Origin: Paeniglutamicibacter quisquiliarum
GTDB taxonomy: Bacteria; Actinomycetota; Actinomycetes; Actinomycetales; Micrococcaceae
Assembly (NCBI RefSeq): GCF_019084045.1
Contig: NZ_JAHRED010000007.1
Span: 1 to 64,000, forward strand
Direction of reading: 5' to 3'
Length of the DNA: 64,000 nt
Shown in pieces: positions 1-64,000 of this stretch. The notes under the pieces were generated by a model. That model made no database searches, was not told the origin of the DNA, and was given only the letters and a program-made list of their open reading frames with translations. Within the stretch, counting starts at the first letter, position 1; each line of letters opens with the position of its first letter. The translations under genes were made by a program, and so were the position numbers.

Positions 1-41
1 CGAGTTGGCGGGATGGTTTTCTGGGACCATTTGACCGGTCC

Positions 42-65
42 TTCGCCATAATTGCGCAGTATTGC
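42..65 (+). repeat. Weak copy of the GCCGATAAT-type boundary motif
   Basis: TTCGCCATAATTGCGCA resembles the better copies at 2131, 14921 and 36181 (core GCCGATAATYGCACAT) with one base missing and two or three changes. It lies just before the SIR2 gene, and the copy at 2131 lies just after it. The resemblance could be chance. Confidence 0.25.
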
Positions 66-84
66 GCCCGACAGAAGGAGCCGT

Positions 85-2061
85 ATGTCAGCTTCCAATG
101 AACCTTCGACCGCCGACAAAATGTTGAGCTTGGCATTCTCGCTCAATACCGCCCCCGGCGCCTACGCTGTCATCCTCGGCGCCGGCGTGTCCGTCGCCAG
201 TGGCGTGCCATCGGCTTGGCGAGTGCTCCATGACCTCATCGAGCAGATCGGCGCGGCAAAGGAAGTCGACATGACCGGGTTCGATGACAATGCGCGTCTG
301 GCTTGGTTCCGGGCGGAGTTCGGCGAGGAGCCTACCTACGAGCATCTTCTGGAGCACCTGGCACCTACGCAAATGGCACGACAGGAACTCTTGAAGGGAT
401 ACTTCGAGCCCACAGTCGAGGAACGAGAAGCCAACACGAAAGGGCCGACAGCAGCCCACCGTGCCATCGCCCGCATGGTTGCCGACGGTGCGATACGCGT
501 CATCCTGACACTTAACTTCGACAACCTCATGGAAACGGCGCTCCGGGAGCAGGGAATCACGCCGACCATTGTCCATGGCCAAAGCGAGATCAGTGGGATC
601 CCGCCGCTGCACACAGTAGGGGCCCTTCTGGTCCACCTTCACGGTGACTACACCTACCCCGGTGAAATGCGGAACACCGTCACCGAACTCAGCGAATACA
701 CTCCCGAGACCGAGACCTTCCTGGATCGAATCTTCGAGGACTTCGGGCTCCTCATAGTTGGTTGGTCTGCCCAGTACGATCCGGTTTTGGTACGAGCAAT
801 GCGCCGCACTTTTCGCCGGATCTATGTCCCCTTTTGGATCGAACCGGGAACCCTCGCCGGCGAAGCCGCCGACCTGGCCGGACATTTGGGATCGACGATT
901 GTGAAGGCGACGGCAGACGATGCCCTGGGAGCCCTCCACGACAGCTATCTGGCACTCCGGGATCGAGCCAACTCTCGCCATCCACTTACGGTGGCTACGG
1001 CGGTGGCATCTGCCAAGAGAGAGCTGGCTGGCCGTTACACGGCAATCGGGCTGCACGACACGATCAAACGCGAAGCAGACACCCTGCGCAACCACGCCGA
1101 TCTTGTTCAGAGCTACACAGGTACTGCCGGACCGGGGGGGCATAAGGGGATGGTGGAGCGTCTTGAGGACGCCTGCCGTGTGCTGGAGGGCCTTGTCGCC
1201 GCGACGGCCTACTGGGGTGACGAAGGAACCGATCAGTGGTGGTTGGGTGAGATCGCGGCCTTCGGTAAGGGCCCCTCTGCAGGTGGAACAACGGACGTGC
1301 TTGAGCTTCACAATCTGGTGGTGGGCCGGCTGTTTTATGCCGCGGGCATCGGAGCGACAGCCTCCGGCAGATACGAGATCCTGCGGAATTTGTTTGAAAT
1401 GCACATCCAAACGACGGGTGGCCGCGGCGAACCAGCCACTGTCTTGCTTGACCCTATGTGGCTGTACCCGGGATTTGCTGCGGCCAGCCGGCGCATGTTT
1501 GGCCAGCTGCGCACGCTCTTCGTGGAACACCTCGTGGTGGGATCCTCCACGTTCGAATCCAGCTGGGAACGCTTTGAAGTCATGAGGACCATCCATGCCA
1601 TTCCTCGCATCCCAGTCGCAGACCGGTCCTTGGCCAGTCTTCGCCTGGCCCGCAAGAACAAAGAGTCAGCAGCGGCAAAGTACCGCGAGGCTGAAGCCCA
1701 AAGCGACGCCGACGTCCACGACGATGCCAGCGCGTCTTTGAGACAATCAAGGCAGGAGCTCGGCAGAAGGCAGGGTGCCTTCGCCGATCATGTTCCGCTA
1801 CGTACGCCTCATGTTCGTGTCTGGCATGACGAGCACACGCAACGATTCCGCGCTTGTGCGGCGGTGGAACTATCAAACGAACTTACGACAGCCGGCAACG
1901 ACCATCCAATCCATGTAAGCAAGTTGCTACCCTACGAGTCCAACGATCTTATTGAAGTCTTAGACGCCCTTAGTGTGGCAGCCCACCGGATAGCGTATGC
2001 CGCGCATCAAGGCGGATCACTAGTTAGCCGTTCCCGGGATGTTTGGTTAGACGAAGCCTGA
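85..2061 (+). CDS. SIR2-domain protein, candidate anti-phage NADase
   Basis: The N-terminal ~240 residues carry SIR2-like NAD-binding motifs: GAGVSVASGVPSAW near residue 40, LTLNFDNLME near 155, VHLHGDY near 200 and LLIVGWSAQYDP near 230. The remaining ~400 residues match no domain I recognise and could sense a phage cue or mediate oligomerisation. Bacterial SIR2 proteins of this layout often deplete NAD+ during phage infection (Thoeris ThsA, DSR and related systems); that role here is inference. I chose ATG at 85 because AAGGAG ends four bases upstream; an ATG at 52 in the same frame has no comparable site. The gene stands alone: no TIR, Argonaute or HerA partner adjoins it on the right, but the window begins just upstream, so a left-hand partner cannot be excluded. 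Confidence 0.8.
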   Translation: MSASNEPSTADKMLSLAFSLNTAPGAYAVILGAGVSVASGVPSAWRVLHDLIEQIGAAKEVDMTGFDDNARLAWFRAEFGEEPTYEHLLEHLAPTQMARQELLKGYFEPTVEEREANTKGPTAAHRAIARMVADGAIRVILTLNFDNLMETALREQGITPTIVHGQSEISGIPPLHTVGALLVHLHGDYTYPGEMRNTVTELSEYTPETETFLDRIFEDFGLLIVGWSAQYDPVLVRAMRRTFRRIYVPFWIEPGTLAGEAADLAGHLGSTIVKATADDALGALHDSYLALRDRANSRHPLTVATAVASAKRELAGRYTAIGLHDTIKREADTLRNHADLVQSYTGTAGPGGHKGMVERLEDACRVLEGLVAATAYWGDEGTDQWWLGEIAAFGKGPSAGGTTDVLELHNLVVGRLFYAAGIGATASGRYEILRNLFEMHIQTTGGRGEPATVLLDPMWLYPGFAAASRRMFGQLRTLFVEHLVVGSSTFESSWERFEVMRTIHAIPRIPVADRSLASLRLARKNKESAAAKYREAEAQSDADVHDDASASLRQSRQELGRRQGAFADHVPLRTPHVRVWHDEHTQRFRACAAVELSNELTTAGNDHPIHVSKLLPYESNDLIEVLDALSVAAHRIAYAAHQGGSLVSRSRDVWLDEA

Positions 2062-2130
2062 CACGAGCCCTGCTGCGGCAGGACATGTCTGCCGGTTCCG
2101 AGGGGCTTCCGTGCGTTCAGCCCACCAACT

Positions 2131-2150
2131 TTCGCCGATAACCGCACTTC
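2131..2150 (+). repeat. GCCGATAA-type boundary motif, copy B
   Basis: TTCGCCGATAACCGCACTTC shares CGCCGATAA-N2-GCAC with copies at 14921 and 36181. It lies 70 bases after the SIR2 stop codon and before the hairpin shared with the converging operon, so it marks the right edge of the SIR2 module. Confidence 0.45.
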
Positions 2151-2191
2151 TGGAATCGAGAAGGACCCTTGAAGATTTGGTGCCTGAGCAC

Positions 2192-2236
2192 AACGGCGGG
2201 TGGTGCCCTTCATGAAGAAGGGCACCACCCGCCGTT
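2192..2236. terminator. Perfect 19-bp hairpin between convergent genes
   Basis: AACGGCGGGTGGTGCCCTT (2192-2210) is exactly complementary to 2218-2236, leaving a 7-base loop, with T residues after the right arm. It lies between the SIR2 gene (+) and the aldehyde dehydrogenase (-), so it probably ends transcription from both sides. Confidence 0.8.
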
Positions 2237-2271
2237 TTACTCAACGCTTCTAGATGCTGGTCGTTAGCCTT

Positions 2272-3630
2272 TTAGAGTCGAACAATTTTTTTGTTCATGA
2301 ATTCTTCCATGCCGAGGGGACCCAGCTCGCGGCCTACACCTGAGCGTTTGATACCCCCGAACGGCAGATCGGCTTGGGAGCCGCCCGCAGCGTTGATGTA
2401 GACCATTCCTGCCTCGATACGCTCACCTACGCGGCGGGCACGCTCAAGATCGTCGCTGAACACGCCCGACCCCAGGCCGTAGACCGTGTCGTTGGCCAGT
2501 TCGATGGCTTCTTCCTCGCTGGTGGCACGATAGATGACTACTGCAGGGCCGAAAAGTTCCCCATAGTAGGCGTCCATATCCTTGGTGACACCTGTCAGTA
2601 CCGCGGGCGCCACGAACGCACCTGGTCCCTGAATGTGTGTGCCTCCGGTGTGGAGTGTCGCACCCTTGGCAACTGCATCGGCGATCTGTTCTACCAGCTC
2701 GTCAGCGGCTGCCTGCGAGGAGAGCGGAGCCAATGTGGTGCTGGGGTCCGCCGGGTCACCGGGTTCGAAGGCGGACATGCGCTCGGTCATCTTGGCCACG
2801 AATTCGTCGTACATCCCGTCCATGACGATCATCCGCTTCGGTGCGTTGCAGGCCTGGCCGTTGTTTCCCATGCGGGCGTCGACGGCGATCCCGACGGTCT
2901 TGTCCAGATCCGAGCTATCGAGCAGCACCAGCGGATCCGACCCACCGAGTTCCAAGACTACCTTCTTGAGGTTTCGTCCCGCCTCCATGGCAACGGCCGA
3001 GCCTGCCCGCTCGCTGCCGGTCAGCGAAACGCCTTGGACCCGGGGATCTGCAAGCATCGAGGCAATTTGTTCGGCCGAAGCATAGACATTGATGTAGGCG
3101 TCTGCAGGAATGCCGGCATCGTGCAGGACCGACTCGATCGCCGCCGCCGATTCCGGGCAGTTGCGGGCATGCTTGAGGATGATGGTATTGCCAAGCACCA
3201 AGTTCGGCGCCGCAAAGCGGGCTACCTGGTAGTAGGGGTAGTTCCACGGCATGATGCCGATCAAGGCACCGATTGGACGCTTCTGGACCACGGCGTTTCC
3301 GCCCTGGATGGCCAGCGCCTCATCGGCGACCAGCGTGGGGCCGTTCTCTGCGTAGTAGGTGAAGATTTCCTGGACGATCTGCAATTCGCCCCGGCTCTCA
3401 TCGATCCGCTTGCCCATTTCGCGTGTAATGATCGCGGAGAGCTCCTCGGCGCGCTCACCGAAGATCTCTGCAGCGCGCTTGACCAGGCGGGCGCGCTCGG
3501 TGATGGGAGTCTCGCGCCACGAGAGGTAGGCCTCGTGGGCGCGGCCGACCGCATTGGCGATCTCGGCGTCGGTGGCCATGGGGTACTCGGCGAGGAGCTC
3601 ACCGGTGGCAGGGTTGGTAACTTGGTACAT
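2272..3630 (-). CDS. NAD(P)-dependent aldehyde dehydrogenase (succinate-semialdehyde dehydrogenase-like)
   Basis: This is a full-length aldehyde dehydrogenase of 452 aa. The Rossmann-type N-terminal part has MPWNYPYYQVARFAAPN near residue 127, the general-base glutamate lies in LELGGSDP near 226 and the catalytic cysteine in NNGQACNAPKR near 260. Length and motifs fit the short GabD1/SSADH group. It is the last gene of the minus-strand operon that starts with the BMP lipoprotein and lies just downstream of the XylX-like dehydratase. In that setting it could oxidise an aldehyde made during pentose or nucleoside breakdown (for example 2-oxoglutarate semialdehyde or glycolaldehyde) rather than act in GABA catabolism; no GABA transaminase is nearby. 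AAGGAAGG precedes the ATG. Confidence 0.85.
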   Translation of the reverse strand: MYQVTNPATGELLAEYPMATDAEIANAVGRAHEAYLSWRETPITERARLVKRAAEIFGERAEELSAIITREMGKRIDESRGELQIVQEIFTYYAENGPTLVADEALAIQGGNAVVQKRPIGALIGIMPWNYPYYQVARFAAPNLVLGNTIILKHARNCPESAAAIESVLHDAGIPADAYINVYASAEQIASMLADPRVQGVSLTGSERAGSAVAMEAGRNLKKVVLELGGSDPLVLLDSSDLDKTVGIAVDARMGNNGQACNAPKRMIVMDGMYDEFVAKMTERMSAFEPGDPADPSTTLAPLSSQAAADELVEQIADAVAKGATLHTGGTHIQGPGAFVAPAVLTGVTKDMDAYYGELFGPAVVIYRATSEEEAIELANDTVYGLGSGVFSDDLERARRVGERIEAGMVYINAAGGSQADLPFGGIKRSGVGRELGPLGMEEFMNKKIVRL

Positions 3631-3655
3631 GGTAAATAACCTTCCTTTGGATGTT

Positions 3656-4819
3656 TTAGAGCAGGCCGCGGGCGCTCAGGTTGCGGGCAAAAGCCCAAAT
3701 CCCCTGGGTCCATGGTTCGGCCTCTTCGGCGTGCTTGACGGTATTGCGCAGCATGCCCAGTTTGGGGTTGGAAATCGAAACCACATCGCCGACTTCGTGG
3801 GTGAAACCAGCACCCGGCGCGTGCCGGTCCTGTGTCGGTGAGAACAGCGTTCCGGTGAAAAGCACGAAACCGTCCGGGTACTGGTGGTGCTTGCCATGGG
3901 CGTGGGAAATGAGTTCTTCGGGATCGCGGCTGATCTTTTTCATCGAGCTCGTGCCGTCCATGTCGAACCCGTCGGGGCCGGTAACCTGGAGCGCGATGTC
4001 CAGTTCGCGTACGTCGTCCATGGAGAAGGAATCATCGAACAACCGGATGAACGGGCCAATGGCACAGGAACGGTTGTTGTCCTTCGCTTCGGTCAGCAAC
4101 AACGCGCTGCGGCCTTCAAAATCGCGCAGGTTAACGTCGTTGCCGAGCGTCGCACCGACTGCCCGACCATCCGAGCGAACCGCAAGGACGACCTCGGGTT
4201 CAGGATTGTTCCAAGTGGAACGAGATAGTACACCGATGTCGGTGGCGGTGCCCACGGAGGACAAGACTTGGGACTTGCTGAAGATTTCGGGGTCCGGGCC
4301 GATTCCAACTTCAAGATACTGGGACCAGAGTCCTTCGGACTGCAGGATCTCTTTGACCTGCGCGGCCTCCGGTGAGCCCGGCTTGACCGAAGAAATCGCG
4401 CCACCAATGGCAGCGGAGAGACGCTCGCGGATGGCCAGGGCCTTGGAGGAATCCCCCTGGGCGCGTTCCTCGATGACGCGCTCCAGCATGCTTTCCACAA
4501 AGGTAACGCCTGCTGCCTTGATCGCCTGGAGATCGATCGGGGAAATCAGGTGGGCCTGGGTGGAATCGCTCGCGGCCGAAGCATTGACGAGGTCCTGGAG
4601 ATTCCAGCGCCGCCCACTGAGATCCTGTTTGACGGCGTCCAAGACATCATCGCGTTCCAACAGGGTCGAAACCGTGGGTTCCACCGCGGAGATGTCCACG
4701 GCCTGGTCCCCAACGACGACCACGACGCAGGGGCCGCCGACAGCCGGATCAAAGACGCGGCCGACCAGCAATGCCTTTTCCGCATCCAGCGGCAGCAGAT
4801 CGGATACCAAGAGTTCCAT
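3656..4819 (-). CDS. FAH-family dehydratase, XylX-like (2-keto-3-deoxypentonate dehydratase)
   Basis: About 387 aa of the fumarylacetoacetate hydrolase fold. Recognisable segments are SWNNPEPEVV-type (TWNNPEPEVVLAVRSDG), GNDVNLRDFEGRSALLL, AKDNNRSCAIGPFIRLFD and HQYPDGFVLFTGT, with the acidic metal ligands in the first two. From memory, order, length and the GLL terminus match Caulobacter XylX, which dehydrates 2-keto-3-deoxy-D-xylonate to 2-oxoglutarate semialdehyde. The same substrate arises from D-ribonate, D-arabinonate and D-xylonate. An aldehyde dehydrogenase follows directly. ATG at 4819 has GAGGA just upstream; an in-frame ATG at 4834 overlaps the stop of the VOC gene (TAATG) and is the alternative. 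The exact substrate is inference. Confidence 0.75.
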   Translation of the reverse strand: MELLVSDLLPLDAEKALLVGRVFDPAVGGPCVVVVVGDQAVDISAVEPTVSTLLERDDVLDAVKQDLSGRRWNLQDLVNASAASDSTQAHLISPIDLQAIKAAGVTFVESMLERVIEERAQGDSSKALAIRERLSAAIGGAISSVKPGSPEAAQVKEILQSEGLWSQYLEVGIGPDPEIFSKSQVLSSVGTATDIGVLSRSTWNNPEPEVVLAVRSDGRAVGATLGNDVNLRDFEGRSALLLTEAKDNNRSCAIGPFIRLFDDSFSMDDVRELDIALQVTGPDGFDMDGTSSMKKISRDPEELISHAHGKHHQYPDGFVLFTGTLFSPTQDRHAPGAGFTHEVGDVVSISNPKLGMLRNTVKHAEEAEPWTQGIWAFARNLSARGLL

Positions 4820-4833
4820 TTTTTCCTCGTTCA

Positions 4834-5283
4834 TTAGAGTGACACCGGCTTCTGGGCGGAGGACGCATTGATCGCGCCCGGTTCTCCACCGTCGTACCAG
4901 GCAAAGAACTCCCAGAGTTCCCCGCAGGGGCCCGCAAGGTAGAGACAGCGCGCGTTCCAGGGATAGTCTGCCGGTGCGTCGTAGAAGTCAACGGAGCGGG
5001 CCACCAGGTCATCGTGCATGCGGTCGATGTCTTCGGGAGAATCAAGCTTGACGGCCAGCATGACGTTGTGGCCCTGTGGTTCTTCACGCTGGGACACCAC
5101 GCCTGTGGTCTTCTGGATGTGTTCGGCATCCCAGAGGGCCAGGATGACACCTGGCCCGGCGAAGTCCGCAAAGCCCGGCATCCGGTGCTTAAGGGTGTAG
5201 CCAAGCTTCTCCGTGTAGAACTCGATCGAACGGTCTAGATCACGGGTGATGAGGCAAATGTCGGTGATGGTTGGTTTTTGCAT
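4834..5283 (-). CDS. VOC-family (glyoxalase/dioxygenase fold) protein
   Basis: A 149-aa single-domain VOC protein. It opens with ITDICLITRDLDRSIEFYTEKLGY and has a possible metal ligand histidine in GHNVMLAVKL and a glutamate in GELWEFFAWYD. Members are glyoxalases, epimerases, dioxygenases or ligand-binding proteins, and the sequence alone does not decide between them. Its start overlaps the cytidine deaminase stop (TAATG) and its own stop overlaps a possible start of the XylX-like gene, so the three genes look translationally coupled. Within a pentose pathway it might isomerise or epimerise an intermediate. Confidence 0.75.
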   Translation of the reverse strand: MQKPTITDICLITRDLDRSIEFYTEKLGYTLKHRMPGFADFAGPGVILALWDAEHIQKTTGVVSQREEPQGHNVMLAVKLDSPEDIDRMHDDLVARSVDFYDAPADYPWNARCLYLAGPCGELWEFFAWYDGGEPGAINASSAQKPVSL

Positions 5284-5738
5284 TAGTTCGATTCCTTTGC
5301 GGCTATGGGGTCTTCCACGATCCAGTTGTTTTCATGCGGGAAGAGCCAGCGTTGTGGCATGAGAGCCGGGGCCGGGAGCTTGCGGACGGCACCGTTGTAA
5401 TCGATGACCACCTTGGCGTCCAGACAATACGTGCCCATGAGTTCGCGGCAAACGCCGCACGGGTTGGTGACAATGGCCCGTCCGTCGTCGTCCAGGCACA
5501 GTGCCACCATGGTGTCGATCTGGTGGTCTCCAGCCATTTCCGCGTTGGCGATGGCGGATGACTCGGCGCATACGTTCACGCGTCGGGAACCAAGGTGCAG
5601 GCCCAGGTAGATCTCGCCCGAAACTGTTCTTACCCCGGCAGCGACAACATGTTTGACCGGGTCGTGGCGGGCCAACAGCAATTCCTTAACCTGGTCGAAA
5701 AGCTCGACGTCGCTGGGGTTCAGTTCTTCTATGTGCAT
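5283..5738 (-). CDS. cdd: Cytidine deaminase-type nucleoside deaminase
   Basis: A 151-aa zinc deaminase of the cytidine/blasticidin-S deaminase fold. The catalytic CAE triplet is in VNVCAESSAIANAEM near residue 57, and the two remaining zinc cysteines are in the NPCGVCRE motif near 92-95. It would convert (deoxy)cytidine to (deoxy)uridine and ammonia in the cytoplasm. ATG at 5738 sits two bases after the permease stop. The position directly behind a BMP-type importer supports nucleosides as the imported substrate. A relative acting on another aminated heterocycle cannot be excluded. Confidence 0.82.
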   Translation of the reverse strand: MHIEELNPSDVELFDQVKELLLARHDPVKHVVAAGVRTVSGEIYLGLHLGSRRVNVCAESSAIANAEMAGDHQIDTMVALCLDDDGRAIVTNPCGVCRELMGTYCLDAKVVIDYNGAVRKLPAPALMPQRWLFPHENNWIVEDPIAAKESN

Positions 5739-5740
5739 GT

Positions 5741-6661
5741 CTAGGACTCCATCGTCGGGGTGGCGATTCTGACTCCGCCGTCCTTGGACGTACGGGCCAG
5801 AACAACCAGGCCCACGAAGGCGATCAGGTACGGGAGCATCTGTGCGATTTGCGGCGGTATGACCGAATCGTTGACCTGAATGGCGACGGCGGATGCCAGG
5901 CCGAAGACAACGCTCATGAGGGTCAGCAGCAAGACGCGTCCGCGGCAGAAGATTACGGCGGCCAGCGCAACGAAGCCCAGGCCGTTGGTCATTCCCTCGG
6001 TGAACAGGGTCAACTGGCCAATGCTCAGCTGGGCGCCGGCCAGCGCGCACAAGGAAAAGCACCAAACCTGCGCCAGGATCCTCATGCGCTGCACGTTTCC
6101 ACCAGCCGCGGCCAATGCCGCGGGGTGTTCGCCGGCTGCCTTGAGGTGGCGCACCAGTACGGTGTGTTTGACCGCGAATAGGGCCCCGGCCACGATCGCC
6201 CAGCTCAGGTAGGTGAGCACCGTGTGTCCCGACAGCAGCGGTCCCAGTACCGGGATCCCGTCGATGAGCGGAATCCGGTAGGTGGGGAGAGACGGAATGC
6301 CCGGGGCGCTGAGGGTGCCCTTGACGCCAAACAATGATCGCAGCAGGTAGACAGTCGCGGCTCCGGCAAAGATGTTCAGCACGATCCCGGCGATGAACAC
6401 GTTGACTTTCAGCCGGGTAATCAGCCAGCCGAAAACCACGCCGCTGAGCGCTCCGGCGACAATGGTCAGGGTGACGGCCGCAAATCCGGAGCCGAAGGTC
6501 AAACCGAAAACCACGCCGCCGAAGGCGCCGAAGAGCATGGCGCCTTCCAGCCCGACGTTGAGGTCCTTGGTCCATTGCGTGGGCAGGCATGCCAAGGCGG
6601 CCAGAAGGATCGGCGTTGTCAGCCGCATCCCGGATCCTAGAAAGGAATCAAGCAGTTCCAT
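5741..6661 (-). CDS. ABC transporter permease, nucleoside (BMP/NupQ-type)
   Basis: A 306-aa hydrophobic protein of the BPD_transp_2 family. The opening GSGMRLTTPILLAALACLPTQ and the internal NVGLEGAMLFGAFGGVVFG are typical of the second permease of BMP-type nucleoside importers. About eight to ten membrane segments are visible. It pairs with the larger permease just upstream (3-base gap) and with the double ATPase and lipoprotein. The C-terminus ends in a short polar tail (ARTSKDGGVRIATPTMES). Confidence 0.88.
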   Translation of the reverse strand: MELLDSFLGSGMRLTTPILLAALACLPTQWTKDLNVGLEGAMLFGAFGGVVFGLTFGSGFAAVTLTIVAGALSGVVFGWLITRLKVNVFIAGIVLNIFAGAATVYLLRSLFGVKGTLSAPGIPSLPTYRIPLIDGIPVLGPLLSGHTVLTYLSWAIVAGALFAVKHTVLVRHLKAAGEHPAALAAAGGNVQRMRILAQVWCFSLCALAGAQLSIGQLTLFTEGMTNGLGFVALAAVIFCRGRVLLLTLMSVVFGLASAVAIQVNDSVIPPQIAQMLPYLIAFVGLVVLARTSKDGGVRIATPTMES

Positions 6662-6664
6662 TGG

Positions 6665-7789
6665 TTACTTACCTTCCGAACGAATGAGGATTTTTTTCAG
6701 CTCGGCTACGCGGGAGAACAGTCCTGCTCGTGCAGTTGCAGCAATGATGATGCCGGAGATGAGGATGAGGGACAGTTCCGAGGGGACGGTAGAGACCTGC
6801 TCGATACCCCGTGCTGCAGAACGCATGACGCTGTATACCAGAACCCAGACGACGGCGGAGAGCGGCCTGGCCCTAGCAATCATGGCCAAAAGCACGGCGT
6901 CCCAGCCGATGCCGGTGCCAATCTCTGTCCAGAAACGGCCCTGGGATGCGGTCACCAGAAGGGCGCCGGCGATTCCGCACAACGCCCCGCTCACTGTCAT
7001 GGAACCAATGCGTGAACGGCGGACGTTGATGCCCACGGCGGCGGCGAAAGCCGAGCTTTCCCCGGTCATCCGCCAACGGTAGCCCGTGACGGAGCGTTCG
7101 CTGAGCCACCACGTGGCGGCGCACAGAACGATGACCACGAACAGCGCGGAGGTCAGTTGCGTCTGCGGGATGAGCTCGCTGAACATCGCGGTTTCATGCA
7201 CGGCCTTGGTGGTTCCGCTTTGTCGTGCGGGGTCCCGCAGCGGGGCGGTGGCCAAGTAGGCGCAGAAGAGCATGATGATGTAGTTAGACAGCAGGGTGGA
7301 GAGCACTTCATCGACGTTCCACACGGCACGCAGCCAACCCAGGCCTGCGGCTACTGCCCCGCCGGTGAGCGCGGAGACGGCCAAGCACAGGAACAGGTGC
7401 AGCCCGGTGAACATGGGGCCGATGTACGCGCCGGTCAGCGCCGCGGCCATGGCTCCGGCATAGATCTGGCCCTCGGCGCCGATGTTGAACATTCCGGAGC
7501 GATATGCCAGCGCAACGCCCATGGTGGCCACGAACAATGGCAGCCCCCACGCGAGGGTTCTGGCGATGCTGGGGGCATCCCCAATGGCATAGTCAAGGCC
7601 GGCGAGGATGGTCGGTAACGGCTGGTAGCCCTGGGCTTGGATCAACGTGACGGCCAGCACCAGGCCCACGGCCAGCGTGAAGACCCCCGGACCTATTCGT
7701 TTTGCCAGCGAACGGGCGAACGATGCGGTTGAATGTACTTCGCTGTGCTTGGACTGTGGAACAGTCTTCAGCGGTGTATTCATGCTCAT
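6665..7789 (-). CDS. ABC transporter permease, nucleoside (BMP/NupP-type)
   Basis: A 374-aa BPD_transp_2 permease. The first ~35 residues are polar and cytosolic, then come membrane helices and the family segment FNIGAEGQIYAGAMAAALTGAY near residue 105. Its start overlaps the ATPase stop by four bases. It is the larger of the two permeases, as usual in BMP-type (PnrA/RnsA-like) importers, and forms the channel with the protein encoded at 5741-6661. Confidence 0.88.
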   Translation of the reverse strand: MSMNTPLKTVPQSKHSEVHSTASFARSLAKRIGPGVFTLAVGLVLAVTLIQAQGYQPLPTILAGLDYAIGDAPSIARTLAWGLPLFVATMGVALAYRSGMFNIGAEGQIYAGAMAAALTGAYIGPMFTGLHLFLCLAVSALTGGAVAAGLGWLRAVWNVDEVLSTLLSNYIIMLFCAYLATAPLRDPARQSGTTKAVHETAMFSELIPQTQLTSALFVVIVLCAATWWLSERSVTGYRWRMTGESSAFAAAVGINVRRSRIGSMTVSGALCGIAGALLVTASQGRFWTEIGTGIGWDAVLLAMIARARPLSAVVWVLVYSVMRSAARGIEQVSTVPSELSLILISGIIIAATARAGLFSRVAELKKILIRSEGK

Positions 7790-9339
7790 TTACCCACCTT
7801 CATTGTCTGTGCGCCCACCATGTACATGCCCAGTTCTTCCCGACTGGTCGCATCGGTCTGTTGCTCGGCGACGATTGACCCGCCGTACATCACCAACACG
7901 CGATCGGAAAGCCGCAAGATTTCGTCCATGTCGGCGGAGATGAGGACCACCGCGCAACCGGCCGCGGTGGCCTCGGCCACCTGGTTGTAAAGGAATTCGA
8001 TGGCGCCGAGATCCACGCCGCGGGTTGGCTGGGCGAGGATGATGCAATCCGGCTTGTCTTCGAGCTCGCGGGCCATGACGATTTTTTGCTGGTTGCCACC
8101 GGAGAGCGTGCTGCATTTGGCCCCGGGTCCCGAGGTCTTGATGCTGTACTTTTTGATCATGTGGGTGGACCAATGGCGCACGGTGCGGGGGAACGCCAAC
8201 CCCAGGCCTACCGGGGAGGAATCCCGCCGGATGAGGCCGGCGCTGATGCCTTCCAGCACCGTTCCGTTCAGTGGGATCCCTTCCAGGTGCCGGTCTTCGG
8301 CGACGTAGGAAAGACCCTTGGAGCGTCGTTCGGCGACGTTGAGGCCTCCGAGCTCGACATCCCGGAGACGGATGAAGCCCGCATCCAGGGGCTGGATGCC
8401 GATCAGCGTCTCTGCGAGGGTGCTCTGGCCGTTGCCTTCAACACCCGCGATGCCCAAGACTTCACCCGGACGGACGCTGAAGGAGATCGATTTCAAGGCC
8501 GCATCCGCACCGTGTTTCCCGGTTTCCAGGCCTTTGACTTCCAGCACCGTCCCGTCCGTGGGCTCGGTGCGTTCCACCCGGCCCAGATTCACATCGGTGC
8601 GCCCCGTCATGGCAGCGACAACGCTGGCCGCATCGGTCTGCGCAGCGTTGAAGGTTTGGATGGTCTGGCCGTTGCGCAACACGGTGATCCTGTCGGCCAC
8701 CGCAAACACCTCGCGGAGCTTGTGGGAAATGAAGATGACGGAGGAGCCGTCGTTCGCCAGCGTCTTGAGCAGGACGAAGAGTTCCTCCGTTTCCTGCGGG
8801 GTGAGGACCGCGGTGGGCTCGTCCAGGATTATGATCTTCGCACCCCGGTAGAGAACCTTGATGATCTCAAGTTTCTGCTGGGTGGCCACGTTCAGCGTCC
8901 CCGTGACCGTCTCCGGATCAAGACTGATTCCAAGACGTTTCATGGGTTCGACCAGGGAATCGTTGGCTGCTGCATGATCGAAGAACCCGTTGCGCCGGGG
9001 CTCCGCTCCAAGGGTGACGTTTTCGGCCACAGTGAACCCCGGTACGAGCATGAAGTGCTGGTGCACCATGCCGATCCCGTGGTTGATGGCATCCATGGGT
9101 TTCTTGAATCCGACGGGCCTCCCGTCCATGACGATGGTGCCGCCATCGGGTTGGTACATCCCGTACAGGATGCGCATCAAAGTGGTCTTGCCCGCACCGT
9201 TCTCGCCCACCAGAGCGTGGATTTCCCCCGCTTTGAGATCGAAATCAACGTCCTTGTTGGCCACCACCGGCCCGAAGATCTTGGTGATGCCCCGCAGCTC
9301 CAGAACGGGCTGGGTATCTTGTACTCCGCTACTTGGCAT
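7786..9339 (-). CDS. ABC transporter ATPase with two nucleotide-binding domains, nucleoside type
   Basis: A 517-aa protein with two ABC domains in tandem. Domain 1 has Walker A GENGAGKTT near residue 44, a degenerate signature (LNVATQQKLEI) and Walker B KIIILDEPTAVLTP. Domain 2 has a weak Walker A (GVEGNGQST near 296), a good signature (LSGGNQQKIVMARE) and CIILAQPTRGVDLG. This architecture is that of sugar and nucleoside importers. It overlaps the lipoprotein gene by 11 bases and the next permease by 4, so the four transport genes are one tightly coupled operon. Confidence 0.9.
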   Translation of the reverse strand: MPSSGVQDTQPVLELRGITKIFGPVVANKDVDFDLKAGEIHALVGENGAGKTTLMRILYGMYQPDGGTIVMDGRPVGFKKPMDAINHGIGMVHQHFMLVPGFTVAENVTLGAEPRRNGFFDHAAANDSLVEPMKRLGISLDPETVTGTLNVATQQKLEIIKVLYRGAKIIILDEPTAVLTPQETEELFVLLKTLANDGSSVIFISHKLREVFAVADRITVLRNGQTIQTFNAAQTDAASVVAAMTGRTDVNLGRVERTEPTDGTVLEVKGLETGKHGADAALKSISFSVRPGEVLGIAGVEGNGQSTLAETLIGIQPLDAGFIRLRDVELGGLNVAERRSKGLSYVAEDRHLEGIPLNGTVLEGISAGLIRRDSSPVGLGLAFPRTVRHWSTHMIKKYSIKTSGPGAKCSTLSGGNQQKIVMARELEDKPDCIILAQPTRGVDLGAIEFLYNQVAEATAAGCAVVLISADMDEILRLSDRVLVMYGGSIVAEQQTDATSREELGMYMVGAQTMKVGK

Positions 9340-10360
9340 CGAGGTTCACCACACCACTGACCAGATCCGCTTGAAGCGCTTCGAGCTGCTGGACGCTGTC
9401 TGCGGCGACCAGCTTGTTGTCGTAGAGCATTTCCCAGCCGCCTTCGGCGAAGCCGTAGCTGCGCTGTTCGCCGTGCGTCAGTTTGCCGTCGGTGAAGTCC
9501 TGAGTCATGGAGGTGATGACCTTGTCCACTCGCATGATCAGGCTGCCGGGGACTTTGCCCGGGGCGAGGGCGCTCTTGTCTGCCACAATGCCGATGGGGG
9601 CAATATCACTGCCGGATTTGGCGGCGTCGAATGCACCCGCGCCGGACAGGCCGGCGTAGGCGAAGACGCTGCGTGCCCCGCGGGTCTCGAGTCCCAGGGC
9701 AACTTCCCGACCCTTGCTCGGATCGGTGAAGGATCCGACATACTGCGCGAGCACCTTCATATCCGGTGCGATGTTGGCCGCCCCGGCGGTAAAACCGTCC
9801 TCGCAGTTCTTCACAACCGGGGCATTGACGCCGCCGATGAATCCGGTCGACGATGCAGAGGCTTCTTCGCCGACCACTGCTGCAAGCGCCCCGGCCATGA
9901 AACAGCCCTCGGCCGTGCGGAACTCGGCGGATAGCGCCTCTGGGCTGTCTACCTTGCCATCGACGAAGACGAAGGTGGTGTCCGTGTTGCGCTCTGCAAC
10001 ACCGCTCATCGCATCGATGGCTTCGAAGCCAAGGACAAAGACCAGGTCGTTCGCATCGGCGGCATCCTGCAACAGCGGCGCAAAGTTCTGTGCCTGAAGC
10101 TGGCCCTCGTAGGTCTTCACCGTCGCACCGAAATCGGACTCGAGCGTTTCAACGGCAACGCCGGCCTGGTCGAAGAAGTCCCCATCTCCGAAGGCGTTGT
10201 CTACGAAAATGCCCACCTTCAGGCCTGACTCGTCTGCCGCCGTGGAGGTCGGAGCCTGCCCTCCACATGCGCTGAGCGTGAGGGTGAGTCCAAGACCCAG
10301 GGTCAAGACCGAGAAGACCGATTTCTTGGAGAAGGGAGCGATGGTGGGAATCGATGCCAT
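9329..10360 (-). CDS. BMP-family substrate-binding lipoprotein (nucleoside-type)
   Basis: About 343 aa. The signal peptide ends in the lipobox LSAC, so the protein would be lipid-anchored outside the membrane. The mature part starts GLKVGIFVDNAFGDGDFFDQAG, close to the Bmp/PnrA/Med pattern, with FVLGFEAIDAM and KVPGSLIMRVDKVI further on. BMP proteins bind purine or pyrimidine nucleosides, though some bind other ligands. I placed the start at ATG 10360, where AAGG lies 11 bases upstream and the product begins with a normal signal peptide; an ATG at 10483 would add 41 polar residues and overlap the candidate operator. First gene of the operon. Confidence 0.85.
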   Translation of the reverse strand: MASIPTIAPFSKKSVFSVLTLGLGLTLTLSACGGQAPTSTAADESGLKVGIFVDNAFGDGDFFDQAGVAVETLESDFGATVKTYEGQLQAQNFAPLLQDAADANDLVFVLGFEAIDAMSGVAERNTDTTFVFVDGKVDSPEALSAEFRTAEGCFMAGALAAVVGEEASASSTGFIGGVNAPVVKNCEDGFTAGAANIAPDMKVLAQYVGSFTDPSKGREVALGLETRGARSVFAYAGLSGAGAFDAAKSGSDIAPIGIVADKSALAPGKVPGSLIMRVDKVITSMTQDFTDGKLTHGEQRSYGFAEGGWEMLYDNKLVAADSVQQLEALQADLVSGVVNLDAK

Positions 10361-10482
10361 GCTGTGCGCCGCCTTAAGTATGTGTGCGAGTTGCGAGTTT
10401 TTCCGAGCCGGTTGGCTGCGGGATATGGAACCACAAAAAACTGCTGGCAGATGAATTCCAGCCGGGCTTGTGATGTCCGTCA

Positions 10483-10509
10483 TGGTCTAACATATAATCA
10501 TCATATGAT
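10483..10509. promoter_or_regulatory. Candidate operator between the divergent operons
   Basis: TGGTCTAACAT at 10483-10493 matches the FadR/GntR consensus TNGTNNNACNA except for the last base. It is followed by the 10-bp palindrome ATCATATGAT at 10500-10509. Both sit between the BMP lipoprotein start and the dehydrogenase start. The FadR-type regulator encoded at 11567 is the natural candidate to bind here. Confidence 0.4.
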
Positions 10510-10590
10510 CTGAACAAGAGATCAATGCAATATTTCTTCGACCAACCAACGAACGCGGTCCCTAGGGTCCGCCGGATGGGATACCAGCCA

Positions 10591-11547
10591 ATGAGTCAGC
10601 GAGTAGTGGTAACGGACCACGCATTCCGTGATGTGGAATTTGAAAAGGCAGTCTCGGCCAAGTACGGCGCGGAGTTCGAATGCTTCTCCTGTGTCGAAAA
10701 AGATGAAACTATCCAGGCCATCCAGGATGCGGATGTCGCTTTCGTGAATTTCGCACCCATGACTCGCGAAGTCCTGGCCCGGTTCAAACCCGGCGCGACC
10801 ATAATTCGCTACGGAATCGGATACGACAATGTGGACATCGACGCCGCACGGGAATTGGGCGTGGCGGTAGCCAACGTTCCCGACTATGGAGTGGAGACCG
10901 TTGCGGATCACGCCGCCTCCAGCCTGTTGTCCCTCCTGCGGCGACTGCCGGTGTATGACGCCCTGATCAAGACCAACGGTTGGGCCAAGCCCGCCGAGGT
11001 CGGGCGGCTTCGGGGATTCAGGTCCGCCACCATTGGACTGGTGGGACTGGGGCGCATCGCCCAAGCCGTACATCGCCGACTCGAACCCTTTGGCTTCCGC
11101 TTTGTCGCCTTCGACCCATACTGCAGCCCCGAGGTCTTCACCCGGCTAAACGTCACTTCCGTCAGCCTCGAAGAGCTCGCCGAACAAGCCCACGCCGTGT
11201 CGCTGCACGCACCCAGCACTCCGGAAAACCATCATCTGGTCGGACGCGAATTCCTGGCCAGGATGCAGCCCGGAAGCGTCGTGGTGAACACCGCGCGGGG
11301 GCCCTTGGTTGATTTGGGTGCCTTGGCCGAAGCGGTACGCAACGGACGCGTGGCCGGTGCTGCCCTGGACGTCACCGATCCGGAACCGCTGCCGGCAGAC
11401 TCGCCGCTACGCGGGTTCCCGCAGGTCGTGCTGACGCCGCATGCCGCCTTCTACGACGATGATTCATTGGCAAACCTGCAGCGTTTGGCCAGCGAAGAAG
11501 CCGGGCGCGCTCTCAGTGGCCAACCGCTACGCTGCCAGATCGCCTAG
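10591..11547 (+). CDS. D-isomer-specific 2-hydroxyacid dehydrogenase (CtBP-like group)
   Basis: About 318 aa with both halves of the family. The NAD-binding motif is TIGLVGLGRIAQAVHRRL near residue 148, the catalytic arginine is in VVNTARGPLVD and the catalytic histidine in LTPHAAFYDD near the end. The GIGYDNVDIDAARELGVAVANVPDYGVETVADHA segment places it nearer the C-terminal-binding-protein/phosphoglycerate-dehydrogenase-like group than D-lactate dehydrogenase. It opens the plus-strand operon with a regulator, an SDR and an aldehyde dehydrogenase, so it may interconvert a 2-keto and a 2-hydroxy sugar acid. In-frame ATGs at 10576 and 10525 are possible starts; 10591 puts the first beta-strand at the N-terminus as in relatives. 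Confidence 0.82.
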   Translation: MSQRVVVTDHAFRDVEFEKAVSAKYGAEFECFSCVEKDETIQAIQDADVAFVNFAPMTREVLARFKPGATIIRYGIGYDNVDIDAARELGVAVANVPDYGVETVADHAASSLLSLLRRLPVYDALIKTNGWAKPAEVGRLRGFRSATIGLVGLGRIAQAVHRRLEPFGFRFVAFDPYCSPEVFTRLNVTSVSLEELAEQAHAVSLHAPSTPENHHLVGREFLARMQPGSVVVNTARGPLVDLGALAEAVRNGRVAGAALDVTDPEPLPADSPLRGFPQVVLTPHAAFYDDDSLANLQRLASEEAGRALSGQPLRCQIA

Positions 11548-11566
11548 GAACTAGGACACTTGAATC

Positions 11567-12313
11567 ATGCGCAATGAAAACCAGACAACCATGGGGTTGC
11601 TTTCAACGCCCCGTCCGAAACGCAACAGGCTCTCGGAGCAAGTCGCCGATCAGATCACCGCCGACCTTATTGGCCGGGGCCTGAAACCGGATGACCGACT
11701 GGAAACGGAACCGGTACTCGCTGAGCACTACGGTGTCAGCCGGTCCGTGATCCGCGAAGCCGGCCGGATTCTGGACGAACGCGGGTTGGTGGATATCCGT
11801 CCGGGACGCGGCATGGTTGTTGCACACTTCGATGGGTCCGGTATTTCTCGACAGTACGCGCTCATGCTCGAGCTTACCGGCGGAACCTTCCGCCAGCTCA
11901 TGGAGATGCGTCTGGTGATGGAAGTCGGAATGACCGAGCTGGCCGCACTGAACCATACGGATGAGGACAAAGCGCGGATCAGGGAAGCCCTCGCAGGCTA
12001 CAACACCGCCGGCACTGACCAGCAAATGGCGTTGGAATGGGACCTCGCGTTCCACCGAGCCATTGCGTTGGCATCCGCCAACCCATTCTTTGTTCATAGT
12101 GTCGAGCCAATCAACGAATACCTGCGCAAGACCTACAAGACCAGTTTGGGTTATGTTGCCGAGCAACACGCGACCATGAACGAACACACGGCCATCGCCG
12201 AGGCAATCTTTGCCCGCGATGGTAGCAAGGCGGCGGCAATGGCCCGCGCCCACCTGGAGCGCGTCCTCGCCGCCAGCGAACACCTCACGACAACCAAGAA
12301 AGACAACCCATGA
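11567..12313 (+). CDS. FadR-subfamily GntR transcriptional regulator
   Basis: A 248-aa regulator. The winged helix-turn-helix at residues ~18-85 (LSEQVADQITADLI, LETEPVLAEHYGVSRSVIREA, VDIRPGRGMVV) is followed by an FCD ligand-binding domain at ~105-240. The latter has likely metal-binding histidines, including DLAFHRAIA and EHTAIAEAI. FCD regulators usually bind a sugar acid or other carboxylate that relieves repression. It lies inside the operon and probably controls both divergent operons through the site near 10490. The next gene overlaps by four bases. Confidence 0.88.
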   Translation: MRNENQTTMGLLSTPRPKRNRLSEQVADQITADLIGRGLKPDDRLETEPVLAEHYGVSRSVIREAGRILDERGLVDIRPGRGMVVAHFDGSGISRQYALMLELTGGTFRQLMEMRLVMEVGMTELAALNHTDEDKARIREALAGYNTAGTDQQMALEWDLAFHRAIALASANPFFVHSVEPINEYLRKTYKTSLGYVAEQHATMNEHTAIAEAIFARDGSKAAAMARAHLERVLAASEHLTTTKKDNP

Positions 12314-13119
12314 ACACGGCAAGTAAAGAACAGCAGGCAAACGACACGCTAGCTTGCCTGCCCAGCAGCTTCAGCCTGGCAGGAAAGCACATCCTCGTCA
12401 CCGGAGCCGGCCGCGGTCTGGGACAGGGAATGGCCTTGTCGGTGGCGGCCTGCGGCGGACGCGTCACTGCGATCTCCCGTTCGGCCGACGAACTGGCCCA
12501 GACGGCAGAACTGGCAGCGGAACATGGCGGGAAATGCGCCATTTTGCCCGCAGACCTGTCGGACGTGGCCGGGATTGACGAGCTGGTCCGTGCTGCGGCA
12601 GAGAACGGGCCGATCGACGGAGTGATCCATGCAGCAGGCGTGCAGTTGCGCAAGGATGCCGTGGATATAACCCCGGAGGACTGGAACTTTGTCCAGACAA
12701 TGAACCTGCAGGCACCGTTCTTCCTGAGCGCTGCCATTGCCCGGCTGCAGAAGCAGGAAAAGCGTGGGGGCTCGCACGTCTTCATCGGCTCCCTCAACAG
12801 CAGCATCGGGTTGCCGCGTATCGCACCGTATGTCGCAACGAAGACGGGGATCGTCGGCGTCGCCCGCTCGCTGTCGGCCGAATGGGCCGCGGACGGCATC
12901 CGGGCCAATGTCATCGGGCCGGGCTACTTCCGGACAAAGCTCACCGAAGACCTGCTGGCACAACCTGAGCAACACGCGCGGATCATGGGCAGGATTCCCA
13001 TGCGTCGCTTGGGCGACCCGTCCGATCTGGGCGGCATGGCGGTCTTCCTGCTCTCCGACGCTTCGAGCTATATCACCGGGCAGCTGATGAATGTCGACGG
13101 CGGCTGGCTGGGAGCCTGA
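12310..13119 (+). CDS. SDR-family NAD(P)-dependent oxidoreductase
   Basis: A 269-aa classical short-chain dehydrogenase: cofactor motif VTGAGRGLGQGMA near residue 33, NAG-equivalent HAAGVQ, serine in IGSLNSS and the catalytic pair in APYVATKTG. It ends with the common ITGQLMNVDGGWLGA. The sequence resembles gluconate 5-dehydrogenase/pentose dehydrogenase relatives, suiting oxidation of a pentose or a sugar acid. It is coupled by ATGA overlap to the regulator and followed after 57 bases by the aldehyde dehydrogenase. Confidence 0.85.
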   Translation: MNTASKEQQANDTLACLPSSFSLAGKHILVTGAGRGLGQGMALSVAACGGRVTAISRSADELAQTAELAAEHGGKCAILPADLSDVAGIDELVRAAAENGPIDGVIHAAGVQLRKDAVDITPEDWNFVQTMNLQAPFFLSAAIARLQKQEKRGGSHVFIGSLNSSIGLPRIAPYVATKTGIVGVARSLSAEWAADGIRANVIGPGYFRTKLTEDLLAQPEQHARIMGRIPMRRLGDPSDLGGMAVFLLSDASSYITGQLMNVDGGWLGA

Positions 13120-13176
13120 AAACCGCTCGGCAGCCAGTCGGCACACGAACATTACAAGAACCACAAGAGGAGAACC

Positions 13177-14748
13177 ATGACGTTGGTCGCTAGTTCAATC
13201 ATTGCGGGACAGCCCGTTACCGGCAACGCAGGACAGGTGCGGGGCATCAACCCGGCCACCGGGGAAAGCCTGGACCCCACATTTACCTTCGTTGACGAGG
13301 CCGCCGTGGACCAAGCAGCGGAAGCCGCCTGGCAGGCCTTTGACATTTACCGCAGCACTTCGCCCGAGCAGCGCGCTGCATTCCTTGAACTCATCGCCCA
13401 GTACATTGAAGCCGACAAGGATCGCATTGTGGAACGGGCCGGACTGGAAACCGGGTTACCTCAAGGGCGCCTGACCGGAGAACTGGGGCGAACCACCGGA
13501 CAGCTGCGGGCCTTCGCCGCAGAACTGCGCATCGGTGCGCACCAAGAAATCCGCATTAACACCGCCCAACCAGACCGGTTACCAGCACCCTCACCAGACC
13601 TGCGCCAGCGACAAATCCCGCTGGGCCCGGTCGCCGTCTTCGGGGCAAGTAACTTCCCCTTGGCATTCTCTACTGCGGGCGGCGACACCGCCTCCGCATT
13701 GGCTGCGGGATGTCCCGTCGTCGTCAAGGCCCACAATGCCCACCCCGGCACCGCGGCGCTGGTTGGCCAGGCCGTCACCCTGGCCGCAACCGAAGCGGGA
13801 ATGCCCGCCGGGGTCTTCTCGCAGCTCTTCGGGGCCGGTTCCAGCGTGGGGCAACGACTGGTGGCCCACCACCGAATCAAGGCCGTTGGCTTCACCGGAT
13901 CGCGCGGAGCGGGAATTGCTCTCATGAAGACCGCTGCAGCACGTCCGGAACCGATTCCCGTCTATGCTGAAATGTCCAGCATCAACCCCGTAGTGATCTT
14001 TCCCGGCGCTCTCTCAACCGGTGCTCAGGACCTCGCGGCCGGTTTCGTTTCGTCGCTGACCATGGGATCGGGCCAATTCTGCACCAATCCCGGACTGATC
14101 TTCGTTCCCGCCAAGGATTCGGGCTTTGTCGACGCGGCAGGCAGCACACTGGCTTCCACCGACGGGCAGACCATGCTGACCACCGGCATCTGTGGTTCAT
14201 ACTTCGAAGGGGTCGTCCGGCTAGCCGAAACCCCGGGGATCACGGCCGTTTCCGCAGGAAAGGAACTGCCGGGCCGGAACGCACCGGCACCGGCGTTGTT
14301 CCTCACCGACACCGATACCTTCCGGAGCGTTCCGGATCTGCAGGAGGAAATCTTCGGATCCGCAGCGCTGGTAGTGCAGTACCGGGACGAACCAGACCTG
14401 GTCTTTGCGCTGGAGACTCTGCAGGGCCAACTGACTGCAACGGTGCACGCAGTCGAGGAAGATTCCTCGGAAGTCCAAGCCATCATGCCAGTTCTGGAAC
14501 GCAAGGTCGGAAGGATCCTCTTCAACGGCTGGCCCACCGGGGTGGAGGTCAACGACTCGATGGTGCACGGCGGTCCGTTCCCTGCAACCTCCGATTCCCG
14601 AACTACGTCAGTGGGATCACTGGCCATATATCGTTTTCAGCGACCGGTGAGCTACCAGAACATCCCATCGAACCTGTTGCCGGAAGCGCTACAGGATGCC
14701 AATCCCTGGGGACTGCCACGACGCGTTGACGGTTCGCTGCAGAGCTAA
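13177..14748 (+). CDS. NADP-dependent aldehyde dehydrogenase, 2-oxoglutarate-semialdehyde dehydrogenase type
   Basis: A 523-aa aldehyde dehydrogenase of the long ~520-residue group that includes the 2,5-dioxovalerate (alpha-ketoglutarate semialdehyde) dehydrogenases. Visible motifs are GPVAVFGASNFPLAFSTAGGDTASALAAGCPVVVKAHNAHP, the general base in VYAEMSSINPVV and the catalytic cysteine in GSGQFCTNPG. This enzyme would complete an oxidative pentose route by converting 2-oxoglutarate semialdehyde, the product expected from the XylX-like enzyme of the facing operon, to 2-oxoglutarate. AGGAG precedes the ATG. The gene ends 40 bases before a perfect hairpin. Confidence 0.88.
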   Translation: MTLVASSIIAGQPVTGNAGQVRGINPATGESLDPTFTFVDEAAVDQAAEAAWQAFDIYRSTSPEQRAAFLELIAQYIEADKDRIVERAGLETGLPQGRLTGELGRTTGQLRAFAAELRIGAHQEIRINTAQPDRLPAPSPDLRQRQIPLGPVAVFGASNFPLAFSTAGGDTASALAAGCPVVVKAHNAHPGTAALVGQAVTLAATEAGMPAGVFSQLFGAGSSVGQRLVAHHRIKAVGFTGSRGAGIALMKTAAARPEPIPVYAEMSSINPVVIFPGALSTGAQDLAAGFVSSLTMGSGQFCTNPGLIFVPAKDSGFVDAAGSTLASTDGQTMLTTGICGSYFEGVVRLAETPGITAVSAGKELPGRNAPAPALFLTDTDTFRSVPDLQEEIFGSAALVVQYRDEPDLVFALETLQGQLTATVHAVEEDSSEVQAIMPVLERKVGRILFNGWPTGVEVNDSMVHGGPFPATSDSRTTSVGSLAIYRFQRPVSYQNIPSNLLPEALQDANPWGLPRRVDGSLQS

Positions 14749-14788
14749 ACCAATTTCTCGCGCATGTTGGTGAACCGTATGAATTGAT

Positions 14789-14836
14789 AAAATGTCGTAC
14801 GCCAAGGTATTTGTCTTCCTTGGCGTACGACATTTT
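14789..14836. terminator. Perfect 19-bp hairpin terminator
   Basis: AAAATGTCGTACGCCAAGG (14789-14807) pairs exactly with 14818-14836 around a 10-base loop. The A-start and T-end make it work in either direction. It follows the aldehyde dehydrogenase (+) and faces the DUF2075 gene (-). Confidence 0.85.
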
Positions 14837-14920
14837 CTTATCCAGGCTCACCATCTGGCCAGATCCCTCCCCATCACGATTGCTGCAGGAATCCGAATTT
14901 TCAGGATTCCCGCACTCCAA

Positions 14921-14949
14921 CCGCCGATAATCGCACATATGACATCGAC
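14921..14949 (+). repeat. GCCGATAAT-type boundary motif, copy C
   Basis: The core CGCCGATAATCGCACATATG begins at 14922, and TGA-C-ATCG continues to 14947. Copy D at 36181 agrees at all but three positions over about 25 bases. The motif sits 53 bases before the end of the GIY-YIG/DUF2075 module. A small inverted repeat (GGAATCC ... GGATTCC, 14889-14910) lies just upstream. Confidence 0.55.
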
Positions 14950-15001
14950 ATGTTGATGATTTTAGAGACCCGAGAAACCTGCGCATCGCCGCGGACAACG
15001 A

Positions 15002-16726
15002 TTACTTGGTCTCTGACAGGTAGCCCCTCAAGTATTCACGAAGCGGTCTATCGCACACGTACACGTACGTGCCAAGAATTCCTCTGGTCATGAGCACTGC
15101 GTAGACGTTCGTGATGTAGCGCAGGAGATCATTATCAGAGTAGGTAATCCCCAGCTTCGGATTGTTCTCTTTCCCCTTCTTATCGAAATAGCTTGCTCGA
15201 TGGATGTATATCCGTTGTTCCACTGGATCGAATCTGAGGTCTGGCCCGATAATCACACCGGCATAATTGAGGTCATATCCTTGCACAGTGTGGATGGAAC
15301 CAACTTCGTTGATTGAGCCAGCTGTATTGATCCAGTCTTTCTGGGTCTGGTTCCAGCGAAACTCTGATCCATCGATTTCGATGTCAAACGCAGTCGCGTC
15401 GTTCCGAGATTTCCATTCCCATGCATAACCAGCAACGAGACGTGCGAGTTGGCTTTCCGATTCCCGTGCTGAAATCTCATCGGCCATGATTCGGATGTCA
15501 TCAAAGAACCGAAGATCGTAGTCGCCAAAACGAGTTGGCACCGGGGGCGCTGGCGAAAGGACCGCTCGAACATAGTCCACGTAGTCGGCCCCTCCCCTAA
15601 CTCGCATTTGGGAAAACAACCGGTAGTAGCGCGCATCGAGCTTAGAGTTGTCGATGAGGGATTTCAGCACGTTTTCCGGTAGATCGGCAGGGCGGACGCT
15701 CTGCGCAGAATCTACAAGCAGAACCTGGTGCGTGCTCTTCTCACGTATCCAATCAAGCTGCGTATATGAAAGGCGATCGGAGCCGAAGAGTTTTTCGTTG
15801 ATTTCCCGAAACTTCTTATTTTGCGGTCCGGACGGTTGATTGGCTCTCTGGTTAAGCCGATGCGATTCGTCAACGATGAGAAGATCGTATTTTCCCTCGA
15901 TCGCTCCCAAATCAAAAGGGCTCAACACCATTTCGGGAGCAAGTAGCGGCGTCTTCTTGAAGACCTTACGTATTGAATCACGTAGTGACTGTTGAGGGAC
16001 GACGAGTCCGATCCGGAATCCTTGCAGGAGTTCGCGATGTCCATCAAGGAAGAAATCCGAAAACAGCGAGTCACTGTCGAAGTCTTCAGCTGGCTCAGAA
16101 TTCTGGATATCCCGCAGTAGTTTCATCATGTAAATGGCGACAATGGTCTTGCCCGTCCCAGGGTCACCTTGAACGACGATGGTTCCCGATGATCCGCTCT
16201 CGATATCGCTAAATAGTCCCTCAAGAATATCTTCCACTGCTGTTGCTTGATCATGGTTGAGCGCCTTGAACGGTGAGAACTTGAATAGGTCGCTGTTTTC
16301 AATTTGCGGTATTGTCCGCTGGAATAATCCTTCGGATCGAAGGTCTTCAAATACTTCCTGAAACGTCTTCCTATATTCATCGCGATCGTAGTAATCCCGT
16401 TCGGTGACACCTTCATTGCGATTGAGCACTTGGTAACGACCCTCGCCCGCAAATAGCCGAATCAGGAAAGACTCAAGATCAAGGCATGCAGACTTGTTGA
16501 ATGTTTCGTTCACAACGACTCGCAAGGACGTGAGATCTGCCTTTTCAGCAGAAGCCTGGTGTTGGTTCATGCGGGCCGAGGCGTTGAGGGTCTCACCGAC
16601 ATAAATCTTCGTTGCGTTGTTGAGCGTATACACCACTGGCCAATTAGTGAATCTATCTCCGAGCGTCCTCATCTCACGGGCCGCAGAAGCTGTAAATCGG
16701 AGGTGTTCGACCTTAAAGTCGGTCAT
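15002..16726 (-). CDS. GIY-YIG nuclease - DUF2075 (Schlafen-type helicase/ATPase) fusion, candidate defence protein
   Basis: A 574-aa protein. Residues ~28-100 form a GIY-YIG-like domain (VVYTLNNATKIYVGETLNASARMNQH), the variant fused to DUF2075 proteins. Residues ~150-570 are a P-loop ATPase with superfamily-1 helicase features: Walker A GDPGTGKTIVA near 190, Walker B DLLIVDESHRLNQRAN near 285 and the late motif HTVQGYDLNYAGVIIGPD near 490. The gene is visibly AT-richer than its neighbours, suggesting transfer. Its start overlaps the end of the MazG-like gene by 14 bases, so the two are made together. Anti-phage or nucleic-acid surveillance is inferred from domain types; no experiment is implied. 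Confidence 0.82.
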   Translation of the reverse strand: MTDFKVEHLRFTASAAREMRTLGDRFTNWPVVYTLNNATKIYVGETLNASARMNQHQASAEKADLTSLRVVVNETFNKSACLDLESFLIRLFAGEGRYQVLNRNEGVTERDYYDRDEYRKTFQEVFEDLRSEGLFQRTIPQIENSDLFKFSPFKALNHDQATAVEDILEGLFSDIESGSSGTIVVQGDPGTGKTIVAIYMMKLLRDIQNSEPAEDFDSDSLFSDFFLDGHRELLQGFRIGLVVPQQSLRDSIRKVFKKTPLLAPEMVLSPFDLGAIEGKYDLLIVDESHRLNQRANQPSGPQNKKFREINEKLFGSDRLSYTQLDWIREKSTHQVLLVDSAQSVRPADLPENVLKSLIDNSKLDARYYRLFSQMRVRGGADYVDYVRAVLSPAPPVPTRFGDYDLRFFDDIRIMADEISARESESQLARLVAGYAWEWKSRNDATAFDIEIDGSEFRWNQTQKDWINTAGSINEVGSIHTVQGYDLNYAGVIIGPDLRFDPVEQRIYIHRASYFDKKGKENNPKLGITYSDNDLLRYITNVYAVLMTRGILGTYVYVCDRPLREYLRGYLSETK

Positions 16727-17033
16727 ACTTGGTGCTCCGGCCTCGCGCCTTCTCGACTGGGTATTTGCTTCGAGTCTCTTGTAGCTTTTCCAAGATTATT
16801 TCGTTCGGGTCAACACCAATTCGGTCAGCTAGCAAATAAGCATAGGTTAGGACGTCCGCTAGTTCTGCCTTTACATGATCGATGTGGGCTTCATCATTCC
16901 ACTGGAAGCACTCGAGAAGTTCGCCCGATTCTATCGAAATGGACTTTGCCAGATTTGCAGCGCTATGAAACTGGCCCCAATCGCGTTCGATAACGAATTC
17001 TCGAAGTGTGGGCATGATGGATTCACTCGACAT
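16713..17033 (-). CDS. MazG-like nucleotide pyrophosphohydrolase
   Basis: A 106-aa all-alpha NTP pyrophosphohydrolase. It has the paired acidic motif of the MazG fold: SIESGELLECFQW near residue 34 and KAELADVLTYAYLLAD near 55, which bind Mg2+ and hydrolyse (d)NTPs to (d)NMPs. It lies upstream of and overlaps the GIY-YIG/DUF2075 gene. A small MazG next to a nucleic-acid ATPase could alter nucleotide pools during infection, or simply clean up non-canonical nucleotides. ATG at 17033 begins MSSESIMPTLREF; a later ATG at residue 7 is possible. Confidence 0.85.
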   Translation of the reverse strand: MSSESIMPTLREFVIERDWGQFHSAANLAKSISIESGELLECFQWNDEAHIDHVKAELADVLTYAYLLADRIGVDPNEIILEKLQETRSKYPVEKARGRSTKYDRL

Positions 17034-17400
17034 AGTTTCACCGTAGCATGTTCAAAAGTCAGCTCTGGGGCTCGGCAAATGCAGTCTCGACCACCACCGA
17101 TGCCACTGAAATCGTATCAATTTAATCATGGGTATCCGGGGATCGTGGTTCCGTCGCCCTCGGTGCCGGGGTGTGAGCCCAGAGCGCGGCGCTGTGGGCA
17201 GGTGGAGCTGGCGTGGCAACGGGCCGTCCCCAGCCACGCGTTCGGCCGAAGGGCGGCAAAAATGCCGATATCAGCACTCGTGAGAGCTGGAATCTGCTGC
17301 AGTGTCGGCGTCGGAGACTCGACATCATTCCTGTCGAGGCCGCTGAAGCGCCGGCAGCGAGCAGCGAACTCCCTGCACTGCTGGCCGTGGCGCGGCGTAC
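17034..17400. other. Stretch without a recognisable gene
   Basis: It lies between the start of the MazG-like gene and the DUF1905 remnant. The first ~110 bases are AT-rich and should hold the promoter of the defence pair. The rest is GC-rich with open frames on both strands, none resembling a known family. It looks like decayed coding DNA. Confidence 0.4.
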
Positions 17401-17409
17401 TGCTGTACC

Positions 17410-17703
17410 GATGGACTCGACTTCGCCGGCGAAGTCCGGCATTGGCGAGGACCTTCGCCGTTCTACTTCTTGTCCGTGCCCGACGAATTGTGCGCAGAAG
17501 TGCGCGATACCGCCGAGGTCGTCAGCTACGACTGGGGCATGGTCCCGGTGGCGGCCCGGATCGGCGGCACAGGGAGGATGACCGCACTGTTCCCGAAGGA
17601 CGGCTCGTACGCGGTCCCGCTCACGGCCGCAGTTCTCGCCCGGGAAAGGGTCGACGGGGGAGACACCGTGAGCCTGCGGCTGGGTTTCAACGGCGTCGAC
17701 TGA
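17410..17703 (+). pseudogene. DUF1905-domain protein, 5'-truncated remnant
   Basis: The frame from 17410 reads DGLDFAGEVRHWRGPSPFYFLSVPDE and continues through VRDTAEVV, PVAARIGG, TALFPKDGSYAVPLTAAV and GDTVSLRLGF. This is an almost complete DUF1905 domain (a small beta-barrel of unknown function). No ATG, GTG or TTG exists in frame upstream of the domain; the first is TTG at 17470, which would remove its first third. The gene has probably lost its start, and upstream DNA has been replaced. A rare start codon could rescue it. Confidence 0.65.
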
Positions 17704-17832
17704 TCTATCCCGTTCGGACCACATGCTTTGCAGGTCTTCAAAATTGGCTGACCGGATCACATACTGGGTTGACGAGACCGCTTGCGTCACGAGGCGGCCG
17801 AAATGCTGGACACGTCAACGCAGGAGTCCCTC

Positions 17833-19296
17833 ATGAACGGCAAAGACAAATCGCAGTCAATCATGCGGCGGAAGCCGATCGACGAAATCGAGGAAGAGAA
17901 CAAACACAGCGGCCTGCACAAGTCCCTCGGACTGTGGCAATTGACCGCGATCGGCGTCGGAGGCATCATCGGCGTCGGCATCTTCTCCCTGGCCGGCCTG
18001 GTGGCCCACGGCAGCGGCACCGAACCCGGGGTCGGCCCCGCCGTCCTGTTCTCCTTCCTGATCGCCGGCCTGGCTTCGGCGGCGGCGGCCCTGTCCTACG
18101 CGGAATTCGCCGGCATGATCCCCCGTGCCGGCTCCGCCTATACCTACGGCTACGTCGCCCTCGGGGAGATCATCGGCTGGTTCATCGGCTGGGACCTTTT
18201 GCTGGAGTACATCGCCATCGTGGCGGTGGTGGCCATCGGCATCTCCGGCTACTTCGACGCCTTCCTCGCCGGCATCGGCATCGACCTGCCCGACTGGGCA
18301 GCCTCCACCGCCGACGAGGGCCGAGGCGGCATCGTCAACATCCCCGCCATCGTCGTCTGCGTCCTGGTGACCTGGATCCTCTCCCGCGGCACCCGGACCT
18401 TCGGGCGCTTCGAGCTGGTGGCCGTCGCGATCAAGGTCGTGTTGATCCTGTTCATCATCGGCCTGGGCATCTTCTACATCAACACCGGGAACTACAACCC
18501 GTTCATGCCCAGCGGATTCGGATCCGTCGTCGCCGGCGCCGCGACAGTGTTCTTCGCGGTCTTCGGCTACGACGCCATGAGCACCGCCGCCGAGGAATCC
18601 ACCGACGGCAAGAAGCACATGCCCAAGGCCATCATCCTCTCCCTCATCATCGCCATGCTGCTCTACGTGGCGGCAACGCTGGTGCTGACCGGCATGCAGA
18701 ACTACCGGGACATCGACCCGACCGCCGGCTTCGCCTCCGCGTTCAACGGCGTCGGGCTCCCGGTCATCGCCACGATCATCTCCGTGTTCGCGGTCCTGTC
18801 CATCCTCACCGTGATGCTGACCTTCCTGCTGGGAGTGACCCGCGTCTGGTTCTCCATGAGCCGCGATGGACTCCTCCCCGGCTGGTTCTCCAAGACCGAC
18901 CGCCACGGCACACCCCAACGCGTCACCTGGATCGCCGGCATCGCCTCCGCATTCCTGGCCGGCGTCTTCCCGATCAAGGCCGTCGCGGACCTGACCAACA
19001 TCGGCATCCTTGCGGCCTTCGTGGTGGTCTGCCTCGCCGTCATCATCTTCCGCTACAAGAAGCCCGACGCCCACCGGACCTTCCGGCTTCCCTTCATGCC
19101 GGTGGTCCCTGCGTTCGGAGTGCTGGCCTCCGGCTTCCTGATGCTGCAGCTGCACTGGGAGACGTGGCTGAGGTTCGGGGTCTGGCTGGTGGTCGGCCTG
19201 GCCATCTACTTCTTCTACGGCCGCAAGCACTCCCTCATGAATCCGGACAGCCCGCGCCACGACGAACGCGTGGTGCTGCCACACGGAGAAACCTAG
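17833..19296 (+). CDS. APC-family amino acid permease (cationic amino acid transporter type)
   Basis: About 487 aa with roughly twelve membrane segments. The first carries the substrate-contact motif TAIGVGGIIGVGIFSLAG, and SYAEFAGMIPRAGSAYTYGYVALGEIIGWFIGW is typical of the YfnA/CAT group of basic or neutral amino acid transporters. AGGAG lies six bases before ATG 17833; the frame opens earlier at 17782 but without such a site. The leader from about 17776 and the first ~35 codons are repeated near 36621, and other parts near 33630, as broken copies. The protein ends with a soluble tail (HDERVVLPHGET). Confidence 0.9.
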   Translation: MNGKDKSQSIMRRKPIDEIEEENKHSGLHKSLGLWQLTAIGVGGIIGVGIFSLAGLVAHGSGTEPGVGPAVLFSFLIAGLASAAAALSYAEFAGMIPRAGSAYTYGYVALGEIIGWFIGWDLLLEYIAIVAVVAIGISGYFDAFLAGIGIDLPDWAASTADEGRGGIVNIPAIVVCVLVTWILSRGTRTFGRFELVAVAIKVVLILFIIGLGIFYINTGNYNPFMPSGFGSVVAGAATVFFAVFGYDAMSTAAEESTDGKKHMPKAIILSLIIAMLLYVAATLVLTGMQNYRDIDPTAGFASAFNGVGLPVIATIISVFAVLSILTVMLTFLLGVTRVWFSMSRDGLLPGWFSKTDRHGTPQRVTWIAGIASAFLAGVFPIKAVADLTNIGILAAFVVVCLAVIIFRYKKPDAHRTFRLPFMPVVPAFGVLASGFLMLQLHWETWLRFGVWLVVGLAIYFFYGRKHSLMNPDSPRHDERVVLPHGET

Positions 19297-19478
19297 GTCT
19301 CAGTGGGGCATGCCTTCAACCAATCCCCCACCGCGGCATCTAACGATCAAAAATCTGACAGCTGAATGCCGTCATTTTCCGCACTCGCCCGCTCAACCCC
19401 TCATGTTTCGGGGCGGTGCAGGCGAGTGACGGGCATCGGCTCTTCGGTACTCCCCGGCAAGAAAGGCGCCCCTGACGG

Positions 19479-20648
19479 TTATGCCACTGCCTCGGCCAAC
19501 GGATTCCATGTCCAACTCGGTGCACCGTTCCCCGGGGATTGGTGATCGGCAGGTTCCTGGTGGGTCTCGCCGATGGCGTCGGTGACGACGTCTGCCAGTA
19601 GCCCGTTTCGTTCGTAGGACTGCCGCTGCCGGTCGGCACCCGTTCCGTTGCCGAGGATCCTGTCCAGGGCTTCCTCGACGTAGTCCGCGTCGCCTGACTC
19701 GTCCAAGGCAACCCGCACATGGTCATGGAGTGCCGAGATGACGTGTCGTGCGGTGTCCGGCCTGTGGGTTACGGGGTGCAGCAGGTCGCCGCGGATCCCC
19801 CACCGGCTGGCCATCCAGACCCCTTGGCGCAGGACGATGGCCGGAACCCTGTCGGGTTCCGCCCCGGCCTCCCACTCCCGGGCAGCGGTCTCCACCAAGG
19901 CCCGCACCAAGGCCGCGATCAGGACGGTATCCCTGGGATCAAGGCAAACATCGGACACCCGGATCTCGACGGTTGGGTGCCGGGCGGAGAGACGGGCGTC
20001 AAAATCCGGGTTGATGACCACCCCGGTCGCCGATATGTCCGCCACCAGTGCATGGTAGGCCCACGCCGACCCGAAGACCTCCATCGGCCCGGCCGAGGAC
20101 CACCGATTCCAGGCCTGCGTACGGTAACTGGCGTAGCCGCTGTCCTGGCCGTTCCAGAACGGGGAATTCGAACTCAACGCCATAAGCGAGGGCAGCCAAG
20201 ACCTGATGCGATCCAGGACGGCCACGCCCTCCTCGTCCGAGCCGACTGACACGTGGACATGGAATCCACAGGTCAGCTGTTCGCGAGCCGTGAGGGCATA
20301 CTTCTCCACCAGTGCGTCATAGCGTTCGTTCCTGGTGGGATGGGGTGAAACCGCAAGCGGCGAGGTGGCCAGGGCGACGATCCGCGCACCCGCCTTTTGG
20401 GCGAGCGAGTCGGCGTAGGCGCGCCCGTCCAGTATCTCCGTGGCCAGACCCTCCAGGGTGCTGTGCGGGTGCGTGATGACCTCGATCTGTTCCTGGTGCA
20501 GCTCCGCGGACAGCATCTGCCGGGAGGAAGAGCCGGTCGCCCGCGAGCTTGCGCCGTGGAGGCCCATCACCTCCGCAGACAGGGGCAGCGGGACCCCGTT
20601 GACGGGATCCACGATCAGGAATTCTTCTTCAACACCAAAGGTACGCAC
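19479..20648 (-). CDS. Carboxylate-amine ligase of the glutamate-cysteine ligase 2 (YbdK) family
   Basis: A 389-aa member of the GCS2 family. It opens with FGVEEEFLIVDP, carries the HQEQIEVITHPHSTL metal/ATP segment and the CGFHVHVSVGSDEEGVAVLDRIR core, and has HPTVEIRVSDVCLDP further on. YbdK-type enzymes join glutamate to cysteine weakly; in actinobacteria, which use mycothiol, the real substrate is often unknown. GTG at 20648 gives the usual N-terminus directly at the conserved EEEF motif. It converges on the permease and has no operon partner. Confidence 0.85.
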   Translation of the reverse strand: MRTFGVEEEFLIVDPVNGVPLPLSAEVMGLHGASSRATGSSSRQMLSAELHQEQIEVITHPHSTLEGLATEILDGRAYADSLAQKAGARIVALATSPLAVSPHPTRNERYDALVEKYALTAREQLTCGFHVHVSVGSDEEGVAVLDRIRSWLPSLMALSSNSPFWNGQDSGYASYRTQAWNRWSSAGPMEVFGSAWAYHALVADISATGVVINPDFDARLSARHPTVEIRVSDVCLDPRDTVLIAALVRALVETAAREWEAGAEPDRVPAIVLRQGVWMASRWGIRGDLLHPVTHRPDTARHVISALHDHVRVALDESGDADYVEEALDRILGNGTGADRQRQSYERNGLLADVVTDAIGETHQEPADHQSPGNGAPSWTWNPLAEAVA

Positions 20649-21059
20649 CTGCTAATTGTGGACTACGAAAGCGACAGCGGACGCCACGCCTAACGACAGG
20701 CCTTCACTGGCCCGGTGCACAGGCCAGAACCTCGCCCATACGGGCCAGGACATAAAAGTAAACGGGCTCGTCGCCACTTACACGGGCGAGCCCGAAACCG
20801 GACAGTTCGTCCTGCTAATTGGCATCGAACAGGTCTACAAATACCGGAGTGGTCAATAGACAAGGGCGTCCCCTTTGCCGATCCCCCCGTTACCCCCCGG
20901 GCGCCACCCGAAACGTTTTGGAGTCTGTGGAAATCCGCTGTTAGTTGCACAGCAATGATCTCGAGATGCCGGCCCTATAGCGCGCTAATTACCGAGTCTC
21001 AAGGTTGAATATTCCAGTCTGGTACGGGGGGGTGGGGAACGCAATCCTAAGATGAGTGA
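20649..21059. other. Intergenic stretch with one weak hairpin
   Basis: The space between the ligase start and the TetR stop holds no convincing gene. CGGGCTCG at 20763-20770 can pair with 20787-20794 around a 16-base loop. The promoter of the ligase gene should lie in its left part. Confidence 0.4.
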
Positions 21060-21728
21060 CTAGGAATTGCTGAAAAGCGGCTCGATTTGAACACGTAGGC
21101 GTTTTTGAAGCCGGTCCCAAAATTCATCTGGTGAAAACTGGCGTACCGGGGATCTTAAGACTTCGTGGATGTAGGTGCCGTTACAGTTTTGGGCTACCAC
21201 CCGCGATTCCACGTCTGGCCTAAAGAACCCCGCGGACGCGGCAGAATCAAGGATGGACGAAACAAGGCCGATGATCCGATCGCCTTGCGCAATGCTTTGC
21301 GCTCCGAGCTGGCTTCCTGCCCGAAATCCGTAGTGCAGGTAGCTGGTGACGTTATCGGGGTCGGCGCCGAAGAACTTTGCGCGCTCCTCGAAGACCGCAT
21401 ATACGCGAGCGATGTAGTCCGCGGCTGTACGGGAACTTGGCGCGCTGAGCTGATCGGCAGCTTCAATCGCGTCGATTGCTTGGTTCATGCTTTCGCCGAT
21501 GACCAATAGCAGCAATTCGTGTTTGGTGGTTACGTATCGGAATAGGGTCGCCTCCCCCACCCCGGCGCGTTCGGCCACTTCCTTCGTCGTGGTTTGTTCG
21601 TAGCCTCGCTCGTTGAAGAGTTCCTCGGCAGCTGCACGAATTCTCCGAAAGCGCTCCAAACGCGACCGTTCGCGAAGCCCCAGCTGGGCATCCTGAGGGG
21701 GCTCATTAGACAGAGCCATGGTATCCAT
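21060..21728 (-). CDS. TetR-family transcriptional regulator
   Basis: About 222 aa. The helix-turn-helix near residues 25-70 reads RIRAAAEELFNERGYEQTTTKEVAERAGVGEATLFRYVTTKHELL, the standard TetR pattern. The C-terminal ~150 residues are the ligand domain, of no subfamily I can name. I favour ATG 21728 because AAAGGAAG lies upstream; TTG at 21767 is also open. It is encoded just downstream of the alcohol dehydrogenase on the same strand and probably represses the divergent ketone-degradation promoters. Confidence 0.85.
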   Translation of the reverse strand: MDTMALSNEPPQDAQLGLRERSRLERFRRIRAAAEELFNERGYEQTTTKEVAERAGVGEATLFRYVTTKHELLLLVIGESMNQAIDAIEAADQLSAPSSRTAADYIARVYAVFEERAKFFGADPDNVTSYLHYGFRAGSQLGAQSIAQGDRIIGLVSSILDSAASAGFFRPDVESRVVAQNCNGTYIHEVLRSPVRQFSPDEFWDRLQKRLRVQIEPLFSNS

Positions 21729-21795
21729 CACTGGCAGTACTTCCTTTGCGCTTGGAGCTTGTACCAATATTTGGGCGTCGCACTCCTATTAGACA

Positions 21796-22923
21796 TTACG
21801 GCTGCTCGAAGGAGATGATTTGGCGCACGGCTTTTCCTTCGGCCAACGAATCCATGGCTTCATTGATCTTATCCAAGGTGATCACCGAAGAGGTTAGCTT
21901 TTCCACAGGTAATTTGCCCTCTCGCCACAATTGCTCGTAAAGGGGTATATCCCGGCTGGGCACGGCAGAACCGAGATACGAGCCCACGATGGTCCGCGCC
22001 TCGGCCGTGAGACCAAGCGGTTCGATCGAAGACAGTGCGCCGGGGGCGGGTAAACCCACGGTGACGGTGGTGCCACCGGCTGCGGTGATCCTCACGGCTG
22101 TTTCGAAGGCGCGTGCGTGTCCGGCGGCCTCTATCACGACCTGCGCCCGGATTTCCAGATCTTCTATCTCTTTGGGGGTATACGCATGTGTTGCCCCCAG
22201 CTCCCGGGCAAGCGAGAGCTTGTCCGGGTTGGCATCGACTCCGATTATTCGCCCCGGCGTCTTCCACGTGGAAACGATGGCGCGCGCCGTGAGCAATGCC
22301 GCCATTCCAACCCCGCCTAATCCAACGATGATGATGTCTTGGCCTTCTTGGGGCTTTCCGGCGTTCAAGACCGCACCGCCGCCGGTCAGAACCGCACATC
22401 CGAGAACTGCGGCCACGGCCGGTGGAACGTCGAGACCAACGGGGACCACGGAGTTTCGATCCAGCACTGCGTGGGTGGCGAAGCCCGATACCCCGAGATG
22501 GTGCAGGATCTCGTCGCCGTTGCGCCTGATGGCACGGGTGCCGCTCAACAATGAGCCGGTGCCATTGGTCGCGGTGCCCGTGCTGCACGGTAGCTTGCCG
22601 TCGGTCCTGCAGTTTGCACATTCTTCGCAGCGCGGCAGAAACACCGTGACGACTCGGTCCCCTACCTTGAGGTCGGAGATCTCCGTGCCGATCCCTTCCA
22701 CGATTCCTGCAGCTTCATGCCCCAACAGCATGGGTAGCGGCCGAGGCCGGTCACCATTGACCACCGAAAGGTCGGAGTGGCAGATGCCCGCAGCCTCGAT
22801 GCGGATAAGCACCTCACTTGGCCCCGGGTCGGCGAGATCGAGTTCGCAGATCTGCAGGGGGCGCGACTGCGCGTAGGGGCGGCTTGCGCCGGATGATTCA
22901 AGAACTGCACCCGTTATTTTCAC
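21796..22923 (-). CDS. Zinc-dependent alcohol dehydrogenase (MDR superfamily)
   Basis: A 375-aa medium-chain dehydrogenase. Catalytic zinc ligands are C and H in GICHSDLS and GHEAAGIVEGIG, and the structural zinc cysteines are in PRCEECANCRTDGKLPC. The NAD-binding motif is VGLGGVGMAALLTARAI near residue 200. It resembles the class III/aryl-alcohol group. It would oxidise an alcohol to the aldehyde or ketone used or made by the adjacent monooxygenase pathway. It is divergent from the hydrolase operon with a 170-base shared control region. Confidence 0.88.
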   Translation of the reverse strand: MKITGAVLESSGASRPYAQSRPLQICELDLADPGPSEVLIRIEAAGICHSDLSVVNGDRPRPLPMLLGHEAAGIVEGIGTEISDLKVGDRVVTVFLPRCEECANCRTDGKLPCSTGTATNGTGSLLSGTRAIRRNGDEILHHLGVSGFATHAVLDRNSVVPVGLDVPPAVAAVLGCAVLTGGGAVLNAGKPQEGQDIIIVGLGGVGMAALLTARAIVSTWKTPGRIIGVDANPDKLSLARELGATHAYTPKEIEDLEIRAQVVIEAAGHARAFETAVRITAAGGTTVTVGLPAPGALSSIEPLGLTAEARTIVGSYLGSAVPSRDIPLYEQLWREGKLPVEKLTSSVITLDKINEAMDSLAEGKAVRQIISFEQP

Positions 22924-22981
22924 TGGTGGCCTTTCATGGGATTGTGCTTCATGTCACGAATGTGCTTTTATGGGAGTCTAA

Positions 22982-22991
22982 TCCGTACGGA
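22982..22991. promoter_or_regulatory. Candidate TetR operator
   Basis: TCCGTACGGA is a perfect 10-bp palindrome lying between the divergent starts of the alcohol dehydrogenase and the hydrolase. Short GC-rich palindromes of this kind are typical of TetR sites, and a TetR gene is encoded in the same cluster. Confidence 0.35.
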
Positions 22992-23094
22992 GTGCACTAT
23001 CAAGATTTTATCCGCTCATCCGGAAATCTCTGGACATTGCCTCGCATCACGGCATGTCACTCGCTATCGACGACACCGACTAAGGACGAAAGAC

Positions 23095-23937
23095 TTGAAC
23101 ATTCATCCAGACGCACAGGAGGGCACTGTCCACATCGGCGGGCTAGTGGTCCCCTTCTACGACACTGTCGCACCGCAGGACACCAGGGAAACCATCGTCC
23201 TGGTTCACGGCACGGGCGGCAGTGCGGCGACGCATTTTCGGACCCTCTACCCGATGCTGGCAGCGCGCTACCGCGTGCTGGCCTTGGACCTGCAAACGCC
23301 GGTGGAGGGCCTCACCCTGGAGCGCTATGCCGCGCAGGTCGCGGCTGTCATACAGAAACAGGTCCCCGGTACCCCCGTGCATCTGCTCGGCTATTCCCTC
23401 GGGGCACTCGTGGCCTCGGTTGCTGCCGCAAGCCAGCCGGAGCTGGTTCGAAGCCTGAGCCTGGTGGCTGGCTGGATCTCTGCGGATAATCAGCAGCTGC
23501 TGCGCAACGGCATATGGGACAAGCTGTTTGCCACGGACCACGAGTTGCTTCGCGAGTTCGTCACTTTTATGGTCTTCGGTCCACCCTTCCTGGCCGGACG
23601 CAGTAAGGGCGAGGTGGAGCAGTTGGTTTCCAGCAGGGTATTCCCCGAGGGAATCGCACAGCAGATGGAACTGAACCGCAGAGCGGATATCGGCAATGTG
23701 CTGGGCTCCATTGGTGCGCCGACGCTGGTCATTGCCGGACGTCACGACGTCATGGTTCCCACCCGCCAAACACAGTTGCTCTACGGGGCGATTCCCGATG
23801 CCCGCTACGCGACGATCGACAGCGGACACGCCATCGTTCACGAACGGCCTGCCCAGCTATTTCAGATTGTCAACGAATTCATCACGGATCCCCGGGGGAC
23901 ACCGGCGGGACTGGTGCACGATCCCATCTTCGTCTAA
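23095..23937 (+). CDS. Alpha/beta-fold hydrolase (esterase/lactonase-like)
   Basis: About 280 aa. The oxyanion segment is LVHGTGGSAATHF, the nucleophile elbow is LLGYSLGALVAS, the acid residue is in AGRHDVMVP and the catalytic histidine in DSGHAIVHERP, so the triad is complete. TTG at 23095 follows AAGGAC by seven bases; the longer frame from 22936 has no support. Placed before a Baeyer-Villiger-type monooxygenase, it probably opens the ester or lactone product. Confidence 0.82.
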   Translation: MNIHPDAQEGTVHIGGLVVPFYDTVAPQDTRETIVLVHGTGGSAATHFRTLYPMLAARYRVLALDLQTPVEGLTLERYAAQVAAVIQKQVPGTPVHLLGYSLGALVASVAAASQPELVRSLSLVAGWISADNQQLLRNGIWDKLFATDHELLREFVTFMVFGPPFLAGRSKGEVEQLVSSRVFPEGIAQQMELNRRADIGNVLGSIGAPTLVIAGRHDVMVPTRQTQLLYGAIPDARYATIDSGHAIVHERPAQLFQIVNEFITDPRGTPAGLVHDPIFV

Positions 23938-23976
23938 TCCACCACCAAGCACGCAACGAACAAATTGGAGAATCAC

Positions 23977-25497
23977 GTGGAAGCAAACACGAAATCGCGC
24001 GTTTCAAGTGTTGATGTCATCATTATCGGTGCCGGTTTTGGCGGACTGGGCATGGGCACGAAACTGGCACGCGAGGCCAAGCACTCTTTCCTTATTCTGG
24101 AACGTGGGAAAGATGTCGGGGGCACCTGGCGCGATAACCACTATCCGGGCGCAGCCTGCGATGTCCCCTCACACCTCTATTCATTTTCCTTCCGTCCCAA
24201 CCCGGAATGGTCACACACCTTTGCGCCGCAGCGTGAGATCCTGGACTACATGCGCGGCGTGGCCAAGGAAGAGGGCCTGCTGGATCGCATTGTTTTCGAT
24301 GCCGAGGTAACCGACGCCCGCTGGGATGAAACGGCGGGGGGCTGGCGGGTAAGCGCCGGCGGCGTCGAGTATTTTGCGAAGAATCTCGTGACTGCGGTAG
24401 GTCACCTTTCGGAACCCAAGTTCCCCAGCATCGCCGGGATCGGTGACTTCACCGGGGAGCTCTTCCACTCCGCACAGTGGAATGACGAGGTCGACCTGGC
24501 TGGCAAACGGGTGGGCATCATCGGATCGGGGGCAACGGCCATCCAGGTCCTCCCGGAAATCGCGAAGGTGGCATCAGAGGTTGTGTCTTTCCAACGCTCG
24601 GCGCCGTATGTCACCCCGCGTCCGGACCGCGCTTACACGGACGCCGAAAAGGGGTTGTTCCGCAAGCGGCCCGAAACGATGCAGGAACTGCGCGAGGAAA
24701 TGTTTTGGGCCAATGAGGAACGCTACGCCCAACGACGCAACACCCCATCCCTGGTGTCGGCGGCGGCGCAGGTCGCCCTTGACCACTTGCATCGCGAAAT
24801 CCAGGATCCCGTTCTACGCGAAAAACTGACCCCGGACTACACCTTTGGGTGCAAGCGCGTGCTCAAGTCCAGCGATTACTACCCCACCTTCCTGTTGGGC
24901 CATGTCGAATTGGAAACCAATGGCATTGCAGAGGTCACAGCCACAGGCATCCGCACGGCATCGGGGCAGGAACATGAGCTGGATGTCATCATCGCCTGCA
25001 CCGGCTTCGAGGCCACCGACTTGCCGATCGCCTACCTGCTCCACGGCCGAGAAGGAAAACCGCTGAGCGACCAGTGGGCCACCGGCATGCAGGCCTACGC
25101 CACCAGTGCCGTACACGGCTTCCCGAATCTATGGATCATCAACGGGCCCAATACTGGCCTGGGACACAATTCAGCGGTGTATATCGCCGAATCCCAGATC
25201 GACTACATCATGCAGGCACTGAACTACCGCGACGACCAGGGATTGGTCGCACTGGAGGTGAGCGAGGAAGCCGAAGAGGCTTTCATGGATGAAGTCGACA
25301 GGTTAGCCCAGGGAACGGTATGGCTCGAGGGCGGGTGCAAGAGCTGGTATGTCGACGCCCGCAATGGCCGGCTAACGACACTCTGGCCCGAACCGGCCTA
25401 CACCTTCCGCCAAGTGAACTCCGCATTCACTCCGGAACCATATCTGGAACAGGCGAACATCTCGCTGACGGAACCCGTTCTGGCAGAAGCACACTAG
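23977..25497 (+). CDS. FAD/NADPH monooxygenase of the Baeyer-Villiger / flavin-containing type
   Basis: About 506 aa. The FAD motif is IIIGAGFGGLGMGTKLA near residue 10, the NADPH motif is VGIIGSGATAIQVLPEIA near 175, and FTGELFHSAQW near 155 is the Baeyer-Villiger-type fingerprint between the two Rossmann domains. GGTWRDNHYPGAACDVPSHLYSFSF is also characteristic. It would insert oxygen next to a carbonyl (cyclic or aryl ketone), giving an ester for the preceding hydrolase. GTG at 23977 has GGAG seven bases upstream; TTG at 23965 is the alternative. Confidence 0.88.
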   Translation: MEANTKSRVSSVDVIIIGAGFGGLGMGTKLAREAKHSFLILERGKDVGGTWRDNHYPGAACDVPSHLYSFSFRPNPEWSHTFAPQREILDYMRGVAKEEGLLDRIVFDAEVTDARWDETAGGWRVSAGGVEYFAKNLVTAVGHLSEPKFPSIAGIGDFTGELFHSAQWNDEVDLAGKRVGIIGSGATAIQVLPEIAKVASEVVSFQRSAPYVTPRPDRAYTDAEKGLFRKRPETMQELREEMFWANEERYAQRRNTPSLVSAAAQVALDHLHREIQDPVLREKLTPDYTFGCKRVLKSSDYYPTFLLGHVELETNGIAEVTATGIRTASGQEHELDVIIACTGFEATDLPIAYLLHGREGKPLSDQWATGMQAYATSAVHGFPNLWIINGPNTGLGHNSAVYIAESQIDYIMQALNYRDDQGLVALEVSEEAEEAFMDEVDRLAQGTVWLEGGCKSWYVDARNGRLTTLWPEPAYTFRQVNSAFTPEPYLEQANISLTEPVLAEAH

Positions 25498-25553
25498 CAA
25501 AACACCATGAAAGAGTTTCTGGTGAACCACGACATCCAACGTCCAAGGAGCAC

Positions 25554-26327
25554 ATGTTGAGCATCACCACTACACCGGCGCGGTGCGTCGTCGTAACTGG
25601 CGCGGCAGGCGGAATCGGCCAAGGAATTGTCGAGTCATTCCTCGCCACCGGGGATACGGTCATCGCCGTCGACGCTGTAGCCGAAGCGCTTTCCGCCCTG
25701 CGCTCCAAACTCGGGACCAGCACCACCCAACTACAGACCCTCCAAGGTGATGTCACTGATCCCGCATCGTGGGCGCAGATCGCCGCTCAGACCGTCGCGA
25801 GCGGGGCCAAGGAAATCATACTGGTGAACAACGCCGGAATTTCCCCGAAGCGCGACGGCGAGCGTATCCCCGGCGTTGACGTTCCTTATGACGAATGGAG
25901 CCGGGTCTTAGAAGTCAACCTCACTGGACCGTTCCTGGGCATCCAGGCACTGGCCCCCTTGATGAAGCAGGCCAAGTTCGGTCGCATCGTCAACATGTCA
26001 TCCCTGGCCGGCCGGGACGGCGGTCGCCTAGGCGGAGTCCACTACGCCGCAACCAAGACCGGCCTGCTCGGCGTCACACGTTACTTCGCCCGGGAGTTGG
26101 CTCCCGACGGCATCACGGTGAACGCGATCGCCCCGGGACGCATCGGGGTCGGCATGGTCGGAAGTGTCTCGGATGATGTGAACAACGCGTACCTGAGCCG
26201 CATCCCGGTGGGTCGCTTGGGCAGCGCCAATGATGTCGCCCAGGCCGTGCAGTACTTGGCGGCCTCGGACAACGGCTTTGTCACCGGGGTGACCGTTGAT
26301 GTCAACGGCGGGTCGTACATGGGATGA
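25554..26327 (+). CDS. SDR-family oxidoreductase
   Basis: A 257-aa classical SDR: VVTGAAGGIGQGIVESF near residue 12, NNAGISPKRDG, serine in VNMSSLAGRDGG, YAATKTGLLGVTRYFA and a closing VTVDVNGGSYMG. AAGGAG ends at 25550; ATG 25554 is only three bases away, so TTG at 25557 may be the real start. It likely oxidises an alcohol to the ketone that feeds the monooxygenase, or oxidises the alcohol released by the hydrolase. The next gene overlaps by four bases. Confidence 0.85.
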   Translation: MLSITTTPARCVVVTGAAGGIGQGIVESFLATGDTVIAVDAVAEALSALRSKLGTSTTQLQTLQGDVTDPASWAQIAAQTVASGAKEIILVNNAGISPKRDGERIPGVDVPYDEWSRVLEVNLTGPFLGIQALAPLMKQAKFGRIVNMSSLAGRDGGRLGGVHYAATKTGLLGVTRYFARELAPDGITVNAIAPGRIGVGMVGSVSDDVNNAYLSRIPVGRLGSANDVAQAVQYLAASDNGFVTGVTVDVNGGSYMG

Positions 26328-27184
26328 GCGGCAAGTTCCTACGGTCCAGGGACCGCTCAGAGTCGCTTGCGGGCAAGGTCGTGTTTATCACCGGGGCCGC
26401 CGGCGGGATCGCCTTGGCCACGGTCGAGGAACTCGCCTTGTTCGGCGCCAAGACGGCACTGATTGACCGCGACCAGTCCACGCTTGAGGCCATCGTCGAT
26501 CGACTTCCCGGGGATCATCTGGGAATCGTGGCCGATGTGGGCGACTATTCCTCGCTCCAAGACGCCGTCGCGCGAACCGTCGAGCACTTCGGCGCCATCG
26601 ATGTGGTCTTTGCCTGCGCCGGCATCGGCAGTGCCTCCACGGTAGCCGCCTCGGATATCGAGGCCCTGACGCGCATCATCGATATCAACCTCTGCGGTGT
26701 CATGCGCACGGTCAAGGCTTGTCTCAAGGAAGTCACCAGATCGCAGGGGTACGTGCTGTTGATGAGCTCGGCAGCGGCACTGAAGAATGTCCCACGCGCG
26801 AATGCCTATGCAGCCTCCAAATCCGGCGTGGAGGCATTCGGAGGCGCCTTGCGCTTGGAGCTCGCGCATAAGGGCGTAGCGGTGGGGGTGGCGCATCCGG
26901 CATGGGTCAGCACCGGGATGATCAGCGGAAGCAGCGCGCGAGGCGCGGAAGGCCGTTCGCTTCCTTGGCCCTTCAGTGTGGTGTCCTCGACTAAGGAATG
27001 CGCCCAACACTTGGTAGGGGCCATGGAACACCGCAAGCGCAAGGTCTTCATTCCCGGCGCACTGGCACTCTTTGACCCACTGCGCTGGTTATCGACCGGG
27101 CCACTATGGGACAGGTTTATGGCCGGTCGGGCTCGACGCAATGTCACAGCCTGGGAAGCCGGATTGGCTCCCCCAAGAACCTAG
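26324..27184 (+). CDS. SDR-family oxidoreductase, second copy
   Basis: A 286-aa SDR only distantly like its neighbour: VFITGAAGGIALATVEELALFG near residue 20, ACAGIGSAST, serine in LLMSSAAALKN and AYAASKSGVEAFGGALRLEL. The C-terminus is longer than usual and contains FDPLRWLSTGPLWDRFMAGRA, a possible membrane-surface helix seen in SDRs that act on hydrophobic substrates. It starts with ATGA overlap and ends the ketone-degradation operon. Confidence 0.83.
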   Translation: MSGKFLRSRDRSESLAGKVVFITGAAGGIALATVEELALFGAKTALIDRDQSTLEAIVDRLPGDHLGIVADVGDYSSLQDAVARTVEHFGAIDVVFACAGIGSASTVAASDIEALTRIIDINLCGVMRTVKACLKEVTRSQGYVLLMSSAAALKNVPRANAYAASKSGVEAFGGALRLELAHKGVAVGVAHPAWVSTGMISGSSARGAEGRSLPWPFSVVSSTKECAQHLVGAMEHRKRKVFIPGALALFDPLRWLSTGPLWDRFMAGRARRNVTAWEAGLAPPRT

Positions 27185-27202
27185 AAATCTTCTGACTTCT
27201 GG

Positions 27203-27220
27203 TTGTGCTTCGAATCACAA
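27203..27220. promoter_or_regulatory. Candidate operator upstream of the tctCBA operon
   Basis: TTGTGCTTCGAATCACAA is an 18-bp palindrome with one mismatched pair, 70 bases before the tctC start. No regulator gene adjoins it, so the protein that binds it is unknown. Confidence 0.4.
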
Positions 27221-27290
27221 TCATCTATAACTGAGAGGACACTCCTTGCGGATTGAACTCTCACAATTCCAAAATCGAACTGAGGACAGC

Positions 27291-28268
27291 ATGATCAAGA
27301 AACGCTTTCAAACCGTTACGGCAGGTCTGGGGATCGCCGGCATAGCACTTTCGATGGCCGCATGTTCCAGTTCTTCTGTAGCATCCACGGAGGATTACCC
27401 GTCAAAGCCAGTCACTTTCATGATGCCGTATGCAGCGGGTGGGCCTTCCGACACCACAGCACGCTCCTACGGGGCTTGCTTGGGGGAACAACTCGGTGGC
27501 ACCTTCGTAGTGGAAAACCAGGAAAGCGGTGCTGGCGCCGTGGCCATGCAAAAGGTTGCCAGCGCAAAACCCGATGGATATACCGTGGGCCTGAGCACCA
27601 ATGGGCCTCTGGTGCTTAACCCTATGAGCAACGACCTGTCATACACCCGCGAAGACTTCCGTGCCCTTGGGACCATGGCAGAAATTCCGACCCTCTTCGC
27701 AGTTTCCAAGAACTCGGAATACAAGGATATTGCAGCCCTCTTCGAGGCTGCCAAGGCCAACCCTGGCACTATTTCTATCGGAGTGCCGGGAGCCACCAGC
27801 TCGCTAGCCATCGAACTAAAGCGCCTGCAGCAAGACACCGGCATCGAGTTTGCCTTGGTCCCCACTTCAGGAAGCACCGAGCTCATCACCAACCTGCTGG
27901 GCGGCCACATTGATGCTGGCTTCATCAACGACCACGTAGATGTGGAGTCCCAGGTGAAGGCCGGGGCCATCGTGCCGCTTGCTGCCGCCGGAGAGGTACG
28001 CTCCGAGGCCTACCCGAAGGTCCCCACCACCATTGAGTCCGGCTACGACGTCAAGACGACCTCCGTGTATGGACTCTTTGCCCCCAAGGACCTCCCCGAG
28101 GAAATTGCTTCGAAGATCGAAGCAGGAGTAAAAACCTGCCTGACTGACGAAGATGTCATTAAGCAGATCGGTGATCGCTTCGTGCCCAATGAATTCACCG
28201 ATGGAGCTGACACGGCCAAGGTCTTCGAAACCATGGAAACCCGCTACGCACCGATTCTCTCCAAGTAG
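27291..28268 (+). CDS. tctC: Tripartite tricarboxylate transporter substrate-binding lipoprotein
   Basis: About 325 aa. A signal peptide ends in the lipobox MAAC near residue 24. The mature protein shows the TctC pattern: YPSKPVTFMMPYAAGGPSDTTARSYG, KVASAKPDGYTVGLSTNG and GVPGATSSLAIELKRLQ. TctC proteins bind carboxylates such as citrate, tartrate or aromatic acids; which one is not visible. ATG 27291 has GAGGA upstream and gives a normal signal peptide, unlike the GTG-type start 45 bases earlier. First gene of a complete tctCBA operon. Confidence 0.9.
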   Translation: MIKKRFQTVTAGLGIAGIALSMAACSSSSVASTEDYPSKPVTFMMPYAAGGPSDTTARSYGACLGEQLGGTFVVENQESGAGAVAMQKVASAKPDGYTVGLSTNGPLVLNPMSNDLSYTREDFRALGTMAEIPTLFAVSKNSEYKDIAALFEAAKANPGTISIGVPGATSSLAIELKRLQQDTGIEFALVPTSGSTELITNLLGGHIDAGFINDHVDVESQVKAGAIVPLAAAGEVRSEAYPKVPTTIESGYDVKTTSVYGLFAPKDLPEEIASKIEAGVKTCLTDEDVIKQIGDRFVPNEFTDGADTAKVFETMETRYAPILSK

Positions 28269-28334
28269 TAGACGCAAACCCCAGCAAGTACACTCTCGTC
28301 GGCCGGCTCGGTCGACCACAGATAAGGAGAAATA

Positions 28335-28847
28335 ATGGTCTCTTCTCCAGTGACAGCGATACAAGACGTACCGCTGAAGCGCACGGATCGAGCCGGACGC
28401 AGAATTGCCGGGCGCAGAATAGCGCCCCTGGTGTTGTTCGCATTTGGCGTCTTGGCCACAGTGGGATCTATCAGGCTCGAATTGGGAACCTTGCAGCATC
28501 CTGGACCAGGCCTCTGGCCCTTGGTTACCGCGCTGACGATCGTCCTCAGTTCCATCGTCATCATCGCCTTGCCGGGCGAGGAACCCCTGGAAGCGTGGAC
28601 CAGCAAGAGCATTGGCGTTGCCACCGGCGTGGCCAGCCTGTGCGCCTTCGTCGTTCTCTTCAACCTCGTCGGCTTTTTCATTCCGGCCGTGTTGATGATG
28701 CTTCTCTGGTTGCGTGTTTACGGCGGGGAAACCTTAAGGACGACGATCATCTTGTCGCTTGCGGGCCCGCTGGTGCTCCACATCATTTTCGACACCCTCC
28801 TGGGCGTTCCCTTCCCTAGAGATCTTCTTCTCGGCCACTTCCTCTAG
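28335..28847 (+). CDS. tctB: Tripartite tricarboxylate transporter small membrane subunit
   Basis: A 170-aa protein with four hydrophobic segments and the TctB hallmark GTLQHPGPGLWPLVTALTIVLSS near residue 50. It has a basic N-terminal extension of about 30 residues. It assists the large subunit TctA. AAGGAGA precedes the ATG. It lies 66 bases after tctC and 14 before tctA. Confidence 0.88.
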   Translation: MVSSPVTAIQDVPLKRTDRAGRRIAGRRIAPLVLFAFGVLATVGSIRLELGTLQHPGPGLWPLVTALTIVLSSIVIIALPGEEPLEAWTSKSIGVATGVASLCAFVVLFNLVGFFIPAVLMMLLWLRVYGGETLRTTIILSLAGPLVLHIIFDTLLGVPFPRDLLLGHFL

Positions 28848-28861
28848 AACGGACCCTGTTC

Positions 28862-30457
28862 ATGGATACCCTGAGTAACCTCGGCAATGGCTTCTCCATT
28901 GCCTTCGATCCCACGAATCTACTATTCGTTTTCATCGGTGTCGTCATCGGAACCGCTATTGGAGTACTTCCGGGCCTCGGCCCAACGGCGACCATCGCCT
29001 TGTTGCTCCCGATCACCTACACAATGGATCCAACCGCCTCCATAATCATGTTGGCAGGCATCTACTACGGATCAATGTATGGCGGAACCATCACCTCAGT
29101 CCTCTTGCGGCTGCCCGGTGAGGCAGCCTCGGTCGTCACGACCTTTGATGGCTACCAAATGACCAAACAGGGACGCGCCGGCACCGCGCTTGGAATCGCC
29201 GCCATTGGCTCGTTCATTGGTGGCACCGTCGCCATCATCGGACTAACGTTCATGGCACCAATGCTGGCAAGAATCGCCCTTTCCATGGGACCATCGGCTT
29301 TTGTTGCCCTGATGATCATGGGGCTTTTCCTGGTCACCTCACTGGGCACCGGTTCGGCCATCAAGAGCGTCTGCATGGCCGCCGTCGGTCTCCTGCTTGC
29401 CACCGTGGGACAGGATCCGATCGATGGATCGGCACGATTCACGTTTGGACAGGTTCCGCTGCTCGGCGGGTTGGACTTCGTGGCCGTAGCCATGGGTCTA
29501 TTCGGTGTCGCCGAGTTGATCAAGACCCTGGAACAGACCGAAAAAGCACAGGTCATCAAAACCAAGATCAAGAACATTTGGCCTTCGCGCAAAGACATGA
29601 AGGACTCGGCCGGGGCCATCGGCCGGGGCTCGGCCTTGGGATTCTTCATCGGTATCCTGCCCGGTGGTGGTGGCGTCATTTCCTCCTTGGCTTCGTACGC
29701 CACGGAAAAGAAACTTGCCAAGGACCCCTCTCGCTTCGGCAAGGGAGCAATCGAAGGCGTGGCCGGACCGGAAACGGCGAACAACGCATCTTCCTCCTCC
29801 GCGTTTATCCCCCTGCTCGTGTTGGGAATCCCTTCCAACGTCGTCCTGGCCATGATTTTCGGTGCTCTCCTGATGCACGGCATCACTCCGGGCCCGCAGC
29901 TGATGACGGAACATTCCGGCTTGTTCTGGGGCGTGATCGCTTCGATGTATGTCGGGAACTTGATGCTCTTGATTCTCAATGTCCCGTTGGTGGGCGTCTT
30001 CATCCAGATGCTCCGCGTGCGCCAGGGAATACTGGTGGCTTTCTCGCTGCTGATCGTGTTGATCGGCGTGTACTCCATAAACAACAGCTCCTTTGACATG
30101 TGGGTAGTATTGGCCTTCGGTGTCTTGGGGTGGATCATGTCCAAGACCGGCTTTGATCCTGCACCATTGGTTCTCGCATTCGTTCTTGGACCCATCCTCG
30201 AAAAGTCGTTCCGCCAGTCGATGCTAATTTCGGGCGGAAGCTTGGACATCTTCATCACCGACCCGGCCTCCGCAATTATCTTTGCGGTCATCCTCGTGAT
30301 GATTGGCTTCAAGGTCTTCGGCGGCCGGCTCAAGAAGCGCCCTGCTCCTGTCCTGCCTTCGCAGATCGCCGACTCCACGACAGCGGCGGGCTCCGGCGAT
30401 CGCTCCACAGCAAGCGGTGAATCTCAAAACGAAAAGGTCACCGAAAACACCAAGTGA
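28862..30457 (+). CDS. tctA: Tripartite tricarboxylate transporter large membrane subunit
   Basis: A 531-aa channel subunit of about twelve membrane segments. The two signature stretches are GVVIGTAIGVLPGLGPTATIALLLP near residue 22 and GFFIGILPGGGGVISSLASYATEKK near 260, a duplicated GxxxGxxPGxG motif, followed by GVAGPETANNAS. The C-terminal ~40 residues are polar and low in complexity. A strong hairpin follows 22 bases after the stop, closing the operon. Confidence 0.92.
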   Translation: MDTLSNLGNGFSIAFDPTNLLFVFIGVVIGTAIGVLPGLGPTATIALLLPITYTMDPTASIIMLAGIYYGSMYGGTITSVLLRLPGEAASVVTTFDGYQMTKQGRAGTALGIAAIGSFIGGTVAIIGLTFMAPMLARIALSMGPSAFVALMIMGLFLVTSLGTGSAIKSVCMAAVGLLLATVGQDPIDGSARFTFGQVPLLGGLDFVAVAMGLFGVAELIKTLEQTEKAQVIKTKIKNIWPSRKDMKDSAGAIGRGSALGFFIGILPGGGGVISSLASYATEKKLAKDPSRFGKGAIEGVAGPETANNASSSSAFIPLLVLGIPSNVVLAMIFGALLMHGITPGPQLMTEHSGLFWGVIASMYVGNLMLLILNVPLVGVFIQMLRVRQGILVAFSLLIVLIGVYSINNSSFDMWVVLAFGVLGWIMSKTGFDPAPLVLAFVLGPILEKSFRQSMLISGGSLDIFITDPASAIIFAVILVMIGFKVFGGRLKKRPAPVLPSQIADSTTAAGSGDRSTASGESQNEKVTENTK

Positions 30458-30479
30458 TCATTACTGTTTGATCCCCACG

Positions 30480-30517
30480 CGCCGCAATCTGGACCGGTCA
30501 AGGTCCAGATTGCGGCG
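30480..30517 (+). terminator. Rho-independent terminator after tctCBA
   Basis: CGCCGCAATCTGGACC (30480-30495) pairs with 30502-30517 around a six-base loop, and TTT follows. All 16 pairs match. Confidence 0.85.
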
Positions 30518-31076
30518 TTTAAAGCCACACCTGCCACAGCGCATACATCTCATGATGTCAGCCACCAAAAATCATGGCGCTGGTGGGATAAGGCGATCGA
30601 ACGCATCGCCCTTGCATCCTCAGGGGATGCACGGGTGATGGACCAGCAAGTTTCGGCACCAAATCAGGCCAACAGATTCTGTCGGGCAGGATCCGCGACG
30701 GCGGAGGACATTCTAGCCGTGTCCTCGGCCGCCCCCTGCGACCGACGGAAACACAAAACGTACACGGACAGCAATTGAAGGAGATCCGCTTCAGTTGTCC
30801 ACAGGGACTGGGCACGCCGTTCAATGAACACCTATCGGGACGGCCAGGCATCCTGACCATGCGGGGTCCTGTGCTTGGCTCTCCCCCGCGCCAACAATGC
30901 GGGGTGTGGAACGAAACAGCCACCAAAACTGAGTACACCCGGCGGAAAAACAGGTAGCAAAAACCAAGAATCGAGTATGACCGACCCTGCCGGATGGCCT
31001 TGCCCCGCACCTAGAGTCGACATTACCGATTCGGCCCAGGGGGGGCCGCATTTTTCCAAGTCCTTGGGGGGACTCA
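30518..31076. other. Long intergenic stretch, no gene recognised
   Basis: Short frames on both strands resemble no family. The last 20 bases contain a G-rich ribosome site for the coiled-coil protein. The region presumably holds its promoter; I could not identify clear -35/-10 boxes. Confidence 0.4.
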
Positions 31077-33419
31077 ATGCTCAATCCGTCGAATCACTCT
31101 GTCTTCACCCGCCGGCTGGCCGCCGCCATCGTCGTGCCCGGCATCCTCACCAGCATGCTGCTGTTCGCTCCATCGGCAACAGCAGCCACCGGTTCCACCG
31201 GCGCCGCCACAGGCATCTGCACAGGGGTGGTGAACCAGTTGGCTCACCGCGGAACCGTGCAAGAGAACCTGCTCAAGGCATCCGCCAAGAAGAACGCCGA
31301 CATCATCGCCCGGCTCCAGGGCGAGCGGACGCAGCTGCAGGCCAACGCCGACAGCCTAAAGGCCCAGATCGCCGACGCAGAGTCAGCCATTTCGGCGCTG
31401 GACGCCGAGGGCCTGGACCTCGATGCCAAACTCAAGACTGCCGGTGAGAACCTCACCGAGCTTGAGGCCCAGCAATCCACCACCAACGACGCCGTCCTCG
31501 CCGCGCAAGGCGCGCTGGCGGAGCTGCAGGCGCAAAAACTGACCACCGAAAACCAGCTGGCACCGCTGCAGGAAGCAGAAGCGCTGGCCACGGAGGCAGC
31601 CGCGCAATTGCAGCGGAGCGCCGAGGACGTCGAGGCCCGGATCGTTGAGAAAAAAGCCCAGATCAGCGCCGCGGAGGTCGAACGAGCAGCACTCGAGGCC
31701 GCCGCAACCGCGGCAGCAGAAGCGCTTGCGGTGAAAAACACCGAGATCGCCCAGGCGGAGCGCGAGCTGACGGAACTGTCCGACACGGCAGAGGCTGCCG
31801 CAGCCGCCGTTGGCGGCGCACAGCAGGCCGTCAGCGACGCCGAGACCGAACTGCGAAACCTTGAGGGGGCAGGCACCGCCGCCCAGGCGGAGGTCGACGC
31901 CCAGCTGGCCAAGATCGGCGACGCCAAATCGACGTTGGCCGACGTTCAACGACGTGCAGCCGACGCCGCTGCCGATGTCGCTGCCAAAAACGCCGCGGTC
32001 TCCACAGCCACGGCCGAACTGACCGCGCTGCAGACGGAAGCGCTGGACGCCGCCGATGCACTCGCGGCCAAGAACGCCGCGATCGACACTGCGCAGGTGG
32101 AACTCGATACCTTGCGGTCCGCGGCCGACGGCGCTGCCGCGGCGGTCACGGCCAACGACGATAAGCTCGCCACCGTGACGGCGGAAATCGCAGCACTCCA
32201 ACAGCAAGTCACCGCGAAGAACGCCGACATCACGGCCAAGCAGGCCCAGCTTGCGACGGCGCAGCAGGAGCTCGCGGCGCTGGCCGCCAGCAGGACAACG
32301 CTGGAAGCCGACATCGCAGATCTCACCAAGCAGATCTCGGACCTCAAAGGCAACAGCGACGAGAGGGCTCGTCTGCTGGCACTGCGGAAGGCCAAGCAAG
32401 ACGAACTGGCAGTAGTAAACGCCCAGATCAGCACCAAAAGCGCCACGATTGCCGGGTACCAGGGAGATCTGACGACGCTCCAAAACGCGGTCACCACCCT
32501 CAATTCCCACCTCCTGTCCAAGCAGCAGGAGAGCAGCGCCCTGCAGCAGCAGGCGGCGCCGCTCCAGGCCTCCCTGACCGCCGCCAATGACGCAGTCTCG
32601 ACGAAGCAAGCCGAGATCGCCGCCCTCAAGGACCAAATCCCCGCCCTCCAGGCTGCCGACACGGCAGCCAACGGTGCCGTAACCACCAAGTCCGACGAGC
32701 TCGCGGAGCTGCAGGGCGGGCTGCCCACGCTTGAGGCAGCCGCGGCCGACGCCGCGGCTGCCGTCACGGCGCAGCAGCAGGTCCTGACGGACCTCGAAGC
32801 AGCATTGCCGACGCTGACCGAGGGTCTTGCTGCCAGCCAGGAGGCCATCGCCGCGCAGAGGCTAGTCCTCGACGGGCTGAAGGAGGATCTGGCCGGCGCC
32901 ACTGCTGCCCACACCGCCGCGCAATCCGCCGTCGACACGAAGGCCGCCGAGCTCCAGGACCTGCAGGACCAGTTGCCGGCCCTCGCGAAGGCTGTACCCG
33001 ACGCCAACGCCGCGGTGACTGCGAAGCAAGGCGAGATCGCGGCCCTCAATGGCGACATGGACAAGCTGGTGGCGAACCTCACCGGGCTCAACGGCCAGAT
33101 CGCCTCGAAGGAAGCCGAAATTCTCGACCTCCAGACGAGGGTGGCTCCGCTACTGGCGCAGCTGAACGGGCTCAACGGCGAAATCAGCGCCACCGAGAAC
33201 CAGTTGAAAGACCTGCAGGCACAGCTGACCAGGCTCGACGTCCAGGTTACGAACGCCCAGGCGGAGCTCAGCACGCTTCAGGCGAAGAAGGGCGCAAACA
33301 AGGACGCCATTGCAGCGCAGAAGAAAACCGTCATCGGACTGCAGGACCAGCTCGGCACGGTCCAGAACCAGATCCGGGCCATCGATGGGCAAATAGCGCT
33401 CGGGGGCTGCGTCGCCTGA
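31077..33419 (+). CDS. Secreted alanine-rich coiled-coil protein with terminal cysteines
   Basis: A 780-aa protein. Residues 1-37 are a Sec signal peptide ending in SATAATG. Almost all the rest is a long heptad-type coiled coil rich in Ala, Gln, Leu, Glu and Lys, with short motifs repeated many times (AEIAALQ, QAELATL and variants such as KNADITAKQAQLATAQQELAAL). The only cysteines of the mature chain are in GICTGVV near residue 48 and GGCVA at the extreme C-terminus, so they could form a disulfide between chain ends or between subunits. It has no LPXTG, SLH or membrane anchor. The rod may span the cell wall or surface layer; function unknown. A G-rich site precedes the ATG. Confidence 0.8.
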   Translation: MLNPSNHSVFTRRLAAAIVVPGILTSMLLFAPSATAATGSTGAATGICTGVVNQLAHRGTVQENLLKASAKKNADIIARLQGERTQLQANADSLKAQIADAESAISALDAEGLDLDAKLKTAGENLTELEAQQSTTNDAVLAAQGALAELQAQKLTTENQLAPLQEAEALATEAAAQLQRSAEDVEARIVEKKAQISAAEVERAALEAAATAAAEALAVKNTEIAQAERELTELSDTAEAAAAAVGGAQQAVSDAETELRNLEGAGTAAQAEVDAQLAKIGDAKSTLADVQRRAADAAADVAAKNAAVSTATAELTALQTEALDAADALAAKNAAIDTAQVELDTLRSAADGAAAAVTANDDKLATVTAEIAALQQQVTAKNADITAKQAQLATAQQELAALAASRTTLEADIADLTKQISDLKGNSDERARLLALRKAKQDELAVVNAQISTKSATIAGYQGDLTTLQNAVTTLNSHLLSKQQESSALQQQAAPLQASLTAANDAVSTKQAEIAALKDQIPALQAADTAANGAVTTKSDELAELQGGLPTLEAAAADAAAAVTAQQQVLTDLEAALPTLTEGLAASQEAIAAQRLVLDGLKEDLAGATAAHTAAQSAVDTKAAELQDLQDQLPALAKAVPDANAAVTAKQGEIAALNGDMDKLVANLTGLNGQIASKEAEILDLQTRVAPLLAQLNGLNGEISATENQLKDLQAQLTRLDVQVTNAQAELSTLQAKKGANKDAIAAQKKTVIGLQDQLGTVQNQIRAIDGQIALGGCVA

Positions 33420-33480
33420 TCGAGCGCCCGACAGGTCCGTCCCGCGGGGCATCGCCGCCGCGGGAACGGTTCGGACGGGC

Positions 33481-33515
33481 AGGAAGGGATCGGCCGCCAT
33501 GGCCGGTCCTTTCCT
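33481..33515 (+). terminator. Hairpin after the coiled-coil gene
   Basis: AGGAAGGGATCGGCC (33481-33495) pairs with 33501-33515 with two G-U pairs and a five-base loop, 62 bases after the stop. It lacks a clear T tract. Confidence 0.55.
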
Positions 33516-33629
33516 GCGTGCCCGGCAGGGCTGACCGTGACAGGTTTGGATGACTCCTTTCCGGGGGCCACACGTACCGGGACGCAAGTGATCGAAACAA
33601 GGGTCGGCAAAGTTATATCCACCAGGGCC

Positions 33630-33850
33630 GGTTCATGGGCCACCGGCGGGGTTTGCTCGGCGAAGCCTTTTGCTGAAGTAAATGGCCATCGTGGCGGTCG
33701 TGGCCATCGACACCTCCGACTATTTCGCCGCCTTCCTCGCGATCAAGGCCGGGCTGATCCTGTTCATCATCGGGCTGCTCCCGGCTGAGTCCACCGAAGC
33801 CGAGCACCACGGAACATCCCAGCGCGTCACCTGAATCGCAGGCATAGCTT
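33630..33850 (+). pseudogene. Internal fragments of an APC permease
   Basis: The DNA resembles three separate parts of the permease gene at 17833, brought together by deletions: the stretch encoding YIAIVAVVAI-GISGYFDAFLA (here ATGGCCATCGTGGCGGTCGT at 33680), IKVVLILFIIGLG, and HGTPQRVTWIAGIASAFL. A stop and frame breaks interrupt it, and no start or membrane-protein-length frame survives. It is a decayed paralogue. Confidence 0.75.
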
Positions 33851-34290
33851 CCACCTTTCTGCAAACAATTTGCCCCTCGCTCGGAGATACCGTGAAGGCA
33901 GCCGTCGAACTGGGCCTCACCATCGACTTGCGCGCCCGCCATTGGCGATTACGCCAAGGCTTCGATCAGCAACTTCCGCGTGGAAAGCGGGGAAGGCTTT
34001 CAGTAGAGTCGTACAAGCCAAGGCAATCACTACTCGCGATTTGCGCAGCAACCACGCAAAAGGAGCCTAAAGTATGGGCCTTGCGCGTGAACCTGCGAAA
34101 CCAAGACCTGGTTGCTTGCCATTAGTTTGGACGGGTTCATTGTCAATATCCTCGCTATTTATCAGCTAAACCGCTTCCCGCCTCTTTCACCCCCACACCA
34201 CGCACCGCCATAGGCACTGCCGGTGAAGTAGGATACGAATATTGCGCCAATATGCGGTGACGATTTTCGATCATTTTTTGGTATTTCCAC
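33851..34290. other. Decayed or non-coding stretch
   Basis: It follows the permease fragments. A short reading ending in GDYAKASISNFRVESGEGFQ and a stop near 34005 looks protein-like but has no start and no family I recognise. The right part becomes AT-rich and should hold the promoter of the Excalibur protein gene. Confidence 0.35.
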
Positions 34291-34300
34291 AGGGGGAAAT

Positions 34301-36055
34301 TTGGGAAACTCATGGGGCGCTTTTGCGCCTGCCGGAATCAAACGTGCCCTCCGGCATTTGTTCATTGCAGTCGCGTCAACGGCCTTGGTTCTCACGACTT
34401 CTTCATTGCCAGCTAGCGCCGATCCAGAGTTCGTCACGTACGAGGGGTTCATCAGCAAGGCCAAAAACTATCAAGTTTCGAGCGTCAAATACGAGGGGTG
34501 GTATGACGGACCGGACCATATCTTCGAATATGCCGATATTCCGGCCATCGCAGGTGCAATAGTTGAAGGAAACGCTGTATCAGTCGTCATGGAGAACATG
34601 CTCTATGGAACGGTGTACAACGGCAACTACGTGAGCCTCACGTTCTTTGTTGGCGACGAATTGCTTCTCGAGTACCCCGATTTTGCCGATGAGTTTATGC
34701 TTCATCTGCCTTTAGACTCAAAAGGTAAGAAACTGCACGCCATCGCCTATTCATCACAGGAATCCGGCGACCTTTATGAAACCAGGGCGACTTTCGACTA
34801 TGGAGTGATCGGCGCTGCAGGATTTGTGGAAACGCCTATACCGACCCTGAGTGGTACGGCCTGTGTAGGCAACACACTCTCCGTACACCCGGGCTTGTGG
34901 ATGCCGGAAGGATCCCGTCTGTCATACCAGTGGCTCCGCGGCGGGCAGCCGGTTGCCAGGGCAACAAGGACCACATACAGGATTCAAGCGAGCGATCTGG
35001 ACCAGAGCATTTCCGTGCGAGTGACGGGATCCCTGGGATCCGTGCTTCCCGTTGCAAGGCAGTCTGCGCCTAAATCAGTGGGCGAATGCTTGCTCCCAGC
35101 TATCAAGGCCCCCGTATTGATCGGCGGCAAGACCACCGACAGCACGTTGATCTCCAAGCTTGCCGTGCCAGCCGGTGTGTCAACGTCGTATCAGTGGCTG
35201 CGCTCCGGGAAAAGAATCACCAGCGCTTCCAAAAGCTCCTACAAGCTGACTGTAGCTGACGTGGGAAAACGCATCCAGTCACGTGTCAGCCTGACAAAGG
35301 CGGGGTACAAGAGTCAGCTCCTGTCCTCGATCCCCGTGAGTGTCTCGAAGGCGACGATCAAGAACACCAAACGCGCTTCGATCGCCGGACGGAAGTCGTA
35401 TGGACAGACGTTGAAGGTGTCCGCAGGCAAGTATTCGGTTTCACCCACCTCCTACGGATACCAGTGGCATCGAAATGGCAAGAAAATCAAGGGTGCCACC
35501 AAAAGCGCTTTGAAAATGTCGGCAACGGACATCGGGAAGAACATCAGCGTCACGGTCCGAGCTTCGCGTCCGGGCTACCACTCCACATCGTCCACTACGA
35601 CCGCAAGCAAGATTTCCCTTGGAAAAATCGTTCCCAAGTCCTTGCCGAAGATTAGTGGGAAGGCGAAATCCGGATCCGTTCTCAGTGTTTCGAATGGAAC
35701 CTGGTCTCCCCGGGCCAGCACGTACTCTTACCAGTGGTATAGAAACGGAAAAAAGATCAAGGCCGCCAACAAACGAACCTACAAAGTCGTCGCAGCCGAC
35801 CGAGGCAAGAAAATCAGTTCCCGCGTCAGCGTCTCTCGCAAAAACCATGCCAAGGCATCCGCGAGCAGCAACTCGGTGCAGGTAGCCAAACCAACAGCGA
35901 AACCAAAACCGAAGCCTCCGGTGAATCGTGCGCCAACGGGCGGATACGCGAACTGCACAGCAGTGCGCAACGCCGACGCCGCTCCCATCTATTACGGCGA
36001 CCCCGGATACCACTCGCGCCTTGACCGGGATGGGGACGGCGTAGGCTGCGAATAA
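34301..36055 (+). CDS. Secreted repeat protein with C-terminal Excalibur domain
   Basis: A 584-aa exported protein. The signal peptide covers residues 1-40 (ends LPASA). Residues ~41-180 are an unknown beta-rich domain. Four ~85-residue Ig-like repeats start near 180, 269, 358 and 448; each has SYQW-type cores (LSYQWLRGGQPV, TSYQWLRSGKRI, YGYQWHRNGKKI, YSYQWYRNGKKI) and a SVRV/SRVS strand. After a KPKPKPP linker, residues ~545-584 form an Excalibur calcium-binding domain (NCTAVRNADAAPIYYGDPGYHSRLDRDGDGVGCE split over the conserved Cys-Cys and DxDxDG). Repeats 3 and 4 are strongly basic. TTG at 34301 follows AGGGGG by four bases. Likely a surface or matrix adhesin; function is inference. Confidence 0.83.
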   Translation: MGNSWGAFAPAGIKRALRHLFIAVASTALVLTTSSLPASADPEFVTYEGFISKAKNYQVSSVKYEGWYDGPDHIFEYADIPAIAGAIVEGNAVSVVMENMLYGTVYNGNYVSLTFFVGDELLLEYPDFADEFMLHLPLDSKGKKLHAIAYSSQESGDLYETRATFDYGVIGAAGFVETPIPTLSGTACVGNTLSVHPGLWMPEGSRLSYQWLRGGQPVARATRTTYRIQASDLDQSISVRVTGSLGSVLPVARQSAPKSVGECLLPAIKAPVLIGGKTTDSTLISKLAVPAGVSTSYQWLRSGKRITSASKSSYKLTVADVGKRIQSRVSLTKAGYKSQLLSSIPVSVSKATIKNTKRASIAGRKSYGQTLKVSAGKYSVSPTSYGYQWHRNGKKIKGATKSALKMSATDIGKNISVTVRASRPGYHSTSSTTTASKISLGKIVPKSLPKISGKAKSGSVLSVSNGTWSPRASTYSYQWYRNGKKIKAANKRTYKVVAADRGKKISSRVSVSRKNHAKASASSNSVQVAKPTAKPKPKPPVNRAPTGGYANCTAVRNADAAPIYYGDPGYHSRLDRDGDGVGCE

Positions 36056-36121
36056 TCATCGAGGAAATACGGATATCAACCCCACCTTCCCGATTGGGCC
36101 CCTATTCATCGTTAGGACCAG

Positions 36122-36166
36122 TCCCGGGAATCTTGCCGTCGCTTGCGCTGAGCATGATTCCCGGGA
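36122..36166 (+). terminator. Terminator-like hairpin after the Excalibur gene
   Basis: TCCCGGGAATC (36122-36132) pairs with GATTCCCGGGA (36156-36166) across a 23-base loop, 66 bases after the stop. It lies directly upstream of boundary motif copy D. Confidence 0.6.
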
Positions 36167-36180
36167 TGTTTCAGGTCTAA

Positions 36181-36205
36181 TCGCCGATAATTGCACATGT
36201 GAAAT
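36181..36205 (+). repeat. GCCGATAAT-type boundary motif, copy D
   Basis: TCGCCGATAATTGCACATGT followed by GAAATCG. It differs from copy C (14921) only at the Y, R and M positions of CGCCGATAATYGCACATRTGAMATCG. It marks the right edge of the AT-richer Excalibur gene and the left edge of decayed DNA. Confidence 0.55.
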
Positions 36206-36620
36206 CGTGGAAGTTGGCAGCAGTATCGGCATCGTGCTTTTCCCCCCCTGCCCCCTTGCCTCTCCAGTCTGCCGAAGAGGCAAGGGCCGGCGATCGATCA
36301 CCGCCACTGCCGCAAGCTGCAGTCGTGTGCGGTGCCGTAATAAAGAACTCGATTTCAGCACTGACTTCCGGTACTAGCGGGAAGCTATCGCCGTTCTACA
36401 TCGTGTCCATATGCGCCACGGTGTGAGCGGATGTGTGTATTCCTAAAGTTGGTTCCACCTTCGTTCCCAGTCAATGCCCCCGCCCGCGCCCGCGAAGAGG
36501 TCGACGAGAGCGGCCTGTGATTCTGCCGCTCGCGGTCAAGATCGTCGACTGGCCCACGCCCGCCGAACAGCCTTCGGGGTCTTCATAAATGGCGGTCACT
36601 CTTGAATACTATTTTGATGC
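36206..36620. other. Non-coding or decayed stretch
   Basis: Open frames are short and broken on both strands. A GC-rich block at 36475-36590 contains fragments that look formerly coding (EVDESGL followed by a stop), but I cannot name the family. Confidence 0.35.
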
Positions 36621-36676
36621 GACCGCTTGCGTCACGGCCAGCCGAAATGCTGCACAGGTCAACGCAGGAGTCCCCC

Positions 36677-36879
36677 ATGAACGGCAAAGGCAAATCGCAG
36701 TCCATCATGCGGCGAAAGCCCATCGACGAGATCGAGGAACAGAACAAACACAGAGGCTTGCACAAGTCCCTGGGACTGTGGAAATGAACAGCCTTCGGCG
36801 TCGGCGGCGTCATCGGCGTCGGATCTTCTCCCTGGCCCAGCCCACTACACGACGAACACGTTGTGCTGCCACACCGGGA
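36677..36879 (+). pseudogene. APC permease remnant: N-terminus fused to C-terminal tail
   Basis: The leader (from about 36621) and the first 36 codons (MNGKGKSQSIMRRKPIDEIEE and on) nearly duplicate the permease at 17833, including the AGGAG site. A TGA stops the frame at 36787. A few more codons of the first membrane segment follow (GVGGVIGVG region, frameshifted), then the sequence jumps to the last ~12 codons of the permease (DEHVVLPH-like). About 430 codons are deleted. Confidence 0.8.
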
Positions 36880-36997
36880 AGCGCAGGATTTTTTTCTTGA
36901 GCCCGCCAAAAGGGATTCGACAGCGGCCTGTGCTCGTTTGGGATCGTTCGATCAAGGGTATGCGAGGCGCTTACGCCACTTCCAGCACCCACCTGAA

Positions 36998-37600
36998 TCA
37001 ACCTCCGCGTGTCAGCCTAGGTAAGACATCGGTGACGTCGTCCGGTGTTCGGAATGCAGGGAAAGCGAAATTGCCGGCAGCGATCTGTAATTTAACCTGC
37101 TCAAGCTCATCTTTGAGCTGGTCAACAGTGGCACGATACTTTTCAAAGTCTGCTTTGCGGCGCCTGGCTACGAAGAAACTGATGAACATGGCTATTACCG
37201 CCACAGGGACTGACACCAGTAGGGCCGAGCCGGACGTGCCAAGGAATTCAAGTGCTACTGGTAGCGCCTGCTTGAACGCCAGAAACTCGTTCATTCCGCC
37301 GACCACTGCTTGCAGAGCGGAATCCAGCGGGACCAAGTACTCCCCCACGACTGGTGTTTCGGCAAACGACGGAGCGCTCTGCGAAGGTTCTCCCCCGGCA
37401 GACCAGCGCGAATCACCAACATGGTTAAGGACGTAGATCCCGGCACCAGCATTGAGCGCGGCGAAAAGCATGACGGAACCAAACACAGTCCAATGAAGGC
37501 TGCGCCAGCGCAAAATGCCGACCACTAGCAAAAATGCGGCGGCGATACCCCACGAATAAATGTGGAATTGGTCGCGGCTAATGTTGCCCAGTAGTTCCAT
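36998..37600 (-). CDS. Small membrane protein of unknown function
   Basis: A 200-aa protein. Hydrophobic segments lie at residues ~15-30, ~38-58 and ~120-145 (ALLVSVPVAVIAMFISFFVARRRK); a soluble loop separates the second and third. After the third come a basic stop-transfer patch and a coiled coil (FEKYRATVDQLKDELEQVKLQI). The stretch FLAFKQALPVALEFLGTSGSALL may insert as well. I do not recognise the family. It stands alone, is flanked by decayed DNA, and is less GC-rich than the neighbourhood. Confidence 0.65.
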   Translation of the reverse strand: MELLGNISRDQFHIYSWGIAAAFLLVVGILRWRSLHWTVFGSVMLFAALNAGAGIYVLNHVGDSRWSAGGEPSQSAPSFAETPVVGEYLVPLDSALQAVVGGMNEFLAFKQALPVALEFLGTSGSALLVSVPVAVIAMFISFFVARRRKADFEKYRATVDQLKDELEQVKLQIAAGNFAFPAFRTPDDVTDVLPRLTRGG

Positions 37601-37965
37601 TGAATTCCCCGCCCCTTACCGTTGGAGTCAATGCTTACTCCAGCCCAAAGAGAGCCTATCCCAGTCCCCGGCCGGGGATCCGCGGACATCGACGACGCGA
37701 CCAACCGGCTCGCCACCGTGGATGACGCCGTCCAGACGCGAAGGAATGCACTCACCTCCGCGCTCCACCATCGGGTGAACCAAGTTTGATGGTGGGAAGC
37801 GGTGGCCTGGGGTTAAATGATTCGTCGCCACTCCGCCTAGATTCGGCATTCGAATATCCGCGTTGTCAGGTGTTCACGGCCCAGCTCTGGGTGGAGGTCC
37901 ATGCGGGACGCTGGCCAGTCGTCAAGTGCACGCCTAGGGTGGGAAATGGACGAAAGGAGCACTTC
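37601..37965. other. Intergenic stretch with a possible gene tail
   Basis: From about 37682 to the TGA at 37787-37789 a plus-strand frame reads ADIDDATNRLATVDDAV, then a further 18 codons to the stop. It has normal codon use but no start, so it may be the 3' end of a lost gene. The rest holds the promoter and AAAGGAG site of the DJ-1/PfpI gene. Confidence 0.35.
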
Positions 37966-38745
37966 ATGAAGAAAATCCTCATGGTACTTACCAGCGTTTC
38001 CGAGATCGGCGATACGGGAGAGAAGACCGGCTACAACGTGGCCGAGGCTGCACACCCCTGGAAGGTCTTCAAGGATTCCGGGCATTTCGTCGACTTCGCG
38101 TCCATCCAGGGCGGCCAGCCCCCGCGCGACACGGTGGACCCGGAAGATCCCATCCAGGTTGCCTTCACGGAGGACGAGACCACCCGGGCCGGCCTCTACA
38201 ACACGGCCCGCGTCGACGTGGTTGACCCCGGCCAGTACGACGCGGTGTACCTCGTGGGAGGCCACGGCACCATGTGGGACTTCCCGGACAGCGAGGGCCT
38301 GCAGAACCTGGTGTCCAGCATCTACAACACCGGCGGCGTGGTCGGCGCCGTCTGCCACGGACCGGCAGGCCTGGTAAACGTGGAATTGGCCAACGGGTTC
38401 CGTCTTGTCGAGGACCGGCGGGTCGCGGCCTTCACCAACGACGAGGAGGTGGCCGTCGGCAAAGACAAGGTCATCCCGTTCTTCCTGGCCGACCGGCTGG
38501 CTGAACAGGGCGCCACCCATGTACCCGCGGAAAACTTCACGGAGAACGTCGTAGTGGACGAACGTCTGGTGACCGGCCAGAACCCCGCCTCCGCGGCCCG
38601 CGTGGCCAAGGAAATGGAAAAGCTTCTGGCGGAGGTCATCCACCAGGAGAAGGCCGAGGAGCATGACGAGGCCGAGGCCCTGCGTGCCGAGAAGGACGCG
38701 GAGAAGGCCGCCAAGAAGGCAGCCGAAGCCCACACCGAGCGCTGA
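37966..38745 (+). CDS. DJ-1/PfpI-family type 1 glutamine amidotransferase-like protein
   Basis: About 259 aa. The nucleophile elbow cysteine is in VVGAVCHGPAGLVN near residue 128, preceded by YLVGGHGTMWDFPDS, the pattern of Hsp31/YhbO-like class I amidotransferase-fold proteins (deglycase, glyoxalase III or chaperone roles are reported in the family). After residue ~222 there is an unusual highly charged tail (KAEEHDEAEALRAEKDAEKAAKKAAEAHTER) that looks like a free helix. AAAGGAG precedes ATG 37966. Confidence 0.85.
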   Translation: MKKILMVLTSVSEIGDTGEKTGYNVAEAAHPWKVFKDSGHFVDFASIQGGQPPRDTVDPEDPIQVAFTEDETTRAGLYNTARVDVVDPGQYDAVYLVGGHGTMWDFPDSEGLQNLVSSIYNTGGVVGAVCHGPAGLVNVELANGFRLVEDRRVAAFTNDEEVAVGKDKVIPFFLADRLAEQGATHVPAENFTENVVVDERLVTGQNPASAARVAKEMEKLLAEVIHQEKAEEHDEAEALRAEKDAEKAAKKAAEAHTER

Positions 38746-38892
38746 CGCCTCCTACGCAGAGAAATGGATGGCCTCCCCAGGAACGGGGCGGCCATCCGGG
38801 CGTCGTTTCCTCCACGATCAAAATCGATTCCCCTTTCAGTCCCGGGACGGGGGTGACAGCAGCGGCACGATCCTTAGGGCGGACTTTCTGGC

Positions 38893-39606
38893 ATGGATGC
38901 AACTGAAGCGATAACCACTCAAAGCTCCACCATTGAGGAATGGACGCAGGCATTGGAGGAGGCCACCGGCTCGCCGGGCGGGGGTGCCGGAGCCGGGGTC
39001 ATGCTGGGAATCGCAGCGTCGTTGATTTCAATGGTTGCCGGCTACAGCACCGTCGATGAACCGGAGCTTGCGGTACTTGGCCGCATTCGATCACAGGCCC
39101 AGGCACTGCGGAAGACAGCACTCCAATTGGCCGACGCTGACGCGGCAGCATCCCGGGCCTTCGGAGCGGCGTTTCGCCAGGAGCCGGGTCCCGAGCGTGA
39201 TGCGGCGATAGCCCGGGCTTCCGTTGACGCTGCCAAGGCATCCGCCGTGCTCGGCCAACACGCGCAGCAAGCCATCGAGCCTCTGGCGTGGCTCGCCGTC
39301 AACGGGAATCCCGCGCTCATCGCCGATGTCGTCGTTGCGTTCGGCGCGCTCAGGGCCACTGTGGCCGGCGCGCGCACCAATGTCAGTTACGACCTCGCTG
39401 CCCTGACCTCCGGTGGCAGCACCTTGGATCAGGTCCGTGAACAGCATCCGGTCCTCTGGAAAACTGTCGGCGACTTCAACACAGCGTTGGAGCGCATCGA
39501 TGCCCTCACGTCGGAAATCGACCGCCGTGCCGCTCCGACCGAGGGCGTGGAACACCGAGCGAGCTCCCAGGTCCAGGCGCGGGTGACGGACAAAACGGAT
39601 TCGTGA
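38893..39606 (+). CDS. Cyclodeaminase/cyclohydrolase family protein (FTCD C-terminal-like)
   Basis: A 237-aa all-helical protein of the formimidoyl-THF cyclodeaminase / methenyl-THF cyclohydrolase family. The hallmark EEATGSPGGGAGAGVMLGIAASLISMVAGYS is at residues ~15-45, followed by conserved helices (RSQAQALRKTALQLADADAAASRAF). It is found alone, without histidine-degradation or serine-cycle genes beside it, so its one-carbon role here is uncertain. The C-terminal ~30 residues are polar. The ribosome site is weak. Confidence 0.78.
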   Translation: MDATEAITTQSSTIEEWTQALEEATGSPGGGAGAGVMLGIAASLISMVAGYSTVDEPELAVLGRIRSQAQALRKTALQLADADAAASRAFGAAFRQEPGPERDAAIARASVDAAKASAVLGQHAQQAIEPLAWLAVNGNPALIADVVVAFGALRATVAGARTNVSYDLAALTSGGSTLDQVREQHPVLWKTVGDFNTALERIDALTSEIDRRAAPTEGVEHRASSQVQARVTDKTDS

Positions 39607-39716
39607 CGCCCCCGTGGCATCAGCAATTTCAAACCGTCCTGGCACCTGCGTACGATTTGGGTTTCAGGCATGTGGTTAGCTGCATGCCACTCGCACGTTC
39701 CATTGGGGGAATACAT

Positions 39717-40451
39717 ATGTTCAAGTCAGTACTGCGCCGAGGCACCGGCCTCGGCATCGCCGCAGCGTTTGCCGTCGGCCTGCTCGCGACGGCCACGCCG
39801 GCACAGGCCAGCGAACGTCCCATCGACATCACCGGCTACAAGGTCTCGAACATCACCGTTTCAGACTCGAACTGCCGGAACCTCACCGTCACGGCCTCCA
39901 CCAAGGTCAAGTCGGACTTTGTCGATTCCTTCGGGTCGGTTGATGTCACCCGAAATGGTGGATTGGTCACGATGCTCTGGTTTGAAGGGCGCAAGATCAC
40001 CGATCGTGCCATGATTTGCCCGTCGTTCCAGGGCCTTGGCACCTACAAGGTGGGGTCTGCCGACCTCAATGCGGAGTACAAGTACTACGACAGCTACTTC
40101 GAGGACTACATGTCCGACTACAGCTCGTATACCGACAACACCAGCAAGAAGTTCTACGTCCGCGGAAAGGCCAAGAGCACACTGACCGCCAAGCGTTCGG
40201 GCTCCAAGGTCACCCTGACGGCCAAGGCCACGGTCTACGCACCGGACAAGTACCGCTACACGCAGTACAACGCAAAGGGCGCCAAGCTACAGGTGAAGTC
40301 CGGCAAGACGTGGAAGACCCTCAAGACGGTCAACCTGTCCAAGGGCAAGGCCACTGTCACCATCAAGCAGTCGAGGAAGAAGACCTACCGCTTGCATGTC
40401 CCGACCGCCACGTGGGCATCGTCAACGACCACGAAGAGCGTCTCGAAGTAG
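39717..40451 (+). CDS. Secreted basic protein of unknown function
   Basis: A 244-aa exported protein. The signal peptide runs to about residue 29 (LLATATPAQAS). The mature part has an early cysteine (DSNCRNLTV) and a later one (MICPSFQG), probably a disulfide, then a Tyr/Asp-rich acidic patch (YYDSYFEDYMSDYSSYTD). The C-terminal half is lysine-rich with beta-strand repeats (KSTLTAKRSGSKVTLTAKATVY, KLQVKSGKTWKTLKTVNLSKGKATVTIKQ), like the carbohydrate- or wall-associated modules of other actinobacterial secreted proteins. GGGGGA precedes ATG 39717. Confidence 0.78.
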   Translation: MFKSVLRRGTGLGIAAAFAVGLLATATPAQASERPIDITGYKVSNITVSDSNCRNLTVTASTKVKSDFVDSFGSVDVTRNGGLVTMLWFEGRKITDRAMICPSFQGLGTYKVGSADLNAEYKYYDSYFEDYMSDYSSYTDNTSKKFYVRGKAKSTLTAKRSGSKVTLTAKATVYAPDKYRYTQYNAKGAKLQVKSGKTWKTLKTVNLSKGKATVTIKQSRKKTYRLHVPTATWASSTTTKSVSK

Positions 40452-40461
40452 TTTGTTCGTT

Positions 40462-40495
40462 CGCGGGTCCGGGAACCCCGGTTCCCGGACCCGCG
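40462..40495 (+). terminator. Strong terminator hairpin after the secreted basic protein
   Basis: CGCGGGTCCGGGAACC (40462-40477) pairs with 40480-40495; in practice about 15 pairs with a four-base C-rich loop. Confidence 0.75.
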
Positions 40496-40853
40496 GCGCA
40501 TGGCCCCACGAAACCGGCCTGGTCGCCCACTTCAGTACAAACGATTTCACCGGTTCCCTTGAAGGGAACCGGTGAATTCTTCGTTAAGGGCCACGGCCCA
40601 GTCTTCATGCCTTCGACAGCACTCGTTGGTCCGGCGCGCACTCCTGGCCCAGGACGCCGCCCTGGCATTCCCCTGGGCGCTATCCGCCTTCTTGCGGCAT
40701 CCTGGTTCGGCCACCTCTCCTTCACCTCGCGGCAAACTACAGTCTGCCTGGCCCGCGTAGTCTCCCCTAGCGGCAGATCCCGATATCGGTCCGCACCTTC
40801 CACTCCACCCTGCGCTTCGCGGGACCCGCGATTTCTTCCTAAGGAGTTCACCC
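40496..40853. other. Intergenic stretch with a second hairpin
   Basis: TTCACCGGTTCCCTT (40546-40560) pairs with 40562-40576 and is followed by TTCTT, a second terminator-like element behind the first. The remaining 270 bases hold no convincing gene and should include the promoter of the PHP hydrolase. Confidence 0.5.
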
Positions 40854-42584
40854 TTGTGTGACAACCATCCGCACCACGCCCAGCCTGCAACAGACGCCGT
40901 GCTCGTCGAAAGCGCGGACCGCGAACTCGCCGGCTTCGGCACCAGCCGGCGCCTCGTACTCGCCGCCGGCGCAGCTCTGCTCGGGGCAGCGGCTTGGGGC
41001 ACGGCGCAAGCACGTCCCGCCCATGCGAAGTCACTGGGCTACGGCGCCGGGGCCAAGCGCAACGACCCGAAGCTGACGTGGCTGGTCGGCGACCACCACG
41101 TCCATACCCAATACAGCCACGACGCCAAGTACAAGATCACGCAGCAACTCGACGCCGCCCGCCGCTACGGGGTCGACTGGCTGGCGTTCACCGAGCACAG
41201 CAACTTCGGGCATGCCAACAACGGCGGCGCCGTAAACTCCAACCGTGAAATCGCCGCGCAGCGCGCGTCCCGGGACGACATCCTGATCTTCCAGGGCATC
41301 GAGTGGTACATCCCCGCCGCCGAACCCTGCTCGGTGCTGGTGGTGCCGGGCCCCAACGAGGTCGAGGTTCTCCGGACCTTCGAATTGGTGTGGGACGGCA
41401 AGCTCAACGGCTGGGAAAAGCCCCGCAGCGCGGCGGAGGCCGCCCGGTGGGAAGCCAAGGCACGGCAGGCCATCGCGTGGATGGGCGAGCAGCGCCGCAG
41501 CGGCTATATCGAGGATGCCGTCATCCTGGCGAACCATCCCATGCGCCTGGGCATTGACTCGCCCCACGAGCTGCGCGGGTGGCGCGACGCCGACCCGGAG
41601 ATCATGATCGGCATGGAGGGCGCCCCGGGCGCCCAGGGGTCCGGCGTCGGCACCAACGGCGGCCCGGGCGACCAGCGCGGCGAATACACCAACCGTCCCC
41701 GCCCCGATTCATGGCCGGGCTACCGGGAAGACCAATACCTCACCTACGGCGGCTTCGACTGGGTCACGGCAACGGTGGGCGGCGTCTGGGACTCGATGCT
41801 GGCCGAGGGCAAGCCCTTCTTCATCACCAGCAACTCGGACAACCACCTCACGGTCCGCGACACCCAGCGGATCGGCGACTACCCGCAGACCGAGCCCTAC
41901 ACCTCGCTGGACAGCGAGTTCGAGAAGTGGTCCGTTGAGGGCAAGCGCCCTGACCCGGTGGAAACCGGGGTCCCGCAGGGCGGTTCGGACTACTGGCCCG
42001 GCCAGTTCAGCCGCACCCACACCGGCGTCACCGGCCGCGGCTACGCCGAGGTCCTCGAGGCCATGCGCCAGGGCCGCATGTGGGTGGACCACGGGCACCT
42101 GATTGCCGGCCTGGACGTGCGAGTCAAGCCGGCGGGATTCGCCGGGCCCGGCGTGACGCTGGGAGCCCGGACCGCGGTGAACCGCGGCACCGATCTCGAG
42201 GTCTCCATCACGGTGACGACCACCGACTACGCCAACGCCGCGGGCATCGTCCCGAACCTCGCGTTCCTCGACATCATCGGCGGGCCCGTGACCGGCCCGG
42301 TGGCCGACCCCGACGAGCTGCGGGCGCCGCAGACCCGGGTCCTGCACACGTTCAACACCAGCGGACGCCGCGGCACCTTCACCCTGCGCCACGTGTTCAA
42401 GGACGTCCAGGAATCCTTCTACGTGCGCTTCCGCGGCGGGGACGGCAAACGCGCCGGGGCGGGCTACCACGGCTCCGCAATCGACCCGCACGGTCCCCAG
42501 GCGCACGGCAACAATCCCGGAGACGCGGACCCCTGGGCCGACACCTGGTTCTACGCAAACCCCGTGCTCGTCGAGGTCCGCTAG
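40854..42584 (+). CDS. Tat-exported PHP-domain metallohydrolase (CehA/McbA type)
   Basis: A 576-aa protein. A twin-arginine signal (TSRRLVLAAGAALLGAAAWG) lies at residues ~25-55, so it is exported folded. The PHP metal-binding core starts with GDHHVHTQYSHDAK near residue 80, then WLAFTEHSNFGH, IFQGIEWYIPA and VILANHPMRLG, and a late TSNSDNH, all with the His/Asp/Glu ligands expected for a trinuclear metal site. CehA/McbA members hydrolyse phosphoesters or carbamate esters. TTG at 40854 follows AAGGAG by seven bases. It is converging on the FAD oxidase operon and separated from it by a hairpin. Confidence 0.82.
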   Translation: MCDNHPHHAQPATDAVLVESADRELAGFGTSRRLVLAAGAALLGAAAWGTAQARPAHAKSLGYGAGAKRNDPKLTWLVGDHHVHTQYSHDAKYKITQQLDAARRYGVDWLAFTEHSNFGHANNGGAVNSNREIAAQRASRDDILIFQGIEWYIPAAEPCSVLVVPGPNEVEVLRTFELVWDGKLNGWEKPRSAAEAARWEAKARQAIAWMGEQRRSGYIEDAVILANHPMRLGIDSPHELRGWRDADPEIMIGMEGAPGAQGSGVGTNGGPGDQRGEYTNRPRPDSWPGYREDQYLTYGGFDWVTATVGGVWDSMLAEGKPFFITSNSDNHLTVRDTQRIGDYPQTEPYTSLDSEFEKWSVEGKRPDPVETGVPQGGSDYWPGQFSRTHTGVTGRGYAEVLEAMRQGRMWVDHGHLIAGLDVRVKPAGFAGPGVTLGARTAVNRGTDLEVSITVTTTDYANAAGIVPNLAFLDIIGGPVTGPVADPDELRAPQTRVLHTFNTSGRRGTFTLRHVFKDVQESFYVRFRGGDGKRAGAGYHGSAIDPHGPQAHGNNPGDADPWADTWFYANPVLVEVR

Positions 42585-42592
42585 GGCAGTCT

Positions 42593-42641
42593 GCCGACCC
42601 GGGAATTGGACCGTCGCGCATGGTCCGATCCCCGGGTCGGC
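42593..42641. terminator. Bidirectional terminator hairpin
   Basis: GCCGACCCGGG (42593-42603) pairs with CCCGGGTCGGC (42631-42641), and inside it GGACC pairs with GGTCC (42608-42626). It sits between the converging PHP and FAD oxidoreductase genes. Confidence 0.7.
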
Positions 42642-42687
42642 GGTGCCCCGGCGGCGGGTGCCGCCGCGGGGTGCGAGGGCCTGAACG

Positions 42688-44100
42688 TCAGGAATCAAAT
42701 CCCAGTCCCAGCGCGTCCATGGCCTTGAGCCAGAGTCCGCGCTTTCCTCCGTTCCGGTCTGAGCGGGCCAGCTCGTAGCGCGTGAGGTTGATCCCCGCCG
42801 CACACACCGGTTCGGGCGGGAACGGGACCGCCCGGCGCCTCACCATTTCAAGCCTGGTCCGCTCCGTTTCTCGGCCATCAAGCAGATCCAACATGGTGTC
42901 GGCGGCAAAACGGCTAGCCCCCACGCCAAGCCCCGTATGCCCGAGGACATAGGCGACGCGCTTCCCGAAGGCGGTCCCGTACTCCGCGCTGAACCGCGTC
43001 GAGGTGTCGATGACCCCGCCCCAGGCATGGCTGAATGACGCATCGAGCTGCGGGAAGGTCTCGAAGAACTGCTCCGCGAGTTTCCGGAAGGTCTCGGGGC
43101 GGTTCTCCAACTCGGTGGATATGCGCCGGCCGTAGTGGTAGATCGCGTCGTAGCCGCCCCAGAGGATTCTCCCGTCCGCGGTCACCCGCGAGTAGTGGAA
43201 CTGGTTCGCGGAGTCGGTCAATCCCTCACGCGAACGCCAGCCGATCGTTTCGAACTGCTCGTCTGTAAGCGGCCGCGTGGCCAAGGCGTAGTCGTAGACC
43301 GGCACCGTAGTCATCCTGTTGCGGAGCAACAAAGAGGGGAACGCGCTGGTGGCCAGCAGGACCTTGCCCGCCGCGATGCTCCCTGCCGGGGTGCGCACGC
43401 GCATCCCCGCCCCGTCGGTCTCCAGTTTCTGGGCCGGCGTGTGTTCGAAGAACACCACACCCTGCCGCGCCAGCGAGTCGCGCATTTCCATCGCCAACTT
43501 GTACGGTTCCACCAGACACGTGCCGACCGGGTCCAGGACCCCGCCGATGAACGTCGGCGAATCAATGCGGGCCCGGGTCTGCTCCGCATCGAGCAATTCC
43601 AGCGGCCGACCGTATTCCTTGGCCGTGGCAACCGACGCGGCAAGTTCCTCCAGTTGGTGCGGTGCCGTGGCAACCTGGAGCTTGCCCGCCTTGCGGAAGC
43701 CCCCGTCGATGCCGGCAGCCCGAAGGTCCTCGGCGAATCCCTGCAGGTTCTCCAAACCCAGGCGTTCGAGTCTCCCGGCCTCTCCCGGCCATCGGGCCAG
43801 GGCGTTGGCCAGGCCGTGGGTCACGCTGTAGGAAACGAACCCCCCGTTGCGGCCCGAGGCTTCCCTGCCAATTTCCCGAGCGTCCACGACGGTGATCGAC
43901 CAATCCGGGTGGCGTGCCCGGGCGCGCAACGCGGCCCAGAGGCCGCCGAAACCGGCCCCGACGATGAGCAGGTCGCACTCGTGGGTGCCGACGAGGACGT
44001 TGGCGGGTTTGCGTTCGAATCCGTCGAACCACACCGCGGAGTTGACCGCGCCGGCCAACGAGTCTTCAACCGCGCTGCTGGTCATGTTCCGGCTGGTCAT
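42688..44100 (-). CDS. FAD-dependent amine/amino-acid oxidoreductase (DAO family)
   Basis: A 470-aa protein of the D-amino-acid-oxidase/glycine-oxidase fold. The FAD motif is DLLIVGAGFGGLWAALRARA near residue 45, followed by VVDAREIGREASGRNGGFVSYSV, typical of the gamma-glutamylputrescine oxidase and sarcosine oxidase-like group. ILWGGYDAIYHYGRR and YVLGHTGLGVGASRFAADTMLDLL mark the C-terminal FAD contacts. It would oxidise a secondary or primary amine to imine or aldehyde. It is the last gene of the permease-hyuA-hyuB operon and overlaps hyuB by four bases. ATG 44085 is an alternative start. Confidence 0.87.
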   Translation of the reverse strand: MTSRNMTSSAVEDSLAGAVNSAVWFDGFERKPANVLVGTHECDLLIVGAGFGGLWAALRARARHPDWSITVVDAREIGREASGRNGGFVSYSVTHGLANALARWPGEAGRLERLGLENLQGFAEDLRAAGIDGGFRKAGKLQVATAPHQLEELAASVATAKEYGRPLELLDAEQTRARIDSPTFIGGVLDPVGTCLVEPYKLAMEMRDSLARQGVVFFEHTPAQKLETDGAGMRVRTPAGSIAAGKVLLATSAFPSLLLRNRMTTVPVYDYALATRPLTDEQFETIGWRSREGLTDSANQFHYSRVTADGRILWGGYDAIYHYGRRISTELENRPETFRKLAEQFFETFPQLDASFSHAWGGVIDTSTRFSAEYGTAFGKRVAYVLGHTGLGVGASRFAADTMLDLLDGRETERTRLEMVRRRAVPFPPEPVCAAGINLTRYELARSDRNGGKRGLWLKAMDALGLGFDS

Positions 44101-45773
44101 GGGAAAGCCAGCAATCCGTTGCGCTCATCTGACTCGCGTGCCGCCTCGCTGCGCTCCGAGGCCGGCCCGAAGCCGCCCCCTCCGGCGGTCTCAACGCGCA
44201 CGATGGTTCCGGGCTGCAGGGTGGTTGAGGTCTTGGTTTTCACCATGGTTTCGGTGCCGTCCGGGGAGATAAGCGTGATTCTCGTCGGCTGGCCGGAGCT
44301 TCCCCCGGAGGCACCCGTCGGCGCAAAACCCGCCTTCGTTTGTTCCGCGTAGAAAGTGGCCCGCTGCGGGTGCTCAAGGATCTCGTATTCTCGACGCAGC
44401 CCCAGCCCGCCGTTGAACCTGCCGGTTCCCTGGGATCCGGGGACAAACTCGTTGCGCAGGATCCTGATGCGGTAGTTCGTTTCCACGACCTCGGCCGGCA
44501 TGACACCCACGTTCGACATGTAGGTGTCTACCCCGTCGAGTCCGTCGGCCTCGCCGGTGGCACCGGTGCCGCCGCCCACCACGTCGGCCATGACGGCGGG
44601 GCGTCCGGTGACCGGAGAGGTGCTGCCCACGTTCATGCAGAAGAAGCTGACGGTGCTGCTGCCCACGGCGGCCTCGGGCCAGATGTCGGTCAGCGCACGG
44701 ATCAACGTGTCCGCAAATCGCTGGCAGGTGTTGTGGCGGATCGACACCGCCGCCGGGGCCATCGGGTTGAGCACCGAGCCCAGGGGGGCGTTGATGTCCA
44801 CGGCGCGCAATAATCCGTCGTTGGACCCCAGATCGGGGGCGACCACGGCACGCACCGCATAGACGATGCCGGCGCGGGCGCTGGCCCAGGGCACGTTCAT
44901 CGCGCCGCGGACCTGGGCGCTGGAGCCGGAGAGGTCGATGTGCAGGGTGTCGCCGACCTTGCTGACCTTTGCGTGGATGCGGGTGGGCGGGCCGTCCAGG
45001 CCGTCGTCGTCGAGGAAGCCCTCGGCCTCGCCCTCGCCGTCGGGCAGATCCAACAGGGCGTTGCGGACCGCCAGCTCGACCACGTCCAGGTTCCGGCGCA
45101 TCACGGAGCTGACCACGGCCAGGCCGTACTGCCCGGCGAGTTCGTTCAGTCTCTGGTATCCCAGCACACAGGCGGCGCGCTGGGCGCGCAGGTCGCTGAC
45201 GGTGCTGAGCGGGTCACGGATGTTGTCGGTGATGATGGAGATGACGTCGGGGTTCTCGACCCCGGCGATGGACAATCGCACCGGCGGCAGGATCAGGCCC
45301 TCGGCGAAGATGTCCTCTAGCTCCGGGCCCTCGCTGCCCGGGTTCACGCCGCCGACGTCGATGTGGTGGGCAGCCGTCCCGCTCCATCCCGAAAGGATCC
45401 CGTCAACGAAGATCGGGGTCACCACGTTGACGTCCGGAAGGTGCATGGCGCCGAGGAACGGGTGGTTGCAGATAAAGGCGTCGCCGTCGCTGATGCGTCC
45501 GTCCCAGCGCTCGATAATGGCCTTAACCACTAGGGACATGGCGCCAAGCTGCGCGGGGATGTAGTCGGCCTGGGCGACCAAGTCGCCGTCGGCGGTGAAC
45601 AGGGCGCAGGAGAAGTCGTCCATGTCGCGGATGATTGGGCTGTAGCTGGAGCGCTTGAGAACGACGCCCATTTCCTCGGCGATGGAGGTCAGTGCGGAGG
45701 AAAGCACCTCGAAGGTCACGGTGTCCACCTCCGGCTCGCGGGCGGTGGCGCTGTGCTCGGTCAGTGTGGTCAT
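44097..45773 (-). CDS. hyuB: Hydantoinase B/oxoprolinase family protein
   Basis: About 558 aa. Family landmarks are VTFEVLSSALTSIAEEMG near residue 18, RDMDDFSCALFTADGDLVAQADYIPAQLG, GDAFICNHPFLGAMHLPDVNVVTPIF, the PGSEGPELEDIFAEGL stretch and RREYEILEHP. It is the partner of HyuA in ATP-dependent cyclic-amide opening (5-oxoprolinase, N-methylhydantoinase) or in acetone-carboxylase-like enzymes. ATG 45773 sits two bases after the hyuA stop; the longer open frame upstream is a shadow of hyuA. Confidence 0.88.
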   Translation of the reverse strand: MTTLTEHSATAREPEVDTVTFEVLSSALTSIAEEMGVVLKRSSYSPIIRDMDDFSCALFTADGDLVAQADYIPAQLGAMSLVVKAIIERWDGRISDGDAFICNHPFLGAMHLPDVNVVTPIFVDGILSGWSGTAAHHIDVGGVNPGSEGPELEDIFAEGLILPPVRLSIAGVENPDVISIITDNIRDPLSTVSDLRAQRAACVLGYQRLNELAGQYGLAVVSSVMRRNLDVVELAVRNALLDLPDGEGEAEGFLDDDGLDGPPTRIHAKVSKVGDTLHIDLSGSSAQVRGAMNVPWASARAGIVYAVRAVVAPDLGSNDGLLRAVDINAPLGSVLNPMAPAAVSIRHNTCQRFADTLIRALTDIWPEAAVGSSTVSFFCMNVGSTSPVTGRPAVMADVVGGGTGATGEADGLDGVDTYMSNVGVMPAEVVETNYRIRILRNEFVPGSQGTGRFNGGLGLRREYEILEHPQRATFYAEQTKAGFAPTGASGGSSGQPTRITLISPDGTETMVKTKTSTTLQPGTIVRVETAGGGGFGPASERSEAARESDERNGLLAFP

Positions 45774-45775
45774 GA

Positions 45776-47827
45776 TTAGTTGTCCTCCGTGATGATGATG
45801 TCTCCGTTGGCCGTGACGCGGCCCGACTGCCCCGCAAGCATGACTGTGGTCGCGTCCATTTGCTGGATGATGGCAGGTCCGGCCAAGGTGTTGCCGGGCT
45901 GGAGCTTGGTCCGGTCGTAAATGGTTGTCGATCTCTCCCCCGTGCCGGGCAGGTGGACGGTGCGGCGGCCGACGATGGCGGCGTCGGCAGGGCCCATGGT
46001 GCCCGCAACCCGGGCTGGCTGTGCCACACGGTCGAAGCCGCCTGTCACGGCCAGGCGCACCGTGACGATTTCCACGGTTTCCTGCTCCGAGCTGTGCCCG
46101 TACAGTTCCCGGTGCAGCGGGTGGAAGCGCTCGGCGATCAGTTCCAGGTCCTGCACTGACGTGCCGTCCAGGGGCACGCTGAGCTCGTAGCCCTGTCCGA
46201 GATAGCGGCAGTCGACGGTGACCGAAGCCTGCACGCTGCCGGGGGCTGCGCCGTCTTCGATGACCTGCCGGACCAGCTCGTCCCGGCGTTCGGCAAGCCA
46301 CCCGGAGATGGGCGGCAGTGCATCCGCGCCGAATGGGCGCAGCAGCGTCTGCGAGTCGTCGATGCGCAGGCCCGCGGCCAGCAGGCCGTCGGCGGAGTAG
46401 AGCCCCGGCTGGTGGGGAACTACGACGCTGGACAGTCCCAGGTGGCGCAGCAGCAGGCCGGCATGCAGCGGCCCGGCCCCGCCAAAAGGGAAGAGCGAGA
46501 ATTCGCGCGGATCCAGGCCGCGTTCGACGCTGACCTTGCGCACGGCCCGGACCATGTGGGCCATGGCGATGGCCAGGATGGCCTCCGCAGCCTCGATGAC
46601 ACCCATGCCCAGCTGGTCGCCGATGTCTCGCACGGCCTTTTCGGCCGCAGCGTAATCGAGCCTCAGGTCCCCGGCCAGCGCGCCGGATCCCAGCGTTCCC
46701 AGCACAACATGGGCGTCGGTAAGTGTTGCCGCGGTGCCGCCGCGGCCATAGCTTGCCGGCCCCGGGACGGCCTTGGCCGACTGCGGGCCCACGCGCAGTC
46801 GCTTGGTCCGGTCCACCCAGGCGATGCTGCCGCCGCCGGCGCCGATGGTGTGGATGTCCACCGTCGGAGCGATCAGCGTGTGGTCCTGGACTTCCTGCCT
46901 ACTCGTATAGGGGGCCTGCGAACCCCGAACCAGACAAACGTCGACGCTGGTTCCGCCCATGTCGAGGCTGATGACGTTGGGCAGCCCGTGCTCGGCGGCG
47001 CCGCGCAACAGACCGGAGACTCCGCCGGCGGGCCCGGAAAGAATCAGGCGGTGGGCTTGACCTGCAGCGCGCCCGGCCGGGACGCAGCCGCCGTTGGACT
47101 GCATGACCTGGAACGGTGCCAAGACCCCGCCCGAGGCCAGCGAGCCGGCGGCCCTTTCGAGATAATCCCCGACGACAGGTCGAAGGGCTGCGTTGATTAC
47201 CGTGGTGGCGGTGCGCGGGTATTCACGGAATTCTCGGGCCACCTGGCTCGAAATAGTCACGGGGGTGTGCGGGAAACGCTGTGCGAGGGCCGCCAGCAGC
47301 ATGTCCTCGTGGACGGGGTTCAAGTAGCTAAAGAGGAGGCTGACGGCGATGGCTTCCGGTGCCAGTGCCTCGATCTTCTCCAGCACGGCGTCGATGTCTG
47401 CCTGCTGCAGGGCGGTCACCACCGAGCCGTTGCTGGCAATGCGCTCATTGACTTCGAAACGCGCGTGCCGTTCGACCAGTTCGTTGGGGCGTTCCGGTTT
47501 CAGGCTGTAAACCTGCGGGCGACTTCCCTGGCGGTAGGCCATGACATCCCGAAAGCCGCGGGTGGTGATCAGTGCGACGCGCGCCAGGTTTCCGGTCAAG
47601 GTGGCATTGGTGGCCACGGTGGTGCCGTGGCAGACCAGTTTGACCTCGTCCAGGTCCATGCCCTGTGCAGCGAGTTCGGCAACGGCGTTGGTCAGACCTC
47701 GGGACGGGTCATCCGGTGTTGAGGCGGTCTTGGTGACCAGCGTGCGGCCGTCGTTGGCGTGGGCAATGGCGTCCGTGAATGTTCCGCCGGCGTCGATGCT
47801 GACGATCCATTGGGCGAGCGATGTCAT
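45776..47827 (-). CDS. hyuA: Hydantoinase A/oxoprolinase family protein
   Basis: About 683 aa. An ASKHA-type phosphate motif opens the protein (VSIDAGGTFTDAIAHANDGRT). LVCHGTTVATNATLTGNLARVALITTRGFRDVMAYRQG follows, then NVISLDMGGTSVDVCLVRGS near residue 290 and FPFGGAGPLHAGLLLRHLG near 465. It would phosphorylate or ATP-activate a cyclic amide or imide for hydrolysis with HyuB. AAAGGAAC precedes ATG 47827; the frame extending to 47959 is not supported. It is encoded behind an amino-acid-type permease. Confidence 0.9.
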   Translation of the reverse strand: MTSLAQWIVSIDAGGTFTDAIAHANDGRTLVTKTASTPDDPSRGLTNAVAELAAQGMDLDEVKLVCHGTTVATNATLTGNLARVALITTRGFRDVMAYRQGSRPQVYSLKPERPNELVERHARFEVNERIASNGSVVTALQQADIDAVLEKIEALAPEAIAVSLLFSYLNPVHEDMLLAALAQRFPHTPVTISSQVAREFREYPRTATTVINAALRPVVGDYLERAAGSLASGGVLAPFQVMQSNGGCVPAGRAAGQAHRLILSGPAGGVSGLLRGAAEHGLPNVISLDMGGTSVDVCLVRGSQAPYTSRQEVQDHTLIAPTVDIHTIGAGGGSIAWVDRTKRLRVGPQSAKAVPGPASYGRGGTAATLTDAHVVLGTLGSGALAGDLRLDYAAAEKAVRDIGDQLGMGVIEAAEAILAIAMAHMVRAVRKVSVERGLDPREFSLFPFGGAGPLHAGLLLRHLGLSSVVVPHQPGLYSADGLLAAGLRIDDSQTLLRPFGADALPPISGWLAERRDELVRQVIEDGAAPGSVQASVTVDCRYLGQGYELSVPLDGTSVQDLELIAERFHPLHRELYGHSSEQETVEIVTVRLAVTGGFDRVAQPARVAGTMGPADAAIVGRRTVHLPGTGERSTTIYDRTKLQPGNTLAGPAIIQQMDATTVMLAGQSGRVTANGDIIITEDN

Positions 47828-47882
47828 GGTGTTCCTTTGGTTGTGCGTGGAGCGGGGTGTGGCTGCTTGGGAGGCATGGACT

Positions 47883-49229
47883 TTAGTCGTCGGCGACAGG
47901 GAGTTCGGGCGGCACCTTGCGGAATCCGCGGGTGAGCACCGCCAGGTACACCATGCCAATGGCCAGCCAGATAAATCCGACGACGAAGGCGCTCATGGAG
48001 AGACTGGTCCAGAGCCAGAGGCAAAGGAAGACACCGATGGCCGGTGCCGCAAGGTATCTGGCCGTGTCCAGCCCAGAGCGGCACTTCTGGTCGAGGTAGT
48101 AGTGCTTGATGACGGCGATGTTCACGAGCGTAAAGGCGGAGAGCGCACCAAAGCTGATCAGTGAGGAGGCCAGGGTGAGGTCGATGACCAGCGCGAACAG
48201 GCCGATGGCGCCGACGACCAGGGTTGAGTAGACAGGGGTCTGGAACCTCGGATGCAATTGGCCAAAGACCCTTCGCGGTAGGACTCCGTCGCGGCCCATC
48301 GAGTAGAGGATGCGGGAGACGGTGGTCTGGGAGGCCAACACCGCCCCGAAGCATCCGGCGATGTAGGCGGCCGTGAAGAACGCCTCGAGGAATGCGCCTC
48401 CTGCGGCATGGGTGACGTCCAGCGCAGCGGAGTCAACGCTGGTGTAGGCGCTCCAGTCCGGGAATGCGAGGTTGGCGATCACCGAGATGACCACAAACAG
48501 CACGCCTCCGAGCAGGGTGACCAGGATGATTGCCTTGGGAATGACCTTCTTGGGATCGACGGTTTCTTCGGCCAGCGATGACACCGCGTCAAATCCAAGG
48601 AACGAGAGGCACAGGATGGCGGAGCCCGCGAAGATGGCGGTGGTTCCCGGCCCCATGCCGATCATCATGTCCACGATGGACGGCATGGGGTTGTTCGTGG
48701 CGGCACGGATGCCCATTACGCCAAACACCAACAGGAAAACGGTCTGGAAGACGAGCAAGAGGCTGCTGGCCTTGGACACCATCTTGATACCGGCGACATT
48801 CAGGGCCGTCACGATGACCAGCGACAATATGATCCATACCGGTTGCGAGACGGTGGGGAAGCTGGCCTGCATGTAGATGCCGATCACCAGGTACGTGATC
48901 ATCGGCATGAGGAGGTAGTCCAGCAACAGGGCCCAGCCGCCCAAGAACCCCACGTTCCCACCCAAGGTCTTTCGGGTGTACGTATATGCGGACCCCGCCA
49001 TCGGGAAGGCCTTGACCATGCGCGCGTAGCTGGCTGCCGTGAACAACATGGCAACGAGGGTCACCAGGTAGGAGGAAACGATGTGTCCCTCGGTGAGTTC
49101 GTTGACAATACCGTAGGTCGTGAAGACCGTCAGTGGCAGCATATAGGCCAGGCCGAACAGGACGGTGGCGGGCAGACCAAGCACCCGCTTGAGGCGAGGG
49201 CTCTTGGTCGTTTGGGAGACAGTGCTCAT
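47883..49229 (-). CDS. APC-family amino acid/amine permease
   Basis: About 448 aa and twelve membrane segments. The first reads VLGLPATVLFGLAYMLPLTVFTTYG, then FPMAGSAYTYTRKTLGGNVGFLGGWALLLDY and FLGFDAVSSLAEETVDPKKVIPKAIILVT, the pattern of the PuuP-like and related transporters for amino acids and polyamines. GGAG lies five bases before ATG 49229 (a GTG six bases earlier is unlikely). First gene of the hyuA-hyuB-FAD oxidase operon, so it should import the substrate. A 16-bp palindrome lies 28 bases upstream. Confidence 0.88.
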   Translation of the reverse strand: MSTVSQTTKSPRLKRVLGLPATVLFGLAYMLPLTVFTTYGIVNELTEGHIVSSYLVTLVAMLFTAASYARMVKAFPMAGSAYTYTRKTLGGNVGFLGGWALLLDYLLMPMITYLVIGIYMQASFPTVSQPVWIILSLVIVTALNVAGIKMVSKASSLLLVFQTVFLLVFGVMGIRAATNNPMPSIVDMMIGMGPGTTAIFAGSAILCLSFLGFDAVSSLAEETVDPKKVIPKAIILVTLLGGVLFVVISVIANLAFPDWSAYTSVDSAALDVTHAAGGAFLEAFFTAAYIAGCFGAVLASQTTVSRILYSMGRDGVLPRRVFGQLHPRFQTPVYSTLVVGAIGLFALVIDLTLASSLISFGALSAFTLVNIAVIKHYYLDQKCRSGLDTARYLAAPAIGVFLCLWLWTSLSMSAFVVGFIWLAIGMVYLAVLTRGFRKVPPELPVADD

Positions 49230-49256
49230 TTTCACTCCAAGGTGCGACTTGTGATG

Positions 49257-49272
49257 TGACTCATATGGCTCA
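49257..49272. promoter_or_regulatory. Candidate operator of the amide regulon, site 1
   Basis: TGACTCATATGGCTCA is a near-perfect 16-bp palindrome between the divergent permease and regulator genes. It shares the TCATATG centre and outer TG...CA with the sites at 52991, 52921 and 62079, but is the most divergent of the four. Confidence 0.4.
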
Positions 49273-49303
49273 TCCAGTGTGGGGGCAGCCGCGGGATTCA
49301 GTC

Positions 49304-51130
49304 ATGCGTATTTATGCGTATGAATTTTTTCAATCTGTTAGTGTTCCTGCTGTGACTGGAAACCGACTGCCGCGCGCATCCCATGCCGAGTTCACCACCG
49401 ACCACCGTGGCCGCACGACGCTGCTTCGCGGGCCAGAACCTCCGGCCCTGCTGGCGTTGTATGCCAGGGGGTTCCTGCTCACCAATCGCTCGGAGATCCA
49501 GTTTGTTTACCGGGCCGAGGGCCTGCTGCAGTCGATCCGCATGGAACGACAGCGCACGCGCGGCGAGCAGCACGACCACGCGCTGGTCAGCGCCAATCCC
49601 CTGGTGCTGCCCCAGGGAGTCACCCCGCGGGAAATCGATGTGTTGACCCTCGTGGCCCTCGGGCTGCCGAATGCGGAAATCGCCGGCCGCCTGGGCACCA
49701 GCCCGCGGACCGTGACCACGCAGATAGAGCGGCTGCTGCACAAGCTCGAACAGCGCGGCCGCGGCGGGCTGGCGGCGATCGCGGTTGATGCCGGCCTGCT
49801 GGCACTCCCGGTTACCGGCGGCGTCGAGGGGGTGGCGCCGCTCGCCGCGGTCGGGCTGGAGCAATTCGCCGCCGCCCTGCGTACAGGCCGGGGCCCCGCC
49901 GCGGTACCTGACACCGCGCTGGCCAGCCGGCATCCCATCGTCATCGGCACACTGGCAGCGCTCACGGGCATCGCGGCCGACGACGGGGAAGAGATGGTGC
50001 GCGGTGCGGCCCTGGCCATCGAGGAGATCAACGCCAACGGGGGCGTGGGCGGCCGCCGCCTGGAACACTTCGTCGCGGGCGCCGACCTCTTCGACCCGGC
50101 AAGCGTCGCAGCGGCCATGGCCCAGCTGGTCGAGGCGCAGGTCGACGCCATCACCACGAACTACATCAGCGCGGAAAACCCCTTCCTGCTGGAGACCGCG
50201 GCCGACTACGGCCGGCCATTCTTGCACCTGGACACGTTCCAGCAGCACGTGGACCTGGTCGAAGCGCGCCCCGAGCGCTACTGGATGGTGTACCAAACCT
50301 GCCCGTCGGAAAAATACTACGCACTCGCCTTTCGGCGCTTCCTCGGCGAACTCGAGGCCTCGCGTCGCTACGACCCGGCCAACCGACGGATCGCGATTGT
50401 GGAAATGGACTCGGCCAGTGCCCGGATCGCTGGGGAGGGGTTCGACCGGGAACTGGCCGCCATCGGCTGGGGAGTTTCGGCCAGGTACGCGGCGCCGGTC
50501 CGCAACACCGACTGGCAGAAGATCGCGCGCGGGATCCGCGAGGCCGCTCCGGACGTCGTCCTGGTGGCCCACTACGTCCCGGATGAAATCGCTATCCTGC
50601 ACCGGCTGCTGGTCGATGGCGGATTCCGAGGGCTGGTTCACTACGTCTACGGGGCATCGATCCCGCGTTTCCGCGACGTGCTCGGGACACTGTCCGACGG
50701 CGCGATCTGGAGTTCGGTGACCAGCCGCATGGATTCGGACTCCGCAACCCGCTTCCACCGCAACTATGTGATGCGCTACCGGGCAGAGCCCGGCCCGTCA
50801 CAGGCGAGCTCGGCCTACGACCAGATCCAGTTGCTGGCCTGGAGCTGGGCCCGCAACGGCAGCACGGTCCCGCGCGGGACCTGCAAGGTACTGCGCGAGG
50901 ACGTTTACCACGGGCTCAACGGGATCTACTACTTCGGCGGGGCCGGGCAATCGCCGTTGAGCTACCCGGACGGTACCTCCGACCCGACCATCGGCCAGGT
51001 CCTGGTCACCTCGCAGATCCAGGGCGGCAAGTCGGTGGTACTCAGCCCGCCGCTCTTCGGGTCGATGGCCAGGCTCCAGCTGCCCGGCCATAAGGACCAG
51101 GCGCCGTGGGCCGGCCTAACTGCGGACTAG
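49304..51130 (+). CDS. LuxR-HTH regulator fused to a periplasmic-binding-protein-like sensor
   Basis: About 608 aa. Residues ~25-100 are an uncharacterised domain (EFTTDHRGRTTLLRGPEPPALLALYARGFLL). Residues ~102-150 are a LuxR/GerE helix-turn-helix (TPREIDVLTLVALGLPNAEIAGRLGTSPRTV). From ~210 to the end runs a type I periplasmic-binding-protein fold like the amide/urea/branched-chain amino-acid binders (IVIGTLAALTGIAADDGEEMV, NANGGVGGRRLEHFV, SEKYYALAFRRFL). There is no signal peptide or membrane segment, so ligand would be sensed in the cytosol, as AmiC-like proteins do. A paralogue is encoded at 57869. Start uncertain: ATG 49304 is chosen; 49256 would cover the operator, and GTG 49352 aligns best with the paralogue. 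Confidence 0.82.
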   Translation: MRIYAYEFFQSVSVPAVTGNRLPRASHAEFTTDHRGRTTLLRGPEPPALLALYARGFLLTNRSEIQFVYRAEGLLQSIRMERQRTRGEQHDHALVSANPLVLPQGVTPREIDVLTLVALGLPNAEIAGRLGTSPRTVTTQIERLLHKLEQRGRGGLAAIAVDAGLLALPVTGGVEGVAPLAAVGLEQFAAALRTGRGPAAVPDTALASRHPIVIGTLAALTGIAADDGEEMVRGAALAIEEINANGGVGGRRLEHFVAGADLFDPASVAAAMAQLVEAQVDAITTNYISAENPFLLETAADYGRPFLHLDTFQQHVDLVEARPERYWMVYQTCPSEKYYALAFRRFLGELEASRRYDPANRRIAIVEMDSASARIAGEGFDRELAAIGWGVSARYAAPVRNTDWQKIARGIREAAPDVVLVAHYVPDEIAILHRLLVDGGFRGLVHYVYGASIPRFRDVLGTLSDGAIWSSVTSRMDSDSATRFHRNYVMRYRAEPGPSQASSAYDQIQLLAWSWARNGSTVPRGTCKVLREDVYHGLNGIYYFGGAGQSPLSYPDGTSDPTIGQVLVTSQIQGGKSVVLSPPLFGSMARLQLPGHKDQAPWAGLTAD

Positions 51131-51867
51131 ACGATGCACTGGCCGCCGTCCACGGGAATGACAGCGCCGTTGACGAAGCTCGCCCCCGGGCCGGCCAGGA
51201 ACAGGCACACTCGTGCGACCTCCTCGGCCGTGCCGAGCCGGCGCATTGGGTGGGTTGCCAGCAAGTCCCCGTAGGCCTGTGCGTTGTCGACGATGGTGGT
51301 CATGGGAGTGTCAATGACGCCGGGGGCCACAACGTTGGTGCGGACCCCACGTGGCCCCCATTCCGCGGCCAGCTGCCGTCCCATCGACACGACGGCACCC
51401 TTGCTGGCGGCATATGCGGCACCGGGTTCGGCTTCGTCGCCAAGGGCGAAGGCGATCGAACTCAACAGCACCAAGCTTCCGGCACCGCGCTCAAGCATTG
51501 ACCGGCCCAGGACCCCGGCCGTCAGGAAGGTCCCGGTCGTGTTGATGTGCTGCACGCGGGCAAACAGCTCAAGGTCCAGTTCCTCGGTGGCGCTGGTTTG
51601 ATAGATGCCGGCGCAGTGGACCACCGCATCTGGGCCCTGCCCCCACGTCTCCTCGATCAGGGCCAGCGCCGATCGCAGCGATTCGCGGGACGTCACGTCA
51701 CACTCGGCGAAGACGGTGTTATTACGTCGCAGCAAAGCGTCGTTCGCGGGTGCGGTGAGGTCCAGCATGGCGACCCGGTAGTTGGCGGTCGCGGCCAGCC
51801 GGGCGGTGGCTGCGCCGATCCCCGACGCGGCCCCGGTAACGGCCAGCACAGGGAAATGCTCAGCCAC
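51127..51867 (-). CDS. SDR-family oxidoreductase
   Basis: A 246-aa SDR: LAVTGAASGIGAATARLAA near residue 8, VVHCAGIYQTSATEELDLE, serine in LVLLSSIAFALGDE, and YAASKGAVVSMGRQLAAEW. It closes with NGAVIPVDGGQCIV. It overlaps the end of the converging regulator gene by four bases. It is in the same direction as the SDR upstream at 52002 with a 134-base gap, so they may be co-transcribed. Confidence 0.85.
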   Translation of the reverse strand: MAEHFPVLAVTGAASGIGAATARLAATANYRVAMLDLTAPANDALLRRNNTVFAECDVTSRESLRSALALIEETWGQGPDAVVHCAGIYQTSATEELDLELFARVQHINTTGTFLTAGVLGRSMLERGAGSLVLLSSIAFALGDEAEPGAAYAASKGAVVSMGRQLAAEWGPRGVRTNVVAPGVIDTPMTTIVDNAQAYGDLLATHPMRRLGTAEEVARVCLFLAGPGASFVNGAVIPVDGGQCIV

Positions 51868-52001
51868 GCCCGGCCCCTGTTGAGCTCGGCGTTGCCGGCG
51901 TGTGTCGCCGCCGTGCTAGGACGTACCTCGGAGATGCTGTTTTGTGCATTGTGTCTTTCTTTCCCTGGCATTGAAGCTGAAGTCGAAGCCGGTCGCTCGA
52001 T

Positions 52002-52781
52002 CTAGCCGAAAGCAGCAGCGCCGTTGACCGGGATGTCCTGACCGCTGACGTAGCCGGCGGATTCACTGAGCAACCATGCCACGGTGGCTGCCACGTCCGC
52101 TCCTGTCCCGTGCCGCCGCATCGGTATGGCGGAACTGACGCGCTCCAGCTGCTCCGCAACTTCTACGCCCCGGAGGGATGCCTGGAGCGCGGCCTCCTCT
52201 CTGTGCATGCCGGTGAGCATGTAACCGGGGGAAACCGTGTTGACGGTAGTCCCGTACGGTCCTTCCTCCACGGCGAGGCTTCGGGTGAGGGCGGCGAGTG
52301 CTCCCTTGGACATTGCGTAGGCCACGCCGTGCGATTGGGGGTGGTTCGCAAACAGAGACCCCATGTTGACGATCCGGCCGCGCCCGCTAAGGCGCAAGCT
52401 GGGCAGCGAGGCACGGCAAAGCCGTGCCGGTGCGATCATGTTGACCGCCAGCACCTGCTCGAGGTCTTCGTCGGAGGTGTGCTCTAAAAGCATTCCGGGG
52501 CCACCAACGCCGGCGTTGTTGACCAGCGCGTCCAAGCCGCCAAGGAGTTCGATGGCACCGTCAACCAATGTCCGGTCGGCGTGGGGCTCGGTGAGGTCAA
52601 GCTGCATGGTGCGGATTCTGCCTCCGCGCTCGCCGCCGAGCTTTGCGATCCCGGCGGAATTGTCGCAGGCCAAGACCAGATGCCCCTGGTCCGCGAGACC
52701 CAGGGCGATGTCCCGGCCTAGGCCGCCTGCCGCACCGGTCACCAGGGCCCGCATCGGGGCATGGCGGAGGAGCCTTGTCAT
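52002..52781 (-). CDS. SDR-family oxidoreductase
   Basis: About 259 aa: ALVTGAAGGLGRDIALGLAD near residue 12, NNAGVGGPGMLLEHTSDED, serine in VNMGSLFANHPQSHG, YAMSKGALAALTRSLAVEEG and a C-terminal YVSGQDIPVNGAAAFG. ATG 52781 is chosen; ATG 52754 directly before the cofactor motif is possible and the frame is open to 52844. It is divergent from the ABC transporter operon, and the shared control region holds two operator-like palindromes. Confidence 0.82.
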   Translation of the reverse strand: MTRLLRHAPMRALVTGAAGGLGRDIALGLADQGHLVLACDNSAGIAKLGGERGGRIRTMQLDLTEPHADRTLVDGAIELLGGLDALVNNAGVGGPGMLLEHTSDEDLEQVLAVNMIAPARLCRASLPSLRLSGRGRIVNMGSLFANHPQSHGVAYAMSKGALAALTRSLAVEEGPYGTTVNTVSPGYMLTGMHREEAALQASLRGVEVAEQLERVSSAIPMRRHGTGADVAATVAWLLSESAGYVSGQDIPVNGAAAFG

Positions 52782-52920
52782 GCTCGGAATCCGCGCACTG
52801 TGGCGACTCCGCCGCGGTAGAAAATTCTGTGGCTGCGTTGGCACCCGGAACCATGGCTCATTGGTTTTACCTTCCGATATTTGCGTCTTCCCATCCTTGA
52901 GTTCCCAGCGGCAAGTTACA

Positions 52921-52936
52921 TGCGTCGAATGACGTA
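52921..52936. promoter_or_regulatory. Candidate operator of the amide regulon, site 2
   Basis: TGCGTCGAATGACGTA, an imperfect 16-bp palindrome. It matches the inverted site at 52991 at 14 of 16 positions when read on the other strand, and its centre lies 70 bases from that of the 52991 site. Confidence 0.55.
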
Positions 52937-52990
52937 CGGGGATGGAACCTAAAATTCCAATCAGCCCCGCACTTCGTATTTTGCCGTTCG

Positions 52991-53006
52991 TACGTCATAT
53001 GACGCA
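52991..53006. promoter_or_regulatory. Candidate operator of the amide regulon, site 3
   Basis: TACGTCATATGACGCA reads TGCGTCATATGACGTA on the other strand: a 16-bp palindrome with one mismatched outer pair, 98 bases before the substrate-binding lipoprotein start. Confidence 0.6.
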
Positions 53007-53103
53007 TGTGCTGTAAGTTCTGCTCTGGTGAGATGTCTACTCAGAACAAGCGGGCACCAGCCGGGGAAGCCGCCGGGTATCCGTCGCAGACATTGGAGGA
53101 ACA

Positions 53104-54096
53104 ATGAAATCTCGTAAGTTTGCACGACTCGTGTCGCTCGGTGCCGTGGCCTCACTCGTCCTTGCCGGTTGCACCTCCGGCACCGCGTCCGAAGGGGACT
53201 CCTCCGGAGAGCCTGACAAGGGCGCGGTTGCGATGAGTTTTGCCGGGTTGGACATCCAGATCTGGGTCGATGAACTCGAATACATGAAACCCATCGTTGA
53301 AGCTGCCGGCTACGAATTGGTCAGCGACGATCCACAGTGGAACATCCAAAGCCAGGTTTCGAGCTGGCAGTCATGGATCCAGCGCGGCGATATCAAGGCG
53401 ATCATGGGCTATCCCGTGCAGTCGGACTCCATGGTCCCGGTCACCACCGAGGCGAATGCCGCAAACATCCCCGTCGTCGGGTATGCGACCGAATGGGAAG
53501 GCATCGAGGCAGCGTTGGTCATCGACAACTACAACGACGGCCTGACCTTGGGCGAGGAAGCCGGCAAGTGGATCGTGGAGAAGTACGGAGACGCCGAGGT
53601 CCCCGTTGGGTTCTTCAGCTACTACGAAACCGATCTGGGTATTGAGCGATCCAACGGCATCAAGGACGGGCTGAAGAAGGCCGGGGCGAAAGTTAAGATT
53701 TCGGATATGCCCTCGCTGACCATCGAGGACGGACTGGAAAACACAAAGAACCAGCTGTCAGCGAATCCCAACACCAAGGTTTGGCTTTCAACCGGTTCCG
53801 ACCAGTTGATCGGTTCCTACCGTGCGCTCATGTCTCACGGTGTGGATCCCAAAGATCCGGGCTACCTGCTCGGTGCCCTAGATGCCACAGATGAATCACT
53901 GGACCTAATCAAGGAAAAGGACAGCATCTGGCGGCTCGGGTTCATCCTGCCGGCCAAGGAACTGGCTGAGAAGAACGCGCAGCTGCTCATCGAGGCGGCC
54001 GAGGGAACTCTCAAGGGAAACATAGAGATTTCCTCCACCCGGGTAACCCCGGAAAACGCCGATTCCTTCCGCAGCGACCGCAAGAGCGGAAGCTGA
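53104..54096 (+). CDS. Sugar-type ABC transporter substrate-binding lipoprotein
   Basis: A 330-aa protein with a lipobox LAGC near residue 22. The mature part is of the ribose/LacI-like binding fold: FAGLDIQIWVDELEYMKPIVEAAGYEL, IMGYPVQSDSMVPVTTEANAANIPVVGYATEWEG and DNYNDGLTLGEEAGKWIVEKYG. The ligand is not evident; family members bind sugars, polyols and other small polar molecules. First gene of an operon with ATPase, permease, HDAC-like hydrolase and regulator. AGGA precedes the ATG. Confidence 0.87.
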   Translation: MKSRKFARLVSLGAVASLVLAGCTSGTASEGDSSGEPDKGAVAMSFAGLDIQIWVDELEYMKPIVEAAGYELVSDDPQWNIQSQVSSWQSWIQRGDIKAIMGYPVQSDSMVPVTTEANAANIPVVGYATEWEGIEAALVIDNYNDGLTLGEEAGKWIVEKYGDAEVPVGFFSYYETDLGIERSNGIKDGLKKAGAKVKISDMPSLTIEDGLENTKNQLSANPNTKVWLSTGSDQLIGSYRALMSHGVDPKDPGYLLGALDATDESLDLIKEKDSIWRLGFILPAKELAEKNAQLLIEAAEGTLKGNIEISSTRVTPENADSFRSDRKSGS

Positions 54097-54099
54097 TCC

Positions 54100-55611
54100 A
54101 TGATGCATTCCACACAGTCCCTGCCGGGGGCGGGTGAAGGCGATATGCGATTGCGGTTGGAAAACCTGTCCGTTGAATTCGGTGCCACCCGGGCCTTGGA
54201 CGGGGTCACGCTCTCGGTGGCGGCCGGTGAAGTTGTCGGCCTGCTTGGCCACAACGGAGCGGGAAAATCCACGCTGTTCAACGTGCTCTCCGGGGTCTAT
54301 GCCGCATCGAGCGGGGATTTCACCGTGGATGGTGTCCCGGCACCGGGGAAATTGACACCGCAAGAAGCCGCAGGAATGGGCATCACGGTGATCCATCAGG
54401 AGCCGGCGCTAGCGCCGAACCTGAGCATTCTGGACAACCTGTTCTTGGGACAAGGGCTTCGGCCCAGCGTCGGCCAGCGCGAGCAAGCGCGCCGGGCACT
54501 GGCCGAGGTCGGATCCGACCTCGATCCGGGTCTCATGGTAGATACGCTCTCGCTGGGTGAGCGTCAGCTTGTTGACTTGGCGCGCGGGTTCCTGGCCGGC
54601 GGCATGAAAATGCTGTTGCTCGATGAACCCACCGCCGCGCTCGGCCGTGCCGAAACCGAATCATTGCATGCCTTGATCAGGCAGCTGGCAGCGCGTGGGG
54701 TGACGGTCATCTACGTCTCCCACAGGCTGCCCGACATCCTGGACGTTTGCGAACGCATCTTGGTTCTCAGGTCGGGGTGCCTGGTGGTGGACGGGACCGC
54801 CGAGTCATTCACGGGCAGGACGCTGGCCCAGGCCCTTGCCCCGGGCATGGGCGACGACAAGTTCGTTCCAGCCCGAGTGCAAACGAGCGCCGGGCTTCTT
54901 CGGTCCGACGGGGTCAGCGTCGCCGCTGGCGAAGTGGTGGGCCTCTTCGGGATGGCCGCCGGGGAGCAATTCAGCTTTCTTGCCGGACTCTTCGGCTTGG
55001 ACGGACATGGCCGCTTTAGCTGGAACGACCGGGACGTCGACATCGCCTCGCCGGGCGCCGCGGTGCGTTGGGGCATCCATCTGGTGCCGGCCGACCGTGA
55101 AAACGATGGTCTAGTCTCCGGTGCCTCAGCACTGGACACGGTGTTCCTCCCGTGGTTCAGCCAGCTGCCCGGCCGCGGATGGTGGGTTGGCCCAGCGGTG
55201 GGGGAAAACACATACGCCGAAGCCCGGAAAAAGCTCAATATCCTCGGCCCCGGCTCCGACGCGCCAATCGACGAGTTCAGCGGCGGCAACCGGCAAAAGC
55301 ATCTGCTGTCGCGCTGGATGTTTCCGCGCCAACCGCGGGTCCTCCTGCTGGCACAGCCGACCCAGGGTGTCGACGTTGGCGCCAAGCAGGACATCGCCAC
55401 CGCCGTCCGCGAGCTCGCCGCCCAAGGTGTGGCGGTGTTGGTCGCCTCCGCCGAATCTGATGAGATCGCCCAGCTCTGCGACCGTTCCTACGTCATGTAC
55501 GGGGGTTCGCGGGCGGAAGTCCCCCGCGGTCCCGAATTCAGCGGGGATCTCGTTTCCACGTTGCTCCACCTATCAGATGCAGAACGACCCATGGAAGGGG
55601 TCTCCCGGTGA
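54100..55611 (+). CDS. Sugar-type ABC transporter ATPase (two domains)
   Basis: A 503-aa tandem ABC protein. Domain 1: Walker A GHNGAGKST near residue 50, signature LSLGERQLVDLAR and Walker B MKMLLLDEPTAALGRA. Domain 2 lacks a normal Walker A (GLFGMAAGEQFS) but keeps a signature-like FSGGNRQKHLLSRW and VLLLAQPTQGVDVGAKQ, the usual asymmetric layout of ribose-type importers. The start MMHSTQ has a possible alternative ATG further in. It overlaps the permease gene by four bases. Confidence 0.9.
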   Translation: MMHSTQSLPGAGEGDMRLRLENLSVEFGATRALDGVTLSVAAGEVVGLLGHNGAGKSTLFNVLSGVYAASSGDFTVDGVPAPGKLTPQEAAGMGITVIHQEPALAPNLSILDNLFLGQGLRPSVGQREQARRALAEVGSDLDPGLMVDTLSLGERQLVDLARGFLAGGMKMLLLDEPTAALGRAETESLHALIRQLAARGVTVIYVSHRLPDILDVCERILVLRSGCLVVDGTAESFTGRTLAQALAPGMGDDKFVPARVQTSAGLLRSDGVSVAAGEVVGLFGMAAGEQFSFLAGLFGLDGHGRFSWNDRDVDIASPGAAVRWGIHLVPADRENDGLVSGASALDTVFLPWFSQLPGRGWWVGPAVGENTYAEARKKLNILGPGSDAPIDEFSGGNRQKHLLSRWMFPRQPRVLLLAQPTQGVDVGAKQDIATAVRELAAQGVAVLVASAESDEIAQLCDRSYVMYGGSRAEVPRGPEFSGDLVSTLLHLSDAERPMEGVSR

Positions 55612-56693
55612 AACTATCCTCGGTCAATCTCAAGTCCTTCTTGGCCAAGAACGGGATTTTCTTTGCCCTCGTTCTCCTGGTCGTGTTCTTTACGATCCTC
55701 AACCCGCGCTTCATGAGCACCGGTAACGCACTGAACGTGCTGCTACAGGTCGCCGAACTCGGCATCGTAGTCCTGCCCTTGGCCCTGTTGATGATATCCG
55801 GTTCGGTGGATCTGTCCGTTGGTTCCATAGCGTCTGCCTCGGCGGTCAATTCGGCGCTGGTCATGAGCGCCACCGGGTCAACGACTCTGGGCATCATCGC
55901 GGGCCTGGTCTTTGGAGTGGCAGCAGGTGCCCTCAATGGCTTCCTCGTGGCATACCTCGGTCTGAACCCCATCGTGGTGACTTTGGGTTTCCTGAGCGTC
56001 TGGGGCGGTTACGCGATGATGGTGACGGGAGGGCGCACAGTGACCAGGCGCGAATTGCCGGAGGAGTTCCAGGAATTCGGCACCGCCGCCGTCGGTCCCT
56101 TCCCGGTTCGATTGTTGTTGCTCTTGCTAGTGGTTGCCGGTGTTTGGTACGTGTTGAACAGGCACCGGGTGGGACGCGAGACTTACGCCATTGGTGGCAG
56201 TGAGCGTGCGGCGCGATTGATGGGCGTGAATGTGCGCCGCGTCCGGTTCGGGCTGTTCGCGGCCACCGGCCTTGCGTCCGCCTTGGCCGGAATCATGTTG
56301 GGGGCCAAAGTCCAGTCTGTGAGTCCCGCTGTGGGCTTGAACCTCGAAATGAATGCATTGACCGTTGCCTTACTTGGCGGTGTGGCATTTGCCGGCGGCG
56401 TGGGGCGCGTCGGCGGGGTTCTGGCCGGCTTGTTGTTCTTCGGTGTCATGCGCAACGGCCTGGTCTTTTTGCAGGCCTCCCCCTTCCTCCAAACGATCAT
56501 CGTGGGCCTGACCTTGGTGGTGGCAGTGGCACTGGACGAATCTATCCAAAAGATCGTCAAGCAATCTTGGGCAACACGCGGCAAAGCCGTCTTGGAATCG
56601 AGTATCAAGGCAAATGGCGACCCCGGCACCTTGGTGGAGGAAGGCACGACCGAGGCGGGGGAACGCCAGCGTTTGGGCGTCGGCAAACACTAG
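55608..56693 (+). CDS. Sugar-type ABC transporter permease (RbsC-like)
   Basis: A 361-aa BPD_transp_2 permease. FVLLVVFFTILNPRFMSTGNALNVLLQV-like N-terminus, then LMISGSVDLSVGSIASASAVNSA and GALNGFLVAYLGLNPIVVTLGFLSVWGG, all diagnostic of the ribose/galactose importer group. The EAA-like loop reads YAIGGSERAARLMGVNVRRVR. A ~45-residue hydrophilic C-terminal tail is unusual. It starts inside the ATPase gene (ATGA-type overlap, GTG start). Confidence 0.9.
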   Translation: MKLSSVNLKSFLAKNGIFFALVLLVVFFTILNPRFMSTGNALNVLLQVAELGIVVLPLALLMISGSVDLSVGSIASASAVNSALVMSATGSTTLGIIAGLVFGVAAGALNGFLVAYLGLNPIVVTLGFLSVWGGYAMMVTGGRTVTRRELPEEFQEFGTAAVGPFPVRLLLLLLVVAGVWYVLNRHRVGRETYAIGGSERAARLMGVNVRRVRFGLFAATGLASALAGIMLGAKVQSVSPAVGLNLEMNALTVALLGGVAFAGGVGRVGGVLAGLLFFGVMRNGLVFLQASPFLQTIIVGLTLVVAVALDESIQKIVKQSWATRGKAVLESSIKANGDPGTLVEEGTTEAGERQRLGVGKH

Positions 56694-56762
56694 TCCCCGC
56701 CAAAACCCATCGGGTTGCACGGCCCGAGACACACCAAAACACGCGACGAAAGGCACGCAATC

Positions 56763-57872
56763 ATGAGCACCGGATGGATCTGGCACGAGGTCTTCAATTG
56801 GCACAACACCGGCAACGGATCCGGCTTCTTCGGACCCGGGGGATTTATACAGCCTCATGTGGCCTTCGACTCGCCCGACACAAAGGGTCGCTTTGCGGCC
56901 TTGGTGAAGGTCAGTGAATTCGACAAGAAAATGGTTGCACTGGACACGTCCCCGGCAACGGACGATGAGATCCTGGCGGTTCACACTCACGGGTACCTGC
57001 AGCGGCTTGAAGACATGAACGAAACAGGCGGGGATGCCGGGGAAAACGCAGATTTCGGTCCGCAGGGAATCGCGATTGCCAAGCTTTCGGCCGGTGCCGC
57101 CATCGGAGCAGTGCGGGCCGTGCTGCGCGGCGAGGTGGACAACGCCTACGCATTGGTGCGTCCAGCAGGGCACCATGCTGAGGCCGACCGTGGCCGCGGT
57201 TTCTGCCTGTTCGCCAACACCTCGATCGCCGCACGTGTCGCCTTGGACGAATTCGAGCTCAAGCGGGTGGCGATCGTCGACTGGGACGTGCACCACGGCA
57301 ACGGAACGCAGAGCGTGTTTTGGAACGACCCGTCCGTCCTCACGATTTCCCTGCACCAAGACCGGTTGTACCCTGCGGACTCCGGCATGCGCTCCGAGAG
57401 CGGCGGGCCAGGCGCCGAAGGCACCGCGATCAACATCCCGTTGCCCGCGGGCACGGGAGACGGAGGCTATCTCGATGCCCTGGACCGCGTCGTGGTTCCA
57501 GCCTTGGAACGATTCCGGCCCGAACTCATCATTATCGGCAGCGGTTTTGACGCGTCTGCCACGGACCCGCTCGGCCGGATGGTGGTCACCAGTGCCGGAT
57601 TCCGATCCATGTCCCAGCGGATGATCGACGCCGCTTCCGAACATTGTGCAGGTCGCATCGCGTTCATCCACGAAGGCGGTTACTCGGCGCACTACGTCCC
57701 GTTCTGCGGCATGGCAGTGCTTGAGGAACTGACCGGCCTGGATTCTGGGGTCAAAGATCCCTACATGGCATTTTTTGCCGACTACCCGCAGCTGCAATTG
57801 GAACCGTGGCAGAAGGAAGCCGTGGACTTGGCCAGCGAACTCGTCCACCATGTGCCGGACCACCGCCAATGA
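56763..57872 (+). CDS. HDAC-family amidohydrolase (class II, acetylpolyamine-type)
   Basis: A 369-aa zinc amidohydrolase of the arginase/deacetylase fold. The catalytic His-His pair is in RPAGHHAEADRGRGFCLF near residue 140, zinc ligands are in VDWDVHHGNGTQ and GSGFDASATDPLGR, and the loop YSAHYVPFCG carries the late catalytic tyrosine region. Bacterial members deacetylate acetylpolyamines or other N-acyl amines. The N-terminal TGWIWHEVFNWHNTGNG is typical of a bacterial class II subgroup. It follows the importer and overlaps the regulator gene (ATGA), so it should act on the imported compound. ATG 56763 has AAAGG upstream. Confidence 0.88.
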   Translation: MSTGWIWHEVFNWHNTGNGSGFFGPGGFIQPHVAFDSPDTKGRFAALVKVSEFDKKMVALDTSPATDDEILAVHTHGYLQRLEDMNETGGDAGENADFGPQGIAIAKLSAGAAIGAVRAVLRGEVDNAYALVRPAGHHAEADRGRGFCLFANTSIAARVALDEFELKRVAIVDWDVHHGNGTQSVFWNDPSVLTISLHQDRLYPADSGMRSESGGPGAEGTAINIPLPAGTGDGGYLDALDRVVVPALERFRPELIIIGSGFDASATDPLGRMVVTSAGFRSMSQRMIDAASEHCAGRIAFIHEGGYSAHYVPFCGMAVLEELTGLDSGVKDPYMAFFADYPQLQLEPWQKEAVDLASELVHHVPDHRQ

Positions 57873-59608
57873 CCCGTGTGATCGAGTTCCTCACGGACCA
57901 CCGTGGCCGAATTGAATCGATCCACGGCGGTCCGCCACCCCCGGAATTGGTGTCCTACGCCCGGGGCTTCCTGCTGCTGAACCGCCACCGGGTCCAGTTC
58001 CTCTACCGGTCCGCCGAACCATGGCTGACCGTCGTGCTGGAAAGGGCACGTCGGCGCGGCGAGCAGCACGATCGTGCGCTGATCAGGGCCGTTCCATCAG
58101 AACTGCCACAGGGCATCACTCGGCGCGAAATCGAGGTCCTGACCTTGTTGTCGCTCGGACTGTCCAACCCGGAGATCGGGGAGCGGCTCGGAACCAGCCG
58201 CCGGACTGTGTCCACCCAGGTGGAGCGGCTGCTGCACAAGCTCGGCCAGGTGAGTAGGGCTGGGCTGGCATCGCTCGTCGTTGACAGCCACCTGCTTGCT
58301 TTGCCGATCCCGGGTGGCGTTGATGGCGTGGCTCATATCTCGGTCGTGGGTGTCGAACGATTTGCTGGCATGGTCGATGAGGTTCCCGCGCGTCTTCCCT
58401 TAGGCCCGAAGACAGTCGACGGACCACGCCCGATCCTGGTTGGCACCCTGGCGTCCCTGACCGGCCAGGCCAACGACGAGGGAGAAGAATTGGTCCGCGG
58501 CGCTGCACTGGCAGTCGAGGAGATCAATTCCCACGGCGGGGTGGCGGGCCGGACTCTTGAACACCTCGTTGCTGACGCGGACTTGTACGACCCCGATGCA
58601 GTTCGGGCCGCCATGCAGCGACTCATCGATGCAGGCGTCGACGCCATTACAACACACTATTCGAGCGCCGAGAATCCCTTCCTGCTCGAGATGGCCGCCG
58701 AATACGGCAGGCCGTTTCTTCATGTCGACACCTTTGAGCGTCATGTGGACCTAGTCCGGAGTAATCCCCGTCGCTACGGAACAGTGTTCCAGACGTGCCC
58801 GTCAGAGAAGTATTACGCCATGGCGTTTGTGCGCTTCCTGAGAGATCTCGGGAAGCTGCGGAGCTACCTGCCAAGGCAACGCCGGATGGCGTTGGTGGAG
58901 ATGGATACCCCGAGTGCGCATATCGGCGGAAACGGATTCGAGCCCGCAGTCGCCGAGGCAGGCTGGAGCATTGTCAGCCGCGAAAGTGCTCCCTTCCGGC
59001 AATCGGACTGGGAGGAAGTGGCCCGGCATCTGGTGGAGTCCCGCGCCGAAGTCATTCTCGTGGCACACTTCATCACCGACGAAATTGCGGAGCTGCAGAG
59101 ACAACTCCATGCCGCGAAGTTCACGGGCTTGGTCTACTACGTCTACGCTGCATCGAGCCCCCGCTTTGTGGAGCAGCTGGGGGATCTTGCGAATGGGGTC
59201 GTGTGGAGTTCCGTGACCAACCGAACGGATTCGGCCGTCGCACGGGCGTTTCAGCGAAACTATGCGGTCCGCTACGGCGTGGAACCGGGGCCGGCGCAAT
59301 CCAGTTCAGCCTACGACCAGGTCCAGCTGTTGGCTACCTCGTGGCGCCAAAACGGAGGCACGGACAGCGCCGGAGTGTGCTCTGCCCTACGCGAGACCCT
59401 CTACCGAGGGCTCAACGGAACCTACTATCTGGGAGAGGACGGCCAGGCGCCATTGAGCTACCCTGATGGCACAATCGATCCGACGATTGGCATGCCGCTT
59501 TTAACCTGCCAGATCCAATCGGGTGGACCAGTGGTCCTTAGCCCCGCACCATTCGGGTCCATGCATCTCTTGCAGATTCCGGGAATGAACCTCGCCGAGG
59601 AAAGCTAA
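57869..59608 (+). CDS. LuxR-HTH regulator fused to a periplasmic-binding-protein-like sensor, paralogue 2
   Basis: A 579-aa protein matching the regulator at 49304 over its whole length. Residues 1-78 form the uncharacterised N-terminal domain (FLTDHRGRIESIHGG, ELVSYARGFLLLNRHRVQFLY), ~79-126 the helix-turn-helix (RREIEVLTLLSLGLSNPEIGERLGTSRRTV) and ~190-570 the ligand-binding fold (ILVGTLASLTGQANDEGEELV, NSHGGVAGRTLEHLV, SSAYDQVQLLATSW). There is no export signal. It is translationally coupled to the HDAC-like gene. The PBP part would be the cytosolic ligand sensor; the HTH the DNA-binding output. Confidence 0.88.
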   Translation: MTRVIEFLTDHRGRIESIHGGPPPPELVSYARGFLLLNRHRVQFLYRSAEPWLTVVLERARRRGEQHDRALIRAVPSELPQGITRREIEVLTLLSLGLSNPEIGERLGTSRRTVSTQVERLLHKLGQVSRAGLASLVVDSHLLALPIPGGVDGVAHISVVGVERFAGMVDEVPARLPLGPKTVDGPRPILVGTLASLTGQANDEGEELVRGAALAVEEINSHGGVAGRTLEHLVADADLYDPDAVRAAMQRLIDAGVDAITTHYSSAENPFLLEMAAEYGRPFLHVDTFERHVDLVRSNPRRYGTVFQTCPSEKYYAMAFVRFLRDLGKLRSYLPRQRRMALVEMDTPSAHIGGNGFEPAVAEAGWSIVSRESAPFRQSDWEEVARHLVESRAEVILVAHFITDEIAELQRQLHAAKFTGLVYYVYAASSPRFVEQLGDLANGVVWSSVTNRTDSAVARAFQRNYAVRYGVEPGPAQSSSAYDQVQLLATSWRQNGGTDSAGVCSALRETLYRGLNGTYYLGEDGQAPLSYPDGTIDPTIGMPLLTCQIQSGGPVVLSPAPFGSMHLLQIPGMNLAEES

Positions 59609-59910
59609 CCAAAGACTGCATTAACCAGGGCACCGAGATCCCCCGCACCATGGCGAGGTTTCCAGCGACTTCGATTTCGTGACACATGGTTGTTTTCTGC
59701 TGCCCGGGCTGAAAAGCGATCTCGTCGCCGAGATCGGCGAACCAGTCCCAACGCATGATCGCGGCCAGCTCAAGGGGACCACCACGTCTAGGTTGGGCAC
59801 CCATGGCCAGTCCAGGCGCCCACGCCGCAGAGAAGCACGAAGTATCCGCGATTCCCGCGGCATACTCTGCCGTGGGCGTGAGTGGAAGCGCGATACGGGA
59901 TGTCGCACAG
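59609..59910. other. Stretch between convergent genes, possible decayed coding DNA
   Basis: On the minus strand a frame near 59620-59770 reads MRWDWFADLGDEIAFQPGQ and looks protein-like, but it has no plausible start context, runs past both ends and matches no family I know. GATCTCG (59718-59724) pairs with CGAGATC (59729-59735), a weak hairpin. Confidence 0.35.
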
Positions 59911-61068
59911 CTACGCCTTCACAAGATTAGGCAGTAAGAATTCGGCGTAATCGACAACCTTTCTAGGCGCTAAGCAGGGGTTACCTTCTGCCAGATGCAG
60001 TACGCGGTTGTCCAGATCCATGACCACAGACATGACCGTCGACCACTGCGCCGCAGGATCCGATCGGACATCGGGGTGGCAGCAAATGGAACCCGGGGCG
60101 TCTGTGTGATCCTGCAGGGCGTGATCCAGTACAGCGATAGTGACCTTTTGTGTGTTGATGCCGACCAGCTCGCGCAACCGGGACAGTCGCACGTAGGAAT
60201 CGGACATGGCCACGGGAGCTAGGTCGAAACCGTCCCGCGTCGAATCCAAGAAGTGGTTGGTGTGGAAGGTCTTTCCATGTTTGGCAATCTGGACGTTGAT
60301 GTTGCGTGCGTCCCCCGGTCCCGTCTCAACGTTCAGGATCGCCCCGTCCGCGGCTCCCAGCATGTAGTTTCCGGAAGAGGCCCTGGGGTGAGAGGCCAGT
60401 AATTCGACCGCGTCATAGACACGTTTACAATCTGCCAGCGCCCGCAGCAAGACATGAAAAGGGACGCCCGGGGTTGATCCGTCAACGCTTGTCACAAGCG
60501 TGTTTACTGCCATGCCGATGCCGTGCTCGTTCATCACCGTTTTGGCCAGCAACCCGGCCTCCACGATGGTGACGTAGTTCGGTCCGTCCTCGCGTTCAAC
60601 CTCCAGCAGGATCACCGAATCCAAGCCGTGCACCAGCCAATCCCAATTCTGGCCAATCAATGTGTGTCCCAGTGCCGTGTGCGTCGGGGCTATCGCAAAG
60701 GAAGAACATTCCCCGACCCCACGCAGTGGATTTGCCGATCCCGTGGCCATCCAGTGCGCGGAGACCAAAGCCTGCCAGAGGATCTCGGTGCGACAATTCA
60801 TCGCCAGGATGTCTCCGAACGGCAGGTTCGCGCCCTTGGCGATCCCGCGCATTTCGTCCCAGATATCTGGGAAGAAGCGTTGGATGGATTCAGCGTACCC
60901 TTCGGCGTGGCTGACGGCGTCTTCCCAAGTCACGCCCTTGCTGGCGAAGGAGCGCTCGTAGCCGTCGCGGGCATGGTGCACCTGTGTGCGGGCCAATGAT
61001 CCGTATTGTTCACCGCGTTCAATCGGCCCGCCACTGACTCTGATGCGCGGGTAGCCTGCAGTTTTCAT
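59911..61068 (-). CDS. C45-family Ntn hydrolase (acyl-transferase/amidohydrolase type)
   Basis: A 385-aa protein of the isopenicillin N acyltransferase-like C45 family. The nucleophile cysteine, exposed by autocleavage in relatives, is in GVGECSSFAIAPT near residue 120. The preceding NCRTEILW and the following GHTLIGQNWDW, EAGLLAKTVMNEHGIGMAVNTLV and GNYMLGAADGAILNVE are the family's landmarks. It would hydrolyse or transfer an acyl group on an amide. Its start overlaps the end of the deacetylase-fold gene by four bases, so both are made together. Confidence 0.83.
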   Translation of the reverse strand: MKTAGYPRIRVSGGPIERGEQYGSLARTQVHHARDGYERSFASKGVTWEDAVSHAEGYAESIQRFFPDIWDEMRGIAKGANLPFGDILAMNCRTEILWQALVSAHWMATGSANPLRGVGECSSFAIAPTHTALGHTLIGQNWDWLVHGLDSVILLEVEREDGPNYVTIVEAGLLAKTVMNEHGIGMAVNTLVTSVDGSTPGVPFHVLLRALADCKRVYDAVELLASHPRASSGNYMLGAADGAILNVETGPGDARNINVQIAKHGKTFHTNHFLDSTRDGFDLAPVAMSDSYVRLSRLRELVGINTQKVTIAVLDHALQDHTDAPGSICCHPDVRSDPAAQWSTVMSVVMDLDNRVLHLAEGNPCLAPRKVVDYAEFLLPNLVKA

Positions 61069-61985
61069 GCCCGGCCCGTCCGTCCTGCCAGAGCGCCTCG
61101 TGCGACCCCCAAGAGTCGTTCGTCTTTATGTTCCGGGATCAAATTGGCGGGCAATGACGTGGGGGCCTGGGCAGCGGACAGCGTCCCGGTCGGAGAGTCT
61201 TCATCCAGTAGTTCGGCGGTTTGCCGCACCGTGCCGATCCAGGCGCCAGCTCCTTTGAGTCCCACGATGATCTTTTCGAGCATGGCCAGGCGCGAGGGTC
61301 GCCCGGATATCATGGGGTGCAAAGTCAGCATGACGTGTCCGCCCAGGGCTGCAATGCCGTCGATCTCCGGCTGCCACACCTCTAGGACCTCGCGGGTGGA
61401 GCGAATGGTCTTTTCCCAGGTGTCATTGGCGAACCAGAAATGCGCGGCGTCGTCCAGTATCCAGGACACGGGGACCTCAATGAGGTCGTGGCTCTCGAAA
61501 CGGTAAGGGCGAATGTCGTTGAGCAGGTTGGAACTGTATTTGAAGCCCGCTTCCTGCAAGAGGTCAAGGGTCTGGTCCGTGAATTCCCACGAGGGGGATC
61601 GGTATCCCGTTATCTCCGCACCCAGGTCCCGCAATACGGCCAGCCCATCATACAATTCCGCGCGTTCTGCCTCGGGACTCAGTGTTGTGGGGTTGGTGTG
61701 TGAGTGTCCATGGTGGGCGACCTCGTGGCCCCGGGCCAGGATTGCTCTTACGGAGTCGGGGTGGCGCAGGGCATCCTTGCCGCAGATGAAGAAGGTTGCC
61801 TTCACGTCGTGCTTAGCCAGCAGATCCAAGATCAAGGGAACCCCCACGCGCGGACCGTAGGCTCCCTGCGAAAGCACTCCGGGACGGTTGGCATTCTCGG
61901 GGTTCTCTCCGATCCAAACCTCTTCGGCATCAAAATCAAAGGTAATGCTTGCACCGAAATCCTTGTCCTGCGGCCACAAAGCCAT
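61065..61985 (-). CDS. Polysaccharide-deacetylase-fold hydrolase (imidase/PuuE-like)
   Basis: A 306-aa NodB-homology protein. The metal-binding Asp pair is in ASITFDFDAEEVW near residue 13 and the zinc histidines in HEVAHHGHSHTNPTTL near 93. TGYRSPSWEFT and HVMLTLHPMISGRPSRL are the later motifs. It lacks a signal peptide, so it is cytosolic and not a wall deacetylase; cytosolic members include cyclic imide hydrolases and PuuE-type allantoinases. It is the first gene of a two-gene operon; a candidate operator lies 94 bases upstream. Confidence 0.83.
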   Translation of the reverse strand: MALWPQDKDFGASITFDFDAEEVWIGENPENANRPGVLSQGAYGPRVGVPLILDLLAKHDVKATFFICGKDALRHPDSVRAILARGHEVAHHGHSHTNPTTLSPEAERAELYDGLAVLRDLGAEITGYRSPSWEFTDQTLDLLQEAGFKYSSNLLNDIRPYRFESHDLIEVPVSWILDDAAHFWFANDTWEKTIRSTREVLEVWQPEIDGIAALGGHVMLTLHPMISGRPSRLAMLEKIIVGLKGAGAWIGTVRQTAELLDEDSPTGTLSAAQAPTSLPANLIPEHKDERLLGVARGALAGRTGRA

Positions 61986-62460
61986 CGTGCATCCTCACTC
62001 GTGGGCATCCCGCTGGGAGAGAGAATGCCATGGTCATTACGTGAAGATCCAGTCTGCCCGGCACATTGCCCTGCGTCATGGGTCAAATGACGTATCTTCA
62101 ATTTCACGTCGAAAATCCAAACCGGGTGGTGGCGTGAGAAACCGATCCAACCAATGGCTTGGCCACCCTGGAACTGGTACCAAAAATTGGTCTGAGGGCG
62201 CGGATACTGTTGCGGACATGTCCTAAGTTTCGGTAGAAACTATGGCACTTGGTCAGTGCGCAGACGACCTCCGCGGGGAGGGCGCCCAAGCGGATCGTTC
62301 GGTCGAGCGCCTGCTGCGCGTGGCCCAAATTGACGGCGTCTGAAGCAATGCAGAGTCTATGGACCTTCGTCCGGAATCGGCCTGCTCTGGGCATCCGGAC
62401 CGTCCCAGCTGATTGGCGTCCCCGCTGCAATCGGTAGCGAGTTGGCTCCCAAAAACCCCA
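61986..62460. other. Control region plus unassigned DNA
   Basis: The first ~110 bases hold the promoter and operator of the deacetylase-fold gene. Beyond that, a minus-strand frame (62104-62430) contains SDAVNLGHAQQALDRTIRLG, perhaps a gene remnant, but nothing identifies it. Confidence 0.4.
62079..62094. promoter_or_regulatory. Candidate operator of the amide regulon, site 4
   Basis: TGGGTCAAATGACGTA matches the site at 52921 at 14 of 16 positions and lies upstream of the deacetylase-fold/C45 operon. Confidence 0.5.
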
Positions 62461-62808
62461 CTAGACTAATTCCTTCACGCTCTTGCGTACCTTCTCTTGA
62501 CGCGACATTGGAAGGGCGCCTATTTCTTCGTCGAAGTTGATCCAGAATTGAACGCCTTGACGATCGGTGTCCCAATCCCAGACCGATTCAACCAGACGGT
62601 GCATGAACAAAGACTTGAGCGCTTCGTCTTCAACGGGGTTAAGAACATGCTCTGGCCTGTTCATGGTCCATCGGTCGTACTCGAACACGGACGCGTGCTC
62701 GACGGGACTAAGATGCTTTTGGCGCCATCGAGGGAACCTTTCCAAATCGTGCCTGATGCTGGCTGGCAAGCCATGCATTATGTTCATCCAGTTGTCTCGC
62801 CCGCTCAT
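62461..62808 (-). CDS. Hypothetical protein
   Basis: A 115-aa protein rich in Trp, Asp and Arg (WDWDTDRQGVQFWINFDEEIG), without signal or membrane segments. Codon use is ordinary. I recognise no family. The N-terminal part (DLERFPRWRQKHLSPVEHASVFEYDRW) is probably helical. It lies at the border between the accessory region and the conserved actinobacterial genes to its right; it may be a late-acquired orphan. Confidence 0.55.
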   Translation of the reverse strand: MSGRDNWMNIMHGLPASIRHDLERFPRWRQKHLSPVEHASVFEYDRWTMNRPEHVLNPVEDEALKSLFMHRLVESVWDWDTDRQGVQFWINFDEEIGALPMSRQEKVRKSVKELV

Positions 62809-62924
62809 TGATGGCCGTGCTTATTTCCTCGCCGACCACTGAAGGAGTCCAGATATTGACTCCGAATGTTGGTTTTCATGGCCCGGATGGATCGGGCCGT
62901 CGAGCCGGTGGCTATGCTGGGTGG

Positions 62925-63632
62925 ATGGCGACAGTTATTCTCTTGCGGCACGGCCGCACCAATGCCAATGCCGCCGGACTGCTGGCCGGTCGGGCAGCGG
63001 GCATCAGTCTGGACCAAATCGGGATCGACCAGGCTGCCCGGGCCGGGGACCGGCTCGCTGCCGTGCCCTTGGTCGCCGTGGTGTCCAGCCCCCTGGAGCG
63101 TTGCCGGCAGACCGCCCGGTTCGTCCTCGAACGCCAGGCCGGCAACCCGTACGCGCCGGTCGAACCGGATCTTATCGAGTGCGATTACGGCCAGTGGCAG
63201 GGCCGCACGCTAGAGGACCTCGCGACCGAGAAGCTATGGTCGGTGGTGCAGTCGCAACCCTCCGCCGTCACCTTTCCCGGCGGTGAATCACTGGCCGCCA
63301 TGCAGGCCCGGTCCGTGGCGGCGATTCGGCGCCACGATGCGGCCCTCGAAGCGGAGCACGGGCCAGGGGCGGTATGGGCAGCGGTGAGCCACGGCGACCT
63401 CATCAAGGCAATCCTCGCCGACGCACTTGGCATGCACCTTGACCTGTTCCAGCGCATCAATGTCGGCCCCGCCTCCGTGTCCATCGTGCGCTATGGCGCC
63501 ACCCGGCCGACCGTCCACGCGACCAACACCGACGCCGGGGATCTCGCGTGGCTCGCGAACAACATCCCCTCCGGCGACGCACCGGTGGGCGGCGGGGCAG
63601 GGCAGGAGGCGCCGCGAACCTCCGGAGCCTAA
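62925..63632 (+). CDS. Histidine phosphatase family protein (MSMEG_4193-type phosphomutase-like)
   Basis: A 235-aa branch-2-type histidine phosphatase. The catalytic RHG is in TVILLRHGRTNANAAG at residue 8, PLERCRQTA carries the second arginine, LIECDYGQWQGRTLEDLA the acidic loop, and VWAAVSHGDLIKAILA the second catalytic histidine. The C-terminal ~30 residues are Gly/Ala-rich and polar. With the following DUF3090 gene it forms the pair usual in actinobacteria, often near the mycothiol gene mshC. ATG 62925 gives the standard N-terminus. Confidence 0.9.
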   Translation: MATVILLRHGRTNANAAGLLAGRAAGISLDQIGIDQAARAGDRLAAVPLVAVVSSPLERCRQTARFVLERQAGNPYAPVEPDLIECDYGQWQGRTLEDLATEKLWSVVQSQPSAVTFPGGESLAAMQARSVAAIRRHDAALEAEHGPGAVWAAVSHGDLIKAILADALGMHLDLFQRINVGPASVSIVRYGATRPTVHATNTDAGDLAWLANNIPSGDAPVGGGAGQEAPRTSGA

Positions 63633-63641
63633 GATGGTTGC

Positions 63642-64000
63642 ATGCCTACACGCGTTCACGAGTTCATCTGGCCCGATCGGGTCATAGTCGGCACCATGGG
63701 CCTGCCGGGGTCGCGCACGTTCTACCTGCAGGTGCGCGCGGGGCGGCAGATCGTCAGTATTGCCTTTGAGAAGCAGCAGGCGGATCTGCTTGCCGAGAAG
63801 GTCGATGAAATCCTCGACCAGCTCATGGCCCTCGAGGGCAACCCCTTCAGCGTTCCCGGGAACACGCCCATTGAACTGGTCGACAACGACCAGCTCGAGG
63901 CCGTCCAGGAACAGTTCCGGTGCGGGGCCATGGGCCTGGGTTGGGACCCCACGACGGCCCAGGTGGTTATCAAGGCCTACCCGATCACCGAAGTCGATGA
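63642..64000 (+). CDS. DUF3090-family protein (cut by window end)
   Basis: The first ~119 residues of a DUF3090 protein are present, starting PTRVHEFIWPDRVIVGTMGLPGSRTFYLQVR. FEKQQADLLAEKVDEILDQL and FRCGAMGLGWDP follow before the window ends. DUF3090 is conserved in actinobacteria, usually beside a histidine phosphatase and mshC, but has no established activity. It starts nine bases after the phosphatase stop. Confidence 0.9.
   Translation, partial: MPTRVHEFIWPDRVIVGTMGLPGSRTFYLQVRAGRQIVSIAFEKQQADLLAEKVDEILDQLMALEGNPFSVPGNTPIELVDNDQLEAVQEQFRCGAMGLGWDPTTAQVVIKAYPITEVD

Follow-up and report, generated by a model that had tools for sequence, protein, structure and literature searches.

Two paralogous proteins, REG1 and REG2, encoded in the window (the whole 64,000-nucleotide stretch of DNA that was analysed), are probably cytosolic one-component regulators that sense an amide, lactam or cyclic imide and control catabolic and uptake genes through a 7-2-7 inverted repeat. 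The computed results are the architecture, the clustering of fused proteins in one group, the operator's sequence and position, and the gene neighbourhood; from them we infer a possible course of events. The C-terminal type I PBP clamshell would bind an imported or intracellular amide, lactam, cyclic imide or a metabolite thereof. The linker would then relay clamshell closure to the LuxR/NarL-type HTH, a dimer of which would read the repeat TNCGTCAWWTGACGNA ahead of the genes for uptake and hydrolases. Such a dimer would more likely activate than repress, and both copies probably read one common operator. With more caution, we favour a wider reading, that of an unnamed family in which a PAS-like/LuxR-HTH regulator acquired a transporter-type PBP on a single occasion. 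The resulting single-chain cytosolic sensor would have its ligand in common with an exported paralogue, would retain the same 7-2-7 operator in different actinobacterial families, and would travel with clusters for lactam or imide opening, on plasmids as well.

Architecture of the two regulators

Both reading frames are open at the coordinates proposed in an earlier sequence-only reading, 49304..51130 for REG1 and 57869..59608 for REG2, both on the forward strand. REG1 consists of an N-terminal domain, a LuxR/NarL HTH (about 49622-49777) and a type I PBP domain (about 49934-51049). In REG2, a PAS-like N-terminal domain (about 57869-58105) is followed by the HTH (about 58115-58276) and the PBP domain (about 58430-59584). 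Identity between the two proteins is 59% (336 of 569 columns), and they have almost the same recognition helix (TVTTQ and TVSTQ). Pfam assigns both HTHs to the GerE/LuxR type, with GerE scores of 42.0 and 42.9 bits (cut-off 23.5); no LacI-type HTH was matched in either protein, GerE standing in its stead. The C-terminal parts belong to the type I PBPs: Peripla_BP_6 scores 92.7 bits in REG1 and 136 bits in REG2 (cut-off 31.7), covering profile positions 1-302 and 1-329 of 343, and Peripla_BP_5 scores 44.1 and 57.6 bits (cut-off 27). The start of REG1 may be GTG 49352 and not ATG 49304, since the sequence common to its relatives begins near 49373 and positions 49303-49322 hold a repeat similar to the arms of the operator.

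Neither protein spans the membrane. Hydropathy over 19 residues peaks at 1.81 in REG1 and 1.52 in REG2, and these maxima fall at the end of the HTH or just past it. By hydropathy and predicted fold, the N-terminus is occupied by the ββ-α-βββ/HTH part and has no hydrophobic segment, so that the export signal of ABC substrate-binding proteins is absent and membership among transport binding proteins was rejected. The cytosolic location held by the sequence-only reading thus agrees with both lines of analysis.

The Pfam scan placed no autoinducer-binding or receiver domain ahead of the HTH; the domain there is instead predicted to be ββ-α-βββ (mean pLDDT 84.2 over residues 1-151 of REG2). Its best PDB matches in Foldseek are VqmA chains, which are weak (TM by query length at most 0.44), and we read it as a reduced PAS-like fold. 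The domain, first described as unknown, can now be given a predicted fold. A full-length AlphaFold2 model built from five sequences reached a pLDDT of 54.6 and, being poor, was left out of fold searches.

Sensor domain and candidate ligands

The solved protein 3h5l aligns over almost the entire PBP part, with E values of 3.2e-41 for REG1 and 4.2e-43 for REG2. This alignment, the reading frames and Pfam agree on two paralogues that each join an N-terminal domain and a LuxR HTH to a complete PBP fold. The sensor had been described as AmiC/UrtA-like, a wording that does not hold: 3h5l is closer, and AmiC (1pea) matches locally only (E 0.0016 for REG1, 0.0003 for REG2).

Five residues, H285, T288, Y316, Y426 and S429, are conserved in 15 or all of the 16 regulators and recur in all five unfused PBPs of the same kind (loci L038, L059-L061 and L029). 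Their place in the alignment suggests that they face the ligand pocket. Among the other unfused PBPs, H285 and S429 are conserved in only 7 of 14. In leucine-binding proteins, a Glu binds the amine of the ligand; its position is taken here by Tyr426 (4n0q alignment), and therefore the regulator ligand is probably not an α-amino acid. An unfused PBP of the same subfamily shares the regulator's cluster in L038, L059, L060 and L061, and in the last three its gene is divergent to that of the regulator. Judged by eye, the unfused PBPs of these four loci begin with a twin-arginine-type start. Regulator and divergent PBP may have a ligand in common, an idea to be taken with caution because the two are not sister sequences in the PBP-domain tree.

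Distribution and phylogeny

The fusion is rare. A genome count, a check put forward in the sequence-only reading, found it by profile search in 5 of 295 genomes of the host's family, the window's own genome included; it also occurs in other actinobacterial families and on two plasmids. One draw of 394 genomes gave 11 matches, five with the fusion and six with unfused PBPs only, as judged from the part of the profile matched, and another gave seven matches among 396, four with the fusion and three without. These searches scored the best three to four candidates per genome, each counts the window's own genome, and their E-value limits and draws differ, so the counts are not additive. Plasmid records gave 169 matches, five of which cover at least 80% of the query; in three of these five (P. 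pantotrophus) the gene is fragmented, and they were excluded from the tree and from the 14 loci discussed below. Allorhizobium (L017) has a weaker, unannotated match. A scan of genome contigs returned two loci only, and a search of viral contigs found no relatives there.

The three-part domain order is the same in 16 proteins from 14 loci, and their PBP domains form one group among 35 (support 100/99). The tree was drawn from 36 proteins matching the PBP profile, 35 of which were kept at more than 300 profile positions (L047 was dropped); the pAMI5 PBP (L064), with no profile match at E 1e-10, lies outside it. It is midpoint-drawn without an outgroup and includes long branches (L034, L037, L013, L046) and some rows of odd composition. 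Arthrobacter sp. C2 keeps both regulator copies. In the single-copy relatives L002 and L036 the gene occupies the position of REG2, and its sequence groups with REG1 (support 100/98).

The architecture had not been recognised as that of a described family, and the searches agree with this. None of the NCBIfam matches listed (24 of 24 for P0001; best 25 of 31 for P0002) reaches its cut-off, and Pfam recognises the separate domains only, not the full-length architecture. Literature searches, mainly of openly readable text, found no description of the fusion itself, which is not to say that it is absent from print.

Gene cluster

To the left of REG1, on the reverse strand, lie a HyuA-like amidohydrolase (45776..47959), whose best NCBIfam match, caprolactamase subunit alpha, is under its cut-off, and an amino-acid/amine permease of the APC family (47883..49235). 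Between the regulators, two SDR oxidoreductases on the reverse strand (51127..51867 and 52002..52844) diverge from four forward genes. These encode a sugar-type substrate-binding protein (Peripla_BP_4; 53104..54096), an ABC transporter ATPase (54100..55611; best NCBIfam matches AraG/RbsA-like, under cut-offs), an ABC transporter permease (55608..56693; AraH/RbsC-like, likewise under cut-offs) and a histone-deacetylase-like amidohydrolase (56763..57872), some of whose relatives with solved structures bear the names propanil hydrolase and dimethoate hydrolase. Beyond REG2, the reverse strand encodes a C45 family autoproteolytic acyltransferase/hydrolase (59911..61068) and a polysaccharide-deacetylase-like hydrolase of the PuuE/NodB superfamily (61065..61985), possibly a ring-opening imidase. 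The regulators, said to bracket a catabolic cluster, do flank part of it. All 14 fusion loci contain a hydrolase of one of three kinds (polysaccharide-deacetylase, HyuA/B or C-N hydrolase), and 11 of them have the first kind, counts that pertain to loci selected for holding the fusion and, where unannotated, to mechanical ORF picks.

Candidate operator

The candidate operator, a 16-bp 7-2-7 inverted repeat TNCGTCAWWTGACGNA, was noticed on visual inspection of gaps in five loci, the window among them. Three predicted sites lie in the window, each upstream of cluster genes. Two occupy the divergent gap: TGCGTCGAATGACGTA (52921..52936; score 19.6; one mismatch to TRCGTCAWWTGACGYA) on the SDR side, where 52002..52844 is the nearest gene leftwards, and TACGTCATATGACGCA (52991..53006; score 26.1; the genome's only zero-mismatch match) on the binding-protein side. 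The third, TGGGTCAAATGACGTA (62079..62094; score 20.3; one mismatch), is upstream of the polysaccharide-deacetylase-like gene. Scores derive from a matrix of 11 training sites from which the window and its close relative L001 were left out. It ranks these three sites on top of the window, the next-best scoring 12.5, against maxima of 8.5-16.2 over 20 random sequences modelled on window composition alone. With up to one mismatch, TRCGTCAWWTGACGYA has three matches in the whole genome, all in cluster gaps, and its reversed-pattern control has none. A looser search at three mismatches gave no clear enrichment in the window (four matches, equalled in 8 of 100 shuffles) or in the genome (48 matches versus 38 for the reversed pattern). 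An arms-only variant, CATGCGTATTTATGCGTATG, at the REG1 start (49303..49322) is a weak candidate, as 4 of 12 genomes from the genus that lack the regulator also contain one or two arm matches each; the arms-only pattern was dropped as unspecific.

Elsewhere, each of the four sites in L002 and L036 matches TRCGTCAWWTGACGYA exactly. Further matches came to light after the pattern had been fixed: one with a single mismatch in the divergent gap (94 bp) of plasmid pYJND-2, and, between the regulator and PBP-paralogue genes in three genomes from another family, matches with two mismatches and perfect 7-bp arms. Nine of the 14 loci have sites above the null maximum; seven of the nine fed matrix training, and the held-out two (window, L001) are close relatives. 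The matrix scan found no such site in L013, L037, L039, L040 and L041. L039 and L040 have TCGGTCATCTGACCGA (perfect 7-bp arms, score 12.8) upstream of a C-N hydrolase gene, L037 has a two-mismatch site (14.1), and L038 has one upstream of the fusion gene (13.7). Among 13 genomes of the genus that lack the regulator, two contain the looser TNCGTCAWWTGACGNA once each, and TRCGTCAWWTGACGYA with up to one mismatch lies at four sites across 3 of 12 such genomes; the fusion-bearing genomes G595 and G467 have such a site elsewhere. The operator, the divergent PBP paralogues and the plasmid copies go beyond what the sequence-only reading had.

Mode of control and alternative explanations

It is quite improbable that some other regulator of these clusters uses the operator while the fusion binds elsewhere. 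In favour of this rival, 2 of 13 same-genus genomes without the fusion carry a site, and because possession of the fusion was the criterion by which loci were selected, finding it next to the sites does not independently prove a connection. However, sites occur in gaps adjoining the fusion gene in L014, L059, L060 and L061, with the weaker L038 site also ahead of it, and 7-2-7 spacing suits a NarL-type HTH. If the fusion does bind there, it could act as a ligand-responsive repressor that the ligand frees from the operator, as happens in LacI-type PBP regulators. The sites of L059 (4724, with the longest regulator ORF starting at 4739) and L061 (7210, identical to that start) would suit such a repressor, which we nonetheless hold to be unlikely: NarL/LuxR HTH proteins are mostly activators, the window sites lie about 77-98 bp upstream of ORF starts, and paired sites flank the divergent gene pair in the window, L001, L002 and L036, an arrangement common for activators.

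The sequence-only reading had suggested a possible heterodimer, or two different ligands. Alternatively, the copies may not form a sensor pair: one of them, for example REG1, may have drifted to another role or ligand, leaving a single copy in control, a scenario we consider rather doubtful. The mixed position and grouping of the single gene in L002 and L036 and the weak arms-only repeat ahead of REG1 speak for drift, whereas the retention of both copies in Arthrobacter sp. C2, the near-identical recognition helices and the one clear operator type seen on non-systematic inspection of the window's gaps speak for a pair. It is scarcely credible that misassembly or chance joined an ABC binding protein to the gene beside it; the label ABC transporter substrate-binding protein is given to two deposited members, but one tree group with the same three-part order in 16 proteins from 14 loci argues against it.

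Under the preferred reading, that of ligand-sensing activators, these proteins may represent a further way for cells to use the binding-protein fold as an internal sensor, besides LacI-type regulators and AmiC. A predicted operator and target list are now available for what seems to be an unnamed family; the database records consulted present two of its members as transport proteins. The findings also offer a handle on the catabolism of amide, lactam or imide compounds, and the sensors might serve as biosensor parts for these.

Comparison with known systems

As in LacI/GalR proteins, a cytosolic type I PBP fold is the ligand sensor of a one-component DNA-binding regulator, an arrangement also found in XylR with its AraC HTH. 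Unlike in LacI/GalR, the HTH is of the GerE/LuxR type and has an additional N-terminal domain on one side and a Peripla_BP_6-type PBP on the other; with GerE present and no LacI HTH matched, LacI/GalR membership was rejected. AmiC of Pseudomonas is a cytosolic PBP fold that senses amides and works via a separate RNA-binding partner, whereas the PBP of REG1 and REG2 sits on the DNA-binding chain. No antiterminator partner was matched among the eight neighbours and six window proteins scanned, and AmiC membership was rejected on this basis. The closest solved relative by sequence, 3h5l, a putative branched-chain amino acid binding protein, differs in being a 419-residue chain without an HTH part. 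VqmA, EL222, NarL and DosR have the HTH fold in common with REG1 and REG2, and none has a PBP domain; VqmA, the best Foldseek match, also has a PAS domain ahead of its HTH. NarL and DosR sites are 7-2-7 or WW-centred palindromes.

DmfR of plasmid pAMI2 is described as a LuxR-family activator of DMFase (amidase) genes when amide is present (PMC4543880), and so resembles REG1 and REG2 in its LuxR-type HTH and control of an amidase locus. The LuxR-type gene beside dmfA1, taken as DmfR from its position, encodes 344 aa with a C-terminal GerE only and no PBP in Pfam, and a link to DmfR was rejected. Aminobacter p1 and P. aminophilus pAMI5 have a PBP, a kinase and a response regulator as separate genes near DMFase-like genes. 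The PBP of pAMI5 falls under Peripla_BP_5, and the middle gene of Aminobacter p1 is annotated only as ATP-binding protein. The Aminobacter p1 PBP belongs to the same subfamily as that of REG1 and REG2 and adjoins the regulator genes of an amide locus.

Architecture of REG1 and REG2

The paralogues REG1 (49304-51130, + strand, 608 residues) and REG2 (57869-59608, + strand, 579 residues) are 59% identical and are built alike, with an N-terminal domain (about 80 residues) followed by a LuxR/NarL-type HTH and then by a complete type I PBP domain. The HTH and PBP domains of both exceed Pfam cut-offs, the solved protein 3h5l aligns with the PBP domain over nearly the entire length, and hydropathy of the sequences shows neither a hydrophobic N-terminus nor a membrane span. 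The sequence-only reading had proposed just such a pair, and the proposal is borne out. The proposed ATG of REG1 (49304) sits within an operator-arm-like repeat, and the real start may be GTG 49352.

Structure prediction of REG2 residues 1-151 (mean pLDDT 84.2) places a bb-a-bbb domain before the HTH. The best PDB matches returned by Foldseek are VqmA chains, which combine PAS with a LuxR HTH (best E 4e-6, TM by query length 0.35-0.44). Taken by itself, the HTH is a close match to DosR and NarL (TM by target length 0.75-0.81). The N-terminal domain, whose sequence is poorly conserved across 13 fused proteins, is read from this weak match of the model as reduced PAS-like and is perhaps dimerizing. 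Full-length prediction was of low quality (pLDDT 54.6).

Distribution and ancestry

Counting the window's own genome each time, the fusion is found in 2 of 15 genomes of the genus, with both copies in each, and in 5 of 295 genomes of the family (7-row profile). At class level 11 of 394 genomes match, five with the fusion and six with unfused PBPs only; at phylum level (13-row profile) 7 of 396 match, four with the fusion. Plasmids carry intact copies in Agrobacterium (pAt14-818c_b) and Paenarthrobacter (pYJND-2), and three records of Paracoccus pantotrophus hold the fusion in pieces. Broken copies on P. pantotrophus plasmids (L015:8001-9415; L016:5001-6369) adjoin HyuA/B and other catabolic genes.

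In a midpoint-rooted tree of 35 PBP domains, some on long branches, the 16 fused domains all lie on one side of a branch with support 100/99, recovered in 100% of 200 bootstrap trees. Because they share that side, the sequences fit a single origin of the fusion. REG1 clusters with the single-copy genes of two relatives' loci, L002 and L036 (support 100/98); these occupy the position of REG2, though grouping with REG1.

Gene neighbourhood

The interval between REG1 and REG2 encodes a pair of SDRs, an ABC transporter of the Rbs/Ara type and an amidohydrolase of the histone-deacetylase-like kind. REG1 is preceded by genes for an APC permease and for a HyuA-like protein that is nearest to caprolactamase alpha, and REG2 is followed by those for a C45 hydrolase and for a polysaccharide-deacetylase-like one. 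Adjoining the cluster, 38893-44100 encodes a formiminotransferase-cyclodeaminase-like protein, an FAD oxidoreductase and a PHP-domain protein of weak, below-cut-off CehA/McbA metallohydrolase likeness. These genes may belong to the same catabolism.

Fourteen loci picked for holding an intact fusion were compared: the window, its close relative L001, L002, L013, L014, L036-L041 and, from another family, L059-L061. In loci so chosen, the polysaccharide-deacetylase-like gene is present in 11/14 (absent from L039, L040 and L041), and all 14 have at least one of a polysaccharide-deacetylase-like, HyuA/B or nitrilase-type C-N hydrolase. In L038 and L059-L061 the regulator shares its cluster with an unfused same-subfamily PBP whose start, judged by eye, is of the twin-arginine type; in the latter three the two genes are divergent. 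Among these four, BLAST placed ABC ATPase genes in L038, L060 and L061 only. An Rbs/Ara-type transporter stands instead in the window (53104-56693) and in its nearest relatives, with the regulator retained. Between the window and the same four loci, the transporter varies (Rbs/Ara-type or branched-chain-type) and the regulator, SDR, C45 and polysaccharide-deacetylase-like genes are constant; the transporter was perhaps swapped.

Candidate operator

A recurring palindrome was noticed on reading the gaps of five loci, window included. Its 16-bp pattern, TRCGTCAWWTGACGYA, describes each of the four sites in L002 and L036 and, at ≤1 mismatch, matches the window's full genome (4.44 Mb) three times, at 52921, 52991 and 62079, each time in a gap of the cluster. 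A position matrix built with 11 sites in L002, L036, L038, L014, L059, L060 and L061 places those three sites first within the window (26.1, 20.3 and 19.6; next 12.5), above every random-sequence maximum (8.5-16.2; 20 sequences of 64 kb with the window's first-order composition). Found once the pattern was already fixed were a site with 1 mismatch in the 94-bp gap of pYJND-2 and TCCGTCAAATGACGGA, with 2 mismatches and perfect 7-bp arms, in the regulator/PBP gaps of the three other-family genomes. Additional sites lie upstream of the polysaccharide-deacetylase-like gene in L059 and L060, and a weaker one within the longest ORF in L061. The looser pattern TNCGTCAWWTGACGNA, at zero mismatches, occurs in 8/14 fusion loci versus 2/13 same-genus genomes without the regulator.

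Weighing against the operator, TRCGTCAWWTGACGYA at ≤1 mismatch has 4 sites in 3 of 12 same-genus genomes without the regulator, and a site outside the cluster in each of two fusion genomes (G595 and G467). At this threshold five same-family genomes gave no site, and a control with the reversed pattern matched just once across 28 genomes or records; at ≤3 mismatches clear enrichment was not found. Two same-genus genomes without the fusion have one strict match each (G001:C85:19899 and G002:C1:1986557). Under the matrix, five of the 14 loci (L013, L037, L039, L040 and L041) have no site above the random-sequence maximum. In L037 a site with 2 mismatches lies where the polysaccharide-deacetylase-like hydrolase gene begins, and L039 and L040 carry TCGGTCATCTGACCGA, whose 7-bp arms are perfect and whose GTCA/TGAC core is that of the operator, upstream of a C-N hydrolase gene. 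Upstream of the C-N hydrolase gene on the Agrobacterium plasmid lies the inverted repeat CATACGCATTAACGCGTATG (L013:9756-9775); its outer arms and spacing are those of the operator, but its core differs.

Ligand and proposed mechanism

The ligand would probably enter through the cluster's transporter or permease and then bind the cytosolic PBP domain, whose closure probably alters the hold of the HTH dimer on the 7-2-7 sites. H285, T288, Y316, Y426 and S429, expected from the alignments to face the pocket, are each conserved in 15 or more of the 16 fusions and in all five unfused PBPs of the neighbouring kind; the remaining 14 unfused PBPs keep Y316 and Y426 in 14, T288 in 11, and H285 and S429 in 7. 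Tyr426 aligns with a Glu of a leucine-binding protein (4n0q alignment). In leucine-binding proteins this Glu binds the amine of the ligand, and an alpha-amino acid is an unlikely ligand because Tyr426 replaces it. Amides, lactams or cyclic imides would fit, matching the enzymes of the cluster.

Comparison with known systems

In Aminobacter, one related unfused PBP adjoins a DMFase-like gene and a second, without a visible signal, adjoins genes for an ATP-binding protein and a response regulator. PBP genes at L055:2956-4173 (Aminobacter) and L064:6103-7323 (pAMI5) each adjoin a kinase and a response regulator near DMFase-like genes, the kinase being annotated as an ATP-binding protein in the former and as a sensor histidine kinase in the latter. 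Such a trio may be a three-protein wiring of the same sensing logic as the fusion.

The sequence-only reading did not recognise the architecture as a described family; among the NCBIfam matches listed for REG1 and REG2, none reaches its cut-off. Two deposited members of the fusion are labelled ABC transporter substrate-binding proteins, and a description of it was not found in the literature searched on the fusion and its surroundings. The separate parts are already known; their combination, with the operator, appears to be unnamed so far. NarL sites have a 7-2-7 spacing, and that of the candidate operator is equal to it.
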